Source of the DNA: Streptomyces sp. WM6386
GTDB lineage: Bacteria; Actinomycetota; Actinomycetes; Streptomycetales; Streptomycetaceae
Assembly: GCF_000972385.1 (NCBI RefSeq)
Contig: NZ_JXTE01000027.1
Location: 28,084-92,083 of the forward strand
Length of the DNA stretch: 64,000 bases
Direction of reading: 5' to 3'
How positions within the stretch are numbered: the first letter of the stretch is position 1; each line of letters begins with the position of its first letter. The notes under the pieces were generated by a model. That model did no database searches. It was not told the DNA's origin and saw only the letters and a program-made list of their open reading frames with translations. Both the position numbers and the translations under genes were made by a program. Shown here piece by piece: positions 1-64,000 of this stretch.

Positions 1-152
1 GGGGCGGTCAAAGGAGCTTCGTCAGGAACCCATGCGGTGGCGTAGGACACATCACTCATAGAGCGAGAGTATCCGGCGCTACTGACATGGCCCCTCTCAC
101 GACCATGCTCACCAAAGGGGCGATTACAGCAAATGCACGTGGGTGTGGCCAG

Positions 153-692
153 TCAGCGGGTGGCGCGGAGCATCACGGTGAGGACTGGCGAGGCGGCCGA
201 CGGCTGGCTCTGTCCAAGGTCCTCGTACCCCCACGACTTGTACAGCGCGTGGACCTTTCCGCCGCCGGCAGCCGGGTTGACCATGAGTGTGACGTACGGC
301 TCGTCGCGGGTGGCGAGGAGGGCGTCGTGGATGCGGCGGGCGGTGCCGGTCTTCCGCCAGGTCGGTCGGACGCCGATCTCCTTGAGGGCCAGGGCCGGTC
401 GCTCGGTGTACTTCTCCGTCGGCGTCGGGCTGGTGCGCTGCCAGTAGCGGTCGCCGTGCTCGATGGTGTTGCCGTAGGCGTAGCCGACCGGGTGCTCGTC
501 CGCGTACGCGAGGACGGCCGTGAACCCCGGCTCGGTGCCATGCCGGTCCAGGCGCTCGCCGAACGCGGTGACCGCGTAGTTCGGCAGGTGGAGGAGCGGG
601 GCGCGTACGTCGGCGTACACGTCGAGGAGGTCGCCGCGGGCGGTGTCGAGGGTGGTGAAGGTTCGGAGTTCAATGGCGGGTGCCGTGGTCAT
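153..692 (-). CDS. GNAT-family N-acetyltransferase
   Basis: Predicted 179-residue acyl-CoA-dependent acetyltransferase. The fold is suggested by the central stretch ending in EIGVRPTWRKTGTARRIHDAL, which corresponds to the GNAT acetyl-CoA-binding motif (V-x-P-x-x-R-x-x-G-x-A), followed by a late strand VTLMVNP and the C-terminal Y-x-x-W-G-Y element typical of the family. The ATG start at 692 has a GGAGG 8 bases upstream and overlaps the stop of the regulator gene upstream (ATGA), so the two are translationally coupled. A much longer frame runs upstream but is arginine/proline-rich antisense of the regulator and is not coding. The substrate is unknown. Its proximity to a lanthipeptide locus makes a self-resistance or tailoring role possible but unproven. 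Confidence 0.85.
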   Translation of the reverse strand: MTTAPAIELRTFTTLDTARGDLLDVYADVRAPLLHLPNYAVTAFGERLDRHGTEPGFTAVLAYADEHPVGYAYGNTIEHGDRYWQRTSPTPTEKYTERPALALKEIGVRPTWRKTGTARRIHDALLATRDEPYVTLMVNPAAGGGKVHALYKSWGYEDLGQSQPSAASPVLTVMLRATR

Positions 693-1972
693 GCGGCCAT
701 CCTCCAGGTGGCGGTGTGCTCGGTCCAGGTCTGCACGGTGGAGCTGCCCGGCTCGGTGGCGCGCAGTGCGGCCCCGAACTCCTGCAGCATGCGCGTGACC
801 CGGGCGTGCTGGGTGGCGGCTTCGGCGGGGACTTTCATCGCGGTGATTGTGGCGGCGTCGGGGGCGCCCTGGGCGAGCTGGGCGTGGGCGAGCCTGGTCG
901 AGGTGATGGCGCGGGAGCGGATCATGTGGGGTCGGAGGGCGGACAGGCAGCGGTGGGCGTGGTACTCGGCGGTCGAGTAGTCGCCGAGCGCCAAGTTCGC
1001 CGACAGGGCCAGGGAGTCCAGTTCGGCCTGGTCGTAGAAGGCGAGCATCCACACCGGCCGGTAGTCGGCGGGGTCGGCGCGCAGCATGGCGTCCTGTGCC
1101 TGTTCGAAGGCACGGCGGGTGCCGGTGCGGTCCTGTGCTGCGCCGTGGATGGCGCCCTGGCGGGCTAGGCCGAGGGAGGCGAACAGGGGGTCGCGGCGGG
1201 TGAGGTGCAGGTTGCGGGCGACGTCGTTGGCGGCGAATGCGTCGGCGGGACGGCCCATGTGGCGGTACATGGTGCCGGCGTGGCTCCAGATGCGGAACTT
1301 GATCGCCTGGTCGCCGGACATCTCGGCGAGAGCCTGGGCCTCGCGCATGTGGGCCTTGGCGACGTCATAGCGCCGGCCGTCGATGGCGGCCCACATCGCG
1401 GAGGAGCGGAAAGCGGCTGCTGAGGCGTAGAGGTTGCTGCGTACGCGCTGGGTGGCGCTTCCGGCGTTCTGGAGGTTGAGTGCCTCGTCGGCGAGGGCGG
1501 CGGCCCGCTGTTCGATGCCGAGTTGTCCGCCGTGGCGGTGGTCGCTGGCGATGATCTCGGCGAAGCGCTTGTTGAGGCGGTTGACGTCGCTCATGCCGAT
1601 ACGGCGCTGCGATGCGGTGCCGGGTGCGGCTGCTGCTGCGGCAGCCGCCGCGATGCTGCCGACGAGGGTGCGGCGCTTCATGTCGAGGTCCTCCTGCTGC
1701 GGTGGGGCCGGGGTGGACGAAGGTCGGCTCCGTGGCACGAACCCTAAGGCGATGGCGGGTAGTCCGGTGACGTCCTCAAGTGCCGTGCGGGCGGCTGACT
1801 TTGGCCAGGTGACCCGGCCCGCTTTCCATGCCCGGACCGATGAGCCGTCGAGTCCTCCAGGGCGCCCGGTCAACCGTTCAATGGCCCTGTTCACGGCCTC
1901 GGCGAGGCTATTGGAGCTGTAGCCGTGTTCGGTCATCCACGCCTCAAGAACGGTGTTGCGGGTGGTGTCCAT
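689..1972 (-). CDS. XRE-type regulator with TPR-like C-terminal domain
   Basis: 427 residues. The N-terminal 75 residues form a helix-turn-helix-like unit (SSNSLAEAVNRAIERL, then SVRAWKAGR in the place of the recognition helix). A short alanine-rich linker beginning MKRRTLVGSIAAA follows, and then about 300 residues of alpha-helical repeats (for example AALADEALNLQNAG and SHAGTMYRHMGRPADAF), as in Streptomyces XRE regulators with a TPR-like sensor half. Such regulators are frequent next to RiPP loci, so control of the divergent lanthipeptide genes is a reasonable inference. The alanine run after KRRT resembles a signal peptide but is internal to the reading frame. The ATG at 1972 lacks a strong Shine-Dalgarno sequence. 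Confidence 0.8.
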   Translation of the reverse strand: MDTTRNTVLEAWMTEHGYSSNSLAEAVNRAIERLTGRPGGLDGSSVRAWKAGRVTWPKSAARTALEDVTGLPAIALGFVPRSRPSSTPAPPQQEDLDMKRRTLVGSIAAAAAAAAAPGTASQRRIGMSDVNRLNKRFAEIIASDHRHGGQLGIEQRAAALADEALNLQNAGSATQRVRSNLYASAAAFRSSAMWAAIDGRRYDVAKAHMREAQALAEMSGDQAIKFRIWSHAGTMYRHMGRPADAFAANDVARNLHLTRRDPLFASLGLARQGAIHGAAQDRTGTRRAFEQAQDAMLRADPADYRPVWMLAFYDQAELDSLALSANLALGDYSTAEYHAHRCLSALRPHMIRSRAITSTRLAHAQLAQGAPDAATITAMKVPAEAATQHARVTRMLQEFGAALRATEPGSSTVQTWTEHTATWRMAA

Positions 1973-2213
1973 GCGGGCACGGTAGTGCGCGCGATCCTCA
2001 CTCGCCAGGTAAAGGAAAGGTCAAAACACCCTAGGCCGGTCCGTCGGCTGAGCCCCTGAACGTCCTAACCAACGTGCTGTGAAAGGGAGTTGTCTGGGTG
2101 CTGGTCGCCCGCCGCGCCCCACCGTGCGGGTGGCTGTTGACGGCCCGGCCCGCCCCTGAGGTTCCCCCGCGGGGGCGGGCCGGGCGCCGAGACGACACGA
2201 AGGCTCCACCCCA

Positions 2214-2660
2214 ATGACGAGTCTGAGAACAGCAGTTGAGGCCCTGTCCGTCGGCCACCCCACATACAGCCAGACCTTCCCGTGCGAGCCATCCACGGCC
2301 GAGCTCGGCCGCGAACTCGTCCGGGACGTCCTCGGCGTGTGGCACCTCGACGGCCTCGCCGACCGTGCCGTGCTGATCATCACGGAGCTCATCGCGAACG
2401 CCTCCAGGCACACTCCGTGTCCCGAGATCCGCCTCACGGTTGGGCGGCCGAGCGCGACTCGACTGCGTGTCGGGGTCGTGGATCGGGAACCATCGCGTCT
2501 GCCCATACTCAGCCAGGTGGCTGACGACGACGAGTCGGGGCGCGGGCTGCTCCTCGTCGACGCTGTCGCTGACCGCTGGGGCTACGACCTGCACGGCTCG
2601 GGCAGATGCCCTTGGGGCAAAGAGGTCTGGGCGGAACTCCGCACCAAGGGTGGCAAGTGA
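2214..2660 (+). CDS. GHKL ATP-binding protein (anti-sigma/HATPase_c_2-like)
   Basis: 148 residues forming a single HATPase_c_2 domain. The N-box is ELIANASRHT (about residues 63-72), the G1 box lies in GVVDREPS, and the G2 box in ESGRGLLLVDAVADRWGY. There is no histidine phosphoacceptor domain, so it is not a sensor kinase; the family is related to SpoIIAB/RsbW-type serine kinases and is extremely common in Streptomyces. It heads a rightward run: its TGA overlaps the GTG of the next small gene (GTGA), indicating coupled expression. Targets cannot be inferred from the sequence. Confidence 0.88.
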   Translation: MTSLRTAVEALSVGHPTYSQTFPCEPSTAELGRELVRDVLGVWHLDGLADRAVLIITELIANASRHTPCPEIRLTVGRPSATRLRVGVVDREPSRLPILSQVADDDESGRGLLLVDAVADRWGYDLHGSGRCPWGKEVWAELRTKGGK

Positions 2661-2869
2661 GCATCCCGGCGACGGCACCGTCGCCCCTTCCGGATCTTGC
2701 CCGACTTCGGCCCCGCCAGCAGATGGCCATGGACTGCGCCCTCTGCGCTCGGCCACTGGGAGCGAGCGGTCGACTGCTGGGCGAGATACGCCACCGGGGC
2801 CTGCCGTTCCAGCTCTGGGCCTGCGCTCCCAACTGCCAGGCCGCCAGATCGACTATCCCGACCAGCTGA
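2657..2869 (+). CDS. small Cys-pair protein, possible zinc ribbon
   Basis: 70 residues from a GTG that overlaps the stop of the ATP-binding protein gene (GTGA). It contains two cysteine pairs, C-A-L-C near residue 27 and C-A-P-N-C near residue 57, spaced like the knuckles of a small zinc ribbon. No signal peptide or membrane segment is visible. Translational coupling and an intact frame with typical GC3 bias support real coding. I do not recognise a named family. Similar mini-proteins are often found beside GHKL ATP-binding proteins in Streptomyces, but no role is known to me. Confidence 0.6.
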   Translation: MSIPATAPSPLPDLARLRPRQQMAMDCALCARPLGASGRLLGEIRHRGLPFQLWACAPNCQAARSTIPTS

Positions 2870-2887
2870 GAAAGGGGGCGTCCTTCC

Positions 2888-3079
2888 GTGGAGGAGTGGC
2901 CGTGGATCACCGGTGATTGCTGGCTCGGCTGCGGCCGGACCGGAGTCCTGGTGATCTGGCTCGGCCCGGTGCAATGGGACGGGCAGCACGCCCCCTTCTA
3001 CGCGTGCGAGCCGTGCCTCGATCGCCTCAAGGCCCAGGCGCTCGCCTACTTCATGGAGCGGCGACCGGCATCCGCTTGA
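2888..3079 (+). CDS. small Cys-pair protein, second in the pair
   Basis: 63 residues starting at GTG 2888, with AAAGGGGG 10-15 bases upstream. It carries C-W-L-G-C near residue 11 and C-E-P-C near residue 40, again two CxxC-like knuckles suggesting metal binding, in an otherwise tryptophan-rich small protein. It lies 18 bases downstream of the previous Cys-pair gene and is probably cotranscribed with it and with the ATP-binding protein gene. Function unknown. It may be ancestral to the region rather than part of the lanthipeptide locus, since a 188-base gap separates it from the precursor gene. Confidence 0.6.
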   Translation: MEEWPWITGDCWLGCGRTGVLVIWLGPVQWDGQHAPFYACEPCLDRLKAQALAYFMERRPASA

Positions 3080-3267
3080 TCAGAATCCCGGCACACGACT
3101 TCCCGGCGTGAGGCAGGCAGCCCGCAAGGACCTCCTACGCGGAGCACGCCCCTCGTGCCGGGCGGCCAGGAGCCGTCCGCGGAGCAACTGTGTGGCAACG
3201 CTCCCGTGACGGCACCTGGTGGGCGATCCGGCCCAGTAACACCACAACGATTACGAGGAGTTGAAGC

Positions 3268-3447
3268 ATGAAGCGCAGCACCGTAGTTCCCAGCCGCACC
3301 GAAGTACGCCCGCAGATCCCCGGGGCATCGGACGGCTTCGACCTGGACGTCTCCCTCGTCGAGGTCGCCGACCCGGCCGGCCTGGTGAACCTGACCGACG
3401 ACAACTGCGGGTCCACCTGCGGCGCCTGCACCACCAACGTCGCCTGA
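3268..3447 (+). CDS. FxLD-type lanthipeptide precursor (LanA)
   Basis: 59-residue precursor peptide. The leader carries F24-D25-L26-D27, the FxLD motif related to the FNLD box bound by LanB enzymes. The C-terminal core (about residues 43-59) has Asp44, Asp45, Asn46, Cys47, Ser49, Thr50, Cys51, Cys54, Thr55 and Thr56. There are three cysteines and several Ser/Thr, so up to three (methyl)lanthionine rings are possible. Acidic residues next to the first cysteine are candidate substrates of the PIMT-like enzyme encoded downstream. The ATG is preceded by GAGGAG at a spacing of about 7. LanB, LanC and the methyltransferase follow on the same strand. No protease or dedicated exporter is seen in the window. 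Confidence 0.93.
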   Translation: MKRSTVVPSRTEVRPQIPGASDGFDLDVSLVEVADPAGLVNLTDDNCGSTCGACTTNVA

Positions 3448-3471
3448 CCCGGCCCTCAGATCACCCCGGTC

Positions 3472-3503
3472 TGGTGCCGCCGCGTCTCCGCGCGGCGGCA
3501 CCA
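3472..3503 (+). promoter_or_regulatory. perfect 13-bp hairpin between precursor and lanB
   Basis: The arms 3472-3484 and 3491-3503 are perfect 13-base inverted complements around a 6-base loop, and no T-run follows. It sits 24 bases after the precursor stop and 32 bases before the lanB start. In RiPP operons such a structure commonly acts as a leaky terminator or an RNA-stabilising element, giving excess precursor over enzymes. That role is inferred here. Confidence 0.7.
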
Positions 3504-3535
3504 GCCGCCCGTCCTCTCGCTTACGGAGGTCCTTG

Positions 3536-6500
3536 GTGGTTGCTCCTACCGCAGCGTTCAGCGCCGGTTCCACTGCTCTCGTGCGCGCCGTGCCCCGGCC
3601 CTCGCTGCCGTTTCCTCCATGCCCTGACCTCGATGACCGCTCGCCCAGTGGTTCGTCTGCCCGTGTGGCGTGGCTACGCACGGTCTGGGCGGACAAGGAC
3701 GTCGCCGAGGCACTCCAGCACTCCAGCCCGGTCCTGGCCGCGCAGGTAGAGGCGCTTTGCACGGCTGAGCATCCCGCCCTCCGAGATGTGCGGCGCGCGG
3801 CGCTGTCCGTGGCCCGCTACCTGCTGCGTGCCCAGCACCGCGCGACACCCTTCGGCCTGTTCGCCGGCGTGGCCATCGCGGAGTTCGGTCCGCAGGCGCG
3901 GGCCGACTGGGGCGAGGAGCATGTGGCCGTCGGCCGCGCGGGGGCAGAGTGGCTGGCGGCCGTGGTCGAGCGGTTGGAGTCGTGCCCGGACCTCCTCGAT
4001 CGGCTGCCCGTCGTCGTCAACAACACCGTGACGTGCCGGGGAGACCGGCTCGTCGTGCCGTTCCAGCCCGATGTCCAGGACGACCGGATTCGCGCGGTCG
4101 AAGCGTCTCTGGCCCTGACCGGACCGGTGCACGCGGTCCTTGCCGCGGGCCGACTGCCGATCCGGTTCGGCACCCTCGTGGACAAGCTCCAGGCGGAGTT
4201 CCCCGAGGCCGGTCCCGAGAAGGCGCGTCAACTGCTGGCGGAGCTGATCCGGCGGCGGGTACTGATCACGGGCCTGCACGCTCCGAGCACCGAGACCGAT
4301 GCCCTCGGGTATCTGGTGAGCCAGCTCGACGCGATCGACGCTGGAAGTCTCGCCCCGGTCGCGGAGACCGTACGCGAACTCCACGCGGTCCAAGCGGGCC
4401 CGGAGGAGTGCGCCACGCACGGCGGCCGGGACAGCGTCGCGGCGCGGATGCGAGACCTCGTCCCTGGTCTGCGTCGCCACCCCGTCGCGCTCGACCTCCG
4501 CCTGGACGCGCAGATCGTTCTGCCGGAAGTGATCGCCCGAGAGATCGAGCGCGCCGCTCTCATCCTGACCCGCTTGAGCAGCCGTCCGTATGGGACCGCC
4601 GCCTGGAACGAGTACCACCAGCGGTTCTACGAGCGGTACGGCATCGGCACGATGGTGCCGCTCGCGGAGGTGGTCGCGGACAGCGGCACCGGCTATCCCG
4701 ACGGCTACCCAGGCGCTCCGGCCGGCGTACGCAGGCCCCGCGTCTCCGCTCGTGATGACGCCCTTGTACGGCTGGCTCAGGCAGCCGCGCTCGACGGCCG
4801 TGACGAAGTGATCCTCACGGACGAACAGATCGAGGCCCTGGACGTGGGTCCCGACGAGCCTCGGCTGCCGCCGCATTTGGAGATCGGGATGCGGGTGCGG
4901 GCGGCCAGCCTGGAGGAGTTGCAGCACGGGCGATTCCGGCTGGAGGTCGTGAACGTGTCCCGTGGCGCTGGCGTCTCCACGGGCCGATTCCTCAGCGTGC
5001 TGGCCCCCTCCGACCGGGAAGCTGTGGTCGCAGAGCTTGCCGACCTCCCGGCCGCAGACGGCAACACCATGCCCGCGCAGCTGTCTTTCCCGCCCCTGCG
5101 CCCCGAGAGTGCCCACGTCACCCGCTCCCCACAGGTTCTACCAACCGTGATCAGCCTTCAGGAGCACCGCGCCTCGCAGGACACCGTCCTGACCCCCGAG
5201 GACTTGGCTGTGGGATGCGACGGCCGCCGCATGTACCTCGCTGTCCCCGAGCGAGGCCACCGTGTTGAGGCCGTCGGGATGCATGCGTTGAACCTGCGCG
5301 CCCACACCCCGCCGCTGGTGCGGTTCCTCACCGAACTGTCCCGCGCCCAGTGCGCGCAGGTCACCGTCTTCGACTGGGGCGCCGCAGCGGCGATGCCGTT
5401 CCTTCCTCGTCTGCGGTACGGCCGGACCGTGCTGGCCCCGGCACGCTGGCAGCTGGAAGCGTCCGAACTTCCCGGCCATGCCCGCCCTCGGGCCGAGTGG
5501 GACACCACGCTCAGCGACTGGCGTGCCCGGCGAAGGCTGCCGCGCCGCGTCTACCTCGTAGAGGACGACCGGCGCCTCTTCCTCGACCTCGACGAGGCTG
5601 GCCACCGTGCGCTCCTGCGCAGACACCTCGACCATTCGCGCCTGGCCGTGATCGTCGAGGCCCCGGAACCGGAGGCGTACGGCTGGTGCGGCGGGCGAGC
5701 CCACGAGGTCGTGGTGCCCCTCAAAGCAACCGGGCCGTCGGCATGGCCGCCACTGCCAGCCCCCACCCGGGCTCGTGCCCTGTCTGCGACCCAGATGCAG
5801 ACGCCTGCCGCTTTCCCGGTTCTTCTGGCCGCCCTGTACGGCGACCCCCGCCGCCAAGATGTCTTGCTCTCCCGGCACTTGCCCGGCCTACTCCAACAAC
5901 TCGGCAACCCGCCATGGTGGTTCATCCGCTTCCGCGACCCGGACCAACACCTCCGCGTACGCATCGCCCTCCCCGCGCCGGAAGCCTTCGCCGACACGGC
6001 CCGAACGGTGAGCGCCTGGGCCGACGAGCTACGAAGCGTCGGCCTGCTGGCCGACCTGCGCTATCCCACCTCCTACCGCGAGATGGGCCGCTGGGGCTCC
6101 GGCACCGCATGGGAGGCGGCCGAGGAGGTGTTCCGGGCAGACTCGCGCGCCGTCTTGGCCCAACTTGCGCAGCCACAGCGTCCGGGCCAGCGCACGCTGG
6201 TGGCGGCCCACACGGTCGCCATCACCTCCGCCTTCCTCGGCACCACTGAGGCTGCGATGCAGTGGCTGATCGACCATGTCTCGCCGACCGCACCGATGCC
6301 CGTTCCACGCCCGCAGTTCACCGAGGCCGTACGGCTCGCCGACCCGAGCGACGACTGGTCGGCCTTGCGCATGGTCCCGGGCGGGGGCGCCATCGTGTCG
6401 GGATGGGCAGACCGAGATACGGCGATCGCCGCGTACCGGCCGCACCTGCCCGGCCCGGAAGCCCAGGGCATCGCCGTCGACGACGTCCTGACCTCCCTGC

Positions 6501-6619
6501 TGCACGTCCACTTCGTGCGTCACGTCGCCGTGAACTTCCCAGAGGAAGAGGCGTGCCTCTACCTGGCGCGCGCGGCCGCCCTGGCCTGGACCGCCCGGAC
6601 CAAGGGGAGGGCCTCGTGA
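3536..6619 (+). CDS. class I lanthipeptide dehydratase LanB
   Basis: 1027-residue LanB that dehydrates Ser/Thr in the precursor using glutamyl-tRNA. The N-terminal glutamylation (Lant_dehydr_N) domain is recognisable from the family signature R-x-T-P-F-G-L-F-A-G-V near residue 103. The C-terminal third (from about residue 745, ALSATQMQTPAAF onward) is a SpaB_C-type elimination domain containing W-x-x-I-R-F-R-D-P and Y-x-R-E-x-x-R-(W/Y)-G-like elements. Both halves are in one chain, so this is a full-length enzyme. GTG 3536 is preferred because GGAGG lies 6 bases upstream; a TTG three bases earlier is the alternative. Its stop overlaps the GTG of lanC (GTGA). Confidence 0.93.
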   Translation: MVAPTAAFSAGSTALVRAVPRPSLPFPPCPDLDDRSPSGSSARVAWLRTVWADKDVAEALQHSSPVLAAQVEALCTAEHPALRDVRRAALSVARYLLRAQHRATPFGLFAGVAIAEFGPQARADWGEEHVAVGRAGAEWLAAVVERLESCPDLLDRLPVVVNNTVTCRGDRLVVPFQPDVQDDRIRAVEASLALTGPVHAVLAAGRLPIRFGTLVDKLQAEFPEAGPEKARQLLAELIRRRVLITGLHAPSTETDALGYLVSQLDAIDAGSLAPVAETVRELHAVQAGPEECATHGGRDSVAARMRDLVPGLRRHPVALDLRLDAQIVLPEVIAREIERAALILTRLSSRPYGTAAWNEYHQRFYERYGIGTMVPLAEVVADSGTGYPDGYPGAPAGVRRPRVSARDDALVRLAQAAALDGRDEVILTDEQIEALDVGPDEPRLPPHLEIGMRVRAASLEELQHGRFRLEVVNVSRGAGVSTGRFLSVLAPSDREAVVAELADLPAADGNTMPAQLSFPPLRPESAHVTRSPQVLPTVISLQEHRASQDTVLTPEDLAVGCDGRRMYLAVPERGHRVEAVGMHALNLRAHTPPLVRFLTELSRAQCAQVTVFDWGAAAAMPFLPRLRYGRTVLAPARWQLEASELPGHARPRAEWDTTLSDWRARRRLPRRVYLVEDDRRLFLDLDEAGHRALLRRHLDHSRLAVIVEAPEPEAYGWCGGRAHEVVVPLKATGPSAWPPLPAPTRARALSATQMQTPAAFPVLLAALYGDPRRQDVLLSRHLPGLLQQLGNPPWWFIRFRDPDQHLRVRIALPAPEAFADTARTVSAWADELRSVGLLADLRYPTSYREMGRWGSGTAWEAAEEVFRADSRAVLAQLAQPQRPGQRTLVAAHTVAITSAFLGTTEAAMQWLIDHVSPTAPMPVPRPQFTEAVRLADPSDDWSALRMVPGGGAIVSGWADRDTAIAAYRPHLPGPEAQGIAVDDVLTSLLHVHFVRHVAVNFPEEEACLYLARAAALAWTARTKGRAS

Positions 6620-7890
6620 ACGCCTACCCTGCGCTCGGCCTGGTCGACGCCATCGCCGCCCAGCTCGCCGATCCCGAGACCATGCCCCGAGGCCCCAGGA
6701 CGCTGTCCTCGGACCGGCAGCACCTTGCCTACGGGCCACCCGGCATCGCGCTCCTGCACATCGAGCTGGCCGCGAACGACCTCGGCCCGTGGCACCGCGC
6801 CCACGACTGGCTCGCCGCAGCCTCCCGACAGCCGCTCACCAGCGGCCCAGACAGTCACCCCTTCTACGGAGTACCCGCCTTCGCTCATGCCCTGACCTGT
6901 GCGGCCGATCACCTTCCCGACTCCTACCAACGCGCTCTCGACGTGATGGACGCCCAGATCGCAGTCGACGTAGGACGCCGTCTCGACGCCGCACACCGCC
7001 GCATCGACGCCGGACGCCTGCCGCAACTCGCCGAGTTCGACGCCATCCGGGGCCTCACCGGCTACGGCGCCTACCTACTGCGCCGAAACCCCAGCAGCTC
7101 CGCGACGCGCGCCGTTCTCGAATACTGCGTGCGCCTCACCGAACCGATCACCCACCACGGTGAGACCCTGCCAGGCTGGTGGGCGGAGACCGGGCCCTCG
7201 GGCAGCCCGGACGACCGATTCCCCGGCGGGCACGCCAACACCGGTATGGCGCACGGCATCGGCGGCGTGCTCGCACTCCTGGCCCTCGCCGCTCGGAACG
7301 GCTCCGTCACCGACGGGCACCACGCAGCACTGCGCACCATCCTGACCTGGCTGGACCGCTGCAAGGAGCAGACCGACGGCGCACCGGTCTGGCCGTATTG
7401 GGTCACTCAGGCAGAGATGCGAAGCGCGCGTCTCACCCCGTCCGCGCCCCGGCGACCCTCCTGGTGCTACGGCACCGCCGGCCTCGCCCGCGCCCAGCAA
7501 CTTGCCGCGCTCGCCCTCGGCGACACCTGCCGCCAAATCGACGCGGAGAACGCACTCGTGGCCGCCCTCACCGACCCCGAACAGCTGAAGGCTACGACGG
7601 ACAACGGCCTCTGCCACGGCTTCTCCGGCATCGCCCACGCTGCCGCGCGCACGGCCGAAGACGCCCACCCCTCGACCGCGGAGAAACTCCACGCCGCGAT
7701 CCCGGCCCTCCTGGCTGCGGTCATCCCACCGGACACCGACCCCGAACTCACGGCGACGGTGCTGATCCAGGACGAGAAAGGCGGCCCCGGCTTCCTCGAC
7801 GGTGCCGCCGGCATAGCCCTGGCCCTGCTCGCGTCCAGCACCGCCGCACCACCCCGGTCCGCCTGGGACGCCTGCCTCCTCATCGCTTGA
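6616..7890 (+). CDS. lanthionine synthetase C (LanC) cyclase
   Basis: 424-residue zinc enzyme that adds cysteine thiols to dehydroamino acids. The expected metal ligands are all present: Cys284 in W-C-Y-G-T-A-G, and Cys333-His334 in L-C-H-G-F-S-G. The LanC double-barrel glycine motifs (A-H-G-I-G-G near 212 and Y-G-P-P-G near 39) are also visible. The start is the GTG overlapping the lanB stop; a longer open frame upstream is antisense-like arginine-rich sequence inside lanB and is rejected. The next gene begins 21 bases after its stop, so lanB, lanC and the methyltransferase fusion form one operon. Confidence 0.93.
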   Translation: MNAYPALGLVDAIAAQLADPETMPRGPRTLSSDRQHLAYGPPGIALLHIELAANDLGPWHRAHDWLAAASRQPLTSGPDSHPFYGVPAFAHALTCAADHLPDSYQRALDVMDAQIAVDVGRRLDAAHRRIDAGRLPQLAEFDAIRGLTGYGAYLLRRNPSSSATRAVLEYCVRLTEPITHHGETLPGWWAETGPSGSPDDRFPGGHANTGMAHGIGGVLALLALAARNGSVTDGHHAALRTILTWLDRCKEQTDGAPVWPYWVTQAEMRSARLTPSAPRRPSWCYGTAGLARAQQLAALALGDTCRQIDAENALVAALTDPEQLKATTDNGLCHGFSGIAHAAARTAEDAHPSTAEKLHAAIPALLAAVIPPDTDPELTATVLIQDEKGGPGFLDGAAGIALALLASSTAAPPRSAWDACLLIA

Positions 7891-7911
7891 TCCACCGACC
7901 GAAGGACCTCT

Positions 7912-9993
7912 ATGCCTCCCGACCGCTGGCAGCAGCACAACATCACCTTCGTCGACCGCGAGACTGCCCTGCGCACCATCGCCGAACGCCTCGGCCCCAC
8001 CCTGATCGAGGCCGAGGCCGACGGGCAGCTCACCGGCTGGTGGTTCATGAACAAGCAGCCCTGGCCGCTGCGTTACCTCGCCGACAAGCCCTCACCCGCC
8101 ATTGAGTCACTCCTGAGCGATCTCATCGGCGACGGCGTGGCCGTGTCGTGCCTGCCCTGCGTCTACGAACCCGAGACCAACGTATTCGGCGGACCCGAGG
8201 CTACGGACGCAGCCCACGAACTGTTCCACAGCGACTCCCGCCACCTGCTCACCTACCAGCCGAGCCCAATGCACCTGGGACGCAGGGAGACCGCCGTCCT
8301 GCTGGCGAGCGCCATGATGCGCGCTGCTGGACTCGACTGGTTCGAACAGGGCGACGTATGGGCGAAGGTCGCGGCCCTTCGACCGGCCACCGCTCCACAA
8401 CCGCCCGAACAAGCCACCGAACTGGCCCCGGCCATGCAGAAGCTCATGACCACCGACGCCCACAGCCTCTGCCGCCCGGGTGGCCCACTTCACTCGCACG
8501 AGGAATGGGTGACCAGCTTCGAACGGGCCGGCGCCACGCTCGCAGACCTCGCAGGCCGCGGCGCCCTCACCCGCGGCCTGCGAGCCGTCATCGCCCACCA
8601 CGTGATCTTCCACGCCAACCGCGCTGGTCTCCTCCGGGACGACCAGAGCGCCCTGTCCCACATCGCACGAGAGGTAGTCATGGGAACGAGTGACCACACC
8701 AAGTCGCCCACCGAGGGGACGGCCGACGCCGATAGCGTCAGCGCGGTGAACACCGACACGATCACCACCCCCACGGCGGACGCCGAGCGCCTCCGCAACG
8801 CCTTGGTCGACCAGCTCCGCGCGGACGGACACGCCCGCACACCCGCCGTCGAGACTGCGTTGCGGACCGTGCCCCGCCACGTGTTCGTGCCCGACGCGTC
8901 ACTCGAAGACGCCTACGCCAACGCACCGGTACACATCAAGTACGACACCGACGGCACCTCCATCTCCTGCGCCTCCCAGCCGGGCGTCGTCGCCCTCATG
9001 CTGGACCAGCTCGACGCCCAGCCCGGCGAGCGCATCCTCGAACTCGGCGCCGGCACCGGCTACAACGCCGGTCTGCTCGCCCATCTGGTTGGCGAGAGCG
9101 GACACGTGACCACCCTCGACGTCGACGACGACCTCGTGGAAGGCGCCCGCGCGCACCTCGCCGCCGCCGGAATCACCAACGTCGAGGCCGTGACCCGCGA
9201 CGGAGCACTCGGCTACGCCGAAGCAGCGCCGTACGACCGGATCATCGCCACCGTCGGCGCGCACGGCGTACCGCACGCGTGGTTGCAGCAGCTCGCGCAG
9301 GGCGGCCGACTCCTCGTCCCCCAGCGCCTCAAGGGCACGGTGTCCCGCTCCATCGCCTACGAGCAGCGCGACGGCCGATGGGTCTCCCTCGGCAGCGAGA
9401 TGAACACCTTCATGCCTCTTCGGCGAGGCATCGCCGACGACGACCGCCGAGTGATTCCGCTCAGCACGGACGGCGCCGTACGACTCCAGGCCCCCGCCGG
9501 GCTCGGCATCGACGCCGATGCCCTCGCAGGTGTACTCGACCAGCCGCGCGCCGAGGAGTGGACCGGCATGACGGTCCGCGCCATGGAGTCGCCGGAGTGG
9601 ATGGAACTGTTCGTCACCTGCTCCCTCCCCTCTGGTCTGATCCGGATGCTGTTCCCCCAGAGCGCCAAGGGCACGCTGCTCACTGAGGACCCCTACCCCT
9701 CCTCAACTGCGGTCGTTGACAAGGGTGCCGTCACCTACCTCGCCCGGCGCGTGTCCAAGGAGAAGACCCCCGAGGGCGACAGGCTCTGGGAGTTCGGCGT
9801 CATCGGCCATGGCCCCGGCAGCGACGAGCTGGCCGCGAAGGTCGCCGACACCATCCGTACTTGGGACCGCGATTACCGCGACCGTGAAGCCACGTTCGAG
9901 ATCCAGTCCCTCGAAGCCCCCGAGAGCGAGCGGCGCCCTGGTCTCTTCGCCCTCGACACGCCGCTGAACCGCATCGTCGTCGACTGGCGATAA
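7912..9993 (+). CDS. SpaB_C-like domain fused to FxLD-system PIMT-like methyltransferase
   Basis: 693-residue two-domain protein. Residues 1-255 resemble the stand-alone thiopeptide-type bacteriocin biosynthesis (SpaB_C) domain. A low-complexity Thr/Asp/Ala linker runs from 258 to 290. Residues 290-693 resemble protein-L-isoaspartate O-methyltransferase, with the SAM motif I-L-E-L-G-A-G-T-G-Y at 375-384 and a long C-terminal extension. In characterised lanthipeptide PIMT systems the enzyme methylates a core Asp, giving a succinimide that hydrolyses to isoaspartate; the same reaction is inferred here. Because LanB already has its own elimination domain, the extra SpaB_C domain may recruit the leader peptide rather than catalyse elimination. 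AAGGA precedes the ATG. Confidence 0.9.
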   Translation: MPPDRWQQHNITFVDRETALRTIAERLGPTLIEAEADGQLTGWWFMNKQPWPLRYLADKPSPAIESLLSDLIGDGVAVSCLPCVYEPETNVFGGPEATDAAHELFHSDSRHLLTYQPSPMHLGRRETAVLLASAMMRAAGLDWFEQGDVWAKVAALRPATAPQPPEQATELAPAMQKLMTTDAHSLCRPGGPLHSHEEWVTSFERAGATLADLAGRGALTRGLRAVIAHHVIFHANRAGLLRDDQSALSHIAREVVMGTSDHTKSPTEGTADADSVSAVNTDTITTPTADAERLRNALVDQLRADGHARTPAVETALRTVPRHVFVPDASLEDAYANAPVHIKYDTDGTSISCASQPGVVALMLDQLDAQPGERILELGAGTGYNAGLLAHLVGESGHVTTLDVDDDLVEGARAHLAAAGITNVEAVTRDGALGYAEAAPYDRIIATVGAHGVPHAWLQQLAQGGRLLVPQRLKGTVSRSIAYEQRDGRWVSLGSEMNTFMPLRRGIADDDRRVIPLSTDGAVRLQAPAGLGIDADALAGVLDQPRAEEWTGMTVRAMESPEWMELFVTCSLPSGLIRMLFPQSAKGTLLTEDPYPSSTAVVDKGAVTYLARRVSKEKTPEGDRLWEFGVIGHGPGSDELAAKVADTIRTWDRDYRDREATFEIQSLEAPESERRPGLFALDTPLNRIVVDWR

Positions 9994-10009
9994 CACCCCA
10001 CGCGTAGCG

Positions 10010-10046
10010 GACGGTGCCCGTCGGCGTACGGCTGGCGGGCACCGTC
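10010..10046 (+). terminator. hairpin after methyltransferase gene
   Basis: An 11-base stem (10010-10020 with 10036-10046) closes a 15-base loop in the 88-base gap before the last gene of the locus. No U-run follows, so it may be a weak terminator or processing site rather than a full stop. Confidence 0.4.
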
Positions 10047-10081
10047 GCCTCAGCAGTCCTCTCTTTCGACCTGGGGGATCC

Positions 10082-11215
10082 ATGGACCCGCACGGCCCCA
10101 TAGCCCAGCGTTTCCCGCTCGTCGCCCGATTCCGACCGGCCTGCCTGCCCCTGCCTGAACGTGTACGCGCACTTGTCGACCTGGCCGACGCTGCGGTGAA
10201 AGAGACCGACCAGGGGCTCGCATCAGCCGTCTACAACCAGGCCGCGCTCATCGCCTCCGACCTCGACCTCCCCGACCTCGCCCGCGAGATGTGCCACCAG
10301 CACGCCGCCGCCTACCTACACGCCAGCCCCCTACCCGGCATGAGCGCCATCCGCGGACTGGAACCAGTCGTCAACCTCGCTCGCCTCCAGATCCGCGCCG
10401 GCCACCCCGCCGAGGGTCGTCAGCGACTCCTCAACCTGTCCAAGGCCGTCGAGGCGGGCGCAGCCGCCCGGTTCGAGGGCGTCAACGTACCAGCGGACCT
10501 CACTGCGACCGGCGAAGACCTCCAGGAGGTTCGCGCGTGGCTGTGGCGCGTCCTCCTCGCGGACGGCACGCGCACCTTCACCACCGAGGGGCAATGGGCC
10601 GAGGCTCTGGCGCACATCGAAGCCCACCGTGGCATCGGAAAGCGGATGCTCGATGGTCGGCAGGTCGCCGTACTCGCCGCTCTCGTTGCGGGTGACACTG
10701 CGTGGGCCGCTGCCCTCCTTGCCGACACGATGCCCGGCGACGCATGGGAACAAGCCGTCACGACATGCCTGACCGTCCTGTGCCGCCGCTACACCGGGCA
10801 GCCGATCGACGGGCACCTGGCGGACCTGGTGACGGTCTACTCCGGACGGAAGAACGAACCTGGGATGACTGTCTTCGACACCCGGCTCGGGCTCACGGTC
10901 CTCGACGCGATCGGTTCCGCCGAGGCGCTCGCCGCGCACCGCATCGTCGAGGAACTCCACCGCAGGACGACGCACGCCGAAGACGGCTATGCGGCCCGCG
11001 AGGCCCTGGCTCACCCTCTGTTCACCGAGATCGCCACGGACCGGCAAGCGCAGGAATGTCGCGCGCTGGTGCGCGCCTGCGCCCTCGGCGCAGGGACCCT
11101 CCCGAACGAGCTGCGAGAAGACCTGACGGCGGCTCTGCGCACCATCGACCGCGTGATCCAGGAAAGCCTCGCACGTCCCTCAGATCCCGGAGGGACGCAA
11201 CCCCTGCGGCTCTGA
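10082..11215 (+). CDS. helical protein of unknown function at end of lanthipeptide locus
   Basis: 377 residues, Ala/Leu-rich and almost wholly helical by inspection. TPR-like repeats are suggested by segments such as SAVYNQAALIASDLDLPDL and LARLQIRAGHPAEGRQRLL. No catalytic motif, signal peptide or membrane segment is visible. It follows the methyltransferase by 88 bases on the same strand, with GGGGG 6 bases before the ATG. It ends only 7 bases from the convergent relaxase gene, which marks the junction between the biosynthetic locus and the mobilisation module. A regulatory or scaffold role in peptide production is possible, but I cannot assign a function. Confidence 0.7.
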   Translation: MDPHGPIAQRFPLVARFRPACLPLPERVRALVDLADAAVKETDQGLASAVYNQAALIASDLDLPDLAREMCHQHAAAYLHASPLPGMSAIRGLEPVVNLARLQIRAGHPAEGRQRLLNLSKAVEAGAAARFEGVNVPADLTATGEDLQEVRAWLWRVLLADGTRTFTTEGQWAEALAHIEAHRGIGKRMLDGRQVAVLAALVAGDTAWAAALLADTMPGDAWEQAVTTCLTVLCRRYTGQPIDGHLADLVTVYSGRKNEPGMTVFDTRLGLTVLDAIGSAEALAAHRIVEELHRRTTHAEDGYAAREALAHPLFTEIATDRQAQECRALVRACALGAGTLPNELREDLTAALRTIDRVIQESLARPSDPGGTQPLRL

Positions 11216-11222
11216 CGCTGTT

Positions 11223-12929
11223 TTACCGCCGCCGTCCTCGCGGTGCTTGTGGAACAGCTGGGGCAGCCGTTGCCGTCGTCGGCAATGGCGCAGCGGACCG
11301 TTGTGCTGCGCTCCGGGCCTGCGCTGCCAGGGCTCGTGCAGTGGGCGCCGGCCTTGCGCTGAGGCGTTCAATGCGCCAGGCCAGGGTCCTTGCAGGGGAT
11401 CGGGCGTCCTCTAGGGTCCGCTGGTCGGCAGCTTGCTGGAGAAGCTGCTCCGGGTTGTGGCCTGCTGCCTCGGCTTCGGCGAGGGCAGTGGCGAGGGCGT
11501 CGAAGGCCGGATCTTCGGTGATCTGCTCGACGTAGTCGGGCACGGCCTGGTGCAGGTGGTGGATGTGCCTGTCCACCGCCTGCTGGAGCGGTCGGCGCTG
11601 AGCCAGGGCGGCCAGTGGTGCGGCGGCTGCCTGGTCGTAGGCCGCCTGGAGGTGCAGCAGGGTCTGCTGGGCGGCGACAACCTGCTGGTCGTGGTGGCGG
11701 AGCCGGTGCCAGCGAGCGGCGGCGATGACGACGAGGATCGCGGCGTCAAGGAACATCGCCAGCGCGGCACCGTCCCTGGGTACGGGATCACGGAGCATCG
11801 CCCGCACGGCACCACGCAAGGCGCGGGCGTGCTGGTGTTCGGCCCGGATGCGAGAGCGTGTGGCGCGCTCGAACGCCGTTGCCGCCTCTCGGAGCTGAGG
11901 CCGAAGGGTCTGCGGCGCGAGGAGAGGAAGGGCGTCGAGGGCTTCTCCGAAGGCGGCGAGGTGGGCCTGGGAGGCTTCGTCGTCGGTGCGGTCGAGGTGG
12001 CGCGGGATGCGTTCCGTGGAAGCGGTGGCCTGGTGCCACGTGTTCGGCCTGCGCCGACTCGGCTGGTCGCTGGCCTGCGGCTCGGTGTTCTCAAGGCGCT
12101 CGCGGATCTTGGGGAAGGACAGGTCGGGGGCGAGTTCGGAGCCGGAGTACCAGACGGGCCTGTTGTCGGCAGTGGTGGTGTCTTCGGCGGCGACCTTGTA
12201 GCCGCGGATGTCGCCGGAGGGGAAGTGCACGATCTCGACGAGTACGCCGTCGATGTGGCTGAGCAGGTGGACAAACTCCTCCATGTTGGAGGCAGCGGCC
12301 ACAGCGGTGCGCACGGTGGCACGCAGGCGCTCGCGAGCGGGCATGGCCTGGCCGGTACGGCGGGCCTTCTCCTGCTCGGCGCGGGTGCTCCGCTTGGCGG
12401 CGGTGCGGTCGCCGCGGGCGACGCGGAAGAGGCCGTATTCCTTCTCGATGGCGGCGAGTTCGCGGTCGGCGGTGAGGTAGTCGTTCCAGTGGCGTGCGGT
12501 GCGCAGATCCGCGCGGACCTTGGTGGCGGCGATGTGGATGTGGTCGGGGGCGTGGCGGACGGCGACCCAGCGGCAGCCGTCCGGATCACCGGCGGGCGCG
12601 ATGCCCGTGGCCTCAACGACCCGGCGGGCGACGGCGGCCCACTCCTCGTCGCTGAGGTGGCGGTCGCTCTCAGCGGCCCGGATCGAGCAGTGCCACGTGT
12701 GCCGCTCCGGGGCACGGCCGAGCCGCTCGGCCTGCTTGACCTGCAGGTCGAGGTCGGCCACGAGGAGTCTCCTGGTCGCGTCAGGGTCCTCGGCGCGGCC
12801 GGGGTCGGGGGCGAACCCGTCCCAGGAGGCGACCAGGTGCGGGTCAGTGTGGTCCGTGGCCTTCTTCGTGTCGAACAGGTACCGGATCAGGCCCGCGGTC
12901 TCCTTGCCGCCGCTGATCTTCGCTATCAC
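11223..12929 (-). CDS. relaxase/mobilisation nuclease
   Basis: 568 residues. The N-terminal relaxase domain carries the three-histidine metal motif H126-x3-H130-x-H132 (HAPDHIHI) and an early G-x-x-x-x-x-L-I-R-Y-L-F segment typical of MOB_P/MobA-like enzymes that nick oriT and stay covalently attached to the transferred strand. The catalytic tyrosine is probably in the first 30 residues (Tyr17 is a candidate). The C-terminal half is helical and Ala/Arg/Gln-rich. It starts at a GTG overlapping the mobC stop (GTGA). This is the main evidence that the element can be mobilised. Confidence 0.88.
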   Translation of the reverse strand: MIAKISGGKETAGLIRYLFDTKKATDHTDPHLVASWDGFAPDPGRAEDPDATRRLLVADLDLQVKQAERLGRAPERHTWHCSIRAAESDRHLSDEEWAAVARRVVEATGIAPAGDPDGCRWVAVRHAPDHIHIAATKVRADLRTARHWNDYLTADRELAAIEKEYGLFRVARGDRTAAKRSTRAEQEKARRTGQAMPARERLRATVRTAVAAASNMEEFVHLLSHIDGVLVEIVHFPSGDIRGYKVAAEDTTTADNRPVWYSGSELAPDLSFPKIRERLENTEPQASDQPSRRRPNTWHQATASTERIPRHLDRTDDEASQAHLAAFGEALDALPLLAPQTLRPQLREAATAFERATRSRIRAEHQHARALRGAVRAMLRDPVPRDGAALAMFLDAAILVVIAAARWHRLRHHDQQVVAAQQTLLHLQAAYDQAAAAPLAALAQRRPLQQAVDRHIHHLHQAVPDYVEQITEDPAFDALATALAEAEAAGHNPEQLLQQAADQRTLEDARSPARTLAWRIERLSARPAPTARALAAQARSAAQRSAAPLPTTATAAPAVPQAPRGRRR

Positions 12930-13573
12930 CGGGCCGCCCGCTTGCCAACGGCCTGGTTCGCGGCTGCCGCGATGTGGCGGACGGCCGTGCCGACCGCGTC
13001 CAAGGTGCGCTCGGTCTGGGCCAGGACTGCGGTGTCCCCAGGGTGCGAGTGGCCGCCAGAGTTGAGCTTCTTGGTGATCTGGTTGAGGTTGCGGCCGATA
13101 CTGGCGACCTCGTTACGCAGGGCGGTGAGCTCGTCGATGTAGTCGTCGAGTTCGGTGCGCTGGCCGGGCAGGGCGAGGTCGCCGTGGACATGGGCCATGA
13201 CGACGGCTCCGACGTAGTGGGCGCCGGCGATGTTCAGCGAGTGGGCCATGCGCTGGATGTCGGCCTTCTCCTCGACGCTGTAGCGGGCGTCGACACGTTC
13301 CTTGCGTTGGCCGTTCGGATCGGGCTTGCGGCGTCGGGCGACGCGGTGCAGCGCGGCGGCTTCGGCGGCACGCGGCAGCGCGACGGCGGAGGTGTCGACC
13401 GGCTGTTCCTGCTCGGGCACCCCCTGGTGCCCGAGTGCCTCCGCCACCCCCGGGGCGGAGGCATCCCCGCTGCGGCCGTCCCTGGACGGTCCAGCGGGAT
13501 ACCTTGCTGCGCGGTTGAGGCCGGTGGTCATCTCCTGCTTGGGGGTGAGGAGTTCGCTGTGCGGATCGTTCAT
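12926..13573 (-). CDS. MobC-like mobilisation accessory protein
   Basis: 215 residues. A basic, disordered N-terminal half is followed by the MobC signature region, ending with ELTALRNEVASIGRNLNQIT, which matches the conserved G-x-N-L-N-Q-I element of plasmid MobC proteins. These bind oriT and help the relaxase open the DNA. The gene is coupled to the relaxase gene (GTGA overlap) and has GGAG 9 bases before its ATG. Confidence 0.88.
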   Translation of the reverse strand: MNDPHSELLTPKQEMTTGLNRAARYPAGPSRDGRSGDASAPGVAEALGHQGVPEQEQPVDTSAVALPRAAEAAALHRVARRRKPDPNGQRKERVDARYSVEEKADIQRMAHSLNIAGAHYVGAVVMAHVHGDLALPGQRTELDDYIDELTALRNEVASIGRNLNQITKKLNSGGHSHPGDTAVLAQTERTLDAVGTAVRHIAAAANQAVGKRAAR

Positions 13574-13699
13574 GGCGTGGTTCTCCGTGAAGTGCTGGTA
13601 CCGGGAGCTTCGCTGTACGCGACCCCGACGCCCCCGTGCCTGGCTGCACGGGGGCCCGGGGTGGCCCGGGAGGGCGGGGCGGTCAGCGTGAGCGCAGGG

Positions 13700-14479
13700 T
13701 CAGGCGGCCTTGGCGGGGGTCGTGTCGCGATCCCTCTGCTGCCGGGAGGCGGCTTCGTCGAGTTCGGCCTGAAGGACGTCCTTGAGCCTGTCCGCCTCGG
13801 TCCTGCCGATGGTCAAGTTCCTGCTGCGGAAGGTGGCTTCGATGTGGCGGCGCGAGGCACGCCCTTTGCGTCCCAGCGGCGCGGTGCGCGCGAGGGCAAG
13901 CCGTTCCGGAGAGATTTCGCTGGGCTCGTGATCCTGCGATTCGGCGGAGGATTGCGAGTCCTCAGCCACTTGGGCAGTGTCCGGAGCCACGTCGGCAGCA
14001 TCCCGCGCCACATCGGCAGGGCCGTGAGCAGTGGGGTGGCGGTGGATGACGATGTAGAGGTGGACGGCGCCGGCGAGAGCGAGTGGCGCGATGGCGGAAA
14101 GGGCGCCAACAGTGAGGTCGTCGAGACGGAGCCCATCTCCTGGGCGGGTCTGCTGGTTGAGGCGAACGGCATGCAGAGCGTTGGCCCAGATGCTCGTCAC
14201 CGTGGCGACGCCGACGAGTATCCATACGTAGACGCGGGACCGCGTCGGGGCAGCGCGCAGCATCACTAGGGCGGCGACGCCGATGGCGATGAACCCGTCG
14301 ATCACGAGAGGGAACGCGTAGGTGAGGAGCCAGCGGACGTGGATGGCGACGGCCATCTGCCGCAGGGCGTCGTAGGAGAGGGCGAAGGCGAACACGGCGA
14401 GCAGGGCAATGCCCAGGCGTATCGCTGCGGCGCCCGATACGGCGGGGAATTTGATGCTGGGGAAGGTCAAGCGCGGCAC
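13700..14479 (-). CDS. DUF2637 four-helix membrane protein (SpdB-like)
   Basis: 259 residues. Four hydrophobic helices are evident at about residues 19-38, 50-74, 83-105 and 125-145 (the second including FPLVIDGFIAIGVAAL). A soluble tail rich in Asp/Ala/Ser follows, ending in a basic helical segment that could bind DNA. This architecture is that of DUF2637 proteins, which in actinomycete conjugative elements include the Spd intramycelial spread proteins. Its place between mobC and the DUF3631 gene fits a role in plasmid-like spreading. The GTG start is the longest plausible start and its Shine-Dalgarno sequence is poor. Confidence 0.8.
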   Translation of the reverse strand: MPRLTFPSIKFPAVSGAAAIRLGIALLAVFAFALSYDALRQMAVAIHVRWLLTYAFPLVIDGFIAIGVAALVMLRAAPTRSRVYVWILVGVATVTSIWANALHAVRLNQQTRPGDGLRLDDLTVGALSAIAPLALAGAVHLYIVIHRHPTAHGPADVARDAADVAPDTAQVAEDSQSSAESQDHEPSEISPERLALARTAPLGRKGRASRRHIEATFRSRNLTIGRTEADRLKDVLQAELDEAASRQQRDRDTTPAKAA

Positions 14480-14539
14480 TCCAGTGCGGTCGGGCGGCAG
14501 GGCGTGGGATGGCCGCCGGGAGGTGCGGTGTCTCGTACC

Positions 14540-14654
14540 ACTCGTTGCATGCCTGGTCAGAGCCGGTACGAGTGGCCTGGTGATGTCGAGATGACTCGTT
14601 GCGGGTCATTCACTCGTCCCCGCGCTGACCTGCGCGGGGACGAGTGCGACGAGT
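14540..14654. repeat. six ACTCGT/ACGAGT motifs with a 15-bp hairpin
   Basis: The 184-base gap between the DUF2637 and DUF3631 genes holds the hexamer ACTCGT at 14540, 14594 and 14612 and its complement ACGAGT at 14568, 14640 and 14649. Positions 14611-14625 and 14632-14646 form a 15-bp perfect hairpin with a 6-base loop. Iterated motifs with a strong hairpin next to mobilisation and ATPase genes suggest an oriT, a replication origin or an operator array. Which of these it is cannot be decided from sequence alone. Confidence 0.65.
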
Positions 14655-14663
14655 CGAGTCGGG

Positions 14664-15944
14664 TCAGGCTGCGGTGCCGGGCAGAGGCTCACCCGGCGGC
14701 TGGACGGGCTCGACCGCGGGCTTCGGCTCTGGGCAGTAGCGGGCCCAGGTGTCGAGGAATTGGTTGCGGGCGAAGCCCTTGGCCTGGGTGCCGTCGGGGA
14801 AGCGGCGGTTGGACGAGCTGATGCCGTAGGGCTTCAGCAGCAGTTGCAGGCCGCGCGGGGTCAGACCGCCCGCGCCGTACTCAGCCCACGGCGCTTCCTT
14901 GTCCGCGTTGAGGTGCTCCAGCAGGCGCCTCGTGCCCAGCACGGCCGGGTCGTTCTCGGCCGCGAAGGCCCGGCGGATGCCGGTCAGGAGGCGGGTGGGC
15001 AGGCCGCCTTCCTCGTCCTGCCCGGCCTCGTAGCCGGTCATGACGCGGCAGGCGGTGCGGGCAAGCGCCGGCCATTCGCCTCCGGCGAGATCGGCGATGA
15101 CCACCAGGGGTTCCCAGGTGTCGGCCGCGCGGTCCTCGACCGGCATGGGCGGCTCCATCTCCAGCGCCTGGGCGTACAGCGGCTGGAGCCAGGCGGAGAG
15201 CCGGTCGCGGATCGCGTGCAGGGCGGGGGTGTCCCTGGTGGTGCGGAAGGCCGCCACCTTCTCGCCCGTCACGCGGCGCCGCATCCGGATGACCACCGAC
15301 CGGTCCATCACCGTGTCCGGCAGACCACCGATCCCGGCGAGTGCCGCCATGGCGAACGTGGGGAACGCGGTGGGCTTGTGCTCGGGCCCGGTCACCCTGA
15401 GCGTGGGCCGGTTGCGCTGGTGCCCGGCGTTGATCAGGCCGCGCACCTCCTCGTTCTTCTCCGCCGCCCTCACGGTGCTGAAGAGGGTGTCGGCCTCGTC
15501 GACCAGCAGAGTCGGCGGGTCCTCGTCGTCGATCGAGCGGAAGATGGCCGCCGGGCTGGCGTTGACCGTGATCAGCGGGTTGCGCACCGTCTCGGTCACG
15601 ATGTCCAGCAGCCGTGACTTGCCGCATCGCTTCTCCGGAGCCACGATCGCCAGACGCGGCGCGTGCTGCCACGCGCGCTGCAGGTGCGTCGCCGCGATCC
15701 ACAGCGTCACGGCGGTGCGTGCCTCCTCGCTCGGCATCACCACATACCGCTTGATCTGCGCCCGGAGGTCGGCCAGGACCTGCGCGCCCTCGGAGGCGGG
15801 CGACGGGGTCGGCGCCTCAACTGGGCTTGCAGGTACATCCGGTGAAGGCAGCGCAGCGCGGTCGACCGGCTGTCCGGGGACGGCGACCGGCGGCCACGAA
15901 GCCGGGTTGGAGTCGGAATAGGGCTCAGCTCCCGCATGTTCCAC
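14664..15944 (-). CDS. DUF3631 ATPase, probable replication protein of element
   Basis: 426 residues. A P-loop-like segment A-P-E-K-R-C-G-K-S-R-L-L is followed by a Walker B-type T-L-L-V-D-E-A-D-T-L-F, then a DUF3631 C-terminal helical region ending in the K-G-F-x-R-x-x-F-x-D-x-W-x-R-Y element. Such proteins occur in actinobacterial integrative elements and phages, often as the helicase-like half of a primase/polymerase. The GTG at 15944 was chosen because GAGGAG lies 7 bases upstream. An in-frame extension to 16256 overlaps the next gene and lacks a ribosome site. Confidence 0.8.
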   Translation of the reverse strand: MEHAGAEPYSDSNPASWPPVAVPGQPVDRAALPSPDVPASPVEAPTPSPASEGAQVLADLRAQIKRYVVMPSEEARTAVTLWIAATHLQRAWQHAPRLAIVAPEKRCGKSRLLDIVTETVRNPLITVNASPAAIFRSIDDEDPPTLLVDEADTLFSTVRAAEKNEEVRGLINAGHQRNRPTLRVTGPEHKPTAFPTFAMAALAGIGGLPDTVMDRSVVIRMRRRVTGEKVAAFRTTRDTPALHAIRDRLSAWLQPLYAQALEMEPPMPVEDRAADTWEPLVVIADLAGGEWPALARTACRVMTGYEAGQDEEGGLPTRLLTGIRRAFAAENDPAVLGTRRLLEHLNADKEAPWAEYGAGGLTPRGLQLLLKPYGISSSNRRFPDGTQAKGFARNQFLDTWARYCPEPKPAVEPVQPPGEPLPGTAA

Positions 15945-16177
15945 AGGGCAGCTCCTCGTCTGGCGGTGGCGGGCTTGCACGCCCTTGCCGCCGGGTTGGT
16001 AATTCACAGGCCGTACGGGGTTGCTGGGGCCTCCGGCGTTGCACCGCCGGGGGCCCGTCCCGTTCTCGCGGGCACCAGGCGACCGCGAGGGAACACGGAC
16101 CGTACGTCCACGCCCGGCAACAGTCCAGCATTTCTGTGTCAGCTCAGCGCAGAACGGTCTGCTATAGCTCCCCGCCC

Positions 16178-16408
16178 TCACGCGGCCAGCCCCAAAAGGG
16201 CCAGCAGGTCGGCGGTCACCACCCGGTAGGCGTTGCCCAGCCGCAGCACCTTGCACGGGTACTGGCCGCGCTTCGCCAGCTCGTACCCCTTGCTCCGCCC
16301 GAGCCCCAGCGCCCGGTTGCCCGTCTCCAGGTCAACAGCGGCGGGAAGCTCCAGCAGCTCCTCTCGGCTCATGCCCTTCACTCGGCCAGCGAGTTCGTTC
16401 TCGCGCAT
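16178..16408 (-). CDS. excisionase-like helix-turn-helix protein
   Basis: 76 residues, MerR/AlpA-like winged HTH. V-D-L-E-T-G-N-R-A-L-G-L-G-R-S-K-G-Y-E-L is the recognition unit, followed by V-L-R-L-G-N-A-Y-R-V-V as the wing. In integrative elements this protein is the directionality factor that assists the integrase in excision. The ATG at 16408 has GGAG 5 bases upstream; an ATG at 16372 and a TTG at 16465 are alternatives. It diverges from the XRE regulator/integrase pair, and the 94-base intergenic region should hold both promoters. Confidence 0.8.
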   Translation of the reverse strand: MRENELAGRVKGMSREELLELPAAVDLETGNRALGLGRSKGYELAKRGQYPCKVLRLGNAYRVVTADLLALLGLAA

Positions 16409-16502
16409 ACGCGCTCCATCCATGACTGAGCCCTCGGCGAACACGGCGATCGCGCTCGTCTCCAAGCCATGGAATCAACGTTAGGGAAGCTAATGTGTCT
16501 GC

Positions 16503-17189
16503 ATGACACAACACGGTTTGGATGCTGGAAGGGATGAGGACGACGTCCCGGAGTGGGTGGACCAAGTGATGGCGACAGTGGCCGCCGAGGTCCGCAGACG
16601 AAGGAAGGAGCTGCGCATGAGCGCCCAGGACCTGGCTGACCGCTGCGAGGAGATCGGCCACCCGATCCCGCGCAACGTGATCGCCAACATGGAATCCGGC
16701 CGCCGCGCCAACCTGCCCCTGGTCGACGTCATGGTCCTCGCCGAAGCCCTGCGGACCTACCCGATCTGCCTGCTCTACCCCGTCGGCTACGTCGACCGAG
16801 TCCAGCGCCTCCCCTTGCAGCACTCCGAGCGGACCTGGGATGCCATGCGCTGGTTCACCGGCGACACGGAGGACTTCGGCATGGAAGACGACATGCTCCG
16901 TTCCTTCCGTGCCCACATTCACCACCAGCGCGCCGCCCTGGCCGCTCTGAAGGGCGAGAAGCACGAGCTCTGGAAGGCCGAGACGGCACCCAACCGGGCA
17001 GAACGCGAGGAAGCCGTACTCGCCCAAGCCGACTACGCAGAAAGGGCATTGGAAGCCAAGTACCGGCTCCGCAGTGCCCGCGCCTTCATCCGCGAAGACG
17101 GCGGCACCCCACCGCACCTGCCGCCGGAACTCGCCGACGTCGACCCACCCGAGACCGACCCCAGCACCACCGAGGAGAACGATCTTTGA
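16503..17189 (+). CDS. XRE-family transcriptional regulator of the element
   Basis: 228 residues. The HTH spans about residues 27-85 (EVRRRRKELRMSAQDLADRC, then NVIANMESGRR in the usual position of the recognition helix), and the rest is a charged helical region. It is encoded immediately upstream of and coupled to the integrase (its TGA overlaps the TTG start of int). Control of integrase and, from the opposite strand, excisionase expression is the likely role, as in other actinomycete integrative elements. Confidence 0.87.
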   Translation: MTQHGLDAGRDEDDVPEWVDQVMATVAAEVRRRRKELRMSAQDLADRCEEIGHPIPRNVIANMESGRRANLPLVDVMVLAEALRTYPICLLYPVGYVDRVQRLPLQHSERTWDAMRWFTGDTEDFGMEDDMLRSFRAHIHHQRAALAALKGEKHELWKAETAPNRAEREEAVLAQADYAERALEAKYRLRSARAFIREDGGTPPHLPPELADVDPPETDPSTTEENDL

Positions 17190-18706
17190 AGGGTTCCACC
17201 CACCGCCGCTGCTACTGCCGAGACCCCCACACCGGCAAGCCGCTCGGCAAGAAGTGCCCCAAGCTCTCCAGCCGCAAGCACGGCTCGTACTCCATACGCC
17301 AGGAACTCCCGCCCCGCGAAGACGGCACGCGCCGCTCCTTCAGCCGCGCCGGCTACGAGTCCCTCAAGGACGCGCAGGCCGACCTCGACCACGTCCGCTC
17401 CCTGCTCACCCTCGCGGAGAAGGACGACCCGGACAGCCTTCAGCGCCTCGTCGACATGCTGGAGGAGGTCGCGGTCGAGAAGGCCCCGCTCCCGGCCATC
17501 GAGGAGACCCGACGCCGCCTGAGGGCGGGCCTGGCCCTCCGTGGCAGCCTCACCGTCGGCGAGCGGCTCGACCAGTGGTTCGCCGCGAAGAAGCGCCGCA
17601 AAACCACGCTCAACGGCTACGCCTCCCACATCCGCGTCCACCTGAAGCCGCGCATCGGCCACGTACGCCTCGACCGCCTCAACGTCGGCCACCTGGTGGA
17701 GATGTTCGACGGGATAGCCGACGACAACGAGGTCATCGCGGCCGAGAACGAGGCCCGCCGCGAGCAGATCGCCCGCTGCAAGCCGAGTAAGCCCGGCCGC
17801 CCCGTAGGAGCCGAGCGGAAGCTGCTCGCGGCCGAACGGGCCAAGCTGGCGGAGATGAAGCCGTTCCGGAAGATCACCGGCCCGGCATCCCGTCAGGCGA
17901 TCCGCCGCACACTACGCGCTGCCCTCAACTCCGCGATCGCCCAGCAGCTCATCACCTTCAACCCGGCGTCCCATGTCGAGTTGGAGTCCGGCAAGCGCCC
18001 GAAGCCGCTTCTGTGGACCGACGAGCGAGTCCGACGCTGGCGTGAGACGGGCGAGGTCCCCGGCCCGGTGATGGTGTGGACCCCGCAGCAGTTCGGCGCC
18101 TTCCTCGACGCAGCCGAGGGCGACCGCCTGTACGCGATCTTCCACCTCATGGGTACCCGCGGCCTCCGTCGCGGCGAGGCAGTCGGCCAGGACTGGCACG
18201 AGATCGACCTCGGCGCCGGCCTCATCACGCCCGCCAAGGAGATCGTGGTGGACGGCTGGGACCCCTACGAGTCGGAGCCCAAGACGGACGGCAGCGCGAA
18301 CACGATCGCGCTCGACAGCACGACCATCTCCGAACTGCGCGACCACAAAGCCCGCCAGGAGAAGGAGCGCGCGAAGTGGGGCGAAGCCTGGCAGGACACC
18401 GGCAAGGTCTTCACGAAGGAAGACGGCTCGTGGCTCCACCCCGGGACGGTCTCCGAGACCTTCCGCTGCATCCTCGCCACGACCGACCTGCCGCCCATCA
18501 CCCTGCGGGACCTTCGCCACGTCGCCGCAACGCTCACGCACGGAGGCGGCGGCGACATCCACGCGGTGAAGGAGACCCTGCGGCACTCCACCATCACGCT
18601 GACCTCGGACACGTACACGAGCCTGCTCCCCGAGCTGGACCGTGAAATCGCCGAGAAGGCAGCGAAGCTGATCCCTCGGTCACGTCCGGCCGCTAGCACA
18701 ACCTGA
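17186..18706 (+). CDS. int: tyrosine recombinase/integrase
   Basis: 506 residues. An N-terminal basic, Cys-containing arm (CYCRDPHTGKPLGKKC) is followed by a core-binding domain (about 115-200) and a C-terminal catalytic domain. Catalytic positions visible are Arg328 (G-L-R-R-G-E), Arg444 in R-D-L-R-H, His467 (L-R-H-S) and Tyr477 (S-D-T-Y-T). The usual first histidine of the H-x-x-R box is Arg441 here. A TTG start overlaps the regulator stop (TTGA). Integrases of this size recombine short identical sequences, often tRNA 3' ends. The tRNA-Lys 2.6 kb downstream is the nearest candidate target. Confidence 0.92.
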   Translation: MKGSTHRRCYCRDPHTGKPLGKKCPKLSSRKHGSYSIRQELPPREDGTRRSFSRAGYESLKDAQADLDHVRSLLTLAEKDDPDSLQRLVDMLEEVAVEKAPLPAIEETRRRLRAGLALRGSLTVGERLDQWFAAKKRRKTTLNGYASHIRVHLKPRIGHVRLDRLNVGHLVEMFDGIADDNEVIAAENEARREQIARCKPSKPGRPVGAERKLLAAERAKLAEMKPFRKITGPASRQAIRRTLRAALNSAIAQQLITFNPASHVELESGKRPKPLLWTDERVRRWRETGEVPGPVMVWTPQQFGAFLDAAEGDRLYAIFHLMGTRGLRRGEAVGQDWHEIDLGAGLITPAKEIVVDGWDPYESEPKTDGSANTIALDSTTISELRDHKARQEKERAKWGEAWQDTGKVFTKEDGSWLHPGTVSETFRCILATTDLPPITLRDLRHVAATLTHGGGGDIHAVKETLRHSTITLTSDTYTSLLPELDREIAEKAAKLIPRSRPAASTT

Positions 18707-18773
18707 GAAGCACCGCCCCCCACCAGCGGCCGTTCCGTTTGCGTCTCAAGGCGGCGCGGCGCACGCTGGAAAT

Positions 18774-19742
18774 GTGACTTCCTTCGAGCTGCTGGCAAAG
18801 AAACACCCTGATCAGGCCGCACTCATGGAAATGATCCGTGACGCGTTTCCTCCAGGACAGTTCTTGCTTTCCAAGAACTTGCAACACTGGGATTGGGAGA
18901 AAGTCACCACGGGTCGCTGTCTGGGAGTGGGCCTAGTGCGCTTCGACGAGCACCCTCTACACCCTGCAGTTGTCGTGTCTCTGCAGACCGACAAGAAACA
19001 TAAATTGCCCCTGGGGTCAATCGGTCCGTTTCACGATACAGATGATGTCAGCAGAGCTTTGAGGGAGGTAAGCTTCACAGTCGCCGATGATTACTTTAAT
19101 AAAGATACGGCGAACAAAATTTCAATCATCGGAATGCCTTCGCCGAGATTGCTGTCACTCCCTGGCCTTGAAGCCAGGTGCGGAGCAACGCCAGGAACAT
19201 ATGGCGCCCGAATCCTCATCAACGACAGCCGACATGGCATTCTCACGGCAGGTCACGTGGCCCCCAATGAAGGCGCTCCAGCCTATGAGGGCCCCAGATT
19301 GATTGGCACAGTCTCAGCAACCAGGCACAGCAAAATTACGGCTCCCGGAACACCCACAGCCGACATCGCCATTATCGAGCTCCTGCAACAAGTCAACACC
19401 CACCCCAAAGAACAGTTCTTCCCCGAAGGCACAGGGGAAGACGGCGATCTCGTGAAGTCTTATGGGGCAGTCACTACCGGCCGTACATCCAAGATCGAAA
19501 TGATCTTGCCTGCGTTCGGCGACCCTCAGGAGGAAACCGGAGTCCTGGGGAACGTGATGTTGACCACAGAGGCTATATCGACATTCGGGGACTCTGGCGC
19601 CATCGCTGTTCAGGAACCACAGGCCCGCATCATCGGCCACGTCGTGGCAGGAGTCCCGGCTACAAGCGACTACGAGGGCTACAGCGTCATCCAGGATCTT
19701 CGCTACCAATTGAACCAATTTTCCGCAAGACTGACCGAATGA
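18774..19742 (+). CDS. cytosolic trypsin-like serine protease, possible defence component
   Basis: 322 residues. The chymotrypsin-fold triad is intact: His161 in L-T-A-G-H, Asp197 in T-A-D-I-A-I-I-E-L and Ser274 in F-G-D-S-G-A. There is no signal peptide or membrane segment, so it should act inside the cell. Residues 1-130 form an extra N-terminal domain that I cannot assign. The coding sequence is visibly AT-richer than its neighbours (runs such as positions 19085-19130), suggesting recent acquisition. It starts at GTG 18774, 67 bases after the integrase. Its stop overlaps the start of the next small gene (ATGA), forming a three-gene operon with a two-TM protein at the end. Confidence 0.85.
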   Translation: MTSFELLAKKHPDQAALMEMIRDAFPPGQFLLSKNLQHWDWEKVTTGRCLGVGLVRFDEHPLHPAVVVSLQTDKKHKLPLGSIGPFHDTDDVSRALREVSFTVADDYFNKDTANKISIIGMPSPRLLSLPGLEARCGATPGTYGARILINDSRHGILTAGHVAPNEGAPAYEGPRLIGTVSATRHSKITAPGTPTADIAIIELLQQVNTHPKEQFFPEGTGEDGDLVKSYGAVTTGRTSKIEMILPAFGDPQEETGVLGNVMLTTEAISTFGDSGAIAVQEPQARIIGHVVAGVPATSDYEGYSVIQDLRYQLNQFSARLTE

Positions 19743-19951
19743 CCTCGACCAGCGAAGAGATGATCAAGGCTTACGCCGAGAGCCGACGGGTCAGCGGTGA
19801 TCTTCTCGGCTGGACGTTCGACGCCGATCACGATCAAGCCACGTTCATAATCCCTACGGATGTGGACCCCGAGACATTTCCGAAGCAGATATCTGGAATT
19901 CGAATCATATTGCGTCGTCTACCTCGACCACTCTCCCTGTCGGGGAGGTAA
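19739..19951 (+). CDS. small protein coupled to trypsin-like protease
   Basis: 70 residues starting in the ATGA overlap with the protease gene and ending 2 bases before the next gene, so it is firmly part of that operon. The segment F-P-K-Q-I-S-G-I-R-I in the C-terminal half resembles the I-P-x-x-I-x-G-x-x-V stretch that precedes the catalytic domain in many bacterial trypsin-like peptidases. The protein could therefore be a detached pro-segment or inhibitor. This is a weak resemblance noted by eye. No membrane segment or cysteine is present. Confidence 0.65.
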   Translation: MTSTSEEMIKAYAESRRVSGDLLGWTFDADHDQATFIIPTDVDPETFPKQISGIRIILRRLPRPLSLSGR

Positions 19952-19953
19952 TC

Positions 19954-20328
19954 ATGACAGATATAGCAGCTGCATCGGTTCAAGTGCCAGACGTAGCCAC
20001 CACTGTCGTCATATTTACACTAGTCTGCGCTGGGATATGCCTTGCTCTAGCAGTCATCTTCGCTTTCCTGGATAATGCATCCAGTGCCGTCCGGAAAGCC
20101 GCTGAAGCAGCTGCGCCAAAGACGGTGACCGAGTTCGAAACAGACGAAACCGGAAGGCCGCGCGCACGACCCCAAACAACTCACGTTGATTTCTCCGGGC
20201 TAGCAAAACTTGCCGAGGGGCTGGAGAAGCTCAATCATGCCGGCCGCTTCCTTATTGTCTCTCTGGCATTCACGGCGGTCGCAGCAGTAGCGGCAGGAGC
20301 TGGATCAATCGCTGGCGCGGTGGCATAG
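19954..20328 (+). CDS. two-TM membrane protein of the protease operon
   Basis: 124 residues with two hydrophobic helices, about 15-39 and 98-123. The second is a long Ala/Gly/Val-rich helix at the extreme C-terminus. A charged soluble linker (about 40-97) connects them. Placement directly after the protease and the small gene suggests that it is the membrane partner, either anchoring the protease or acting as the pore-like effector released by cleavage in the linker. A GGAGG sits 8 bases before the ATG, within the end of the preceding gene. No known family is recognised. Confidence 0.7.
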   Translation: MTDIAAASVQVPDVATTVVIFTLVCAGICLALAVIFAFLDNASSAVRKAAEAAAPKTVTEFETDETGRPRARPQTTHVDFSGLAKLAEGLEKLNHAGRFLIVSLAFTAVAAVAAGAGSIAGAVA

Positions 20329-20439
20329 CCTCAGAAGCAAACGACTCGTCCGTCTTTCTTGACCACGAGTGAGCCTGCATACAGGCGCTGTGCCAGGCCC
20401 CTCACACATCACGAGCGGCGACCGCCGGAAACCCGAAGC

Positions 20440-21132
20440 TCAGGCGACCGATGCCCGGAAGGGATCGGTGGGGAGGATCTCTGCGTGGTCGAAGAGCTGC
20501 TCCAACGCCTCGTGCCCGTGCCGCCTGCGGAACTCGATCTCGGCGGTGGTCACCGGCAGGGTCCACAGGATGCGGGCCTGTCCCCCAGGCAGCGGGCAGT
20601 GTTCAAGGTCGGGGCCGTGGAGATACGGCAGGCTAATGAGCAGGTGGTCGCAGGTCGAACCCGGCACCCACGGTTCACCGATCGGCATGCTGTGCTCCAG
20701 GTCGAGTTGATGCCCTCCGCAGTGGTAGTAGGCGGTCATCGCCATAAGCTCGATGAACCGCTGGTCGCGGACGGGCGCGGTCATGACGAACTCAAGTCCG
20801 TGACCGTGCTTCTCCATCGCGGCCCAACACCCGGCGGTTACATAGGCCCAGCTGTCGCTGCGGGGGCCGGGCTCGACCACGAGAACTCGCAGATCAGGCA
20901 CTAGCTCTCGCCGTTCTGACCCGAGGTCGTAGCCGACGACCTCCACAGCATGTCCTTTGAAGAACGCTCGGACGTGTGACTCAACGGCCTCCACGGCCAG
21001 CAGCCTTGCATCACTCACCGCGCGATCGTCCCAGACTGCAATCGACCGCCCCTGACGTTCACACAGCACCATGGAGCTACGGCCCCAGCCGCTGCTACCC
21101 GACACCTCGACTTGCGGCCTCACCAGCGTCAC
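20440..21132 (-). CDS. suppressor-of-fused (SUFU) domain protein
   Basis: 230 residues resembling the SUFU family. The C-terminal signature L-L-I-S-L-P-Y-x-x-G-P-D-L-E is followed by an I-L-W-T-L-P-V-T-x-x-E-x-E-F element, then H-G-x-E-A-L-E-Q-L-F-D and the closing D-P-F-R-A-S-V. In bacteria the family has been proposed to act as immunity proteins in polymorphic toxin loci and as general protein-binding domains. No toxin gene is adjacent here. The GTG start at 21132 is the longest; an ATG at 21072 would remove 20 poorly conserved residues. Whether it belongs to the island or to the chromosome is unclear. Confidence 0.82.
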   Translation of the reverse strand: MTLVRPQVEVSGSSGWGRSSMVLCERQGRSIAVWDDRAVSDARLLAVEAVESHVRAFFKGHAVEVVGYDLGSERRELVPDLRVLVVEPGPRSDSWAYVTAGCWAAMEKHGHGLEFVMTAPVRDQRFIELMAMTAYYHCGGHQLDLEHSMPIGEPWVPGSTCDHLLISLPYLHGPDLEHCPLPGGQARILWTLPVTTAEIEFRRRHGHEALEQLFDHAEILPTDPFRASVA

Positions 21133-21337
21133 AAGCGTAACGGGACAGCCCTCAGAGACCCTTAGAGACTGTGCACCGGCAGGCGGTCAGCCCGACAAGC
21201 CCAACTGCTGGCCATGGGCACATCCGCTCACGCATCGCTCACGCACGACCCCGACAACGAAGCAGCGCCTGACCCGACCGAAGCCGACTCAGACGCTGCA
21301 CAGCAGGTCAGAGGGGATACCCCCCACCTGCAACCCG

Positions 21338-21410
21338 TAGGCCCTGTGGGACTCGAACCCACAACCAATGGATTAAAAGTCCACTGCTCTGCCAATTGAG
21401 CTAAGGGCCC
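21338..21410 (-). tRNA. tRNA-Lys(TTT)
   Basis: 73-base cloverleaf on the minus strand. The acceptor is GGGCCCT/AGGGCCT (with one G-U at the first pair), the anticodon loop is CTTTTAA with TTT, and the T-arm contains GGTTCGAGTCC. CCA is not encoded. Its 3' end (position 21338) faces the accessory region to the left, the orientation expected if an element has integrated there. No second copy of the 3' end was found in the window. Confidence 0.95.
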
Positions 21411-21519
21411 AGGCGATGTTGCCTCCCCGAGCATAGCCGGACGCGGCCGAGTCTCCGATCGGGTATCGGTGACACGGCCGCGCCGGAAGGGGCGGGGCGA
21501 GTGGAAGTCGACCCAAAGA

Positions 21520-23073
21520 TCACGGATCAACCGGTTCCGGCGCCCCCTTGCGTGCCGCCTCGCGGGCCCGTGTCCGCTCGTGCTCGGGGTTCAGGAACCA
21601 GTGCCGGGCCGAGGCCAGCCACCAGACCGCCGCGAAGCCCAGGACCGCCAGGACGGCGATCGGCGCGTAGTTGAAGGTCTCCCAGGTGACCGGGGAGACC
21701 TGCGGCAGCATGAACAGGACCGTGATCACGCCGACCCACACCACCGACACCACACCGATCGCCCGGGACCAACGGCCCAGATGCCACGGCCCGCGCTCGA
21801 AGGCCTCGCCCTTGCGCAGCCGCAGCAGTGTCGGGATGACGTACGCGATGTACAGCCCGATCACCGCCACCGACGTCACCGCCGCGTAGGCCGTGTAGTT
21901 GATCAGATACGGCAGTCCCAGGACCAGCGCCCCCGAAGCCGCCAGCCACACGGCCGCGACCGGCGTGCGGGTGCGCGGGCTGACCGTGTGCCAGATGTGC
22001 GAGAACGGCAGCGCGCCGTCACGCGAGAAGGCGTAGATCATGCGGCTGTTGGCCGTCACCGAGGCCATCCCGCAGAACAGCTGTGCCCCGATCACGACGA
22101 GCAGCAGCAGCTTGCCGGCGGTCGCGCCCAGGGCGTCCAGGAGGATCTGCGCCGGGGGTGCGCCCGTCGAGGAGTTCAGCGCGCCGTCGTAGGACTGGAT
22201 CGCGAAGGTGAAGCCGAGGAGGAGGACGAATCCCGCTATCCACGACGTCCAGATCGACTGCACGATCCCCTTCGGGCCGGCCGTCGAGGCGTCGTGGGTC
22301 TCCTCGGTCATATGGGCGGAGGCGTCGTAGCCGGTGAAGGTGTACTGGGCCATCAGCAGGCCCAGCGCCACGACGTAGACCCCGCTCCCCCAGCCCGTGT
22401 TGTTGACGAACTCCGTGAACACGAAGGACGCGGACTGGTGGTGGTCCGGTACGAAGGTCAGCGCGCCGACGATCACCGCCACGCCCACCACGTGCCACCA
22501 CACACTGACGCTGTTGAGGATCGCGACGATCCGTACGCCGAAGGTGTTCAGCAGACCGTGCAGCGCGAGGATGCCCGCGAACAGCAGGATCGTCCGGCCC
22601 GGTGTCACCTCGAAGTCGAACTGCAGGTTCAGGTACGCGCCGAGGAAGGACGCGGCGCCGAAGTCGATGCCGGCGGTCACCGCGACCTGGCCGAGCACGT
22701 TGAACCAGCCCGTGAACCACGCCCAGGCGGCCGCGGTCCGGCTGGGGGCGAGCTGATGCGCCCAGAAGTACAGGCCTGCCGACGTCGGGTACGCCGAACA
22801 GATCTCGGCCATCGACAACCCGACGAACAGCGTCATCAGCCCGACCGCGACCCAGCCCCAGATCATCACCGAGGGGCCGCCGGTGTTCATCCCGAACAGG
22901 TACAGCGTCAGACAGCCCGACAGCACCGAGATGATCGTGAAGGAGACCGCGTAGTTGGAGAACGCCGACATGCGGCGGGCCAGAACCTGCGTGTAGCCGA
23001 GCTGGGCAAGGCGTTCCTCGTCGGAGAGTCCGGAGACCTTCGACTGCCCACTCGCTATGTGGTCATCTGTCAT
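21520..23073 (-). CDS. APC-family amino acid permease
   Basis: 517 residues with about 12 hydrophobic helices. The N-terminal cytosolic segment L-A-Q-L-G-Y precedes helix 1 (NYAVSFTIISVLSGCLTLYL), as in the amino acid/polyamine/choline branch (UGA4/GabP-like). A G-Y-D-A-S-A-H-M-T-E-E-T motif in the middle is typical of eukaryote-like GABA/choline permeases of the APC superfamily. ATG 23073 follows a GGGGG purine tract; an upstream GTG at 23109 is less likely. The substrate cannot be set from sequence. It is the first housekeeping gene right of the tRNA-Lys. Confidence 0.88.
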   Translation of the reverse strand: MTDDHIASGQSKVSGLSDEERLAQLGYTQVLARRMSAFSNYAVSFTIISVLSGCLTLYLFGMNTGGPSVMIWGWVAVGLMTLFVGLSMAEICSAYPTSAGLYFWAHQLAPSRTAAAWAWFTGWFNVLGQVAVTAGIDFGAASFLGAYLNLQFDFEVTPGRTILLFAGILALHGLLNTFGVRIVAILNSVSVWWHVVGVAVIVGALTFVPDHHQSASFVFTEFVNNTGWGSGVYVVALGLLMAQYTFTGYDASAHMTEETHDASTAGPKGIVQSIWTSWIAGFVLLLGFTFAIQSYDGALNSSTGAPPAQILLDALGATAGKLLLLVVIGAQLFCGMASVTANSRMIYAFSRDGALPFSHIWHTVSPRTRTPVAAVWLAASGALVLGLPYLINYTAYAAVTSVAVIGLYIAYVIPTLLRLRKGEAFERGPWHLGRWSRAIGVVSVVWVGVITVLFMLPQVSPVTWETFNYAPIAVLAVLGFAAVWWLASARHWFLNPEHERTRAREAARKGAPEPVDP

Positions 23074-23136
23074 GCCCCCAGCAATTCCCTTACCGGGGGC
23101 GTGACACACGTCACAACTTGGCCAGAAAGAGCCCTA

Positions 23137-26100
23137 CTAGGAAAGCCCCTTGTAGCCCTGCCAGCCACTGGCGATCTTCACCCGGGCCCCGAACGACCCC
23201 TTGCCGTTGCCGTTGTTGCGCCAGACGCTGCCGCTGGAGTCCCGGGAGACCAGGTCAGCCTTGCCGTCACCGGTGATGTCCCCGACGCCGACGACCACGT
23301 TGTACGAGCCGCCCCAGGCGGTGAACAGCTTGGTGCGCGCGGAGAAGGTGCCGTTGCCCTTGCCGTAGTAGCGGTACAGGTTGTTGGACTTGTCCTGGGC
23401 GAGCAGGTCTCCGATGCCGTCGCCGTTCAGGTCACCGGCGCCGACGACCTTCTTGTACGTCTTCCAGTTGTCGTAGAGCTTCACGCGGGCGGAGAGCTTG
23501 CCCGTGCTGGTGCCCTTGTAGAGGTAGACCGTGCCGGTTGAGGCGTTGCGGGCGATCAGGTCCGGCCGCCCGTCCTTGGTCACGTCGCCCGGGGAGGTCA
23601 GCATGTCGTACTGGTTCCAGCCGGAGGTGCCGAGCGAGGTGTACGACGTGGAGGGCTTGAGCGCCGCACCGCAGCCGGGCTTGTACAGGCGCAGGGCACC
23701 GCTGCTCAGCCGCACCAGCACGTCATTGCAGCGGTCGCCGCTCAGGTCCCCGAACGGCACCGCCTTGACGGAGGTGGCCCAGCCGGTCCCGGTGGTCTTG
23801 GCACCGAACGTGCCCTTGCCCGTGCCCTGCTGGAAGGTGAGCGCGCCGGAGGCGTTGAGGGTGAGGAGGTCACCGAAGCCGTCGTCGCCCACGTGGTCGT
23901 GGCGCACCGGCTCGCCCTTCACGAGCTGGACCGTGCCGCGCACCTCCAGCGGGGCGCCGACGCCGTCCGCCGGGGTGACGGTGACGGTCCAGTCGTAGGA
24001 GCCGTTCGGCAGGAAGGCGTCCCCCGTCCTGGTGGGGTCGTCGCCGAACCATCCGACGTTGAGCTCCCCGCGTGCGTCCATGGTGCCGCGTCCGAGATTG
24101 CTGTGGACCTTGCCGGTGGCCCGGTTGCGCACGCTCAGGTTCCAGCCCGAGGACGGCTTCGACAGCAGCACGGTGGTCAGGGGATCGGGCACCGTGTCGA
24201 CCTCACGCGCCTGGACGGACGACGCGTTCTGCGGCGGCGCCAGCAGCCGCAGCGGCTGCTGGGCGACTCCGGACGGGACGAGGTGCACCTGCTCCTGACC
24301 GTCCACGTAGGCCGCGTTGGCGCCCGACTCGTCCACCGTCCAGCGCACGTCCCGCTGCGAGACGCCCGTGTCGGGCAGCTCCCCGATGACCGTGCTCGAC
24401 GCCGTCCCGTCGGCGACCTTGGTGAGCGTCAGCTTCCCGGCCCGCTTGTCGTGCGTGACGACGTACCCGTCCCCGAGCTTGGCCTCGTCGGCCGGGACCG
24501 GCACGGACTTCTTCGCCGTACGGTCGTAGACGCCGGCCTTGCCGTCGCAGGTCCAGTACAGGTAGCGGCCCAGCGCCTGGAGTTCGGTGGGAGCGCAGCC
24601 CGAGTCGAGGGTCAGGGTCTCGGTGGTCCTCTTCGTCGTCAGGTTGTACGCGGTGACGGTGCCGGGGGGCGCGCCGGGTGTCCAGAGGAGGTCGCCGTCG
24701 AGGGCGGCGGCGCCGGGGGCGCGGGTGACCTTGGGGCCGGCGCTGTCGTCGAGCTTGAGGACGATCTGCTGGGTCGCGGTCGTGTGGATCACGTACCGGC
24801 CGGAGACGTCGGTGATACGTCCGCCCGCGGGGACGTAGTGCTCGTCCCAGTCGTACGCCCCAGGCCCGTCGGCCCAGATCCGGTCATGCTCCTCGGTGTC
24901 CGTCAGCAGCCAGACCGCACGGTCGTCGGCCGTACCGAACACGGCGCAGCCGCCCTCCGCGGTCGGGCAGTCGTAGAGCGCCGAGTCCGTGCCGTCGTAG
25001 GAGGAGCGCGGACCGAAGGTGGGGGTGCCGGTCGCGGCGACGGTCCGGACATAGGTGTCGCGGTGGTTGCCCCAGCTCTCGTCGGCGACCACCAGCCGCC
25101 CCTGGGTCAGGGCGAGTCCCTGGATCTCGTACGGCGGCTTGGGCAGCGCCTTGATCGGCGTGACGACGGGCTTGCCGTCCTCGCCGGGATGGATGCGCTG
25201 GACGCCCCAGTCGTCGACGTCGGTGCCTGTGCCGGTGCGGCCGATGGCCACGGCGTTGCCGGACGGGGAGGCGGAGATGCCGTCGTTGGAGGAGGTGAGG
25301 AGGGTGATCGGGTCGCCGCCCGTGATCGGAACGGCGGTCACCTTGGTGCCGCCGGCGGGGCGGTGGACGAGCCAGTCACCGACCACGGAGAGGTCGTCGG
25401 CGGGGTTCACACCGTCGGCGCCGTCCAGGGTCACCTCGACGGGGGGTGCCGAGAGATCGGCACGGGAGTACACGTAGACCTTCGAGGCGGACCGGCCGCC
25501 GTACTGGACCAGGTAGTCGGGCGACAGCTCGGCGTAGGCGGTGCCGCTGGGCCTGGCCTGGGTCCAGCTCTGGACCTGGCCGGTCCGCGGGTCGATGGCC
25601 ACCGACCGGGGGGTGCCGTCGATCGCGCCGCTGAAGATGAGCGAGGTGGCGTCAGCGCGCAACGGCCCTCCGAGCTTGAGCTCCTCGGGGACACCTGAGA
25701 CGACCACGTCACGGGCGGTCCCGTCGGGGCCCGCGCTCAGCAGGTGGTTGACCCGCGTGGTGGTCCCGTCCTCGGCGGTGACGTTCTCGAAGGTGACGAC
25801 GATGTCGCCGAACACCCCGGACCACACACTGCGCCCCTCGGGGATCCGCAGGGTGCTCATCGTCTGGTCGACGGCGTTCCACAGGTCGACGTGGCCGTCC
25901 TGATAGCGGAACGCCGCGACGTCGCTGCCCGTCCCGTCGTCGGTGGCCAGGCCCGCGGAAACCGCGGGCACCGCGAAGGACTTGCCGTCCGAGTACCGCG
26001 TCCACACCAGCCGCATGGGGTCGTAGAGCCGGTGGAAGACTCCCTGGCTGCCCGCCCCGTCCCCGCCGTTGGTCTCGTCGGAGTGCAAGAGACTCGCCCG

Positions 26101-26268
26101 CGTGTAGCTGGTCTCCAGCGTCGCCGGCACCACCGTCTCCTGAGCCGGGTCCGCCGTCACTGCCACCGACGACAACGGGCTCAACCCACCCGTCAGTACG
26201 GCAGACGCGGCCACGGCAACAGCCGTGCGTCTCGCGAGCGAACGACGTACGAAGACATGACGCAGCAA
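23137..26268 (-). CDS. large secreted FG-GAP/VCBS repeat protein
   Basis: 1043 residues. A signal peptide is clear in the first 35 residues (RRSLARR, then a VAVAASAVLTGG core). The middle is a beta-propeller-like region of short repeats. The last 220 residues contain at least four FG-GAP/VCBS units with calcium-binding loops (GDLSGDRCNDV, GDVTKDGRPDL, GDLNGDGIGDL, GDITGDGKADL). The TTG at 26268 is preferred because GGGGAGG lies 7 bases upstream; the ATG-like start further upstream lacks a site. It is probably an extracellular, cell-surface-associated protein of unknown ligand, of a type common in Streptomyces. Confidence 0.85.
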   Translation of the reverse strand: MLRHVFVRRSLARRTAVAVAASAVLTGGLSPLSSVAVTADPAQETVVPATLETSYTRASLLHSDETNGGDGAGSQGVFHRLYDPMRLVWTRYSDGKSFAVPAVSAGLATDDGTGSDVAAFRYQDGHVDLWNAVDQTMSTLRIPEGRSVWSGVFGDIVVTFENVTAEDGTTTRVNHLLSAGPDGTARDVVVSGVPEELKLGGPLRADATSLIFSGAIDGTPRSVAIDPRTGQVQSWTQARPSGTAYAELSPDYLVQYGGRSASKVYVYSRADLSAPPVEVTLDGADGVNPADDLSVVGDWLVHRPAGGTKVTAVPITGGDPITLLTSSNDGISASPSGNAVAIGRTGTGTDVDDWGVQRIHPGEDGKPVVTPIKALPKPPYEIQGLALTQGRLVVADESWGNHRDTYVRTVAATGTPTFGPRSSYDGTDSALYDCPTAEGGCAVFGTADDRAVWLLTDTEEHDRIWADGPGAYDWDEHYVPAGGRITDVSGRYVIHTTATQQIVLKLDDSAGPKVTRAPGAAALDGDLLWTPGAPPGTVTAYNLTTKRTTETLTLDSGCAPTELQALGRYLYWTCDGKAGVYDRTAKKSVPVPADEAKLGDGYVVTHDKRAGKLTLTKVADGTASSTVIGELPDTGVSQRDVRWTVDESGANAAYVDGQEQVHLVPSGVAQQPLRLLAPPQNASSVQAREVDTVPDPLTTVLLSKPSSGWNLSVRNRATGKVHSNLGRGTMDARGELNVGWFGDDPTRTGDAFLPNGSYDWTVTVTPADGVGAPLEVRGTVQLVKGEPVRHDHVGDDGFGDLLTLNASGALTFQQGTGKGTFGAKTTGTGWATSVKAVPFGDLSGDRCNDVLVRLSSGALRLYKPGCGAALKPSTSYTSLGTSGWNQYDMLTSPGDVTKDGRPDLIARNASTGTVYLYKGTSTGKLSARVKLYDNWKTYKKVVGAGDLNGDGIGDLLAQDKSNNLYRYYGKGNGTFSARTKLFTAWGGSYNVVVGVGDITGDGKADLVSRDSSGSVWRNNGNGKGSFGARVKIASGWQGYKGLS

Positions 26269-26417
26269 GGCGGATCCTCCCCGATAAGCACGAGAGGAAA
26301 GCGGGCCCCGCATCAGATGTCCCCGGCCCCGGCCGTCGCATCCCCCTCAGAAGTGCGCTGATCGTACAGCGCTTCCACCACGCCGAGAGAGCGTTTTCTG
26401 CACACGTGCGAACGACA

Positions 26418-26454
26418 GAGCGCCGTGGTCCCCGGAACGGGGACCACGGCGCTC
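26418..26454 (-). terminator. terminator of DEAD-box helicase gene
   Basis: A perfect 17-bp stem (26418-26434 with 26438-26454) encloses a GAA loop immediately downstream of the minus-strand helicase stop. It is strong enough to end transcription without a long U-run, as is common in Streptomyces. Confidence 0.85.
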
Positions 26455-26471
26455 GGCCTGCCTACTTACCG

Positions 26472-28634
26472 TCAGCCGTTGCGCTTCCAGCGCGGCTTGT
26501 CGTCACGGCGCCCGAAGGAGGAGCCGGAACCAGAGCCGGAACCGGAACCGGTGCCGGTGCCACGGTGGTCGTCGCGGCGGAAGCCCGGGCGGTCGTGGCC
26601 ACCGGAGCGGAAGCCCGGGCGGTCGTCGCGGCGGTCACGGTTGAAGGGGCGGTCGCTGCCACGGTGACCGCCACGCTCGTCGCGACGCTCGAAGGAGCGG
26701 CCGGCCGGGCGGTCGGCGGGACGGTCGTCGCGACGGAAGCCGCCACGGTCGTTGTCCCGACGCTCGAAGGAACGGCCACCACGGTCGTCACGGTCACGGT
26801 TGAACCCACCACGGTCGTCGCGACGCTCGAAGGAGCGGCCGGCCGGGCGGTCGGCGGGACGGTCATCGCGACGGAAGCCGCCACGGTCGTTGTCCCGACG
26901 CTCGAAGGAACGACCACCACGGTCGTCACGGTCACGGTTGAACCCACCACGGTCGTCACGACGCTCGAAGGAACGCCCACCGCGGTCGGCCGGGCGGTCA
27001 TCGCGACGGAACCCGCCACGGTCGTTGTCCCGACGCTCGAAGGAACGACCACCACGGTCGTCACGACGGTCGTCGCGACGGAACCCGCCACGGTCGCCGT
27101 CCCGACGCTCACGACGCTCGTACGAGGAGGAACCCTCCGTACGCTCGGCCTGCTGCGCCACCGGCTGCTCCGGCACGGACGCGGCCTCGGCCTCGGCGGC
27201 CACCGCGGCCTGCGCCTCGGCCACTGCGGCCTCCGGGTCCTCGCCCCGCTCACGGGCGGCGCGGGCGACGAGACGGTCGGACTCCTCGCGCAGCTCGGTC
27301 GCGCGGCGCTGCGCCCGCTCCAGCTGCTTGGTGAGGGAGGTCACCTCGCGCTCGGCCTGCTGCGCGGCGTTGCCCGCGGACTCGGCCTGGACCTCGGTCA
27401 TCGACCGGGCACCGGTGATCTCGGCGACCTCGGGGTCGAAGGCGGCGCCGCCCTGGATGATGTGACGCCCGGCGTCGACGCCCGCGTCCTCCATGAGGCG
27501 GAAGATCTGGCGGCGCTGGTGCGGCAGGGACAGCGACACGACGGTGCCGGTGCGGCCGGCACGGGCCGTACGGCCGGCGCGGTGCAGGTAGTCCTTGTGG
27601 TCACCGGCCGGGTCCACGTTGAGCACCAGGTCGATGCCGTCGACGTGGATACCGCGCGCGGCGACGTCGGTGGCGACCAGCGCGTTGACGTAGCCGTCCT
27701 TGAAGTCGGCCAGGACGCGGGTACGGGCACCCTGCGTCATGCCACCGTGCAGCGCGTCGGCCTTCACACCGGCCTCGACGAGCTGCTCGGCGATACGGTC
27801 GGCGCCCAGCTGGGTGCGGACGAAGATGATCGTGCGGCCCTTGCGGGAGGCGATGGCCGCGGTGACCGGCGCCTTGTCCTTGGGCTTCACGATGAGGATG
27901 TGGTGGGACATGGTCGTGACGTTGCCCTGGGCGCTGTCGACCTCGTGCGTGACCGGGTTGGTCAGGTAGCGCTTGACCAGCGTGGAGATCTCGTTCTCCA
28001 TCGTGGCCGAGAACAGCATGCGCTGGCCGCCGCCCGGGATCTGGTCGAGCAGCTCGGTGACCTCGGGCAGGAAGCCCAGGTCGGACATCTGGTCGGCCTC
28101 GTCGAGGACGGCGACCTCGACGTTGGCCAGGGAGCAGGCGCCGCGGTTGATGAGGTCGCGCAGCCGGCCCGGGGTGGCGACGAGGACGTCGACGCCGCGC
28201 TCGAGGGCGTAGATCTGGTTGCCCATGGACGTACCGCCGCAGACGACCTTCATCTTCAGGCCGAGGACGTCGCCGTAGGGCTGGAGCGCGTCCGCCACCT
28301 GCATGGCGAGCTCACGGGTCGGGGTGAGGATGACCGCGCGGGGCTTGTGCTTCTCGGTGCGGCCGCCGGCGAGACGCGTCAGGGTCGGCAGACCGAAGGA
28401 GAGGGTCTTGCCGGAGCCGGTGCGGCCACGGCCGAGGATGTCCTTGCCGGCCAGGGCGTCCGGGATGGTCGCGGCCTGGATCGGGAAGGGGGAGGTCACG
28501 CCGTTCTGCGCGAGCTTGCGCACAACGCCCTCCGGGAGACCGAGAGTGGCGAAGGTGACCTCGGGGGTCTCCTCGACGATCTCGTTCTCGCCGTTCTCGG
28601 GCATGACGGCGTGATCAGAACTGGAAATGGACAT
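26472..28634 (-). CDS. DEAD-box RNA helicase with RGG-rich repeat tail
   Basis: 720 residues. Motifs in order are Q motif F-P-I-Q, Walker A G-R-T-G-S-G-K-T, P-T-R-E-L, V-L-D-E-A-D, S-A-T, and H-R-A-G-R-T-A-R-A-G-R. After the helicase core comes a coiled-coil-like stretch (about 440-500) and then roughly 190 residues of tandem repeats built from R-D-D-R-G-G-R-S-F-E-R-R and D-R-G-G-F-R-R-D-D-R. Such RGG-type tails bind RNA and may drive condensation. It resembles DeaD/RhlE/CsdA helicases used in ribosome assembly and cold adaptation. ATG 28634 starts the conserved part; the longer frame upstream is arginine/proline-rich and not coding. Confidence 0.9.
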   Translation of the reverse strand: MSISSSDHAVMPENGENEIVEETPEVTFATLGLPEGVVRKLAQNGVTSPFPIQAATIPDALAGKDILGRGRTGSGKTLSFGLPTLTRLAGGRTEKHKPRAVILTPTRELAMQVADALQPYGDVLGLKMKVVCGGTSMGNQIYALERGVDVLVATPGRLRDLINRGACSLANVEVAVLDEADQMSDLGFLPEVTELLDQIPGGGQRMLFSATMENEISTLVKRYLTNPVTHEVDSAQGNVTTMSHHILIVKPKDKAPVTAAIASRKGRTIIFVRTQLGADRIAEQLVEAGVKADALHGGMTQGARTRVLADFKDGYVNALVATDVAARGIHVDGIDLVLNVDPAGDHKDYLHRAGRTARAGRTGTVVSLSLPHQRRQIFRLMEDAGVDAGRHIIQGGAAFDPEVAEITGARSMTEVQAESAGNAAQQAEREVTSLTKQLERAQRRATELREESDRLVARAARERGEDPEAAVAEAQAAVAAEAEAASVPEQPVAQQAERTEGSSSYERRERRDGDRGGFRRDDRRDDRGGRSFERRDNDRGGFRRDDRPADRGGRSFERRDDRGGFNRDRDDRGGRSFERRDNDRGGFRRDDRPADRPAGRSFERRDDRGGFNRDRDDRGGRSFERRDNDRGGFRRDDRPADRPAGRSFERRDERGGHRGSDRPFNRDRRDDRPGFRSGGHDRPGFRRDDHRGTGTGSGSGSGSGSSFGRRDDKPRWKRNG
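26540..27120 (-). repeat. in-frame tandem repeats encoding the RGG tail
   Basis: The 3' part of the helicase gene consists of diverged units of about 90-150 bases, each encoding the alternation RSFERRD(N/D)..RGGF(R/N)RD. Near-identical blocks, for example around 26690-26800 and 26820-26930, make the tract prone to unequal recombination and copy-number change between strains. Confidence 0.75.
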
Positions 28635-28896
28635 GCGAATGCGAAACCTTCCGGAGTCTCGTCGGCACGCGCCCGTCAACTCCGTGATTCGCAATACGAC
28701 CGCCTCTATGCGGTCAGCCACGGCAAGGGAGAGAACGCGCCACACGGCGCGCTCTGCAATGGCGCCGGGCAATGGGATCAAACGATCTACCACCATACGC
28801 ACCCAACACCCCCGAAGGCAAACCAGGTCCCATTGACGTACGTCACACCCGGTCCCCGCGGCCATTCCCGCCCACAGGACCGCCCGCCCCGCCGCC

Positions 28897-29415
28897 CTAC
28901 GCCGGTGTCCCCGCCGCGGGCGCCGGCTCGCGCTGGACCAGTTGCGGCTCGGTCTCCTGGTGTGCGGAGGAGGACGGCTCGGCGACCGTGGGGGTCGGGG
29001 AGGGCGGGTCCGGGGTCGGAGTCGGCGTCGGGGTCGGCTCGGGCGTCTTCGTCGGGGCCGGCTGGGTCTTCGTCGGGGTCGGCTGCGGCTTGTCCGGCTT
29101 GCCGGGCTTGACGTCCGCCGAGGGCGAGGCACTCTCCCCGGCCGACTCCGAGGCGGAGGGCGACGCCGACTCCCCCTCCTTCCCCTTGCCCTTCTTCTTG
29201 CCGTGCTTGCCGTCGGCCTCGGCGGCCCCGAACCCACCCCCCCCCCCCGACACCGCCGATCCGCCGTCCGGCGCGTCCCCGCCCCGCTGCCCGGCGGAGT
29301 GCGACGGCTTGGCACTCTTGCCGCCGTCGTCGTCGCCCACACTCATACAGCCGGCGGCAGCGGCGACCGCCATCACCGTGGCGGCCAGACGGACGGGTAC
29401 GTACAAGGGGCGCAC
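28897..29415 (-). CDS. proline/threonine-rich secreted lipoprotein
   Basis: 172 residues. A type II signal ends in the lipobox A-A-G-C at about residue 26, and the mature part is low-complexity: glycine-rich, then Lys-rich, then Ser/Pro-Thr repeats (PTPTPTP). There is no catalytic domain. The GTG at 29415 has GGAGG 9 bases upstream; the longer frame starting at 29631 lies over the divergent zincin gene and is rejected. It is likely a membrane-anchored, cell-wall-spanning stalk of unknown function. Confidence 0.78.
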   Translation of the reverse strand: MRPLYVPVRLAATVMAVAAAAGCMSVGDDDGGKSAKPSHSAGQRGGDAPDGGSAVSGGGGGFGAAEADGKHGKKKGKGKEGESASPSASESAGESASPSADVKPGKPDKPQPTPTKTQPAPTKTPEPTPTPTPTPDPPSPTPTVAEPSSSAHQETEPQLVQREPAPAAGTPA

Positions 29416-29542
29416 GGGCAGCCACCTCCGAGGGCGGTCGAGTGAGTCAACCCGTTCAACTCCCGCCGCCCACAAGAGGACACGCGCGAGACCCACCCGC
29501 ACCCGCCTCCGCTCCAGGCACCCCGTCCCCGACAATGGCCCT

Positions 29543-29893
29543 GTGCTGGAGATGACGCGCGAAGCCTTCGAAGAACTCGTGAGCCAGGCCCTGGACCAGA
29601 TCCCGCCCGAGCTGACCCGGGTCATGGACAACGTCGCCGTGTTCGTCGAGGACGAACCTCCCGCCGACGACCCCGAACTGCTGGGCCTCTACGAAGGCAC
29701 CCCGCTCACCGACCGCGGCGAGTGGTACGCCGGCGTGCTCCCCGACCGCATCTCGATCTACATGGGTCCGACCCTGCGGTTCTGCGAGACCGAGGACGAC
29801 GTGGTGCACGAGGTCGCCGTGACCGTGATCCACGAGATCGCCCACCACTTCGGCATCGACGACGAGCGGCTCCACGAACTGGGCTGGGGCTGA
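29543..29893 (+). CDS. zincin-like metallopeptidase family protein
   Basis: 116 residues, the whole length of the MpgP-like/possible zinc metallopeptidase family (DUF1025-type). The active-site helix V-I-H-E-I-A-H-H-F-G-I-D-D contains HExxH followed by a downstream Asp, and the N-terminal half has the conserved L-L-G-L-Y-E-G-T-P-L element. GTG 29543 gives the standard family length; ATG 29552 is an alternative. It is a cytosolic protein with no signal. Its substrate is unknown. Confidence 0.88.
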   Translation: MLEMTREAFEELVSQALDQIPPELTRVMDNVAVFVEDEPPADDPELLGLYEGTPLTDRGEWYAGVLPDRISIYMGPTLRFCETEDDVVHEVAVTVIHEIAHHFGIDDERLHELGWG

Positions 29894-29966
29894 CCGAGGA
29901 CCCCGCCCCCGCCGTCCACCCCGGCCCAGCCGCATATCCACCCCCGCACTTGGGCATACGGGACCA

Positions 29967-31562
29967 ATGGCCCGCGTCCCCGCCGCAGTCCTGAACGTCC
30001 TGGTCCGCCTACGCCGCTCACCGCGCACCCTCGCCCGGCACTACCGCACCCGCCGCCCCCTGCCGACACTGGAACTCGTCCACCAGCCGCACCCGTGGGT
30101 CCGGGCCCTCGGGCTGGTGGCCGTCGTGCTGCTCGGGGCATGGCTGGGGCTGCTGATCGTCGGCAATGTCCGCACCCCCGTCGGCCCCATGAACACGACG
30201 ATGACCCTGCGCCCGTCCTTCACCGGCGGCACGAAGATCAACGTCTCCCCGCTGGGCGCCCTGCAACTGGACAGCCACCACGCCCCCGTCCGCCTGGACG
30301 TCAACGTCGACCAGCTCGACCCGGTCCGCTCCCAGGCCCTCGTCGACCACCCCGAACGCCTCTCCGGGCTCCAGGAGGAGGTCGCCGAGGACGTCGAGCA
30401 CGGCACCCTCGACCTGGCCGTACGCTCCTGCGTCGCCGTCGTCGTGGGCGCCACCGCCCTCGGCCTCGCCGTCTACCGCCGCCCCCGCCGCGCCCTCGCC
30501 GCCGGCGGCCTCGCCCTCGGCCTGCTCGCCGCGTCCGGCGGGACGGCGTACGCCACCTGGAACCCCGACTCCGTCCTGGAGCCGAAGTTCTCCGGACTGC
30601 TCTCCTCCGCCCCGTCCCTGGTCGGCAACGCGCGCAACATCGTCACCGAATTCGACGTCTACCAGCAGGAGTTGGCGCGCCTCGTCACCAACGTGACGAA
30701 GCTGTACGACGTCACCTCCACGCTCCCCGCCTACCAGCCGGACCCCACCACCATCCGTGTCCTGCACGTCTCGGACATCCATCTGAACCCGGCCAGCTGG
30801 AAGATCGTCGCCTCGCTGGTGGAGCAGTACCAGGTGAACGTCATCGTCGACTCCGGCGACACCATGGACCACGGCACGGCCGCCGAGAACGGCTTCCTGG
30901 ACCCCATCGAGGACCTCGGGGCGCCGTACGTGTGGGTGCGCGGCAACCATGACTCCGGTGTCACCCAGCGCTACATGGAGGGTCTGAAGAACGTGCACGT
31001 CCTCGACGACGGGCGCGCCCAGAGCGTCGCCGGCCTGCGCTTCGCCGGCATCGGCGACCCGCAGTTCACCCCCGACCGCAGCGAGGGTCCCGGCGCCGAG
31101 GAGACCCAGGAGGCCGCGGGCGCCCGCCTCGCCGCCGCGCTGCGCGACTGGACGACCGCCGGAAAGCCCGTGGACGTCGCCGTCGTGCACGAGCCGTCGG
31201 CCGCCCGGGAGGTCGACGGCTCGGTGCCGCTGGTGCTCTCCGGTCACCTCCACCACCAGGAGATGGAGGTCCTGCGCAACGGCACCCGGCTGCGCGTCGA
31301 GGGCTCCACCGGCGGCAGCGGGCTGCGCGCGGTGGAGGGGAAGTACCCGGACCCGATCGAGGCCTCGATCCTCTACTTCGACCGCGACTCCCGGCACCTG
31401 CAGGCCTGGGACGAGATCAAACTCGGCGGGCTCGGCCTGACGACGGCCGAGGTCAGCCGTCACCTCCCGGAGGAGAACCTGCCGGGCGCGGCTCCCACCC
31501 CGAGCCCCACCCCCAGCCCCGCCCCGACGCCGTCCCCCACGCCCTCCGACAGCGCTCCATAA
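29967..31562 (+). CDS. membrane metallophosphoesterase
   Basis: 531 residues. Hydrophobic helices lie near residues 45-67, 152-170 and 175-195. They are followed by a calcineurin-like phosphoesterase domain with the metal motifs V-S-D-I-H-L (about 268), D-S-G-D-T-M-D-H (about 293), G-N-H-D (about 326) and G-H-L-H-H (about 427). The C-terminus is a proline/serine/threonine tail. The catalytic domain follows the last helix. Substrate unknown. Start ATG 29967. Confidence 0.88.
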   Translation: MARVPAAVLNVLVRLRRSPRTLARHYRTRRPLPTLELVHQPHPWVRALGLVAVVLLGAWLGLLIVGNVRTPVGPMNTTMTLRPSFTGGTKINVSPLGALQLDSHHAPVRLDVNVDQLDPVRSQALVDHPERLSGLQEEVAEDVEHGTLDLAVRSCVAVVVGATALGLAVYRRPRRALAAGGLALGLLAASGGTAYATWNPDSVLEPKFSGLLSSAPSLVGNARNIVTEFDVYQQELARLVTNVTKLYDVTSTLPAYQPDPTTIRVLHVSDIHLNPASWKIVASLVEQYQVNVIVDSGDTMDHGTAAENGFLDPIEDLGAPYVWVRGNHDSGVTQRYMEGLKNVHVLDDGRAQSVAGLRFAGIGDPQFTPDRSEGPGAEETQEAAGARLAAALRDWTTAGKPVDVAVVHEPSAAREVDGSVPLVLSGHLHHQEMEVLRNGTRLRVEGSTGGSGLRAVEGKYPDPIEASILYFDRDSRHLQAWDEIKLGGLGLTTAEVSRHLPEENLPGAAPTPSPTPSPAPTPSPTPSDSAP

Positions 31563-31568
31563 ACCGTT

Positions 31569-31598
31569 TTGGCGATACCTCCCGGCATCCCATATGCT
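31569..31598 (+). promoter_or_regulatory. probable promoter of tRNA-Glu/Asp/Phe cluster
   Basis: TTGGCG at 31569-31574 and TATGCT at 31593-31598 are separated by 18 bases, close to the vegetative sigma-70-type consensus. The -10 ends 43 bases before the tRNA-Glu gene. Confidence 0.5.
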
Positions 31599-31641
31599 TC
31601 TCACGTCCCCGACGCGCTGAGAAGCGCAAGGCGGGCCGATA

Positions 31642-31714
31642 GCCCTCATCGTCTAGCGGCCTAGGACGCCGCCCTTTCAAGGCGGTAGCACGGGTTCGAA
31701 TCCCGTTGGGGGCA
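31642..31714 (+). tRNA. tRNA-Glu(TTC)
   Basis: 73 bases. The acceptor is GCCCTCA/TGGGGGC, the anticodon loop CTTTCAA gives TTC, and the T-loop is GGTTCGAATCC. First of three tRNA genes in one cluster. A 7-bp hairpin at 31724-31745 separates it from the next and may aid processing. Confidence 0.96.
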
Positions 31715-31752
31715 CGCAACACCGTGTGCGACACTGTTCGCACACAAAGCCA

Positions 31753-31827
31753 GGTCCTGTGGAGCAGTTTGGAGTGCTCGCCACCCTGTCAAGGTGGAGG
31801 CCGCGGGTTCAAATCCCGTCAGGACCG
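31753..31827 (+). tRNA. tRNA-Asp(GTC)
   Basis: 75 bases. The acceptor is GGTCCTG/CAGGACC, the anticodon loop CTGTCAA gives GTC, and the discriminator is G. Nearly identical to the second copy at 36907-36981, differing at one D-loop position (TTTGGAG versus CTTGGAG). Confidence 0.96.
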
Positions 31828-31851
31828 CTGAGGTTTCCTCGGATACCTCGT

Positions 31852-31925
31852 GGCTGGGTAGCTCAGTTGGTACGAGCGATCGCCTGAAAAGCGATAGGTC
31901 GCCGGTTCGACCCCGGCCCCAGCCA
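31852..31925 (+). tRNA. tRNA-Phe(GAA)
   Basis: 74 bases. The acceptor is GGCTGGG/CCCAGCC, the anticodon loop CTGAAAA gives GAA, and the discriminator is A. Last gene of the cluster; a terminator follows 11 bases later. Confidence 0.95.
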
Positions 31926-31936
31926 CTCAGTACGTA

Positions 31937-31964
31937 AACCCCCTCCGGGCGACCGGAGGGGGTT
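31937..31964 (+). terminator. terminator of tRNA cluster
   Basis: A 12-bp stem (31937-31948 with 31953-31964) with a 4-base loop GCGA is followed by TTCG. Its position just after tRNA-Phe fits termination of the Glu-Asp-Phe transcript. Confidence 0.88.
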
Positions 31965-31997
31965 TTCGTCGTTCACAGAGAGCCTGAGGGGGGGTTC

Positions 31998-32737
31998 TTG
32001 AGACGCATGGTCCGAGGCCTGGTGACGGCCGGTGCCGTCCTGGTCTCCACACTCGCGATACCCGGCACGGCCCACGCCGCGGGGCCGACCGTCACGGCGG
32101 CGTACAGCGACCAGGCCGACTGGTCGGTCATCGACGTACGCCTCAACTACAGCGGGACGATCGACTCGACGTCACCGGCATCGTCGCGGCACGCGGCCGG
32201 GACACCGGCGACAGCCTCAACGTGGACATCCAGTATTCGGCGGACGGCCGCACCGGCTGGACCACGAAGAAGACCCTCAAGACCCAGCTGGACCACCAGT
32301 TCATCGTCGAGGACCTGCCCGGCTACACCGACGGCTACTGGCGGCTGCGCTACGCCGGTTCCGCCGCCAAGGACATCAAGGGCACCGTCAGCGACAGCCT
32401 GCGCCGCAACCGCGCCCTGACCCGGGTCAAGGACGCCAACGCGTCTCCGGAGCCGGTCTACAAGGGCCGGACGATCACCGTGAAGGGCGTGCTCCAGGAG
32501 CGCAAGCCCGGCACGTCGACCTGGAAGGCGTACGGCGACAGGAAGGTCCAGATCCTCTTCCGGCCCAAGGGCAAGAGCACCTGGTACCTGATGGCCACCG
32601 TCACCACGAAGACGAGCGGATCCTTCAGCAAGGGCTTCAAGGCCCAGCAGGACGGCACCTGGGTGCCCGTCTTCCTGTACCCCGACAGCAAGCACTTCGT
32701 GGGCAGCGGCACGGAGGACTACGTCGACGTGCGGTGA
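31998..32737 (+). pseudogene. frameshifted secreted protein gene
   Basis: The first frame encodes a signal peptide (VRGLVTAGAVLVSTLAIP..AHA) and the start of the mature part up to L-N-Y-S-G-T-I-D (about 32166). The sequence then continues in another frame as D-V-T-G-I-V-A-A-R-G-R-D-T-G and runs to 32737 (W-K-A-Y-G-D-R-K-V-Q-I-L-F and Y-L-M-A-T-V, typical of Ig-like secreted Streptomyces proteins). A single missing base near 32167-32172 would restore one continuous frame of about 246 residues. This is either a true inactivating mutation or a sequencing error. GAGGGGGG precedes TTG 31998; ATG 32007 is another start. Confidence 0.75.
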
Positions 32738-32816
32738 CGCACACGGGGGATGCGAGAAGGGGCGGGCCCAAAAGGGTTCGCCCCTTCTTTGTGCGGGATG
32801 AGATCCTGGATCGCGT

Positions 32817-35800
32817 ATGTCTACGCATCCTGCCCCCGGTGCCCCGGCCCTCGGCACAATCGCCCCTCGCCTGACCGAGCTCTCCCTGCGCGACGCGCAG
32901 CGACTCGGGCGCAGGCTCGAAGGCGCGCGCAAGATCCGCAAGCCCGAGGCGCGGGCCGCCGTGCTCGCCGAGATCGAGGGCGAGGTGGCCAGGGCCGAGG
33001 AGCGGATGGCCAAGCGGCGCGGACGTGTGCCCGCCGTCAGCTATCCCGAACAGCTGCCCGTCAGCCAGAAGAAGGCCGAGATCGCGGACGCCATCCGTGA
33101 TCACCAGGTCGTGATCGTCGCGGGTGAGACCGGGTCGGGCAAGACGACCCAGATCCCGAAGATCTGTCTGGAGCTGGGCCGTGGCGTCCGCGGCATGATC
33201 GGGCACACCCAGCCCCGTCGTATCGCCGCCCGTACCGTGGCCGAGCGGGTCGCCGAGGAGCTGGACACTCCGCTCGGCGAGGCCGTCGGCTGGAAGGTGC
33301 GGTTCACCGACCAGGTGAACCCGGACGGCACCTTCATCAAGCTGATGACGGACGGCATCCTGCTCGCCGAGATCCAGACCGACCGTGAGCTGCGCGCCTA
33401 CGACACGATCATCATCGACGAGGCGCACGAGCGGTCCCTCAACATCGACTTCCTGCTCGGCTATCTCGCGCAGCTGCTGCCGAAGCGGCCGGACCTCAAG
33501 GTCGTCATCACCTCGGCGACCATCGATCCCGAGCGGTTCTCCCGGCACTTCGGTAAGGCGCCGATCGTCGAGGTCAGCGGCCGGACGTACCCCGTCGAGG
33601 TCCGCTACCGCCCCCTCCTCGAAGAGGCTGTATCTGATTCTGGGGGCGACGACTCCGACCGCGACCAGATCACCGCGATCTGCGATGCGGTCGAGGAGCT
33701 CCAGGGCGAGGGCAAGGGCGACATCCTGGTCTTCCTCTCCGGTGAGCGGGAGATCCGGGACACCGCGGACGCGCTCAACAAGAAGAACTACCGGTTCACC
33801 GAGGTCCTCCCCCTCTACGCCCGGCTCTCGCACGCCGAGCAGCACCGCGTGTTCCAGCAGCACACGGGGCGCAGGATCGTTCTGGCTACCAACGTCGCCG
33901 AGACCTCGCTGACCGTCCCGGGCATCAAGTACGTCATCGACCCCGGCTTCGCCCGGATCAGCCGCTACAGCCACCGCACCAAGGTCCAGCGGCTCCCCAT
34001 CGAGGCGATCTCGCAGGCCAGTGCCAACCAGCGCAAGGGCCGCTGCGGTCGTACCTCCGACGGCATCTGCATCCGGCTCTACACCGAAGAGGACTTCGAG
34101 GGCCGCCCCGAGTTCACGGACGCGGAGATCCTCCGTACGAACCTGGCCTCCGTCATCCTCCAGATGACCGCGGCCGGCCTCGGCGACATCGAGAAGTTCC
34201 CCTTCATCGACCCGCCGGACCACCGCAACATCCGCGACGGCGTGCAGCTGCTGCAGGAGCTCAACGCCCTTGACCCGGCGCAGAAGGACGCGCGCAAGCG
34301 GCTCACCGAGACCGGCCGCAAGCTCGCCCAGCTGCCCGTCGACCCGCGCCTGGCCCGCATGGTCCTGGAGGCCGACAAGAACGGCTGTGTCCGCGAGGTC
34401 ATGGTCATAGCCGCCGCACTGTCCATCCAGGACCCGCGCGAGCGCCCGGCCGACAAACAGACCCAGGCCGACCAGCAGCACGCCCGCTTCAAGGACGAGA
34501 CCAGCGACTTCCTCGCCTATCTCAACCTGTGGCGGTACGTGCGCGAGCAGCAGAAGGAGCGCGGCTCGTCGTCCTTCCGCCGGATGTGCAAGCAGGAGTA
34601 CCTGAACTTCCTGCGCATCCGTGAGTGGCAGGACATCTACTCACAGCTGCGCACGGTCGCCAAGCAGATGGGCATCCATCTCAACGAGGACGACGCGCCC
34701 GACCAGAGCGTCCACGTCTCTCTCCTCGCCGGTCTGCTCTCGCACGTCGGCATGAAGGACGTGAAGGACGGCAACAAGAACGAGTACCTGGGCGCCCGCA
34801 GCGCCAAGTTCGCGATCTTCCCCGGCTCGGCGCTCTTCAAGAAGCAGCCGCGGTTCGTGATGTCGGCCGAGCTGGTCGAGACGTCGCGTCTCTGGGCCCG
34901 CGTCAACGCGAAGGTCGAGCCGGAGTGGGTCGAGCCGCTCGCCGAGCACCTCCTGAAGCGGACGTACTCCGAACCGCACTGGGAGAAGGACCAGGCGGCC
35001 GTGATGGCGTACGAGAAGGTCACGCTGTACGGCGTACCGATCGTCGCCCAGCGGAAGGTGAACTACGGCCGGATCGATGCGGAGACGTCCCGCGAGCTTT
35101 TCATTCGCAACGCACTCGTCGAGGGCGACTGGCGCACGCACCACAAGTTCTTCGCCGACAACCGCAAACTCCTCAGCGAGGTCGAGGAGTTGGAGCACCG
35201 GGCGCGGCGCCGGGACATCGTGGTCGACGACGAGACGCTCTTCGACTTCTACGAGCAGCGGGTGCCCGAGCACGTCGTCTCCGGCGCCCACTTCGACTCC
35301 TGGTGGAAGCACAAGCGGCATGAGCAGCCGGACTTCCTGGATTTCGAGCGGGAGATGCTCATCCGGGAGTCGGCGGAGGCGGTCACCAAGGCCGACTATC
35401 CGGACTCGTGGCGGCAGGGGCAGCTCAAGTTCCGGGTGACGTACCAGTTCGAGCCGGGTGCGGACGCGGACGGTGTGACGGTCCACATCCCGCTCCAGGT
35501 GCTCAACCAGGTCACGGACGAGGGCTTCGACTGGCAGATCCCCGGGCTGCGGGAAGAGGTGGTGACGGAGCTGATCCGTTCCCTGCCCAAGCCGATCCGC
35601 CGCAACTACGTACCGGCGCCGAACTTCGCGCAGCGCTTCCTTGCCGCGGCGTCGTCCCCGGAGGGGCGCAATCAGACACAGTCCCTCCAGGAGCCGCTGA
35701 CCCTCACCATGGCCCGCGAGCTCAAGCGGATGGTCGGGGTGCCCTTCGACGCCGAGGACTTCGACTGGTCGAAGGTCCCGGACCACCTCCGCATCACCTT

Positions 35801-36812
35801 CCGGATCGTCGACGAGCGGCGCCGCAATCTCGCCGAGGACAAGGACCTTCAGGCGCTGAAGCTCCAGCTGAAACCGAAGGCGCGCCAGGCGCTCTCCCAG
35901 GCGGCCGCGGCGACGGCGGAACGCCAGGGCGGCGAGTCCCTGGAGCGCAAGGGCCTGACCGACTGGACCATCGGCTCCCTCACCCGCGTCTTCGAGACGC
36001 GCCGCGCCGGCCAGCCGGTGAAGGCGTACCCGGCGCTGGTGGACGACGGCGACACCGTCTCCGTACGCCTCTTCGACACGGAGGCGGAGCAGGCGGAGGC
36101 GATGTGGAAGGGCACGCGTCGGCTGATCCTGCGCAACATCCCGGTGAACCCGGCGAAGTTCGCGTCGGAGAAGCTGACGAACCCGCAGAAGCTGGCGCTC
36201 TCGGCGAACCCGCACGGCTCCATCCAGGGCCTGTTCGACGACTGCGCGATGGCGGCGGCGGACCGGCTGATCGCCGACTTCGGGGGGCCGGCGTGGGACG
36301 AGGAGTCGTACCGGAAGCTCTACGACAAGGTGCGTGCCGAGATCGTCGACACGACGGTCCGCACGGTGGGCCAGGTGCAGCAGGTCCTTGCCGCCTGGCA
36401 GGCCTGTGAGCGCCGTCTGAAGGCCGTACGGAGCCCCGCGCTGCTGGCGAACCTCCAGGACGTACGCAAGCAGCTGGACGCCCTCGTGAAGCCGGGCTTC
36501 GTGACGGAGACGGGGCTGCGTCGGCTGGCGGACCTGATGCGCTACCTGGTCGCCGCGGACCGGCGCCTCCAGCAGATGCCGACGAGCGTCCAGCGGGACA
36601 CCACGCGTATGGAGAAGGTCCACGAGATGCAGGACGAGTACGCCTGGCTCCTGGAGCAGATGCCCCAGGGCCGCCCGGTCCCCTCCTCCGTGCTGGACAT
36701 CCGCTGGATGATCGAGGAGCTGCGGGTCAGCTATTTCGCCCACGCGATGGGCACGGCGTACCCCGTCTCGGACAAGCGGATCGTGAAGGCGATCGACGCG
36801 GCCGTCCCGTAA
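32817..36812 (+). CDS. hrpA: ATP-dependent RNA helicase HrpA
   Basis: 1331 residues, the usual length of HrpA. Helicase motifs are Walker A G-E-T-G-S-G-K-T-T-Q (about 102-111), D-E-A-H-E-R-S-L-N (DEAH box), S-A-T-I, T-N-V-A-E-T-S-L and Q-R-K-G-R-C-G-R. These are followed by the HA2 and OB-fold domains and the long DUF3418 C-terminal region characteristic of bacterial HrpA. The family acts in mRNA processing and in rescuing stalled ribosomes. ATG 32817. Confidence 0.95.
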   Translation: MSTHPAPGAPALGTIAPRLTELSLRDAQRLGRRLEGARKIRKPEARAAVLAEIEGEVARAEERMAKRRGRVPAVSYPEQLPVSQKKAEIADAIRDHQVVIVAGETGSGKTTQIPKICLELGRGVRGMIGHTQPRRIAARTVAERVAEELDTPLGEAVGWKVRFTDQVNPDGTFIKLMTDGILLAEIQTDRELRAYDTIIIDEAHERSLNIDFLLGYLAQLLPKRPDLKVVITSATIDPERFSRHFGKAPIVEVSGRTYPVEVRYRPLLEEAVSDSGGDDSDRDQITAICDAVEELQGEGKGDILVFLSGEREIRDTADALNKKNYRFTEVLPLYARLSHAEQHRVFQQHTGRRIVLATNVAETSLTVPGIKYVIDPGFARISRYSHRTKVQRLPIEAISQASANQRKGRCGRTSDGICIRLYTEEDFEGRPEFTDAEILRTNLASVILQMTAAGLGDIEKFPFIDPPDHRNIRDGVQLLQELNALDPAQKDARKRLTETGRKLAQLPVDPRLARMVLEADKNGCVREVMVIAAALSIQDPRERPADKQTQADQQHARFKDETSDFLAYLNLWRYVREQQKERGSSSFRRMCKQEYLNFLRIREWQDIYSQLRTVAKQMGIHLNEDDAPDQSVHVSLLAGLLSHVGMKDVKDGNKNEYLGARSAKFAIFPGSALFKKQPRFVMSAELVETSRLWARVNAKVEPEWVEPLAEHLLKRTYSEPHWEKDQAAVMAYEKVTLYGVPIVAQRKVNYGRIDAETSRELFIRNALVEGDWRTHHKFFADNRKLLSEVEELEHRARRRDIVVDDETLFDFYEQRVPEHVVSGAHFDSWWKHKRHEQPDFLDFEREMLIRESAEAVTKADYPDSWRQGQLKFRVTYQFEPGADADGVTVHIPLQVLNQVTDEGFDWQIPGLREEVVTELIRSLPKPIRRNYVPAPNFAQRFLAAASSPEGRNQTQSLQEPLTLTMARELKRMVGVPFDAEDFDWSKVPDHLRITFRIVDERRRNLAEDKDLQALKLQLKPKARQALSQAAAATAERQGGESLERKGLTDWTIGSLTRVFETRRAGQPVKAYPALVDDGDTVSVRLFDTEAEQAEAMWKGTRRLILRNIPVNPAKFASEKLTNPQKLALSANPHGSIQGLFDDCAMAAADRLIADFGGPAWDEESYRKLYDKVRAEIVDTTVRTVGQVQQVLAAWQACERRLKAVRSPALLANLQDVRKQLDALVKPGFVTETGLRRLADLMRYLVAADRRLQQMPTSVQRDTTRMEKVHEMQDEYAWLLEQMPQGRPVPSSVLDIRWMIEELRVSYFAHAMGTAYPVSDKRIVKAIDAAVP

Positions 36813-36906
36813 CCACCCCCGCACGCTGGGTGAGTTCGCGCACGGGGCTCACCCTCCTGTACAGTCCTTCTCGCAGCGCAACGCAGCAATAAGCGCCGCG
36901 AAACCT

Positions 36907-36981
36907 GGTCCTGTGGAGCAGCTTGGAGTGCTCGCCACCCTGTCAAGGTGGAGGCCGCGGGTTCAAATCCCGTCAGGACCG
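36907..36981 (+). tRNA. tRNA-Asp(GTC), second copy
   Basis: 75 bases. Same acceptor, anticodon (GTC) and T-arm as the copy at 31753, with one D-loop difference. It is followed by its own terminator and then by a broken third copy. Confidence 0.96.
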
Positions 36982-36993
36982 CAGTGAAGCAGG

Positions 36994-37024
36994 AAGGCCC
37001 GCACCCATCAAAGGTGCGGGCCTT
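36994..37024 (+). terminator. terminator after second tRNA-Asp
   Basis: 12-bp stem (36994-37005 with 37013-37024) and a 7-base loop, followed by CTTCG. Classic terminator 13 bases after the tRNA. Confidence 0.88.
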
Positions 37025-37050
37025 CTTCGTGCCCGCCTCAAACCAACCCC

Positions 37051-37127
37051 CTCGCCACCCTGTCAAGGTGCAGGCCGCGCCCGCGGCGAAGCCGCAATCG
37101 GGTACAGCAAATCCCGTCAGGACCGCA
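37051..37127 (+). pseudogene. tRNA-Asp remnant with insertion
   Basis: Positions 37051-37079 repeat the anticodon arm and variable region of tRNA-Asp (GTC anticodon; one G-to-C change after the stem). Positions 37108-37127 repeat the 3' half of the T-arm plus the acceptor 3' strand through the discriminator. Between them lies about 28 bases of unrelated sequence holding a GCGGC/GCCGC mini-hairpin. The 5' acceptor strand and D-arm are missing. It cannot fold as a tRNA. It probably descends from a tandem tRNA-Asp duplication, or from an attachment site left by an element. Confidence 0.82.
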
Positions 37128-37138
37128 GCAAGTAGTAC

Positions 37139-37168
37139 AAGAGCCCGGATCTTCGGATCCGGGCTCTT
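37139..37168 (+). terminator. TTCG-loop terminator after tRNA remnant
   Basis: Perfect 13-bp stem (37139-37151 with 37156-37168) with a TTCG tetraloop and a T-run. It occupies the same relative position as the terminator behind the intact tRNA-Asp, which suggests the remnant was once a transcribed tRNA gene. Confidence 0.88.
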
Positions 37169-37264
37169 TTGCGTTCCATGCCGTCTACGCCGTCTTGACG
37201 GCGTCACATTCGCTCGGTACTCCAGAAACCAGGGCTTGTTCACGTGCGCTTCTGGAGGTGGCGT

Positions 37265-37459
37265 ATGGCGGCTTCGGCCAGGCACGAGACGCGGGCGTTG
37301 CTGCGTGCGCATCTGTCGGCCGCTACCTCCTATCGCCGCCATCTGATGCGGCACTGCCCGATCTGCCATCAGCTGCTACTGCTCGCCATGGACTCGGCCC
37401 CGCGGGCCGACGAGGCCGGCGCAGAGGTCGCCGAGGACGAAAGCCCCTCGCCCGCGTGA
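37265..37459 (+). CDS. small conserved Streptomyces protein with CPxC motif
   Basis: 64 residues. The ATG at 37265 has an ideal GGAGG 6 bases upstream. The N-terminal helix is R-H-E-T-R-A-L-L-R-A-H-L, followed by H-C-P-I-C-H, a possible single metal knuckle, and an acidic tail. I recall, without being able to check, that a similarly sized DUF6274-type protein lies between hrpA and bldC in other Streptomyces. Function unknown. Confidence 0.72.
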   Translation: MAASARHETRALLRAHLSAATSYRRHLMRHCPICHQLLLLAMDSAPRADEAGAEVAEDESPSPA

Positions 37460-37940
37460 CCATCGCTGGCCCCAACGGCCGTACGGTCGTGGGGCGGTGG
37501 AACGTGTGCCTCCTCTAGCGCACATGCGCCAGGGGCAACAAGGACCCTGGCATGTGACGGGTGTCACCGCATGAGTTTCTGAAACCGCGGTACTTACACC
37601 TCACCTACAACTGGTCAATTTAATATGTGCAATTGCACCAGCCCACAGGGCCGACCAGTCGGTACGTCGGAAGCCGTCCACAGGAGATCCGACACCCCTC
37701 CCCAGACTCCGACAAGCCCACTCACAGCGCCGCGTGCCGGCTCCGTCCCGCACGTGAAGCGCACAAAAAAGATCGCGCTGGACTCGGCGGAGTCCAGCGC
37801 GATCGACGACGCACCCTGTGATGTTCTGGGATGAGCTTGGGCGTGGGTTCTGTTGGGGCAGTACCCGCGTCGCTTGGAGCTTGGTTACGGACGCCTCGGC
37901 ACGTTGGGGGACCTGCCGGTTTGTCCGTTATTCAGTTGAT
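37460..37940. other. intergenic region downstream of bldC
   Basis: No credible gene. It contains an unusually AT-rich patch (37618-37640) with the perfect 12-base palindrome GTGCAATTGCAC at 37626-37637, and the bldC-side terminator at 37765-37804. The short frames here lack ribosome sites and codon bias. Confidence 0.5.
37765..37804 (-). terminator. terminator of bldC transcript
   Basis: A perfect 15-bp stem (37771-37785 with 37790-37804) and a GGCG loop are followed, on the minus strand, by six U residues (A-run at 37765-37770). It lies about 140 bases downstream of the bldC stop. Confidence 0.88.
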
Positions 37941-38147
37941 TCAGGCCTCGCTGCGCTGCTGGGGGATGCCCGCGAGCAGTGCGCGGACCTCCGCCTCGCG
38001 GTAGCGGCGGTGCCCGCCGAGCGTACGAATGGACGTGAGCTTCCCGGCCTTCGCCCACCGCGTGACCGTCTTCGGGTCGACGCGGAACATCGTGGCGACC
38101 TCAGCCGGGGTCAGCAGCGGCTCGGCATCAGGGGTGCGAGCGGTCAT
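37941..38147 (-). CDS. bldC: developmental regulator BldC
   Basis: 68-residue MerR-like DNA-binding protein. The single winged HTH L-T-P-A-E-V-A-T-M-F-R-V-D-P-K-T-V-T-R-W-A-K-A-G-K is followed by the wing G-G-H-R-R-Y-R-E; there is no effector domain. Length and sequence match BldC, which binds DNA cooperatively on direct repeats and delays sporulation in Streptomyces. GAGGAGG lies 9 bases before the ATG. Upstream, 38166-38183 forms a short AACCGA/TCGGTT inverted repeat in the leader. Confidence 0.96.
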   Translation of the reverse strand: MTARTPDAEPLLTPAEVATMFRVDPKTVTRWAKAGKLTSIRTLGGHRRYREAEVRALLAGIPQQRSEA

Positions 38148-38689
38148 GAGCGGCCTCCTCGGGAGAACCGAACCTTCTCGGTTCTTTCCTCTAAATTCTG
38201 CACCTTGACCCGCGTTGCCCGAAATGGCGGACGCGAGTCGAGTCGGTTATAGGACGAACGGCTTGTCCTCGGCACTACAACTACACCATCTGTCCAGCCG
38301 CGTCGGCCAAACCGATGGAATTGCCCCCCAGGTGTTCATCGGCGACAGAGGCCGATGGACCATGCCATAGCGGACAGTCACGCCACTGTGACGATCAGTC
38401 ACAGAGCGATCAGGAGTCACCAGACCCCCCAAAGCGGAACCTCCCCCGGGCCCCTTGTCCTATTTTGGCATGAGGAGGGGGAAGAGATGCAAGAGCCGGG
38501 TACGTGCGGTCCGTCACGCTTGACACACAGTGAGGCGTACGCCCGGATCGGGACCTACGTCCCTTGTTGGCGGAGCATCAGGGGAAACTTGGTGACACCT
38601 TGAGCGAGGACGAAACCCCAAAACGGGCGTCAGGTCAAACGCCAGTTCGTGACCAAAGTGACCCAGGGCACACTCAGTTCACGGAACAC
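38148..38689. other. long non-coding region upstream of bldC
   Basis: 542 bases with no supported gene. It contains the operator-like palindrome CTGTGAC-GATCA-GTCACAG at 38386-38404 and AT-richer sequence near 38185-38205 consistent with a bldC promoter. A TTGACA at 38520 has no convincing -10 partner on the plus strand. Confidence 0.55.
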
Positions 38690-39532
38690 CTAGTTCGCGG
38701 ACCGCCGGTCCCGCACCGACCGCCACCGCTCCACGAGCCGCGCGTACGCCTCTCCCGCGGCCGCCCCGTCGCCGAGCCGCAAGGCCTCGATGCCCGCGGC
38801 CACGTCGGCCGCCGAGTGGTCGTCCTCGAGCTCGCCGGGCGGCAGGGTGTGCACCAGACCGCCGTAGTCCAGCTCGACGTGCGAGCGCGGGTGGAACTCC
38901 TCCAGCCAGCGCCCCACGTCCAGCAGGCCGTCGGTGAGCGGCCCCTCGTCGACGGTCTCCTTCAGGGTCCGCAGGGCCCGCGCCACCCGCCGCCGGGCCT
39001 GCACCATCGGCGTCCGGTAGCGCAGCGTCGGCGGGATCTCGCCCGAGCCCTTGTCGAAGGACCGCTCCTCGTCGGACACCAGCACGAACCAGTGCAGCGG
39101 CACCTGCCAGGTCGAGGTGCGGATCCAGGGCCGGGCGTCGGGGTTGCGGACCAGCCAGCGCTCGTAGTCCTGGCCCGCCTGGCGCCGTACGACCTCCGGC
39201 AGCACCGCGTCCAGGACCGGCTTCGGCAGCTCCTCGGGCAGCTCCTGGAGGGCCTGCCAGCCGCGCAGCCGGGTCCGCCAGGGGCAGACGCAGACCACCC
39301 CGTCCACGTCCATCACGAACGCGTCGGCGCTCTCGTGCACCGGCACCGGGATCGGCGGGGTGGGCAGCAAGTCGGCCAGGGAGCGGCGCAGTTCGTCCTG
39401 GTACGAGGGACGGTCGGGGCGGCGGGCGTAGCGCGTCCAGTGGCCGCGTTCCGGCTCCGGGAAGGCTGCCAGCGGCTCGTACACGCGCAGATAGGTCGCG
39501 TACGGGACGACCACCGAGGACACCTTGGGCAC
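38690..39532 (-). CDS. conserved Streptomyces hypothetical protein
   Basis: 280 residues. The GTG start at 39532 is preceded by a strong GGGGGAGGGAG purine tract; a frame extension to 39583 is poorly supported. The protein is soluble with no signal, rich in Trp/Arg, with features such as [14 protein letters not shown] at the N-terminus and [10 protein letters not shown] in the middle. It lies between bldC and vdh, as I recall for SCO4090 in S. coelicolor. No domain recognised. Confidence 0.78.
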
Positions 39533-39754
39533 GCCTGCTCCCTCCCCCGCCCACTGCCAGGAAAACCTGCGGAACCCGCTCACAAACGGGCGGGAAATCT
39601 ATGCAAATCGTCGCACGGGCGCACCCCGCCGGTAGGTGATCCTGAGCACGGCGCCGTGGGCAGCGGCACCCAGGCTCTAATCTCATGCTCACAGCGCCCG
39701 CCACCCTTACGGGAGCTGGTCCCAACCGCCGCTCTTTACCCAGGAGTCACCACA

Positions 39755-40861
39755 GTGACCGACGTATCAGCCGGCGTCCTGCACACCCTGTTCCACTCGG
39801 ACCAGGGCGGTCATGAGCAAGTCGTGCTCTGCCAGGACCGTGCCAGCGGCCTCAAGGCCGTCATCGCCATCCACTCCACCGCGCTGGGCCCCGCGCTCGG
39901 CGGCACGCGCTTCTACCCGTACGCGACCGAGGAGGAGGCCGTCGCCGACGCCCTGAACCTCGCGCGCGGGATGTCGTACAAGAACGCCATGGCCGGCCTG
40001 GACCACGGCGGTGGCAAAGCCGTGATCATCGGCGACCCGGACACCTTCGAGCCCCCTCAAAGGACCGCGCTGCTGCTCGCCTACGGCCGGTTCGTGGCCT
40101 CGCTCGGCGGGCGCTACGTCACCGCGTGCGACGTCGGTACGTATGTGGCCGACATGGACGTCGTCGCGCGCGAGTGCCGCTGGACGACCGGGCGTTCCCC
40201 CGAGAACGGCGGCGCCGGCGACTCCTCCGTGCTGACGTCCTTCGGCGTCTACCAGGGCATGCGTGCCTCCGCCCAGCACCTGTGGGGCAGCCCCTCGCTG
40301 GCCGGGCGGAAGGTCGGCATCGCGGGCGTCGGCAAGGTCGGCCACCACCTGGTGGAGCACCTGCGGGCGGAGGGCGCCGAGGTCGTCATCACGGACGTCC
40401 GCGAGGAGGCCGTGGGGCGGATCCTGGCGGCCCACCCGGCCGGGGTGACCGCCGTCGCCGACACCGCGACCCTGATCCGCGCCGAGGGCCTGGACATCTA
40501 CGCCCCCTGCGCGCTCGGCGGCGCCCTCAACGACGACACCGTCCCGGCACTGACCGCCAAGGTGGTCTGCGGTGCCGCCAACAACCAGCTCGCCCACCCG
40601 GGCGTGGAGAAGGACCTCGCCGACCGCGGGATCCTCTACGCGCCGGACTACGTGGTGAACGCCGGCGGGGTCATCCAGGTCGCCGACGAGCTGCACGGCT
40701 TCGACTTCGAGCGGTGCAAGGCGAAGGCGGCGAAGATCTACGACACCACGCTCGCCATATTCGCACGTGCGAAGGCTGACGGAATCCCGCCGGCCGCCGC
40801 GGCCGACCGGATCGCCGAGCAGCGGATGCACGAGGCGGCGGTGGCCCGCGGGGCGCGCTGA
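39755..40861 (+). CDS. vdh: valine (Leu/Phe/Val) dehydrogenase
   Basis: 368 residues. Oxidative deamination of branched-chain amino acids with NAD; in Streptomyces this supplies acyl-CoA precursors for polyketides. The substrate-binding lysines are in G-G-T-R and M-S-Y-K-N-A; the catalytic lysine is in [10 protein letters not shown]. The NAD Rossmann motif is G-V-G-K-V-G-H-H-L (about 192-200). The late A-A-N-N-Q-L motif is also present. The GTG at 39755 has GGAG 8 bases upstream. Confidence 0.94.
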
Positions 40862-41157
40862 TCCGCCGTCCGCAGCGCCACGGCCGGTACCCGCCGACGG
40901 GCACTTAGAGAGAACTCTCACGTTCGTCGGCGGGTCGGCCGCCGAGAAGTGGTTAAAATCGCGGTTGACCAGCAGGGACAGGGCACTCTGAGGGTTGTGG
41001 GTCCAGGCACGTCCTGCGGGCGACGTACCGTACGGGCGTGGGCTCAGGTACCGTGGAAGCCCTACGGACCGGTCTCTCTGCGGAGAGCCCGTTCCAGATC
41101 ATGAACGCGTGTCAAGACTCTGGGGCCACCGAGCCCCGTATCCGAGGGGGTCGAGCC

Positions 41158-41415
41158 ATGGGGCGCGGCCGGGCAAAGGCCAAGCAGACGAAGGTCGCCC
41201 GCCAGCTGAAGTACAGCAGCGGCGGGACTGACCTGTCGCGTCTGGCCAATGAGCTGGGCGCTTCGACTTCGAGCCAGCCGCCGAATGGCGAGCCGTTCGA
41301 GGATGACGAAGACGAAGAAGACGACCCGTACTCGCAGTACGCGGATCTCTATAACGACGACGACGAGGACGAGGACGACGAGTCCGGTCCCACGTCGCAA
41401 CGCCGCGGCGCTTGA
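41158..41415 (+). CDS. DUF3073 family protein
   Basis: 85 residues. A basic N-terminus, M-G-R-G-R-A-K-A-K-Q-T-K-V-A-R-Q-L-K-Y, is followed by an extremely acidic tail (D-D-E-D-E-E-D-D and D-D-D-E-D-E-D-D). This is the DUF3073 family found in actinobacteria next to purM. ATG 41158 has GGGGG 7 bases upstream; the frame extension to 41038 is not conserved in kind. It may bind nucleic acid through the basic end; function unknown. Confidence 0.92.
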   Translation: MGRGRAKAKQTKVARQLKYSSGGTDLSRLANELGASTSSQPPNGEPFEDDEDEEDDPYSQYADLYNDDDEDEDDESGPTSQRRGA

Positions 41416-41432
41416 CGCTCCAGCTGTGCTTC

Positions 41433-41469
41433 ACCCGGTCCGGTTGTGGTCCACACCACCGGACCGGGT
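41433..41469. terminator. bidirectional terminator between DUF3073 gene and purM
   Basis: 12-bp stem (41433-41444 with 41458-41469), with an inner TGTGG/CCACA stem, between two convergent genes; T residues follow on the plus strand. Confidence 0.88.
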
Positions 41470-41490
41470 TTTGCGCTGCCCTCGCGAGCG

Positions 41491-42558
41491 TCAGGCGTTG
41501 TAGTCACCGACCATTTCCGCACCCGTGGTGTGGTCACCACGGTCGGTGATCTCACCGGCGACCCACGCCTCGACCCCACGGTCGGCCAGCGTGGTCAGGG
41601 CCACGTCGGCGGACTCCTGCGGGACGATGGCGATCATGCCGACGCCCATGTTCAGGGTCTTCTCCAGCTCCAGGCGTTCGACCCGACCCGTCCTGCCGAC
41701 GAGGTCGAAGATCGGGGCCGGGGTCCAGGTGGAGCGGTCGACGATCGCGTGCAGGTCGTCCGGGATCACGCGGGCCAGGTTGGCCGCGAGACCGCCTCCC
41801 GTGACGTGGCTGTACGCGTGCACGTCGGTGGTCCGGGTGAGCGCCAGGCAGTCCAGCGAGTAGATCTTGGTGGGTTCCAGGAGCTCCTCGCCGAGGGTGC
41901 GGCCGAGCTCGTCGATCCGGGCGTCCAGGGACAGGCCCGCCTCGTTGAGCAGGACGTGCCGGACGAGCGAGTACCCGTTCGAGTGAAGACCGGACGCCGC
42001 CATGGCGATGACCGTGTCACCCGTACGGATACGATCCGGGCCCAGCAGCCGGTCGGCCTCCACGACGCCCGTACCGGCGCCGGCGACGTCGAAGTCGTCC
42101 GGACCCAGCAGACCGGGGTGCTCGGCCGTCTCGCCGCCCACCAGGGCGCAGCCGGCGAGGACACAGCCCTCGGCGATGCCCTTGACGATCGCGGCGACCC
42201 GCTCGGGGTGGACCTTGCCGACACAGATGTAGTCGGTCATGAACAGCGGCTCGGCACCGCACACCACGATGTCGTCCATGACCATCGCGACCAGGTCGTG
42301 GCCGATCGTGTCGTAGACGCCCAGCTGACGCGCGATGTCGACCTTCGTGCCGACGCCGTCGGTCGCGGAGGCGAGGAGGGGACGCTCGTAGTGCTTGAGG
42401 GCGGAGGCGTCGAAGAGGCCGGCGAAACCGCCGAGGCCGCCGAGGACCTCGGGGCGCTGGGTCTTCTTCACCCACTCCTTCATGAGTTCTACGGCGCGGT
42501 CTCCCGCTTCGATGTCGACGCCCGCGGCTGCGTAGCTGGCACCAGTTGTCTCAGACAT
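41491..42558 (-). CDS. purM: phosphoribosylformylglycinamidine cyclo-ligase (AIR synthetase)
   Basis: 355 residues. ATP-dependent closure of FGAM to AIR, step five of purine synthesis. Family signatures include S-Y-A-A-A-G-V-D-I-E-A-G near the start, A-T-D-G-V-G-T-K (about 64-71), M-D-D-I-V-V-C-G-A-E-P and G-G-E-T-A-E. ATG 42558; it follows purF by 60 bases on the same strand and is probably cotranscribed. Confidence 0.96.
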   Translation of the reverse strand: MSETTGASYAAAGVDIEAGDRAVELMKEWVKKTQRPEVLGGLGGFAGLFDASALKHYERPLLASATDGVGTKVDIARQLGVYDTIGHDLVAMVMDDIVVCGAEPLFMTDYICVGKVHPERVAAIVKGIAEGCVLAGCALVGGETAEHPGLLGPDDFDVAGAGTGVVEADRLLGPDRIRTGDTVIAMAASGLHSNGYSLVRHVLLNEAGLSLDARIDELGRTLGEELLEPTKIYSLDCLALTRTTDVHAYSHVTGGGLAANLARVIPDDLHAIVDRSTWTPAPIFDLVGRTGRVERLELEKTLNMGVGMIAIVPQESADVALTTLADRGVEAWVAGEITDRGDHTTGAEMVGDYNA

Positions 42559-42618
42559 GGCTAGTGAGAACTTTCGTGTCGTACGGCAGACGTATTAAAA
42601 AAGCACAGCACGGGCTGG

Positions 42619-44148
42619 CTACGGGCGACGGATCGCGTCGGCCGCCGCCGTGGCCGCCGGGCCGGCTGCCAGTTCGGTCTCCAGGAGCTGCTTGCCGAGC
42701 AGCTCGGGGTCCGGGAGCTCCATCGGGTACTCGCCGTCGAAGCAGGCGCGGCACAGGTTCGGCTTGGCGATCGTGGTCGCCTCGATCATGCCGTCGAGGG
42801 AGATGTACGCCAGGGAGTCGGCGCCCAGTGAGGTGCCGATCTCGTCGATGGTCATGCCGTTGGCGATGAGCTCGGCACGGGTCGCGAAATCTATGCCGAA
42901 GAAGCAGGGCCACTTCACGGGCGGGGAGGAGATCCGGATGTGGACCTCGGCCGCCCCGGCCTCGCGGAGCATCCGCACCAGCGCCCGCTGGGTGTTGCCG
43001 CGCACGATCGAGTCGTCGACGACGACCAGGCGCTTGCCCTTGATGACTTCCTTCAGCGGGTTCAGCTTCAGACGGATGCCGAGCTGCCGGATCGTCTGCG
43101 AGGGCTGGATGAACGTACGACCGACGTACGCGTTCTTCACCAGACCCGCACCGAACGGGATTCCGCTCGCCTCCGCGTAACCGATCGCCGCCGGGGTGCC
43201 GGACTCCGGGGTCGCTATGACCAGGTCGGCCTCGACCGGGGCTTCCTTCGCCAGCTTGCGGCCCATCTCCACACGGGAGAGGTAGACGTTGCGGCCGGCG
43301 ATGTCGGTGTCGGGGCGGGCCAGATAGACGTACTCGAAGACACAGCCCTTGGGCTTCGCTTCCGCGAATCGGGAGCTGCGCAGACCGTTCTCGTCGATGG
43401 CGATGAACTCGCCCGGCTCGATCTCACGGACGAAGCTCGCGCCGCAGATGTCGAGGGCGGCACCCTCGGAGGCGACGACCCAGCCGCGCTCCAGGCGGCC
43501 GAGAACCAGCGGGCGGATGCCCTGCGGGTCGCGGGCGGCGTAGAGGGTGTGCTCGTTCATGAAGACGAGGGAGAAGGCGCCGCGGACCTTCGGGAGGACC
43601 TTCGGGGAGGCTTCCTCGATGGTCAGCGGCTTGCCGTCGTCGTCGACCTGGGCCGCGAGGAGCGCGGTGAGCAGGTCGGTGTCGTTGGTGGCGGCCACCC
43701 GGGTCGAGCGGCCGTTGGTGTCCTTGGGGAGGTCGGCGACCATCTCGGCGAGCTGCGCCGTGTTGACCAGGTTGCCGTTGTGGCCGAGCGCGATCGAGCC
43801 GTGCGCGGTGGCACGGAACGTCGGCTGGGCGTTCTCCCAGACGGAGGCACCGGTGGTCGAGTAGCGGGCGTGACCGACCGCGATATGACCCTGGAGCGAA
43901 CCGAGAGAGGTCTCGTCGAAGACCTGGGAAACGAGCCCCATGTCCTTGAAGACGAGGATCTGGGAGCCGTTGCTGACCGCGATACCCGCGGATTCCTGGC
44001 CCCGATGCTGGAGGGCGTAGAGCCCGAAGTAAGTGAGCTTGGCGACCTCTTCACCCGGGGCCCAGACTCCGAAGACGCCGCAAGCGTCCTGGGGGCCTTT
44101 CTCGCCGGGGAGCAGATCATGATTGAGTCGACCGTCACCACGTGGCAC
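42619..44148 (-). CDS. purF: amidophosphoribosyltransferase
   Basis: 509 residues. First committed step of purine synthesis (PRPP to phosphoribosylamine). A short N-terminal propeptide precedes the catalytic Cys23 (D-A-C-G-V-F-G-V). The PRPP motif is V-V-V-D-D-S-I-V-R-G. Cysteines in K-G-C-V-F-E-Y, P-C-F-F-G-I-D and L-C-R-A-C match the [4Fe-4S] ligands of the Bacillus-type enzyme, so oxygen-sensitive iron-sulphur dependence is expected. GTG start. Upstream of purM. Confidence 0.96.
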   Translation of the reverse strand: MPRGDGRLNHDLLPGEKGPQDACGVFGVWAPGEEVAKLTYFGLYALQHRGQESAGIAVSNGSQILVFKDMGLVSQVFDETSLGSLQGHIAVGHARYSTTGASVWENAQPTFRATAHGSIALGHNGNLVNTAQLAEMVADLPKDTNGRSTRVAATNDTDLLTALLAAQVDDDGKPLTIEEASPKVLPKVRGAFSLVFMNEHTLYAARDPQGIRPLVLGRLERGWVVASEGAALDICGASFVREIEPGEFIAIDENGLRSSRFAEAKPKGCVFEYVYLARPDTDIAGRNVYLSRVEMGRKLAKEAPVEADLVIATPESGTPAAIGYAEASGIPFGAGLVKNAYVGRTFIQPSQTIRQLGIRLKLNPLKEVIKGKRLVVVDDSIVRGNTQRALVRMLREAGAAEVHIRISSPPVKWPCFFGIDFATRAELIANGMTIDEIGTSLGADSLAYISLDGMIEATTIAKPNLCRACFDGEYPMELPDPELLGKQLLETELAAGPAATAAADAIRRP

Positions 44149-44308
44149 GTTCTCGAGTGTAGGCGAGGTCGGCCACTGGTCTGAATTGGGGATACGTGCC
44201 TTTGTTGAGTCACCAGGCGGCGACCGCTTTGGCGGTTTTTTCGTTTTGGCTGGTCAGCGCGGTGGATCGACGACCCTCCGGATATATGAGTGAGGTGTCG
44301 CACACCTC

Positions 44309-44761
44309 TCAGCTGGTGGACTCGGCGGACTCGGTCAGTCGCACTGTGTCTCCGTTCGCGGTGGTGAGCGTGAGGTGGTCGTCGGTGACGGCTGTCTTCA
44401 GGGCACCGCCGACGAGGGTGTCGGCGAGGGTCTGCTCGAAGGTCATGACCGGCTTCTCGCAGGCCATCCTGGTGGTCGTGGCGTGGCTGAGCCGGATGGT
44501 GCCGTCCTCGGCGGTGGTGACCTTGGCGTTGAAGTGGTTGCAGCCGTAGTTGCCCGCGGCCTTGCCGTCCTTCATCTCCACGTTCGCCCCTTCGGGTGCC
44601 TTGTGGGTCTTGCCGTCCACGGTGACGCTGTCGACGCTCCAGTGGACTCCGGTGACGGGTTTCTCGGCGCTGACCGAACCGCTGCCCGCCTTGTCGGTGC
44701 CGCAGGCCGCGGCGAGCGGGAGCACGGTCAGGACCACGAGGATCAGTCGCTGTTTGTCCAT
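44309..44761 (-). CDS. META-domain lipoprotein
   Basis: 150 residues. The signal peptide ends in the lipobox A-A-A-C at about residue 20. The mature part is a single META/HslJ-like beta domain with G-N-Y-G-C-N-H-F-N-A (cf. the family's G-C-N motif) and T-T-R-M-A-C, a likely disulphide. Such proteins are anchored outside the membrane and linked in other bacteria to stress or antibiotic tolerance; no specific role can be given. Confidence 0.9.
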   Translation of the reverse strand: MDKQRLILVVLTVLPLAAACGTDKAGSGSVSAEKPVTGVHWSVDSVTVDGKTHKAPEGANVEMKDGKAAGNYGCNHFNAKVTTAEDGTIRLSHATTTRMACEKPVMTFEQTLADTLVGGALKTAVTDDHLTLTTANGDTVRLTESAESTS

Positions 44762-44810
44762 GCCGATGGGACGGGAGGGGCGGGAGACCGGTTCCTCGTG
44801 GGCGACCGGT

Positions 44811-45608
44811 TCACCCCATCAGGGGCAGCAATCCGCCAAGATCCGCCCGCTCACCACTGGCACTGACCTTCGCGTCCTCGATCGCCTCCGGCCACGCCAC
44901 CCGTCCGGTCGCGAGCCGGATCCAGGTCAGCGGGTCGGTCTCGACGACGTTGGGCGGGGTGCCGCGGGTGTGCCGGGGCCCCTCGACGCACTGCACGACG
45001 GCGTACGGCGGGATCCGCACCTCGGTCGAGCCGCCGGGGGCCTTCGCGGCGAGGGCGTCGGCGAGGAGGCGGGTACAGGCGGCCAGGGCCTGCCGGTCGT
45101 ACGGGATGTCGAGGCCCGGCAGCGCGGCGTTCAGGTCGTCCGTGTGGACGACGAGTTCGACGGTGCGGGTGACCAGGTAGTCGGCGAGGGGCATGGCGCC
45201 GGTGCGGCTGCCGATGAGGCGGTCGCCGGGGGTCTGCGCGAGCTTGCGCGCGAAGCGTTCCCCGGTGTCGGCGTACAGGGCGTCGAGGTCGGGGTGGGCG
45301 GCGGCGAGGTCGCGGGTGCCGTCGTCGATGTCGTCCGCCCGGGGGGCGGTGGTGGAGGGCCACTCCAGGAGGGTCAGGGTGGGCTTGTCCGGCTCGTCGC
45401 GGTCGAGGCCACGGCTGATGGCGTCGACGGCCATCGTGATGTGCGCGGCCAGATCGCGGACGGTCCAGTCACCGAGGCGGGTGGGGCTCGCGAGCCGCTC
45501 CTCGCTCAGCGTGCCGACGGCCTGCCGCACATGCCCGAACTGGGTGAGCACCGCGGTGCGGGTCTTCGCGGGGTCGTAGGTGCGGGCGCGCTTCTTGGCC
45601 GGTGGCAT
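44811..45608 (-). CDS. mycothiol-dependent maleylpyruvate isomerase-family / sterol carrier protein
   Basis: 265 residues. The N-terminal DinB-like four-helix bundle has the metal-histidine positions V-R-D-L-A-A-H-I (about 56) and V-V-H-T-D-D-L (about 158). The C-terminal SCP2-like domain ends in W-I-R-L-A-T-G-R-x-x-W-x-E. This matches actinobacterial mycothiol-dependent transferases of unknown substrate. ATG 45608; the frame upstream is low-complexity repeat DNA. Confidence 0.87.
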   Translation of the reverse strand: MPPAKKRARTYDPAKTRTAVLTQFGHVRQAVGTLSEERLASPTRLGDWTVRDLAAHITMAVDAISRGLDRDEPDKPTLTLLEWPSTTAPRADDIDDGTRDLAAAHPDLDALYADTGERFARKLAQTPGDRLIGSRTGAMPLADYLVTRTVELVVHTDDLNAALPGLDIPYDRQALAACTRLLADALAAKAPGGSTEVRIPPYAVVQCVEGPRHTRGTPPNVVETDPLTWIRLATGRVAWPEAIEDAKVSASGERADLGGLLPLMG

Positions 45609-45914
45609 GTGATCAAGCCTAGGCGGGGCGGTGGTTCGAGGTGGGATGCATCGAAGATCTCGCGGTTGTGGGGGCTGCGGGCGTCGTGCGGGTGCGCCCT
45701 CGGTTTCCTCGCCCCCGCCGCCCATACCCGTCCCATCCCCAAGGGCTGCCGCCCCTTCGACCCCAGCTCCCAGGGGGCTCCGCCCTGGACCCCCGTCGGC
45801 CCCGAAGGGCCTCGTCCTCAGACGCCGGACGGGCTGAAAGACAAGGGTGGGTGGGGGATCGGGACGGCAGGGCCTCATCCCCGGACTCCGGACAGGCTGA
45901 GGTGCCCGGGGCGT
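45609..45914. repeat. intergenic Streptomyces-type repeat sequence
   Basis: No gene. It contains the dyad CCCAGGGGGCTCCGCCCTGG and two related units near 45807-45838 and 45866-45901 (GGCCTCGTCC..CGCCGGACGGGCTGA and a diverged GGCCTCATCC..CTCCGGACAGGCTGA). Related units recur in intergenic DNA of many Streptomyces genomes, to my recollection. Confidence 0.6.
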
Positions 45915-46559
45915 TCACTTCCTGCGCGCGTATCCCCCGAGCCCCTGTTCCACCAACGCGAAGGCCTTCTCGGCCCGTTCGGCGGCGTCGGCGGCGACCT
46001 CGTCCACGGACTCGCCGGCGTCGATGCGCAGATGGTGTTCCTCGACCAGGGCCTGGCGGGCGGCGGTGAGGGTGGCGGCGGCGATCAGGGCCAGGGTGCG
46101 GTCGCCGGTCTCCTCGGTGAGCAGGTCGGCCAGTTCGCGCGCGCCCTTCTCGGACGACAGATAGGCACGCTCCCGCAGGACCGGCGTCGCCATGATGACC
46201 GTGCGGATCCGGCGGGCGAAGGGCTCGCTGTGCAGGCCGATCGAGGGGTCGCGGGTCTCGACCATCGCCAGGAACTGCCGGCGCACGGCCTCCACCGCGG
46301 ACTCGCCCGGCGCCCGTTCGCGTACAGCACGGGCCGGGTCGGAGAAGTGCTCCTCCATGGGCTTGAAGACCAAGTCCTCTTTCGTGCCGAAGTAGTTGAA
46401 GACGGTCATCTTGGAGACCTCTGAGGCGTCCGCGACCTCCTGCACGGAGACGGCGTCGAACCCCTTCTCGACGAACAGCTCGACAGCGGTCCGGTAGATC
46501 CGCAGTGCCGTCTGGAGCTTCTTGCGCTCGCGCAGCCCCATCCCCTCAGCAAAAGCCAT
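45915..46559 (-). CDS. TetR-family repressor
   Basis: 214 residues. The N-terminal TetR HTH runs from about 10 to 60: V-E-L-F-V-E-K-G-F-D-A-V-S-V, then V-S-K-M-T-V-F-N-Y-F as the recognition helix. The C-terminal part is the ligand-binding helical domain. It is divergent from an MFS exporter 67 bases away, the standard layout for autoregulated efflux control. ATG 46559 is used; ATG 46541 follows GAGGGG directly. Confidence 0.9.
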   Translation of the reverse strand: MAFAEGMGLRERKKLQTALRIYRTAVELFVEKGFDAVSVQEVADASEVSKMTVFNYFGTKEDLVFKPMEEHFSDPARAVRERAPGESAVEAVRRQFLAMVETRDPSIGLHSEPFARRIRTVIMATPVLRERAYLSSEKGARELADLLTEETGDRTLALIAAATLTAARQALVEEHHLRIDAGESVDEVAADAAERAEKAFALVEQGLGGYARRK

Positions 46560-46626
46560 GGCATCACTGTACCAAGATGAATTTTAGCCCGAGATTAAAG
46601 ATTGACTCAGTACATAAATCTGGGGC
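46560..46626. promoter_or_regulatory. shared TetR/MFS operator-promoter region
   Basis: 67 AT-rich bases between divergent genes. They contain TTGACT at 46601-46606 toward the exporter and an imperfect dyad TTTAGCCCGAGATTAAA at 46583-46599, a good candidate TetR operator. TGTAC and GTACA also flank the region. Confidence 0.55.
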
Positions 46627-48072
46627 ATGGTGCTGCTCATGACCGAGACCCCAGAGACCCTCATGTCAGAGACCCAACGGAAAATCGGCTTCCTCGTCTG
46701 CCTCGTCACGATCGTCCTGGCCGTCCTGGACATGCAGATCGTGTCCGCCGCGACCGTCCCGATCGTCCGGGACCTCGACCCCGCGCACGGCATCGACACG
46801 ATCCCGTGGCTGGTCAGCGCCTTCTCGCTGGCCTCAGCCGCGGTCCTGCCGCTCTACGGCAGGCTCTGCGACGTCCTCGGCGCCAAGCACGTGTTCCTCG
46901 GAGCCGTCGGCACCTTCCTCCTGGGCTCGGCGCTGTGCGGCGCGGCCCAGTCGATCGGTCAGCTCATAGCGGCCCGGGCCGTCCAGGGCATCGGGGCCGG
47001 CGGGCTGATGAGCGTGACGATGGTCGTGATCGCCCAGCTCAGGGGGCCCGGCGAGCGGGACGCCAAGGGCGCGGGGATGGGCGGGATCCTCGCCGGCGGG
47101 GGCATGGCGATCGGCCCGTGGATCGGCGGGATGCTGTCCGACCACGCGAGCTGGCGGTGGATCTTCTACGTCAACCTGCCGCTCGGCGCCGCCGCCCTGG
47201 TCCTCGGCGCACTCGTCCTGAAACTCCCCCGGCACGGCGGCGGTGACCGCATCGACTTCCTGGGCGCCGCCCTCGCCGCCGCCTTCTCCACCGCACTCCT
47301 GCTGGTCACCGAGTGGGGCGGCCGGCAGTACGCCTGGTCGTCACCGCAGATCGCCGGCCTCGCACTGACCTCCGCCGCCGCCCTCGCCCTGTTCCTGCGC
47401 CGCCAGGTCACCGCCGCGGAACCGATCCTGCCGCTCTCCATGTTCCGGATCCGGGAACTGCGCTGGGGCTTCGCGATCCAGGGCCTGGTCGGTGCGGGCA
47501 TGGTCGGCGCGATCTACTACGTGATGGTCTATCTCCAGGTCGCCCGGGGCATGGACAGCGCCTCGGCCGGGCTGTTCCTCATCCCCATGGCGCTCGGCAT
47601 GACGGCCGTCGGCATCGTCACGGGCAGGCTCGCCGAACGCGGCCGCCCCGAGCGGACGTTCGTGATCACCGGCTCGGCCGTCACCGCCGTCGCCTTCCTC
47701 CTGCTGGCCACCACCGGCACCCACACCTCCCTGTGGTGGCTGCGCGCCGAACTCCTCCTCCTCGGCGTCGGCTTCGGCCAGCTGATCGGGCAGCTCATCC
47801 AGCTCGTCCAGGAGGCGGCCCCGCGCCACCAGCTCGGCGTCGCCACGACAGCCGTCCGCTTCTTCCAGACGCTGGGCACGGCCCTGGGCGCCGCCGTCTT
47901 CGGCACGCTGCTGACCCGGCTGGACGACGGGACGGGCACGGCGTCCTACGTCTCCGCCATGGACGCGGTGTTCCTGTGCGGTGCCGGGCTGATGGCCCTG
48001 TGCGTGGCGCTGGCGCTGAGGCTGCCCCAGGCGGCTGTGGCGGGGCCGGCGCCGGCCCCGGTCAGGACGTGA
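46627..48072 (+). CDS. DHA2-family MFS multidrug exporter
   Basis: 481 residues with about 14 hydrophobic segments. Helix 1 contains V-L-D-M-Q-I-V (the D1 motif of 14-TM DHA2 pumps), motif A is G-R-L-C-D-V-L-G-A-K, and motif C-like G-G-G-M-A-I-G-P-W-I-G-G lies in TM5. It is probably repressed by the divergent TetR protein and exports toxic hydrophobic compounds. The substrate is not predictable. Confidence 0.92.
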   Translation: MVLLMTETPETLMSETQRKIGFLVCLVTIVLAVLDMQIVSAATVPIVRDLDPAHGIDTIPWLVSAFSLASAAVLPLYGRLCDVLGAKHVFLGAVGTFLLGSALCGAAQSIGQLIAARAVQGIGAGGLMSVTMVVIAQLRGPGERDAKGAGMGGILAGGGMAIGPWIGGMLSDHASWRWIFYVNLPLGAAALVLGALVLKLPRHGGGDRIDFLGAALAAAFSTALLLVTEWGGRQYAWSSPQIAGLALTSAAALALFLRRQVTAAEPILPLSMFRIRELRWGFAIQGLVGAGMVGAIYYVMVYLQVARGMDSASAGLFLIPMALGMTAVGIVTGRLAERGRPERTFVITGSAVTAVAFLLLATTGTHTSLWWLRAELLLLGVGFGQLIGQLIQLVQEAAPRHQLGVATTAVRFFQTLGTALGAAVFGTLLTRLDDGTGTASYVSAMDAVFLCGAGLMALCVALALRLPQAAVAGPAPAPVRT

Positions 48073-49362
48073 AGTCCGTGGGGAACTTCACGCCCGTGCA
48101 GCCGCGGCGGGTGGCGACATCGTCGACGTAGGCCTTGAAGAGCTCGCGGAGGTGGGGGCGGATGAACTTCTGGTACGGGTACTCCACGGTCAGGGTGTGG
48201 ACGGCGGGTTCGCCGTCGCAGGTGGACGAGGCCCACCAGACGCCGGCGCCCGGGAGGGCGCCCGCCGTGCCGGGGTCGAGGGGGCGCTGGGTGGTGCCGA
48301 TGCCCTCGGCCACGACCTCGCCGGCCTCGTCACCGAAGTACGACTCGGTCTTCAGCCACCAGGCGGTGTGCCGCCGGCTGCTCTGCCCCCGTTCCTTGTC
48401 GCTGAGCCCGGACCAGATCCGGCTCCTCGCGTCCTCGCTCACCGCGAGCAGACAGCGCTCCTCGGTCGCGTGGGACGCCGTCGGAGCGGACAGCGCGAGG
48501 TCGGGGAGGCGGCCACCGCGCCGGTCGGCGTACCAGCCGCACGTACCCTTCGCCGCCCCGGCATCCGTCAACCGTCTGCCGGGCGCGGGGAGTTCGGACG
48601 GGAGGGCGGGCAGAGTGGTCGTGCAACCGGTCTTGGCAGCGGCCCGTTCGGCGGCCGTGCGGGCCAGTTCGGCGAGGGTGCGGCGGTCGGCGTCCGTGAC
48701 CGGCTCGTCGTCCAGGGCGTAGCGGGCGACCGTCATGGCATTGACCGAGGTCTTCGACTCCGGCTTGTTCGTGCAGACGGCCTTCACGGACACGCTCACG
48801 TCCGTGTACACGCCGAGCCGACCGTCGCCGAGCGGGTACGAGACACTCCGGTCCGCCTCGCGCGTGACGTCGTCGACCCGGTCGTAGATCCGGGCCTGGA
48901 ACGGGTCGACCCAGCCGTCGGCGACCTGCGCGTATTCATCGGACGGTGTCGCCCAGACGGAGAGCGAGAAATGCTCGTACGACGTCCCGGGATCCCCGAC
49001 CCGGTAGATCCGGCACTTCGCAGGCAGCGTGGCCAGGGCGGCGGGTAGGTCGAGGTCGAACATCACATCGCCCTTGCCACTGCCCGGCAGGGCCCGGTCC
49101 GTACCGCCGTCGAGGCCGAGGACCCTGTCGGGGTCCACCAGGCCGTCACAGGCACGGCTGATCTTGTCCCGGCTGTCGGCCCGGTCCAGGTAGGCATCCG
49201 TCTCCAGCCACAGCCCCCAGCCGCCCAGACCGATCCCCAGCACACCGGTGATCACCACCAGCCGCCCAGACCGATCCCCAGCACACCGGTGATCACCACC
49301 AGCCGGTTGAGCCGGTCGCTGAGCCGACCGCCGCGGCCAGGTATGCGCCAGTACCCCGTCAC
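48062..49362 (-). pseudogene. membrane-anchored protein gene broken by 41-bp duplication
   Basis: The intact remainder (48062-49258, 398 residues) begins with a hydrophobic anchor (V-I-T-G-V-L-G-I-G-L-G-G-W-G) and a secreted-type domain with paired cysteines. Its natural start appears to be GTG 49362 (V-T-G-Y-W-R-I-P-G-R-G-G-R), preceded by GGGGGGA. A 41-bp tandem duplication at 49218-49299 shifts the frame and creates a TGA. Removing one copy leaves 1260 bases, exactly 420 codons, which is strong evidence for the reconstruction. A shorter product from GTG 49258 is possible but lacks a good ribosome site. Function unknown. Confidence 0.8.
49218..49299. repeat. 41-bp perfect tandem duplication
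   Basis: Positions 49218-49258 are repeated directly at 49259-49299. The unit is not a multiple of three and lies inside the 5' end of the membrane-anchored protein gene, disrupting it. Confidence 0.92.
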
Positions 49363-49409
49363 CCTCGTCCCCCCGTGATCACTGATGACCGGCCGAAGCT
49401 AACACGCCC

Positions 49410-49443
49410 GAAGGCCCCGGCCGTCGAAACGACCGGGGCCTTC
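49410..49443 (-). terminator. terminator of purSQL operon
   Basis: 11-bp outer stem (49410-49420 with 49433-49443), extended by an inner GTCG/CGAC stem around AAA, just downstream of the minus-strand purL stop. Confidence 0.88.
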
Positions 49444-49459
49444 ACAGGCGTATCACCGA

Positions 49460-51718
49460 CTAGGCCAGCAGCGCCGGGATCGTCTCCTCGTGCGCCTTGC
49501 GCAGCTCCTCCAGGGACAGCTCGAACTCGCCCTGGAGCTCGACCGTCTCCCCGTCCACGACTCCGATGCGGGTGACCGGCAGGCCGCGCGCACCGCACAT
49601 GTCGTTGAAGCGGAGCTCCTCGGAGCGCGGCACGGCGACGACCGCGCGTCCCGCCGACTCGGAGAAGAGGAGGGTGAAGGCGTCGAGCCCGTCCGGCACG
49701 ATCAGACGCGCGCCCTTGCCGCCGAGCAGCGCCGACTCCACGACCGCCTGGATCAGGCCGCCGTCGGAGAGGTCGTGCGCGGAGTCGATCATGCCGTCGC
49801 GGGAGGCGGAGATCAGGATCTCGGCCAGCAGGCGCTCACGCTCCAGGTCGACCTTCGGGGGAAGGCCGCCGAGGTGGTCGTGCACGACCTGCGACCAGGC
49901 CGAACCGCCGAACTCCTCACGCGTGTCGCCGAGGAGGTACAGCAGCTGGCCCTCCTCCTGGAAGGCGACCGGCGTACGACGCGCCACGTCGTCGATGACG
50001 CCCAGGACCGCGACCACCGGGGTGGGGTGGATGGCCACCTCGCCCGTCTGGTTGTAGAGCGACACATTGCCGCCGGTCACCGGGGTGCCCAACTGCTGGC
50101 AGGCATCGGCCAGTCCACGGATGGCCTCCGCGAACTGCCACATGACAGCCGGGTCCTCGGGCGAGCCGAAGTTCAGGCAGTCCGACACCGCGAGCGGCTT
50201 GGCTCCCGTCGTGGCGACGTTGCGGTACGCCTCCGACAGTGCCAGCTGGGCGCCCGCGTACGGGTCCAGCTTCGCGTAACGGCCGTTGCCGTCCGTCGCG
50301 ATGGCGACGCCGAGGCCGGTCTCCTCGTCGATGCGGATCATGCCCGAGTCCTCGGGCTGGGCCAGCACCGTGTTGCCCTGCACGAAATGGTCGTACTGCG
50401 AGGTGATCCACTTCTTGGAGGCCTGGTTGGGAGAGGCCACCAGCTTCAGGACCTGGTCCTTCAGCTCGGCCGAAGTCGCGGGCCGCGCAAGCTTGTTGGC
50501 GTCGTCGGCCTGGAGCTCGTCCTGCCAGGACGGGCGGGCGTAGGGGCGCTCGTAGACCGGGCCGTCGTGCGCGACCGTGCGCGGGTCGACGTCGACGATC
50601 TTGCCGCCGTGCCAGTAGATCTCCAGGCGGTCGCCGTCGGTCACCTCACCGATGACGGTGGCGATGACGTCCCACTTGTCGCAGATCTCCAGGAACCGGT
50701 CGACCTTCTCCGGCTCCACGACCGCGCACATGCGTTCCTGCGACTCGCTCATGAGGATTTCCTCGGGCGAGAGCGTGGAGTCACGCAGCGGTACGTCGTC
50801 CAGCGTCACGCGCATGCCGCCGGAGCCGTTGGAGGCCAGCTCGCTGGTGGCACAGGAGAGACCGGCGGCACCGAGATCCTGGATGCCGACGACCAGCTTC
50901 TCCTTGAAGGCCTCCAGGGTGCACTCGATGAGGAGCTTCTCCTGGAAGGGGTCGCCGACCTGCACGGCGGGGCGCTTCGACGGCTTGGCGTCGTCGAAGG
51001 TCTCGGACGCCAGGATGGACGCGCCACCGATCCCGTCACCGCCCGTACGGGCCCCGTACAGGATGACCTTGTTGCCCGAACCCGACGCCTTCGCGAGGTG
51101 GATGTCCTCGTGCCGCATGACGCCGATGGCACCGGCGTTGACCAGCGGGTTGCCCTGGTAGCAGGAGTCGAAGACGACCTCGCCGCCGATGTTGGGCAGG
51201 CCGAGGCAGTTGCCGTAGCCGCCGATGCCCGCCACGACACCCGGCAGCACGCGCTTGGTGTCGGGGTGGTCGGCCGCGCCGAACCGCAGCGGGTCCACGA
51301 CCGCGACCGGCCGCGCGCCCATCGCGATGATGTCGCGGACGATGCCGCCGACACCGGTGGCCGCGCCCTGGTAGGGCTCGACGTACGACGGGTGGTTGTG
51401 CGACTCGACCTTGAAGGTGACCGCGTAGCCCTGGCCGACGTCCACGACGCCCGCGTTCTCGCCGATGCCCACGAGCAGCGCATCGGACTGGGGGGCCTTC
51501 TCGCCGAACTGGCGGAGGTGGACCTTGGAGGACTTGTACGAGCAGTGCTCGGACCACATGACCGAGTACATGGCGAGCTCGGCACCGGTGGGCCGGCGGC
51601 CGAGGATCTCCACGACCCGCTCGTACTCGTCCTTCTTCAGACCGAGTTCGGCCCAGGGCAGCTCGACGTCGGGGGTCGCGGCCGCGTGCTCGACCGTGTC
51701 CAGAGGCGTCCGGCTCAT
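49460..51718 (-). CDS. purL: FGAM synthase subunit PurL
   Basis: 752 residues, the small (PurL II) form that works with PurQ and PurS. Signatures: W-S-E-H-C-S-Y-K (about 54-61), [11 protein letters not shown] (about 101), [15 protein letters not shown] and the late [10 protein letters not shown]. It carries out the ATP-dependent amidation of FGAR. Its start overlaps the purQ stop by 4 bases (ATGA). Confidence 0.97.
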
Positions 51719-52395
51719 GCGTTGACCAGCTTCTTGAGGATCGAGGTGAAGAAGGGGAGACCGTCGGTGCGGCCGGAGCCGATGAGCGGCTCGACGGCGT
51801 GCTCCGGGTGCGGCATGAGGCCTACGACGTTCCCGGCCTCGTTGGTGATGCCGGCGATGTCACGGAGGGAGCCGTTCGGGTTGAAGTCGACGTACCGGAA
51901 GGCGACGCGGCCCTCGGCCTCGAGCTTGTCGAGGGTGTACTCGTCGGCGACGTAGCGGCCGTCCATGTTCTTCAGCGGGATGTGGATCTCCTGGCCGGAC
52001 TCGTAGTCCACGGTCCAGGCGGTCTCCGCGTTCTCCACCCGCAGCTTCTGGTCGCGGCAGATGAAGTGGAGGTGGTCGTTGCCGAGCATCCCGCCCGGGA
52101 GGAGGTGGGCCTCGGTGAGAATCTGGAAGCCGTTGCAGATGCCGAGGACCGGGAGCCCGGCCTTCGCCTGCTCGATGACCGTCTCCATCACGGGCGAGAA
52201 GCGGGAGATGGCGCCGGCCCGCAGATAGTCGCCGTAGGAGAAACCGCCGGGCAGCACCACGGCGTCGACCTGGTGGAGGTCCTTGTCCTTGTGCCAGAGG
52301 GCGACCGGTTCGGCACCCGCGAGGCGGATCGCGCGCTGGGTGTCCCGGTCGTCGAGACTCCCCGGGAAAGTGACGACGCCAATACGAGCGGTCAC
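51715..52395 (-). CDS. purQ: FGAM synthase glutaminase subunit PurQ
   Basis: 226 residues, class I glutamine amidotransferase. The nucleophile Cys is in G-I-C-N-G-F-Q (about 86) and the His/Glu pair in M-P-H-P-E-H (about 196). It supplies ammonia to PurL. It overlaps purS upstream and purL downstream by 4 bases each. Confidence 0.97.
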
Positions 52396-52655
52396 TTCGC
52401 GGCCTCCGCGACTTCTTCCACCTTCACGGTGAAGTCCTCGATCACGGTGTTGGCGAGGAAGGATTCCGCAAGATCGTGGATGCGGGCGAGCGCGGCCTCG
52501 TCGACCGGTCCGTCAACTTCCAGTTCGAATCGCTTTCCCTGACGTACGTCGGAGATGCCTTCGAAACCCAGACGCGGCAGTGCGCGCTGCACCGCCTGGC
52601 CCTGGGGGTCGAGGATCTCCGGCTTGAGCATGACGTCGACTACGACGCGTGCCAC
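52392..52655 (-). CDS. purS: FGAM synthase accessory subunit PurS
   Basis: 87 residues. Typical PurS start [19 protein letters not shown] and the G-K-R-F-E-L element. It bridges PurL and PurQ. The GTG at 52655 has GGGAG 5 bases upstream and gives the family's usual N-terminus; a GTG two codons earlier is possible. Confidence 0.95.
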
Positions 52656-52947
52656 TGGCACTCCCGGTGTGTGGTGCTGAGCAAGGTTCCTGAAGGTGTC
52701 TGTCCAACAGTGTCTTCAGACTACCCGCACAAAATTTCTACGCGCGTCGACTTGTAGGAAACTACGTGACTGCCGTCACGATCCGGTATCAACGGCCGTG
52801 TTCACGAAAATTTCCAGGAAAGATCCCCGATCGACACCCGATACCTATTGCGCTCAGACACGCGGAAGGATTTAGTCGGGCTTCCCATTGCATTGTCGGG
52901 CACTGTACAAATGAATTGGCAAGTGCCGTATGAAGGGACCGATATTC

Positions 52948-53265
52948 GTGGCGCAGAAGGTCGTGGTCACTCTCTTTGACGACATCGACGGCTCGCAAGC
53001 GGCGGAAACGATCGCCTTCGGACTCGATGGCAAGTCGTACGAGATCGACCTGAATCAAGCGAATGCCAAGAAACTGCGTAAGGCGCTCGAGCCCTACGTG
53101 GACGCCGGCCGCAAGCGGTCGAAGTCCGGCAAGGCCTACCGGCAGACGGAGGTCGCCCCCGACCCGGCGGCCGTCCGCGCCTGGGCCCAGGCGAACAAGA
53201 TGGACGTGCCCGCGCGTGGCCGTATCCCCAAGAAGGTCTACGAGGCGTTCACCGCGGCGCAGTGA
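52948..53265 (+). CDS. lsrL: Lsr2-like nucleoid protein (LsrL)
   Basis: 105 residues. The N-terminal dimerisation domain starts A-Q-K-V-V-V-T-L-F-D-D-I-D-G, and the C-terminal AT-hook-like DNA-binding domain contains the R-G-R-I-P motif. Lsr2 proteins silence AT-rich foreign DNA; this one, next to purS, is the paralogue I recall as LsrL (SCO4076) rather than the main Lsr2. GTG 52948 has AAGGGA about 10 bases upstream; ATG 52930 lacks a ribosome site. Divergent from purSQL. Confidence 0.9.
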   Translation: MAQKVVVTLFDDIDGSQAAETIAFGLDGKSYEIDLNQANAKKLRKALEPYVDAGRKRSKSGKAYRQTEVAPDPAAVRAWAQANKMDVPARGRIPKKVYEAFTAAQ

Positions 53266-53281
53266 CGGCTCACAGGTCGTG

Positions 53282-53307
53282 CTCAGGGTCCGTCAGCGGA
53301 CCCTGAG
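53282..53307 (+). terminator. terminator after lsrL
   Basis: Perfect 11-bp stem (53282-53292 with 53297-53307), TCAG loop, 16 bases after the lsrL stop. Confidence 0.82.
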
Positions 53308-53399
53308 GACAACCGACTTGCGTTGCACCCCACCCGGTCGGCTAGAGTCTGGAGCACGCCGAGGGGCGGGGACGGAAAAGCCCAGCCCACGGAGTACAT

Positions 53400-53471
53400 G
53401 CGGGTGTAGTTCAGTAGTAGAACATCCCCCTTCCAGGGGGAAGGCGCAGTGTGCAATTCCTGTCACCCGCT
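53400..53471 (+). tRNA. tRNA-Gly(TCC)
   Basis: 72 bases. Acceptor GCGGGTG/CACCCGC, anticodon TCC between C-rich and G-rich stem strands, D-arm GTTCAGTAGTAGAAC. A possible -10 TAGAGT lies at 53343-53348. Confidence 0.93.
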
Positions 53472-53568
53472 CTGCATCACCGTCTGACCACTCTGGGGGA
53501 ACCCCCTCTGGGGGAGGATCAGGTAGGATGGTGCTCGCGCCGATCGGTGAGAGCCGGTCGGAGGCAAT

Positions 53569-53641
53569 GCGAACGTAGCTCAGTTGGTAGAGCGCAACCT
53601 TGCCAAGGTTGAGGTCGCGAGTTCGAACCTCGTCGTTCGCT
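53569..53641 (+). tRNA. tRNA-Gly(GCC), first copy
   Basis: 73 bases. Acceptor GCGAACG/CGTTCGC, anticodon loop TTGCCAA gives GCC. Identical in all 73 bases to the copy at 57325-57397. Confidence 0.96.
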
Positions 53642-53650
53642 CTTGATTCG

Positions 53651-53680
53651 AAAGCCCCCCGGCTTCTGTCGGGGGGCTTT
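53651..53680 (+). terminator. terminator after first tRNA-Gly(GCC)
   Basis: 10-bp GC-rich stem (53651-53660 with 53671-53680) followed by TTCG; it separates the tRNA transcript from the ABC transporter genes. Confidence 0.88.
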
Positions 53681-53769
53681 TTCGTGGTGGGCGTACCCCT
53701 GACATTTGTCATGTCGAGTGATGACAGCGCGCACTGCTTCCGGGCCCGGGACGCCGAGATGCTTGGACC

Positions 53770-54696
53770 ATGAACACGAACGTGATTGAGGTCACCGACC
53801 TGCGACGCGTCTACGGGGGCGGGTTCGAAGCGGTCCGCGGGATCAGCTTCTCCGTGGACCGGGGCGAGATCTTCGCGCTGCTCGGCACCAACGGGGCCGG
53901 CAAGACATCGACGGTGGAACTGCTGGAAGGGCTCGCCCGGCCGACCGGCGGCCGGGCACGGGTGCTCGGGCACGATCCCTACGAGGAGCGGGCCGTCGTC
54001 AGGCCGCGGACCGGCGTGATGCTCCAGGAGGGCGGGTTCCCGTCCGAGCTCACCGTCGCCGAGACCGCCCGGATGTGGGCGGGGTGTGTGAGCGGGGCGC
54101 GGCCTGCCCTGGAGGCGCTGGAGCTCGTCGGGCTCGCGCGGCGGGCCGACGTACGCGTCAAGCAGCTGTCCGGGGGTGAGCGGCGGCGCCTGGACCTGGC
54201 GCTCGCGCTGCTCGGGAACCCGGAGGTGCTGTTCCTGGACGAGCCGACGACCGGGCTCGACGCCGAAGGGCGCCGGGACACCTGGGAGCTGGTTCGGGCG
54301 CTGCGCGACGGCGGTACGACCGTACTGCTGACCACGCACTACCTGGAGGAGGCCGAGGGTCTCGCCGACCGGCTCGCCATCCTGCACGAGGGGCGGATCG
54401 CGGTCACCGGGACACCGGCCGAGGTGACGGCCGGACAGCCCTCGCGGATCTCCTTCGAACTGCCCGAGGGGTACTTCGTGGGCGATCTGCCGCCGCTCGG
54501 TGAGCTGGGGGTGCTGGCCCACGAGGTCGACGGGAGGGTCGTACGGCTGCGGACTCGGGAGCTGCAGCGGGCGGCGACCGGAGTGCTGGTGTGGGCCGAG
54601 CGGGCCGGGGTCGAGCTGCGCCGGCTCGATGTGCGGTCGGCGTCACTGGAAGAGGCGTTCCTGGGGATCGCGGCGGCCGAGGAGGTCACGGCATGA
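53770..54696 (+). CDS. ABC transporter ATP-binding protein (DrrA-like)
   Basis: 308 residues. Walker A is G-T-N-G-A-G-K-T (39-46), the signature L-S-G-G-E-R-R-R, Walker B V-L-F-L-D-E-P and D-loop T-T-G-L-D. A C-terminal extension as in ABC-2 export ATPases follows. It is coupled to the permease gene by an ATGA overlap. With the kinase and regulator downstream it resembles DesK/DesR- or LiaRS-like export modules. Confidence 0.93.
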   Translation: MNTNVIEVTDLRRVYGGGFEAVRGISFSVDRGEIFALLGTNGAGKTSTVELLEGLARPTGGRARVLGHDPYEERAVVRPRTGVMLQEGGFPSELTVAETARMWAGCVSGARPALEALELVGLARRADVRVKQLSGGERRRLDLALALLGNPEVLFLDEPTTGLDAEGRRDTWELVRALRDGGTTVLLTTHYLEEAEGLADRLAILHEGRIAVTGTPAEVTAGQPSRISFELPEGYFVGDLPPLGELGVLAHEVDGRVVRLRTRELQRAATGVLVWAERAGVELRRLDVRSASLEEAFLGIAAAEEVTA

Positions 54697-55469
54697 GCAT
54701 CGTCACCACCACACCGGCCGGTCGGATGGGCGCGCTCGCCCGGGCCGAGTTCACGCTGCTCGGGCGCAGCAAGGCCACCATCGTCGCGGCCGTCCTGGTG
54801 CCGCTGGCGCTGCCGTTCAGCCTGCGGTCCGTCGTGGACGGCATGGACGTGGAGGAGGCCGGGCTGAGTGTCGGCCTGGTGCTGCTGCCGGCCGCGATCG
54901 GGTTCTCGCTGCTGTTCGGCGTGTACGGGGCGCTCGTCGGCATCTACACCGCGCGGCGCGAGGAACTGGTGCTGAAGCGGTTGCGCACCGGGGAGCTGCG
55001 GGACGTCGAGATCCTGTGCGGGGCCGCGCTGCCGATCGGGGCGACGGGGCTCGTGCAGTCGCTCGTGCTGGTGGCCGGGAGTACGGCCCTGCTGGACGTA
55101 CCCGCGCCGAAGGCACCCCATCTCGCCGCCCTGGGGCTGCTGTTGGGGCTGGTGATGTGCGCGGCGCTCGCGGCCGTGACCGCGGCCCTGACCCGGACCG
55201 TGGAGAGCGCGCAGGTCACCACGCTGCCGCTCGTGATGATCTCGATGATCCTCTCGGGCGTCACCGTGCCCCTGGAACTGCTGCCCGACGCGTTCGCGAC
55301 GGTGTGCGGGCTGCTGCCGCTGTCGCCGGTGATCACGCTCGTGCGCGGCGGATGGACGGGCAGCCTGTCGATGTACGAGGCCCTGGGCGCCCTCGTGACC
55401 GCGCTGGCCTGGACTTCGCTCGCGGTGTTTGCTGTACGACGGTGGTTCCGGTGGGAACCGCGGCGCTGA
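54693..55469 (+). CDS. ABC-2 type permease
   Basis: 258 residues with six hydrophobic segments; R-R-E-E-L-V-L-K-R-L-R-T-G lies between TM2 and TM3 as in ABC-2 export permeases. Start overlaps the ATPase stop (ATGA). Forms the exporter together with the preceding ATPase; substrate unknown. Confidence 0.92.
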   Translation: MSIVTTTPAGRMGALARAEFTLLGRSKATIVAAVLVPLALPFSLRSVVDGMDVEEAGLSVGLVLLPAAIGFSLLFGVYGALVGIYTARREELVLKRLRTGELRDVEILCGAALPIGATGLVQSLVLVAGSTALLDVPAPKAPHLAALGLLLGLVMCAALAAVTAALTRTVESAQVTTLPLVMISMILSGVTVPLELLPDAFATVCGLLPLSPVITLVRGGWTGSLSMYEALGALVTALAWTSLAVFAVRRWFRWEPRR

Positions 55470-55485
55470 GTGCGGGGGCGGGGAA

Positions 55486-56697
55486 ATGAGCGGTTCGGGG
55501 GGCTGGTGGCGGCAGAAGAGCACGCCGGCCAAGGTAGAGACGTACACGCGTTGGTCGTTCCACTTCTTCGCGCTGATCGAGGTCGTCTCGATCGGGCTGC
55601 CGCTCTTCGGTGAGATGGTGCCCTGGGTCGCGGCTTCGCTGGCGCTTGTGGTGGCCGGGCACGCCGTGGTCTGTGCCGTGACCGCGGCGCGGGCGCTGGA
55701 CTGGACGCTCGGCCGCCGTGAGCAGCCCGTCCACATGCTGTGGACGCTCGGCGCGATCACCGCGGCGGTCGCCGTCATGGCGATCGTGATCGCGGAGCAC
55801 GGGCCGAGCGGGGACGACGTCGACACCGCGGCCGGCTCGGTCTTCGCCGTCGTGCTGATCTTCGGGGCGGGCACCTTCGCGCTCGGCGTGCGCAGCCGCC
55901 GGCGCATGTACTCCGTCGTCACGGGCTTCGCCGTCGGGGCGGGGCTCGTGGCGTTCGCGGGCAGGCCCGGTCCCGCCGCCCTGATCAGCGTGCTGGTGGT
56001 GTTCCTCGGCGGCGGATTCCTCGCCTTCACCTCCGCCTTCTCCGTCTGGCTGCTCAACGCCGTCTACGAGCTCGACGAGGCCCGCGAGACCCGGGCCCGG
56101 CTCGCCGTAGCCGAGGAGCGGCTGCGGTTCGGGCGCGATCTGCACGACGTCATGGGGCGCAACCTCGCGGTGATCGCCCTGAAGAGCGAGCTGGCCGTAC
56201 AGCTGGCGCGGCGCGGGCGGCCCGAGGCCGAGGAGCAGATGGTCGAGGTGCAGCGCATCGCGCAGGAGTCGCAGCGCGAGGTGCGCGATGTCGTACGGGG
56301 GTATCGGGAGGCCGACCTCGGGGTCGAACTCACCGGTGCGCAGGGCGTGTTGGAGGCTGCGGGGATTCGCTGCGAGGTGTCAGGGGAGGCGGCCGGGCTG
56401 CCGGTGGACGTGCAGTCGGCGCTCGGCTGGGTCGTACGGGAGGCGACGACCAATGTGCTGCGCCACGGAGATGCCGGGCGGTGCGCGGTGGACGTGCGGG
56501 TGACTCGCGAGTGCGTGGTGCTGAAGGTGGAGAACGACGGGGTGGCCGCGCCTTCCGGCCCTGGAGGCTCGGGGCTGGCCGGGCTGCGGGAGCGGCTGGC
56601 GGCGGTGGACGGGACGCTGGAGGCGGGGCCCGTGGGCGACGGTGTGTTCAGAGTGGTGGCCTCGGTGCCGCTGCGGATGAGTGAGGTCATGGCATGA
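55486..56697 (+). CDS. sensor histidine kinase (HisKA_3)
   Basis: 403 residues. About five N-terminal membrane helices are followed by the HisKA_3 box with phosphoacceptor His220 (G-R-D-L-H-D-V-M-G-R) and a HATPase domain (V-R-E-A-T-T-N-V-L-R-H, then G-G-S-G-L-A-G-L-R-E-R). The ATG at 55486 follows a GGGGAA purine tract. Coupled by ATGA overlap to the response regulator. NarL/DesK-type kinase probably controlling the linked ABC exporter. Confidence 0.94.
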   Translation: MSGSGGWWRQKSTPAKVETYTRWSFHFFALIEVVSIGLPLFGEMVPWVAASLALVVAGHAVVCAVTAARALDWTLGRREQPVHMLWTLGAITAAVAVMAIVIAEHGPSGDDVDTAAGSVFAVVLIFGAGTFALGVRSRRRMYSVVTGFAVGAGLVAFAGRPGPAALISVLVVFLGGGFLAFTSAFSVWLLNAVYELDEARETRARLAVAEERLRFGRDLHDVMGRNLAVIALKSELAVQLARRGRPEAEEQMVEVQRIAQESQREVRDVVRGYREADLGVELTGAQGVLEAAGIRCEVSGEAAGLPVDVQSALGWVVREATTNVLRHGDAGRCAVDVRVTRECVVLKVENDGVAAPSGPGGSGLAGLRERLAAVDGTLEAGPVGDGVFRVVASVPLRMSEVMA

Positions 56698-57302
56698 CGG
56701 TGCGGCTGCTGCTCGCCGACGACGAGCATCTGATCCGGGGCGCGCTCGCGGCGCTGCTCGCGCTGGAGGACGACCTCGTGATCGTCGCCGAGGCCGCGTC
56801 CGGTCCCGAGGCGCTGGCGATGGCGAAGGCACACACTCCCGACGTCGCCGTACTGGATCTCCAGATGCCCGGCGCCGACGGTGTGAAGGTCGCCACATCC
56901 CTGCGCACCGAACTGCCCGGCTGCAAGGTGCTGATCGTGACCAGCCATGGGCGGCCCGGGCATCTCAAGCGGGCCCTTGGGGCCGGTGTGCGTGGGTTCG
57001 TCCCGAAGACGGTCAGCGCCCAGCGGCTCGCGGAGATCATCCGCACGGTGCATGCCGGAAACCGCTACGTCGACCCGGAGTTGGCCGCCGACGCGATCTC
57101 CGCCGGGGACTCACCGCTGACCGCGCGCGAGGCCGAGGTACTGGAACTCGCCGCCGACGGGGCGCCCGTCGCGGAGATCGCCGAGCGGGCCGCACTGTCG
57201 CAGGGGACCGTGCGGAACTATCTGTCGTCGGCGGTGTCGAAGCTCGGGGCGGAGAACCGCCATGCCGCGGTGCGGCTCGCGCGGGAGCGAGGTTGGGTAT
57301 AG
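56694..57302 (+). CDS. NarL/FixJ-type response regulator
   Basis: 202 residues. Receiver domain with acidic D-D near 9-10, phosphoacceptor Asp55 (V-L-D-L-Q-M-P) and a Lys in F-V-P-K-T. The C-terminal LuxR-type HTH is L-T-A-R-E-A-E-V-L-E-L-A-A and so on. Partner of the adjacent kinase. It ends 22 bases before a tRNA-Gly gene. Confidence 0.95.
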   Translation: MTVRLLLADDEHLIRGALAALLALEDDLVIVAEAASGPEALAMAKAHTPDVAVLDLQMPGADGVKVATSLRTELPGCKVLIVTSHGRPGHLKRALGAGVRGFVPKTVSAQRLAEIIRTVHAGNRYVDPELAADAISAGDSPLTAREAEVLELAADGAPVAEIAERAALSQGTVRNYLSSAVSKLGAENRHAAVRLARERGWV

Positions 57303-57324
57303 TGGTTCTCGCGCCACGGCGCAT

Positions 57325-57397
57325 GCGAACGTAGCTCAGTTGGTAGAGCGCAACCTTGCCAAGGTTGAGGTCGCGAGTTCGAACCTCGTCGTTCGCT
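57325..57397 (+). tRNA. tRNA-Gly(GCC), second copy
   Basis: 73 bases identical to the copy at 53569. Here the CCA end follows in the DNA (57398-57400), whereas the first copy lacks it. Confidence 0.96.
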
Positions 57398-57404
57398 CCA
57401 TGTG

Positions 57405-57430
57405 AAAGCCCCCGGTCTCCCGGGGGCTTT
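57405..57430. terminator. bidirectional terminator between tRNA-Gly and purC
   Basis: 11-bp stem (57405-57415 with 57420-57430) with AAA and TTT at its ends, between convergent tRNA-Gly and purC. Confidence 0.88.
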
Positions 57431-57435
57431 TCGCG

Positions 57436-58335
57436 TTACGCCCAGCTGGTGCCGGTCAGTCGCTCGTACGCCTCGACGTACTTGGCACGGGTCCGGTCCA
57501 CGACCTCCTGCGGCAGCGGCGGCGGGGGCTGCTCGCTCTTGCGGTCCCAGCCGGACTCCGCCGAGGTCAGCCAGTCGCGCACGAACTGCTTGTCGTACGA
57601 GGGCTGCGCGCGGCCCGGCTCCCACTGGTCGACCGGCCAGAACCGGGACGAGTCCGGGGTGAGGACCTCGTCGCCGATGACGAGGGTGTCGCCTTCGAAG
57701 CCGAACTCGAACTTGGTGTCCGCGAGGATGATGCCCCGGTCGCGGGCGATGTCCCGGCCCCGCGAGTAGACGGCGAGCGTGGCCTGACGCAGCCGGGCGG
57801 CGGTGTCGGCGCCGACCTGGCGGGCGACCTCCTCGTAGGAGACGTTCTCGTCGTGCTCGCCGACCGCGGCCTTGGTGGCCGGGGTGAAGATCGGGGCGGG
57901 GAGTTCGCTGCCGTCGGTCAGGCCCTCGGGGAGGGCGAGGCCGCAGACCGTGCGGGACTCGTTGTACTCGAGGAGACCCGAGCCGGTGAGGTAGCCGCGG
58001 GCGACGGCCTCCACCGGGACCATCTGGAGCGACTTGCAGACGAGCGTGCGGCCCGCCCAGTCGGCCGGGGCACCCTCGGGCAGTTCGGTGCTCAGGACGT
58101 GGTTGGGGATCAGGTCCGCGAGCTGGTCGAACCACCACAGGGAGAGCTGGGTGAGGATGCTGCCCTTGTCGGGGATCTCGGTCGGCAGCACCCAGTCGAA
58201 GGCGGAGATACGGTCACTGGCGACCATTACGAGGTCGCCCGCCTCGTTCTGGTACAGCTCACGCACCTTGCCGGTGTGGAGGTGCACCAGGCCCGGAACC
58301 TGAATCGGCTCGGGCTTTTCTACGAATCCGGACAC
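57436..58335 (-). CDS. purC: SAICAR synthetase
   Basis: 299 residues. ATP-dependent coupling of CAIR with aspartate. Signatures include the substrate/ATP region T-G-K-V-R-E-L-Y, then S-D-R-I-S-A-F-D, and the late D-T-K-F-E-F-G and D-E-V-L-T-P-D-S-S-R-F-W-P. GTG 58335 has GGGGAGGAA about 3-10 bases upstream; the longer frame is not supported. Confidence 0.96.
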   Translation of the reverse strand: MSGFVEKPEPIQVPGLVHLHTGKVRELYQNEAGDLVMVASDRISAFDWVLPTEIPDKGSILTQLSLWWFDQLADLIPNHVLSTELPEGAPADWAGRTLVCKSLQMVPVEAVARGYLTGSGLLEYNESRTVCGLALPEGLTDGSELPAPIFTPATKAAVGEHDENVSYEEVARQVGADTAARLRQATLAVYSRGRDIARDRGIILADTKFEFGFEGDTLVIGDEVLTPDSSRFWPVDQWEPGRAQPSYDKQFVRDWLTSAESGWDRKSEQPPPPLPQEVVDRTRAKYVEAYERLTGTSWA

Positions 58336-58480
58336 GGTTCCTCCCCGTGGTTGAACAAAAGGGGCGCCCGCAGGGCTCGAACAGGGTGGTGGTGGGAGAC
58401 GGGCGGGCCAAGTGGCTCGATTGTCCCGTATCGGGACCCTGGCCAGGGACAGGGGGTCTGCGGCCTGCGCGTCTTCGGCG

Positions 58481-59986
58481 TCAGTCGCGCTTGCAGATGT
58501 GGTCCAGCAGGTTGGCGGTGGCGCGCTGGACGCGGGGGTCCACATGTCCCGGGCGGTCCAGGGACGGGGACCACGCGAAGGTGCCGGACGCGAAGACCAG
58601 GGCGCCCGAGGGGGCGCGGTACAGGGATGTCTCCTGGTGGCGGAGGGTGCCCTCGGTGTCGGCGTACGGAGAGTGGGCGAGCAGGATGCGGTCGTCGTGC
58701 TCGGGCAGCGGGGTGCGCGGGAAGTAGCGGTCGGCCTCGCCCGCGACCAGTCCCTCGATCTCGTCGCCCTCGTGGGCGCCGGTGGCCTCCCAGAGCCAGT
58801 GGTCGGCGTTGCGCACGATCAGCGGACGGGGGTCGGGGACCCGGCCCGCGTACTGGATGCCGACCACCTGCTGCTCGGGGCGGTCGACCTCGCGCCACAG
58901 CACCGGTCGGCCCGGGCCCCGGCGCTTGCGGCAGGTCAGGAGGCGGTCGGGGACGCCGGACGGGGACGGGCCCAACTCCACCTGCCAGTACATGGTGTTG
59001 GCGGAGAGGAAGACCAGCGATGTGCCGTGGTCGCGGGCGCGCTCCACGGTGCGGCGCATGTTCGCCGACCAGTACTCGTCGTGGCCCGGGAAGACCAGGC
59101 CCCGGTAGCGGGTGGGGTCGACGCGGCCGGAGTGCAGGTCGCGGGCGTCGGCGTAGGCGAGGTCGTAGCCGTAGCGCTCGGCGAAGCGGATGAAGTCGTA
59201 GGCGTGCCCCACGTGCAGGGGGAGGCCGGCGCCGGCGTACGGGCGGTCGAAGGAGACGGTCGTGGCCGCGTCGGACTCGCCCAGCAGACAGCCTTCCTCG
59301 TCCCAGGCGTGATAGAGGCTGGCGCCCGTGCGGCCGTCCTCCGGGTAGAGGTTGTACGCCTGCCAGGTGACGTCCGGCAGGAGGAGCAGCAGGTCCGCCG
59401 GGTGGTCGTGGCGGACGGTGAACGGGACGTGGGAGCGGTAGCCGTCGGCGGTGGTCAGGACGGCCACGTATGCCCCGATGCTCCAGAAGGAGGGGATCTG
59501 AAGGCGCCAGCTCAGCCACCAGTGGTGGCAGGAGACCGTGCGGTCCGCGGTCAGCGGCGGGGGCTGGACGATGCCGGAGAGGCGGGGGCTGGTGGTGATC
59601 TTGGCGGCGCCGTCACCGCCGTAGTGGCCGATGCGGTACACGTCGACGGCGAATTCCTGGGGCGGGTCGACCGTGATGTGGAAGTCGATGGCCTCGCCGG
59701 GGGCGACCGCGCTGGTCGAGGTGAAGCCCTTGATCTGGCGGCGTACGTCGTCCGCGGCACGGGGGCCGCCGGCGCTGCGGGGGGCCGGGATACGAGCGGT
59801 GCCGGTCCGGCCGTCGGCGGGGGTCTGCTGCGGGGCCGCTTCCACGTACCAGGGGACCACCTGGCCGGTGTCGTCGAAGTACGTCTCGTCACCGCGGAGC
59901 CAGGGGACGGGGCCCTGGCCGAAGGGGTCCGTCACCGCGTGCGCCAGCGCTCCCGACTCCCAGCGGCGGATCTGCTCCGACCCCAT
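58481..59986 (-). CDS. N,N-dimethylformamidase beta subunit-like protein
   Basis: 501 residues resembling the large-subunit domain of dimethylformamidase. Visible elements are Y-R-I-G-H-Y-G-G-D-G, L-L-L-L-P-D-V-T-W-Q-A-Y-N, F-P-G-H-D-E-Y-W-S and G-T-F-A-W-S near the C-terminus. The residues that bind mononuclear iron in the characterised enzyme cannot be confirmed by eye. No signal peptide. Stand-alone copies are common in Streptomyces, and the substrate is unknown. Confidence 0.83.
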   Translation of the reverse strand: MGSEQIRRWESGALAHAVTDPFGQGPVPWLRGDETYFDDTGQVVPWYVEAAPQQTPADGRTGTARIPAPRSAGGPRAADDVRRQIKGFTSTSAVAPGEAIDFHITVDPPQEFAVDVYRIGHYGGDGAAKITTSPRLSGIVQPPPLTADRTVSCHHWWLSWRLQIPSFWSIGAYVAVLTTADGYRSHVPFTVRHDHPADLLLLLPDVTWQAYNLYPEDGRTGASLYHAWDEEGCLLGESDAATTVSFDRPYAGAGLPLHVGHAYDFIRFAERYGYDLAYADARDLHSGRVDPTRYRGLVFPGHDEYWSANMRRTVERARDHGTSLVFLSANTMYWQVELGPSPSGVPDRLLTCRKRRGPGRPVLWREVDRPEQQVVGIQYAGRVPDPRPLIVRNADHWLWEATGAHEGDEIEGLVAGEADRYFPRTPLPEHDDRILLAHSPYADTEGTLRHQETSLYRAPSGALVFASGTFAWSPSLDRPGHVDPRVQRATANLLDHICKRD

Positions 59987-60204
59987 GGCTGCTCCCCTCC
60001 CTCGTGCCCCCGTGTGTGAGTGCGGTCGTCCGTTCGTGCTTGTGACGCGTGTCTTATGTCGTAAGCCCTTGCCATGTGCCCGATCGGTCCCAGCACATCA
60101 CATTACGCACGCACGCGGTCACTATTCGTTGCGAATTGGCCGAAAGTGGAATGAGGGCTTCCGGTAAGGGAGTTGTGCGGCGGCGCCTGCCGGGCGGGGC
60201 ACGC

Positions 60205-62070
60205 TCAGACGAGGCGGACCGGCTTCTCCGGGCGTATGCCGGACTCCAGCAGCCAGGCGCGCAGGGGGACCGGGTCGCCGTCCACGACGAGGCTGAGGAC
60301 CACGGGGCTGAGGTCGGCTGCGCGGTCGCCGTTGATGAGAAGGGTCGGGCCGTCGAGCCAGTCGAGGCCCGGGGTGGCACCCGCGGTGTCCATCGCGGCA
60401 CAGCAGACCATGGCCGTGACGTGGTCGGTGAGGAGTTCGCGGGACGTGCGGGGCGGCTGGGGCGGGAAGAGGGGGAGCGCGCCGTCGTCCCAGAGGGTGG
60501 TGTCGGGGCCCTGGGGGGTGGGTGCGGTGGCGTCCTCGCGGGCCAGTTCCGCGGTGAGGCCTGCGGCGAGGGTGGCGGTGCGTTCGTTTTCTTGTTCGTC
60601 GGCGTCGGCGTCGGCCGCGGCCTCGACCTCGCCTTCGGCGAGTGTGTTCCTACCCGCGCCGTCCAGGACAGTTTCGTCGTCGGGTGCGGGTTGCCCCTGT
60701 GAGGCGCGGTCACCGTCGGCGGCCGCGGGTTCGGCTGTCGTCAGGGGTACGGACGCCGGGTCGGACTCTGCGTGCTTCGCACCGTCGGCCGCCGACGTCG
60801 CAAGGTAGTCCAGGACCCTGGACAACGTCGGGCCGTCCGTCTCCGGGCCCGTGGTCTCGGGGGTCCGGCGTACGCCCTGTGCGTCCAGGACTCGGTGGAG
60901 GCGGGCCGCGTCGCGGCGCCACTTCCGGTCGACGACCTCTTCGGGGTACTCCTGCCAGCCGACCGGGGACCAGTCGGGACCGGACTCCGCCGGGCCGCCG
61001 TGGAAGAGGCGGGCGGCCAGGAGGGAGGTGGCCTCGTCGATCGTGCCGGGTTCTTCCAGGAGGTCACAGGCGGGGCGCTCACCCAGACGGGAGGCGAAGC
61101 CCTCGGCCAGGCGGTCCCGGCGGGAGAGTTCCGTGAGTGCCGCCACCACTCCCGCGTCCAGGCGGGACGGCCAGCGGCCCATCCGCCAGGCGGGCAGCGC
61201 CACGCGGGTCAGGAGGCGGTCCCAGCCGGCGTAGGCCAGACCCACCTGCTCCTGGGCGACGATCCGCAGGCCGTAGTCCACGCCCTGTGCGCGCTCGGCC
61301 GCCGCTGCGGCGACCCCTCGCTCCATCTTGGACGCGTGCTCCCGGCAGCTGTGCAGCAGCAGACGGGCCACCCAGCCGACGCCGGCGCACACCGTGCGGG
61401 TCGGCAGACAGCGGCCGGATGCCGAGGACACGGCCACCGCGGCGTCCAGGCCGCGGACGAAACGGCGGGCCGCGGCTATGTCCGGGTGTGCCGAGGGGCC
61501 CGTGCCGGCGACGACCGGGGCGAGGACCGCGCGGAGCTCACCGACCCGCATCCACCACAGGAACGGGGAGCCGATGACCAGGACGGGCGCCGCCGTCGTA
61601 CGCCGCGAGCCGCGCGCGCCCGTGAGCTCGTCGCGGTCCTCCTGCTTCGGCGGGCCGTGGGACGGGTGGGTGCGGTCCTCCAGCCAGCTGTCGCAGTCCG
61701 GGGTGAGCGCTATCGCGGACGGGGCGGGCACATCGAGACGGTCGGCCAGGTCGCGCACCATGCGGTACAGGTCCGGCGCCGACTCCTCGGCGATCGGGAC
61801 CGTCGGACTCATGGCGGGGCGGGCACGGGCGACGACCAGGGCGATACCGGCGGCGGCCAGCAGGACGAGCACGGCGAACGGCGTGACGACCCAGCGGGCC
61901 GCATGCCAGCCCGGGCCCACGAGGTGGCCGGTGGAGCCTCCGGCGTACAGCACCACGGCGACGGCCGCCGGCAGCAGCGCGACGGCCAGCGCCCGGCTGC
62001 GGATGCGCAGCACGGCGAGCGCCCAGGAGCGCGCGGCCTGTGCGCCCGCCTCTCCACCCATACCGGTCAC
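60205..62070 (-). CDS. membrane protein with degenerate M48-like peptidase domain
   Basis: 621 residues. Two hydrophobic helices (about 25-43 and 62-80) are followed by a region laid out like M48 peptidases: Y-R-M-V-R-D-L-A-D-R-L-D-V-P-A-P, then V-L-V-I-G-S-P-F-L, then G-E-L-R-A-V-L-A-P-V-V-A-G. In active M48 enzymes the last segment reads L-A-H-E-x-x-H, so the zinc site is absent. The C-terminal half is acidic and low-complexity. It is probably a non-catalytic descendant; in S. coelicolor the equivalent locus (about SCO4069) sits in the same place, from memory. Confidence 0.75.
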   Translation of the reverse strand: MTGMGGEAGAQAARSWALAVLRIRSRALAVALLPAAVAVVLYAGGSTGHLVGPGWHAARWVVTPFAVLVLLAAAGIALVVARARPAMSPTVPIAEESAPDLYRMVRDLADRLDVPAPSAIALTPDCDSWLEDRTHPSHGPPKQEDRDELTGARGSRRTTAAPVLVIGSPFLWWMRVGELRAVLAPVVAGTGPSAHPDIAAARRFVRGLDAAVAVSSASGRCLPTRTVCAGVGWVARLLLHSCREHASKMERGVAAAAAERAQGVDYGLRIVAQEQVGLAYAGWDRLLTRVALPAWRMGRWPSRLDAGVVAALTELSRRDRLAEGFASRLGERPACDLLEEPGTIDEATSLLAARLFHGGPAESGPDWSPVGWQEYPEEVVDRKWRRDAARLHRVLDAQGVRRTPETTGPETDGPTLSRVLDYLATSAADGAKHAESDPASVPLTTAEPAAADGDRASQGQPAPDDETVLDGAGRNTLAEGEVEAAADADADEQENERTATLAAGLTAELAREDATAPTPQGPDTTLWDDGALPLFPPQPPRTSRELLTDHVTAMVCCAAMDTAGATPGLDWLDGPTLLINGDRAADLSPVVLSLVVDGDPVPLRAWLLESGIRPEKPVRLV

Positions 62071-62474
62071 GACCGGGTGTCACCCCCTCCGTGCTGTCCT
62101 GGCTGCCTGACTGTCCTGGCGTTGCTCACTCCCCCACTGTGGCACCCCCCACTGACATCGCAATGCCGGTGGGCCAAGTGCCGGAACGCTTGCGCCGCAC
62201 CCTAGTTGGGGCCCCTGCCCACGTCACCCGGAAAAGGGATCGGTCACTCGATGGAATGGCTTTGGGGAAAGGTGGATGACGGACAGCGAAGATCAGGCCT
62301 TGGTTCTTGACCCAAGTTCAGCCCCCCGTCCGGCGTGCGGTGCCCGGCTGGTGGCGGGGCCCGTGCCGGGGCCGGGCACGCGTCAGGCCCCGAATCCTGA
62401 GACGGATTCGGGGCCTGTCGGGTTCATCCGGTCTGCCGGTTGTTCCGGCTGTGCTCGCTGTCCGGTTGTCCTGG
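62071..62474. other. intergenic region upstream of the M48-like gene
   Basis: 404 bases with no supported gene. It holds the purD terminator and, near the left end, presumably the promoter of the M48-like gene, for which no clear -35/-10 pair is visible. Confidence 0.5.
62385..62416 (-). terminator. terminator of purD
   Basis: 12-bp stem (62385-62396 with 62405-62416) and an 8-base loop, about 60 bases downstream of the minus-strand purD stop. Confidence 0.85.
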
Positions 62475-63728
62475 CTATTCGCCCGCCGCGGCCTTCGCCG
62501 CGATGTCCGTACGGTGCTGGGAGCCGTCGAGACGGATGCGGGAGACCGCCCGGTACGCGCGGTCGCGGGCCTCGTCCAGGTCCTTGCCGGTCGCCGTGAC
62601 GGACAGGACGCGGCCGCCGGCGCTGACCACGGCGTCGCCGTCGTGCCTGGTGCCGGCGTGCAGGACGTACGCGTGCGGAGCGTCCTCGGCGGCCACCTCG
62701 TCGAGGCCGGTGATCGGGTCGCCGGTGCGCGGGGTGCCCGGGTAGTTGTGCGAGGCGACGACCACGGTGACCGCGGCGTCGTCGCTCCAGCGCAGCGGCG
62801 CCAGGTCGACGAGGTCGCCCTTGGCGGCGGCCAGCAGGAGACCCGCGAGGGGGGTCTTCAGGCGAGCCAGGACCACCTGGGTCTCGGGGTCGCCGAAGCG
62901 GGCGTTGAACTCGATGACACGGACTCCGCGCGAGGTGATCGCGAGACCGGCGTAGAGGAGCCCGGAGAAGGGGGTGCCGCGGCGGCGCATCTCGTCGACG
63001 GTCGGCTGGAGGACGGTCTGCAGGACCTCCTCCACCAGCTTCGGGTCGGCCCAGGGCAGCGGGGAGTACGCGCCCATGCCACCGGTGTTGGGGCCCTCGT
63101 CGCCGTCCAGGGCGCGCTTGAAGTCCTGGGCGGGCTGGAGCGGGACGACGGTCACGCCGTCGGTGACGGCGAAGAGGGAGACCTCGGGGCCGTCGAGGAA
63201 CTCCTCGATGACGACACGCTCACAGGAGTTGGCGTGCGCCCGGGCCGCCTCCAGGTCGGGCGTGACGACGACACCCTTGCCGGCCGCGAGACCGTCGTCC
63301 TTGACGACGTACGGGGCGCCGAAGGCGTCGAGGGCCTCGTCGACCTCCTCGGGGGTCGTGCAGACGTAGGAACGCGCGGTGGGGACGCCCGCCCCCGCCA
63401 TCACGTCCTTCGCGAAGGCCTTGGAGCCCTCGAGCTGCGCGGCCTCCCCGGAGGGGCCGAAGACCGGGATGCCGGCCTCGCGCACGGCGTCGGACACCCC
63501 CGCGACAAGGGGTGCCTCCGGGCCTACGATCACCAGCTCGGCGCCGAGTTCGGTGGCCAGCGCGGCGACGGCCGTGCCGTCCAGGGCGTCGACCTGGTGC
63601 AGCTCGGCGACCTCGGCGATGCCGGCGTTGCCCGGGGCGCAGTACAGCGCGGTGACGTCGGGATCGAGGGACAGGGAGCGGCACAGGGCGTGTTCGCGGG
63701 CGCCGCTGCCGATGACGAGGACCTTCAC
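62475..63728 (-). CDS. purD: phosphoribosylamine-glycine ligase (GAR synthetase)
   Basis: 417 residues, ATP-grasp enzyme for step two of purine synthesis. N-terminal V-L-V-I-G-S-G-A-R-E-H-A, then G-P-E-A-P-L, G-S-K-A-F-A-K and the late R-F-G-D-P-E-T-Q. Full length for the family. ATG 63728. Confidence 0.96.
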   Translation of the reverse strand: MKVLVIGSGAREHALCRSLSLDPDVTALYCAPGNAGIAEVAELHQVDALDGTAVAALATELGAELVIVGPEAPLVAGVSDAVREAGIPVFGPSGEAAQLEGSKAFAKDVMAGAGVPTARSYVCTTPEEVDEALDAFGAPYVVKDDGLAAGKGVVVTPDLEAARAHANSCERVVIEEFLDGPEVSLFAVTDGVTVVPLQPAQDFKRALDGDEGPNTGGMGAYSPLPWADPKLVEEVLQTVLQPTVDEMRRRGTPFSGLLYAGLAITSRGVRVIEFNARFGDPETQVVLARLKTPLAGLLLAAAKGDLVDLAPLRWSDDAAVTVVVASHNYPGTPRTGDPITGLDEVAAEDAPHAYVLHAGTRHDGDAVVSAGGRVLSVTATGKDLDEARDRAYRAVSRIRLDGSQHRTDIAAKAAAGE

Positions 63729-63842
63729 GGGGTCAGCGTAACCGGCTCGGGGCCCGGCAAATTGTGCGGGTTGCCGAAGGGGCGGGGGAACGGGGTTTGT
63801 GGGTTTCTCCGAAACGGGGGTCCCACCTCGCCTGAGGAGCCC

Positions 63843-64000
63843 CTATTCGTTGGTGAACTCCTCCATCACCGTCGCTCCCAGCTCCCGCACGATCAGTTCG
63901 CGGCCGGAGAGGGCCGATTCGTTGAGGTCGGGGTCGTCGTCCTCGGGGATGTCGTCCTCGGGGGAGACCGGGGGCGGCTCCGGGGCGTACGGCCGGGGGG
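63843..64000 (-). CDS. dnaX: C-terminal end of probable DNA polymerase III gamma/tau
   Basis: Only the last 52 codons lie in the window. They read an acidic D-D-I-P-E-D-D-D-P-D-L-N-E stretch followed by S-G-R-E-L-I-V-R-E-L-G-A-T-V-M-E-E-F and stop. The helical end resembles the C-terminus of Streptomyces DnaX, and in S. coelicolor dnaX is, from memory, beside purD. The assignment rests on that context and needs the upstream sequence. Confidence 0.6.
   Translation of the reverse strand, partial: PRPYAPEPPPVSPEDDIPEDDDPDLNESALSGRELIVRELGATVMEEFTNE

Follow-up and report, generated by a model that had tools for sequence, protein, structure and literature searches.

An operon of five genes for a class I lanthipeptide of the FxLD type was identified in Streptomyces sp. 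WM6386, within a window of 64,000 nucleotides (the whole stretch of DNA analysed; Table 1). The operon is carried by a 29.8-kb integrative mobilizable element inserted in a tRNA-Lys gene and is probably related to the S. coelicolor lanthiphage cluster. Its most likely role, favoured with modest confidence, is phage defence by an intracellular (iso)aspartate-containing peptide that would interfere with phage gene expression. The chemistry is read from homologues, and we infer the cellular location and the anti-phage function. The carrier element, the fifth gene, the N-terminal domain of the methyltransferase and the conservon-linked loci with the same gene order were all missed by a preliminary description of this DNA.

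Table 1. Genes of the FxLD operon, its neighbours and the carrier element (positions in the window)
Feature	Position	Strand	Evidence or remark
GNAT-like acetyltransferase, left edge of cassette	153..692	-	start codon inferred from 179-aa frames in sister elements
NsdA-family HTH/TPR-like regulator, divergent from operon	689..1972	-	NF053720, 271.9 bits (cut-off 75)
HATPase-fold, anti-sigma-like ATP-binding protein	2214..2660	+	PF13581, 29.1 bits (cut-off 27.4)
FxLD lanthipeptide precursor	3268..3447	+	59 aa; TIGR04363
LanB dehydratase, glutamylation and glutamate-elimination domains	3533..6619	+	PF04738 (707 bits), PF14028
LanC cyclase	6616..7890	+	PF05147; Zn ligands C284, C333, H334
FxLD-system methyltransferase	7912..9993	+	SpaB_C-fold domain (~3-256), linker, PIMT domain (~290-509), C-terminal extension (~510-693)
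Fifth operon gene, predicted all-helical TPR-like solenoid	10082..11215	+	without Pfam/NCBIfam family
MobA/VirD2-like relaxase	11223..12929	-	PF03432, 35.2 bits (cut-off 24.6)
MobC mobilisation protein	12926..13573	-	PF05713, 33.5 bits (cut-off 23.2)
DUF3631 protein of element	14664..16256	-	PF12307, 233 bits; role inferred from position only
XRE-type HTH protein adjoining integrase	16503..17189	+	HTH_31/HTH_3 below cut-off; same-place homologue in 7/7 sister elements
Tyrosine integrase	17186..18706	+	PF00589, 36.3 bits (cut-off 27.1)
Right attachment repeat, 46 bp, 3' end of tRNA-Lys(TTT)	21337..21382	-	tRNA gene 21337-21410

Operon genes and the predicted peptide

The precursor belongs to the FxLD family, with a score of 48.4 bits against TIGR04363 (cut-off 30), which bears out the F-D-L-D leader and three core cysteines given in the preliminary description. 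Its leader motif is F24-D-L-D27 and its core is T43-D-D45-N-C47-G-S-T50-C51-G-A-C54-T-T56-N-V-A, in which D45 is the predicted (iso)Asp site. The core was compared in an alignment of 121 precursors, consisting of the query and the best 120 of 178 found and hence representing a close group. Within this group T43, C47, C51, C54 and T56 are present in all 121 sequences and D45 in 120. The sole Ser position of the core is occupied by Ser in 82 and by Thr or Glu in 38, and the residue following the target Asp, which is Asn in WM6386, is Gly in 35. The precursors of the conservon-linked loci diverge more than the close group.

The preliminary description had also suggested that the core may define a distinct scaffold. 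A novel scaffold was rejected because the 121 close precursors share this nearly invariant core; the WM6386 sequence is typical of a family that is widespread and already has a name. Unusual constraint on the core was likewise considered and rejected. Among 42 ungapped precursors, pN/pS was 0.187 for the core and 0.486 for the leader, and the core value is not below that of residues 23-40 (0.125). Synonymous differences in the core are likewise low, so pN/pS indicates purifying selection and nothing more.

The LanB equivalents of NisB R786, R826 and H961, residues whose roles in the lyase reaction are described in PMC4979651, are R810, R853 and H991, respectively, and they are found in 70, 71 and 71 of 71 aligned LanB proteins, as expected of a class I LanB. 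The Cys/Cys/His zinc ligands of LanC, together with D142 and H213, align with NisC and are invariant in 74 of 74 aligned sequences. A full-length LanB and a LanC with all zinc ligands, as previously described, are thus confirmed by the domain matches and by this invariance. LanB would dehydrate the core Thr residues via glutamylation followed by elimination, and the thioether rings would be closed by LanC. The invariant core residues suggest three methyllanthionines, formed by T43, T50 and T56 with C47, C51 and C54, with the first ring around D45; the predicted pairing is T43-C47, T50-C54 and C51-T56.

The methyltransferase matches the FxLD family model TIGR04364 over residues 291-692 with 451.4 bits (cut-off 320), and its PIMT domain has the right fold; its earlier designation as PIMT-like is upheld, as is the single direction of the genes (precursor, LanB, LanC and methyltransferase all lie on the + strand). 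The operon combines a core Asp conserved in a TxD-x-C motif with a PIMT homologue bearing a C-terminal extension, as in the lanthimiditide type. A conserved Asp together with a PIMT in such clusters was in print by 2020 (PMC7268733), and the chemistry of OlvSA has been published (PMC13001092). Formation of isoaspartate or aspartimide on the core Asp, which had been proposed for isoaspartate in the preliminary description, is well supported by homology, namely by the PIMT fold and by the conservation of the target Asp in 120 of the 121 precursors (query and best 120 of 178). The fused methyltransferase would methylate D45 after ring formation, and the methylated D45 would collapse to an aspartimide that hydrolyses mainly to isoAsp.

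The N-terminal part of the methyltransferase (residues about 3-256) is a SpaB_C/thiopep_ocin domain with the SpaB_C fold; the family match spans residues 6-256. In the column of NisB R826, Ala, Thr or Val is present in 78 of 78 aligned sequences and Arg in none (0/78), so the domain is not classed as a glutamyl lyase. The column of NisB H961 likewise holds Ala, Thr or Val in 78 of 78, with the alignment uncertain there and His229/His230 adjoining. The domain appears to be a LanB-lyase-like domain that lost key lyase residues, and it probably binds substrate without glutamate elimination. That this domain works as an additional glutamyl lyase or as a [4+2] cyclase, giving the product another modification, is improbable in the light of these two columns and of the single Ser position, which makes a two-dehydroalanine reaction hardly possible. 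Known aza-[4+2] cyclases join two dehydroalanines, and such a reaction was considered unlikely for this domain because the core offers one Ser position that is often occupied by another residue. A PADLOC search with seven operon and regulator proteins returned mad2 as the sole match, to the methyltransferase fold, and was given no weight.

For the gene neighbourhood, 80 FxLD loci were compared by tblastn with 10-kb flanks, some loci being cut by contig ends. The fifth gene, which encodes a helical-repeat protein and matched no Pfam or NCBIfam model, follows the methyltransferase gene in 77 of the 80. Matches to the NsdA-family regulator were found in 43 loci (41 above 80% identity; some loci cut by contig ends), to the HATPase protein in 51 (12 of these, below 46% identity, are probably different proteins) and to the GNAT-like gene in 41. 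The GNAT-like gene, scanned as 153-749, matches Pfam Acetyltransf_1 exactly at the cut-off, and a GNAT is annotated at the matching position of plasmid pM92. The ORF clusters present in more than 8 of the 80 loci belong to the operon, to its regulators or to the mobile element; one of the element clusters (313 aa, 13 loci) looks like a membrane protein on inspection by eye. No transporter, protease or immunity gene was recognised among these clusters in the 10-kb flanks. A peptidase-like ORF (18774-19743) was considered as a leader protease and rejected; it has no tblastn match in the seven sister elements or the 80 loci and is therefore placed outside the cassette. As a transporter or leader protease was not found in the conserved block, the product is probably intracellular in location and action.

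An ordinary secreted lantibiotic that aids competition by the element's host would fit the intact LanB and LanC and the antibacterial activity of many lanthipeptides; nisin genes moreover travel on an ICE (PMC12715929). Such a product is nevertheless unlikely, given the lack of a recognised transporter, protease or immunity gene among the clusters in more than 8 of 80 loci and a core that hardly varies among the query and the best 120 of 178 precursors.

Carrier element and its defence genes

The left attachment copy lies outside the window (contig C190, 19618-19663). The integrase, the relaxase and the direct repeats at the tRNA 3' end define an integrative mobilizable element, and the same holds for seven sister elements. 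No mating genes were found among the 19 proteins scanned with Pfam (part of the ORFs). An empty tRNA-Lys site, with the left and right att flanks side by side, was not found in any relative among the 21 genomes searched (own included), so the element boundaries rest on repeats and synteny. In all 8 elements examined, the cassette is flanked by repeats of tRNA ends of 44-62 bp. An integrase and the cassette were observed less than 20 kb apart in at least 8 cases, versus 0.48 expected. The longest repeat in G363 (53 bp) reaches into the integrase gene, is not the tRNA repeat and is probably the remnant of a second element. Integrases of 92-96% identity also occur without FxLD genes in G080, G091, G234 and G243, with a tRNA repeat, and hence a delimited element, in G080 only.

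The phage defence system RosmerTA is encoded on the same element as the WM6386 FxLD cluster. In seven further genomes the FxLD cassette is located in such an element beside a slot with differing contents, often phage-defence systems. Recognised defence genes are present in 5 of the 7 sister elements (6 of 8 including that of WM6386), all cassette-bearing; G317 is counted for its 94% DNA identity to an arm that was scanned, and genes of the left arm were selected for scanning by size and by eye. Among the left-arm genes scanned in G104 and G363 (2 of 8 elements), no clear known defence system was found. Since mobilizable elements often carry defence genes, these neighbours may be a property of the element rather than of the peptide.

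In the G080 element, a truncated copy of the same NsdA-type regulator gene marks the place of the cassette, which is taken by a peptide maturase of the ATP-grasp type and a PIMT-like methyltransferase belonging to it. In G141 and G244 a graspetide maturase is likewise located, by coordinates, less than 10 kb from an integrase of 57-58% identity, and may be there by chance; such maturases are common (289 of 392 genomes). Tentatively, and with more doubt than confidence, aspartimide/isoaspartate peptides made via a methyltransferase might be viewed as interchangeable anti-phage cargo of tRNA-integrating mobilizable elements, with the modified Asp as the shared active feature. If true, this would be the first common biological role for aspartimide peptides. 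The element family also pairs a constant peptide cassette with a mobile slot for defence systems, and a slot gene common to two elements is another prospect.

Conservon-linked relatives and known systems

The lanthiphage cluster SCO6927-SCO6938 of S. coelicolor, located beside cvn8, is reported to be anti-phage (Shomar et al. 2024/2026, through PMC12360287, PMC13343842, PMC8510531, PMC3091789, PMC12175524, PMC12715929). The published gene order is cvn8, SCO6932/31 (LanA), SCO6930 (LanB) and SCO6929 (LanC). Lanthiphages are described as intracellular in action and as inhibitors of phage transcription, chiefly of late genes (PMC12360287, section 2.1.8).

The five-gene order of WM6386 was also found in three conservon-linked loci (G281, G379 and G013) with two to three tandem precursors. 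The operon sits 5 kb from conservons; the conservon is on the precursor side in G281 and G379, which is the layout published for S. coelicolor, and on the opposite side, 12 kb from the precursors, in G013. Identities between WM6386 and these loci are 45-46% for LanB, 51-52% for LanC, 40-42% for the fifth gene, and 46-48% and 60-63% for the N-terminal and PIMT domains of the methyltransferase, respectively. The UniRef S. coelicolor FxLD precursor P0258, linked to SCO6931/32 by species name and layout only, has NLTDD-CGSTC in common with WM6386 (51% identity over 45 residues).

A role of the peptide in Streptomyces development or signalling was also weighed, as the NsdA-family regulator and the anti-sigma-like ATPase that would govern the peptide adjoin the operon, the core is conserved and the sister group has conservon neighbours. 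The patchy distribution of the family (114 of 392 genomes have a precursor matching TIGR04363), its carriage on mobile elements and plasmids, and a close regulator homologue in only 41 of 80 loci (some cut by contig ends) make such a role a poor candidate.

The five shared genes suggest a single operon type for the lanthiphages and the FxLD aspartimide lanthipeptides. If so, the function of aspartimide peptides could be probed by a single point mutation with phage assays of a kind already in use. Connecting these peptides to a biological function is called the bigger challenge in a 2026 review (PMC13001092), and a search of the main text of this review gave no word beginning with "phage".

The WM6386 cluster is a member of the TIGR04363/TIGR04364 FxLD lanthipeptide system and shows no difference from it; the fifth gene has no model. 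Close homologues in other genomes bear the FxLD name, with the gene name fxlM, and a methyltransferase of this kind is present in 163 of 392 same-genus genomes. The lanthimiditide pair OlvA/OlvSA of S. olivaceus NRRL B-3009 (Acedo 2019, through PMC13001092, PMC10787088 and PMC7268733) is similar in its LanB, LanC and PIMT homologue with C-terminal extension, and in a core Asp expected inside a MeLan ring, but the residue after the Asp is Asn in WM6386, unlike in OlvA. The fusion of the WM6386 enzyme to a SpaB_C-like domain may be a further difference. Nisin-type lanthipeptides borne on ICEs (PMC12715929) are likewise cargo of an integrating element, whereas the conserved block of WM6386 is without a recognised transporter, immunity gene or leader protease and its product is predicted to be intracellular. 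The lanthiphage clusters probably share with WM6386 class I LanBC, a related precursor and a setting among defence genes, and the conservon-linked relatives, which were compared in place of the S. coelicolor locus tags SCO6927-SCO6932, have the same five genes in the same order. WM6386 differs from the lanthiphage type in its single precursor, in an NsdA-family regulator instead of a conservon, in the mobilizable element that carries it, and in proteins 40-63% identical to those of the conservon-linked type.

The FxLD operon and its conserved core

The preliminary description named an FxLD precursor, a LanB, a LanC and a PIMT-like methyltransferase, in that order and in one direction. These four genes were confirmed, all on the plus strand and each with a profile match above its curated cut-off. 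The LanB equivalents of NisB R786, R826 and H961, the roles of which are described in excerpts of PMC4979651 and PMC4341554, are conserved in 70/71, 71/71 and 71/71 aligned homologues, respectively, and the zinc ligands of LanC in 74/74. The closest methyltransferases are 94% identical to that of the window; those that carry a name are mostly annotated as FxLD-system methyltransferase from Streptomyces.

Positions of the features in the window and elsewhere (G, same-genus genome; L, fetched locus; C, contig)
Feature	Source	Position	Strand	Match
GNAT-like gene	window	153-692	-	
NsdA-family regulator	window	689-1972	-	
FxLD precursor	window	3268-3447	+	TIGR04363, 48.4 bits
LanB	window	3533-6619	+	PF04738, PF14028
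LanC	window	6616-7890	+	PF05147
FxLD-system methyltransferase	window	7912-9993	+	TIGR04364, 451 bits
Fifth gene	window	10082-11215	+	
Peptidase-like ORF	window	18774-19743		
SUFU-domain protein	window	20440-21132		PF05076
Left tRNA-Lys repeat	C190, outside window	19618-19663		
Right tRNA-Lys repeat	window	21337-21382		
Maturase region of cassette-free element	G080, L176	13000-18400		
709-730 aa protein	G104, L166	9906-12032	-	
709-730 aa protein	G363, L172	5769-7958	-	
TIR-like protein	G020, L170	6267-7685		
FxLD matches, first end	G069, C1	62819-77703		
FxLD matches, second end	G069, C1	9542018-9556902		

Matches to TIGR04364 above the cut-off were found in 163 of 392 genomes of the same genus, presumably Streptomyces, and the precursor profile TIGR04363 matched in 114 of them (111 above the cut-off). 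Core residues were compared in 121 precursors, namely the query and the best 120 of 178. In this set T43, C47, G48, C51, G52, A53, C54 and T56 are invariant and D45 is conserved in 120/121; position 46 is Asn (86) or Gly (35), and position 49 is mainly Ser (82), Thr (31) or Glu (7). The suggestion that the core may define a distinct scaffold was thus not borne out, because its positions are near-invariant in these 121 close precursors and the methyltransferase occurs in 163/392 genomes. The window cluster is a typical representative of an already named family.

The isoaspartate chemistry of the cluster is also already foreseen in print. The available part of PMC13001092 describes OlvSA, by which a core Asp is methylated after cyclisation, and the ester proceeds via an aspartimide to 70-80% isoAsp on hydrolysis. 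The 1305 lanthipeptide clusters with such enzymes reported by Lee et al. have a TxDGC motif in most precursors (PMC10787088, in part). The window core reads TDDNC, and Asn after Asp is a variant named in the PMC13001092 review. By analogy, the window methyltransferase may act on its precursor as OlvSA does, and the ring pattern of the peptide is likewise predicted.

Integrative elements carrying the cassette

A perfect 46-bp repeat of the tRNA-Lys 3' end flanks 29.8 kb of DNA containing a tyrosine integrase, a relaxase, MobC and the FxLD cassette. The peptidase-like ORF (TAGHV and GDSG motifs, by eye) lies close to the right attachment site and has no Pfam or NCBIfam match and no match in the sister elements. 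The SUFU-domain protein is encoded at the right end.

By hand count, 47 genomes combine an FxLD precursor with a member of this integrase family. A window-type cassette lies within 20 kb of the integrase in eight of them, the window's own included, where random placement predicts 0.48 pairs if kinship between genomes is ignored; a ninth case (G010) has a stand-alone methyltransferase type near the integrase. Of the seven other window-type elements, each flanked by tRNA-end repeats of 44-62 bp, four (G189, G317, G104 and G382) are in tRNA-Lys, with integrases 94-97% identical to that of the window, whereas G020, G363 and G290 have another repeat in common and integrases of 62-63% identity. ARAGORN identified the G290 repeat as tRNA-Arg(CCT) and found no such tRNA in G020 or G363. 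A block of at least 14 kb, extending from the GNAT/NsdA-type regulator at least as far as the relaxase, shows 89-94% DNA identity in all 21 pairs of the seven elements; the window relaxase shares just 42-44% identity with those of the seven. The complete plasmid pM92 has the same gene row from GNAT through the fifth gene.

The same tRNA-Lys element without the cassette, bounded by tRNA-Lys repeats, was found in G080. It retains a 96% identical stump of the NsdA-type regulator, beside which, where the FxLD genes would stand, are a graspetide-type ATP-grasp peptide maturase (TIGR04187, 431 bits) and its PIMT-like methyltransferase (TIGR04188, 480 bits). A search of the G080 element identified no precursor for this maturase, and the replacement is a single case.

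Stretches 82-86% identical to methyltransferase residues ~251-693 occur on plasmids NC_015952, NZ_CP108804, NZ_CP108851 and NZ_CP109170; for the first two, the PLSDB table, which omits pseudogenes, lists no lan gene in the vicinity and no gene at all on the stretch. Two chromosomal loci (L101 and L109) match the fifth gene and the methyltransferase, the latter starting at residue 104 or 146, but lack matches to precursor, LanB and LanC, and may be similar remnants. In the 9.8-Mb G069 genome, FxLD matches near the two ends mirror each other, as expected of genes within the terminal inverted repeats of a linear chromosome.

Defence genes in the left arms

The left arm of the window element encodes the RosmerTA proteins RmrT (E 7e-47) and RmrA (E 3e-152) and a PD-T4-6-like protein kinase; PADLOC matched three of the six proteins scanned. 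The left arms of the seven other elements are mostly unlike, except those of G189 and G317 (94% identical) and a 2.3-kb piece common to G104 and G363 (96% identical in DNA), the attachment repeats of which differ. Thirty-nine ORFs were listed across the seven, and 20 from six elements were scanned; 14 matched PADLOC models at E <= 1e-10, a rate that is not unbiased because the ORFs were chosen by size and partly by defence-like look. Among ten chromosomal window proteins used as a control, one matched, an ABC-type ATPase by look. The matches include Avs3 (G189), OLD/Gabija-like and PDC-M14A (G382), Mokosh, RosmerTA and PDC-M50A (G020), type I restriction and PDC-S19 (G290) and a UvrD-type helicase (G363). 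Known defence genes or systems are therefore present in six of the eight elements, counting that of the window and judging G317 by its identity to G189; no clear one was found among the scanned ORFs of G104 and G363.

The 709-730 aa protein of G104 and G363 has no PADLOC match at E <= 1e-10 and is a candidate for an unknown defence gene. A TIR-like protein (by eye) adjoining Mokosh and RosmerTA in G020 also has no match at this threshold.

Probable relationship to lanthiphages

Lanthiphages are class I LanBC clusters of Actinomycetota sited in defence islands (PMC12715929, in part). Section 2.1.8 of PMC12360287 gives a frequency of 8.8% for lanthipeptide clusters near defence systems, and states that they guard Streptomyces against phage, with activity found only intracellularly, that they inhibit phage transcription, chiefly of late genes, and that phage GNAT mutants escape them. 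The GNAT-like gene of the cassette, matched in 41 of 80 loci, is possibly linked to this escape. No transporter was recognised in the conserved block of the operon. The literature searched, which excluded subscription journals and the original lanthiphage study and so leaves absence unproven, contained no report linking aspartimide modification with phage defence.

The S. coelicolor cluster comprises SCO6927-SCO6938 and adjoins the cvn8 conservon, with SCO6931 (59 aa) and SCO6932 (43 aa) as LanA, SCO6930 as LanB and SCO6929 as LanC (excerpts of PMC8510531, PMC3091789, PMC13343842 and PMC12175524). This layout was sought in ten genomes, mostly picked for tandem precursors. In five of these (G379, G160, G256, G195 and G281) the tandem precursors are ~5.3 kb from a DUF742 conservon gene, and in G013 such a gene lies ~12 kb away on the opposite operon side; precursors of 59 and 43 aa are present among this type. 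All three loci fetched (G281, G379 and G013) repeat the gene order of the window, from two or three precursors through LanB, LanC and the fused methyltransferase to the fifth gene, with identities of 45-46% (LanB), 51-52% (LanC), 46-48/60-63% (methyltransferase N domain/PIMT) and 40-42% (fifth gene). The UniRef S. coelicolor precursor P0258 is 84% identical to a G379 precursor and 51% identical over 45 residues to that of the window. S. coelicolor itself enters the comparison through P0258 and the published layout, and the methyltransferase and fifth gene through G281, G379 and G013. Because of this shared gene order and identity and the likeness of P0258, the window operon is concluded, at the level of sequence, to be a probable diverged relative of the lanthiphage operon. 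An anti-phage role is somewhat favoured for it, and its interest lies in an aspartimide-type lanthipeptide operon, related to lanthiphages, being carried by elements that swap defence systems.
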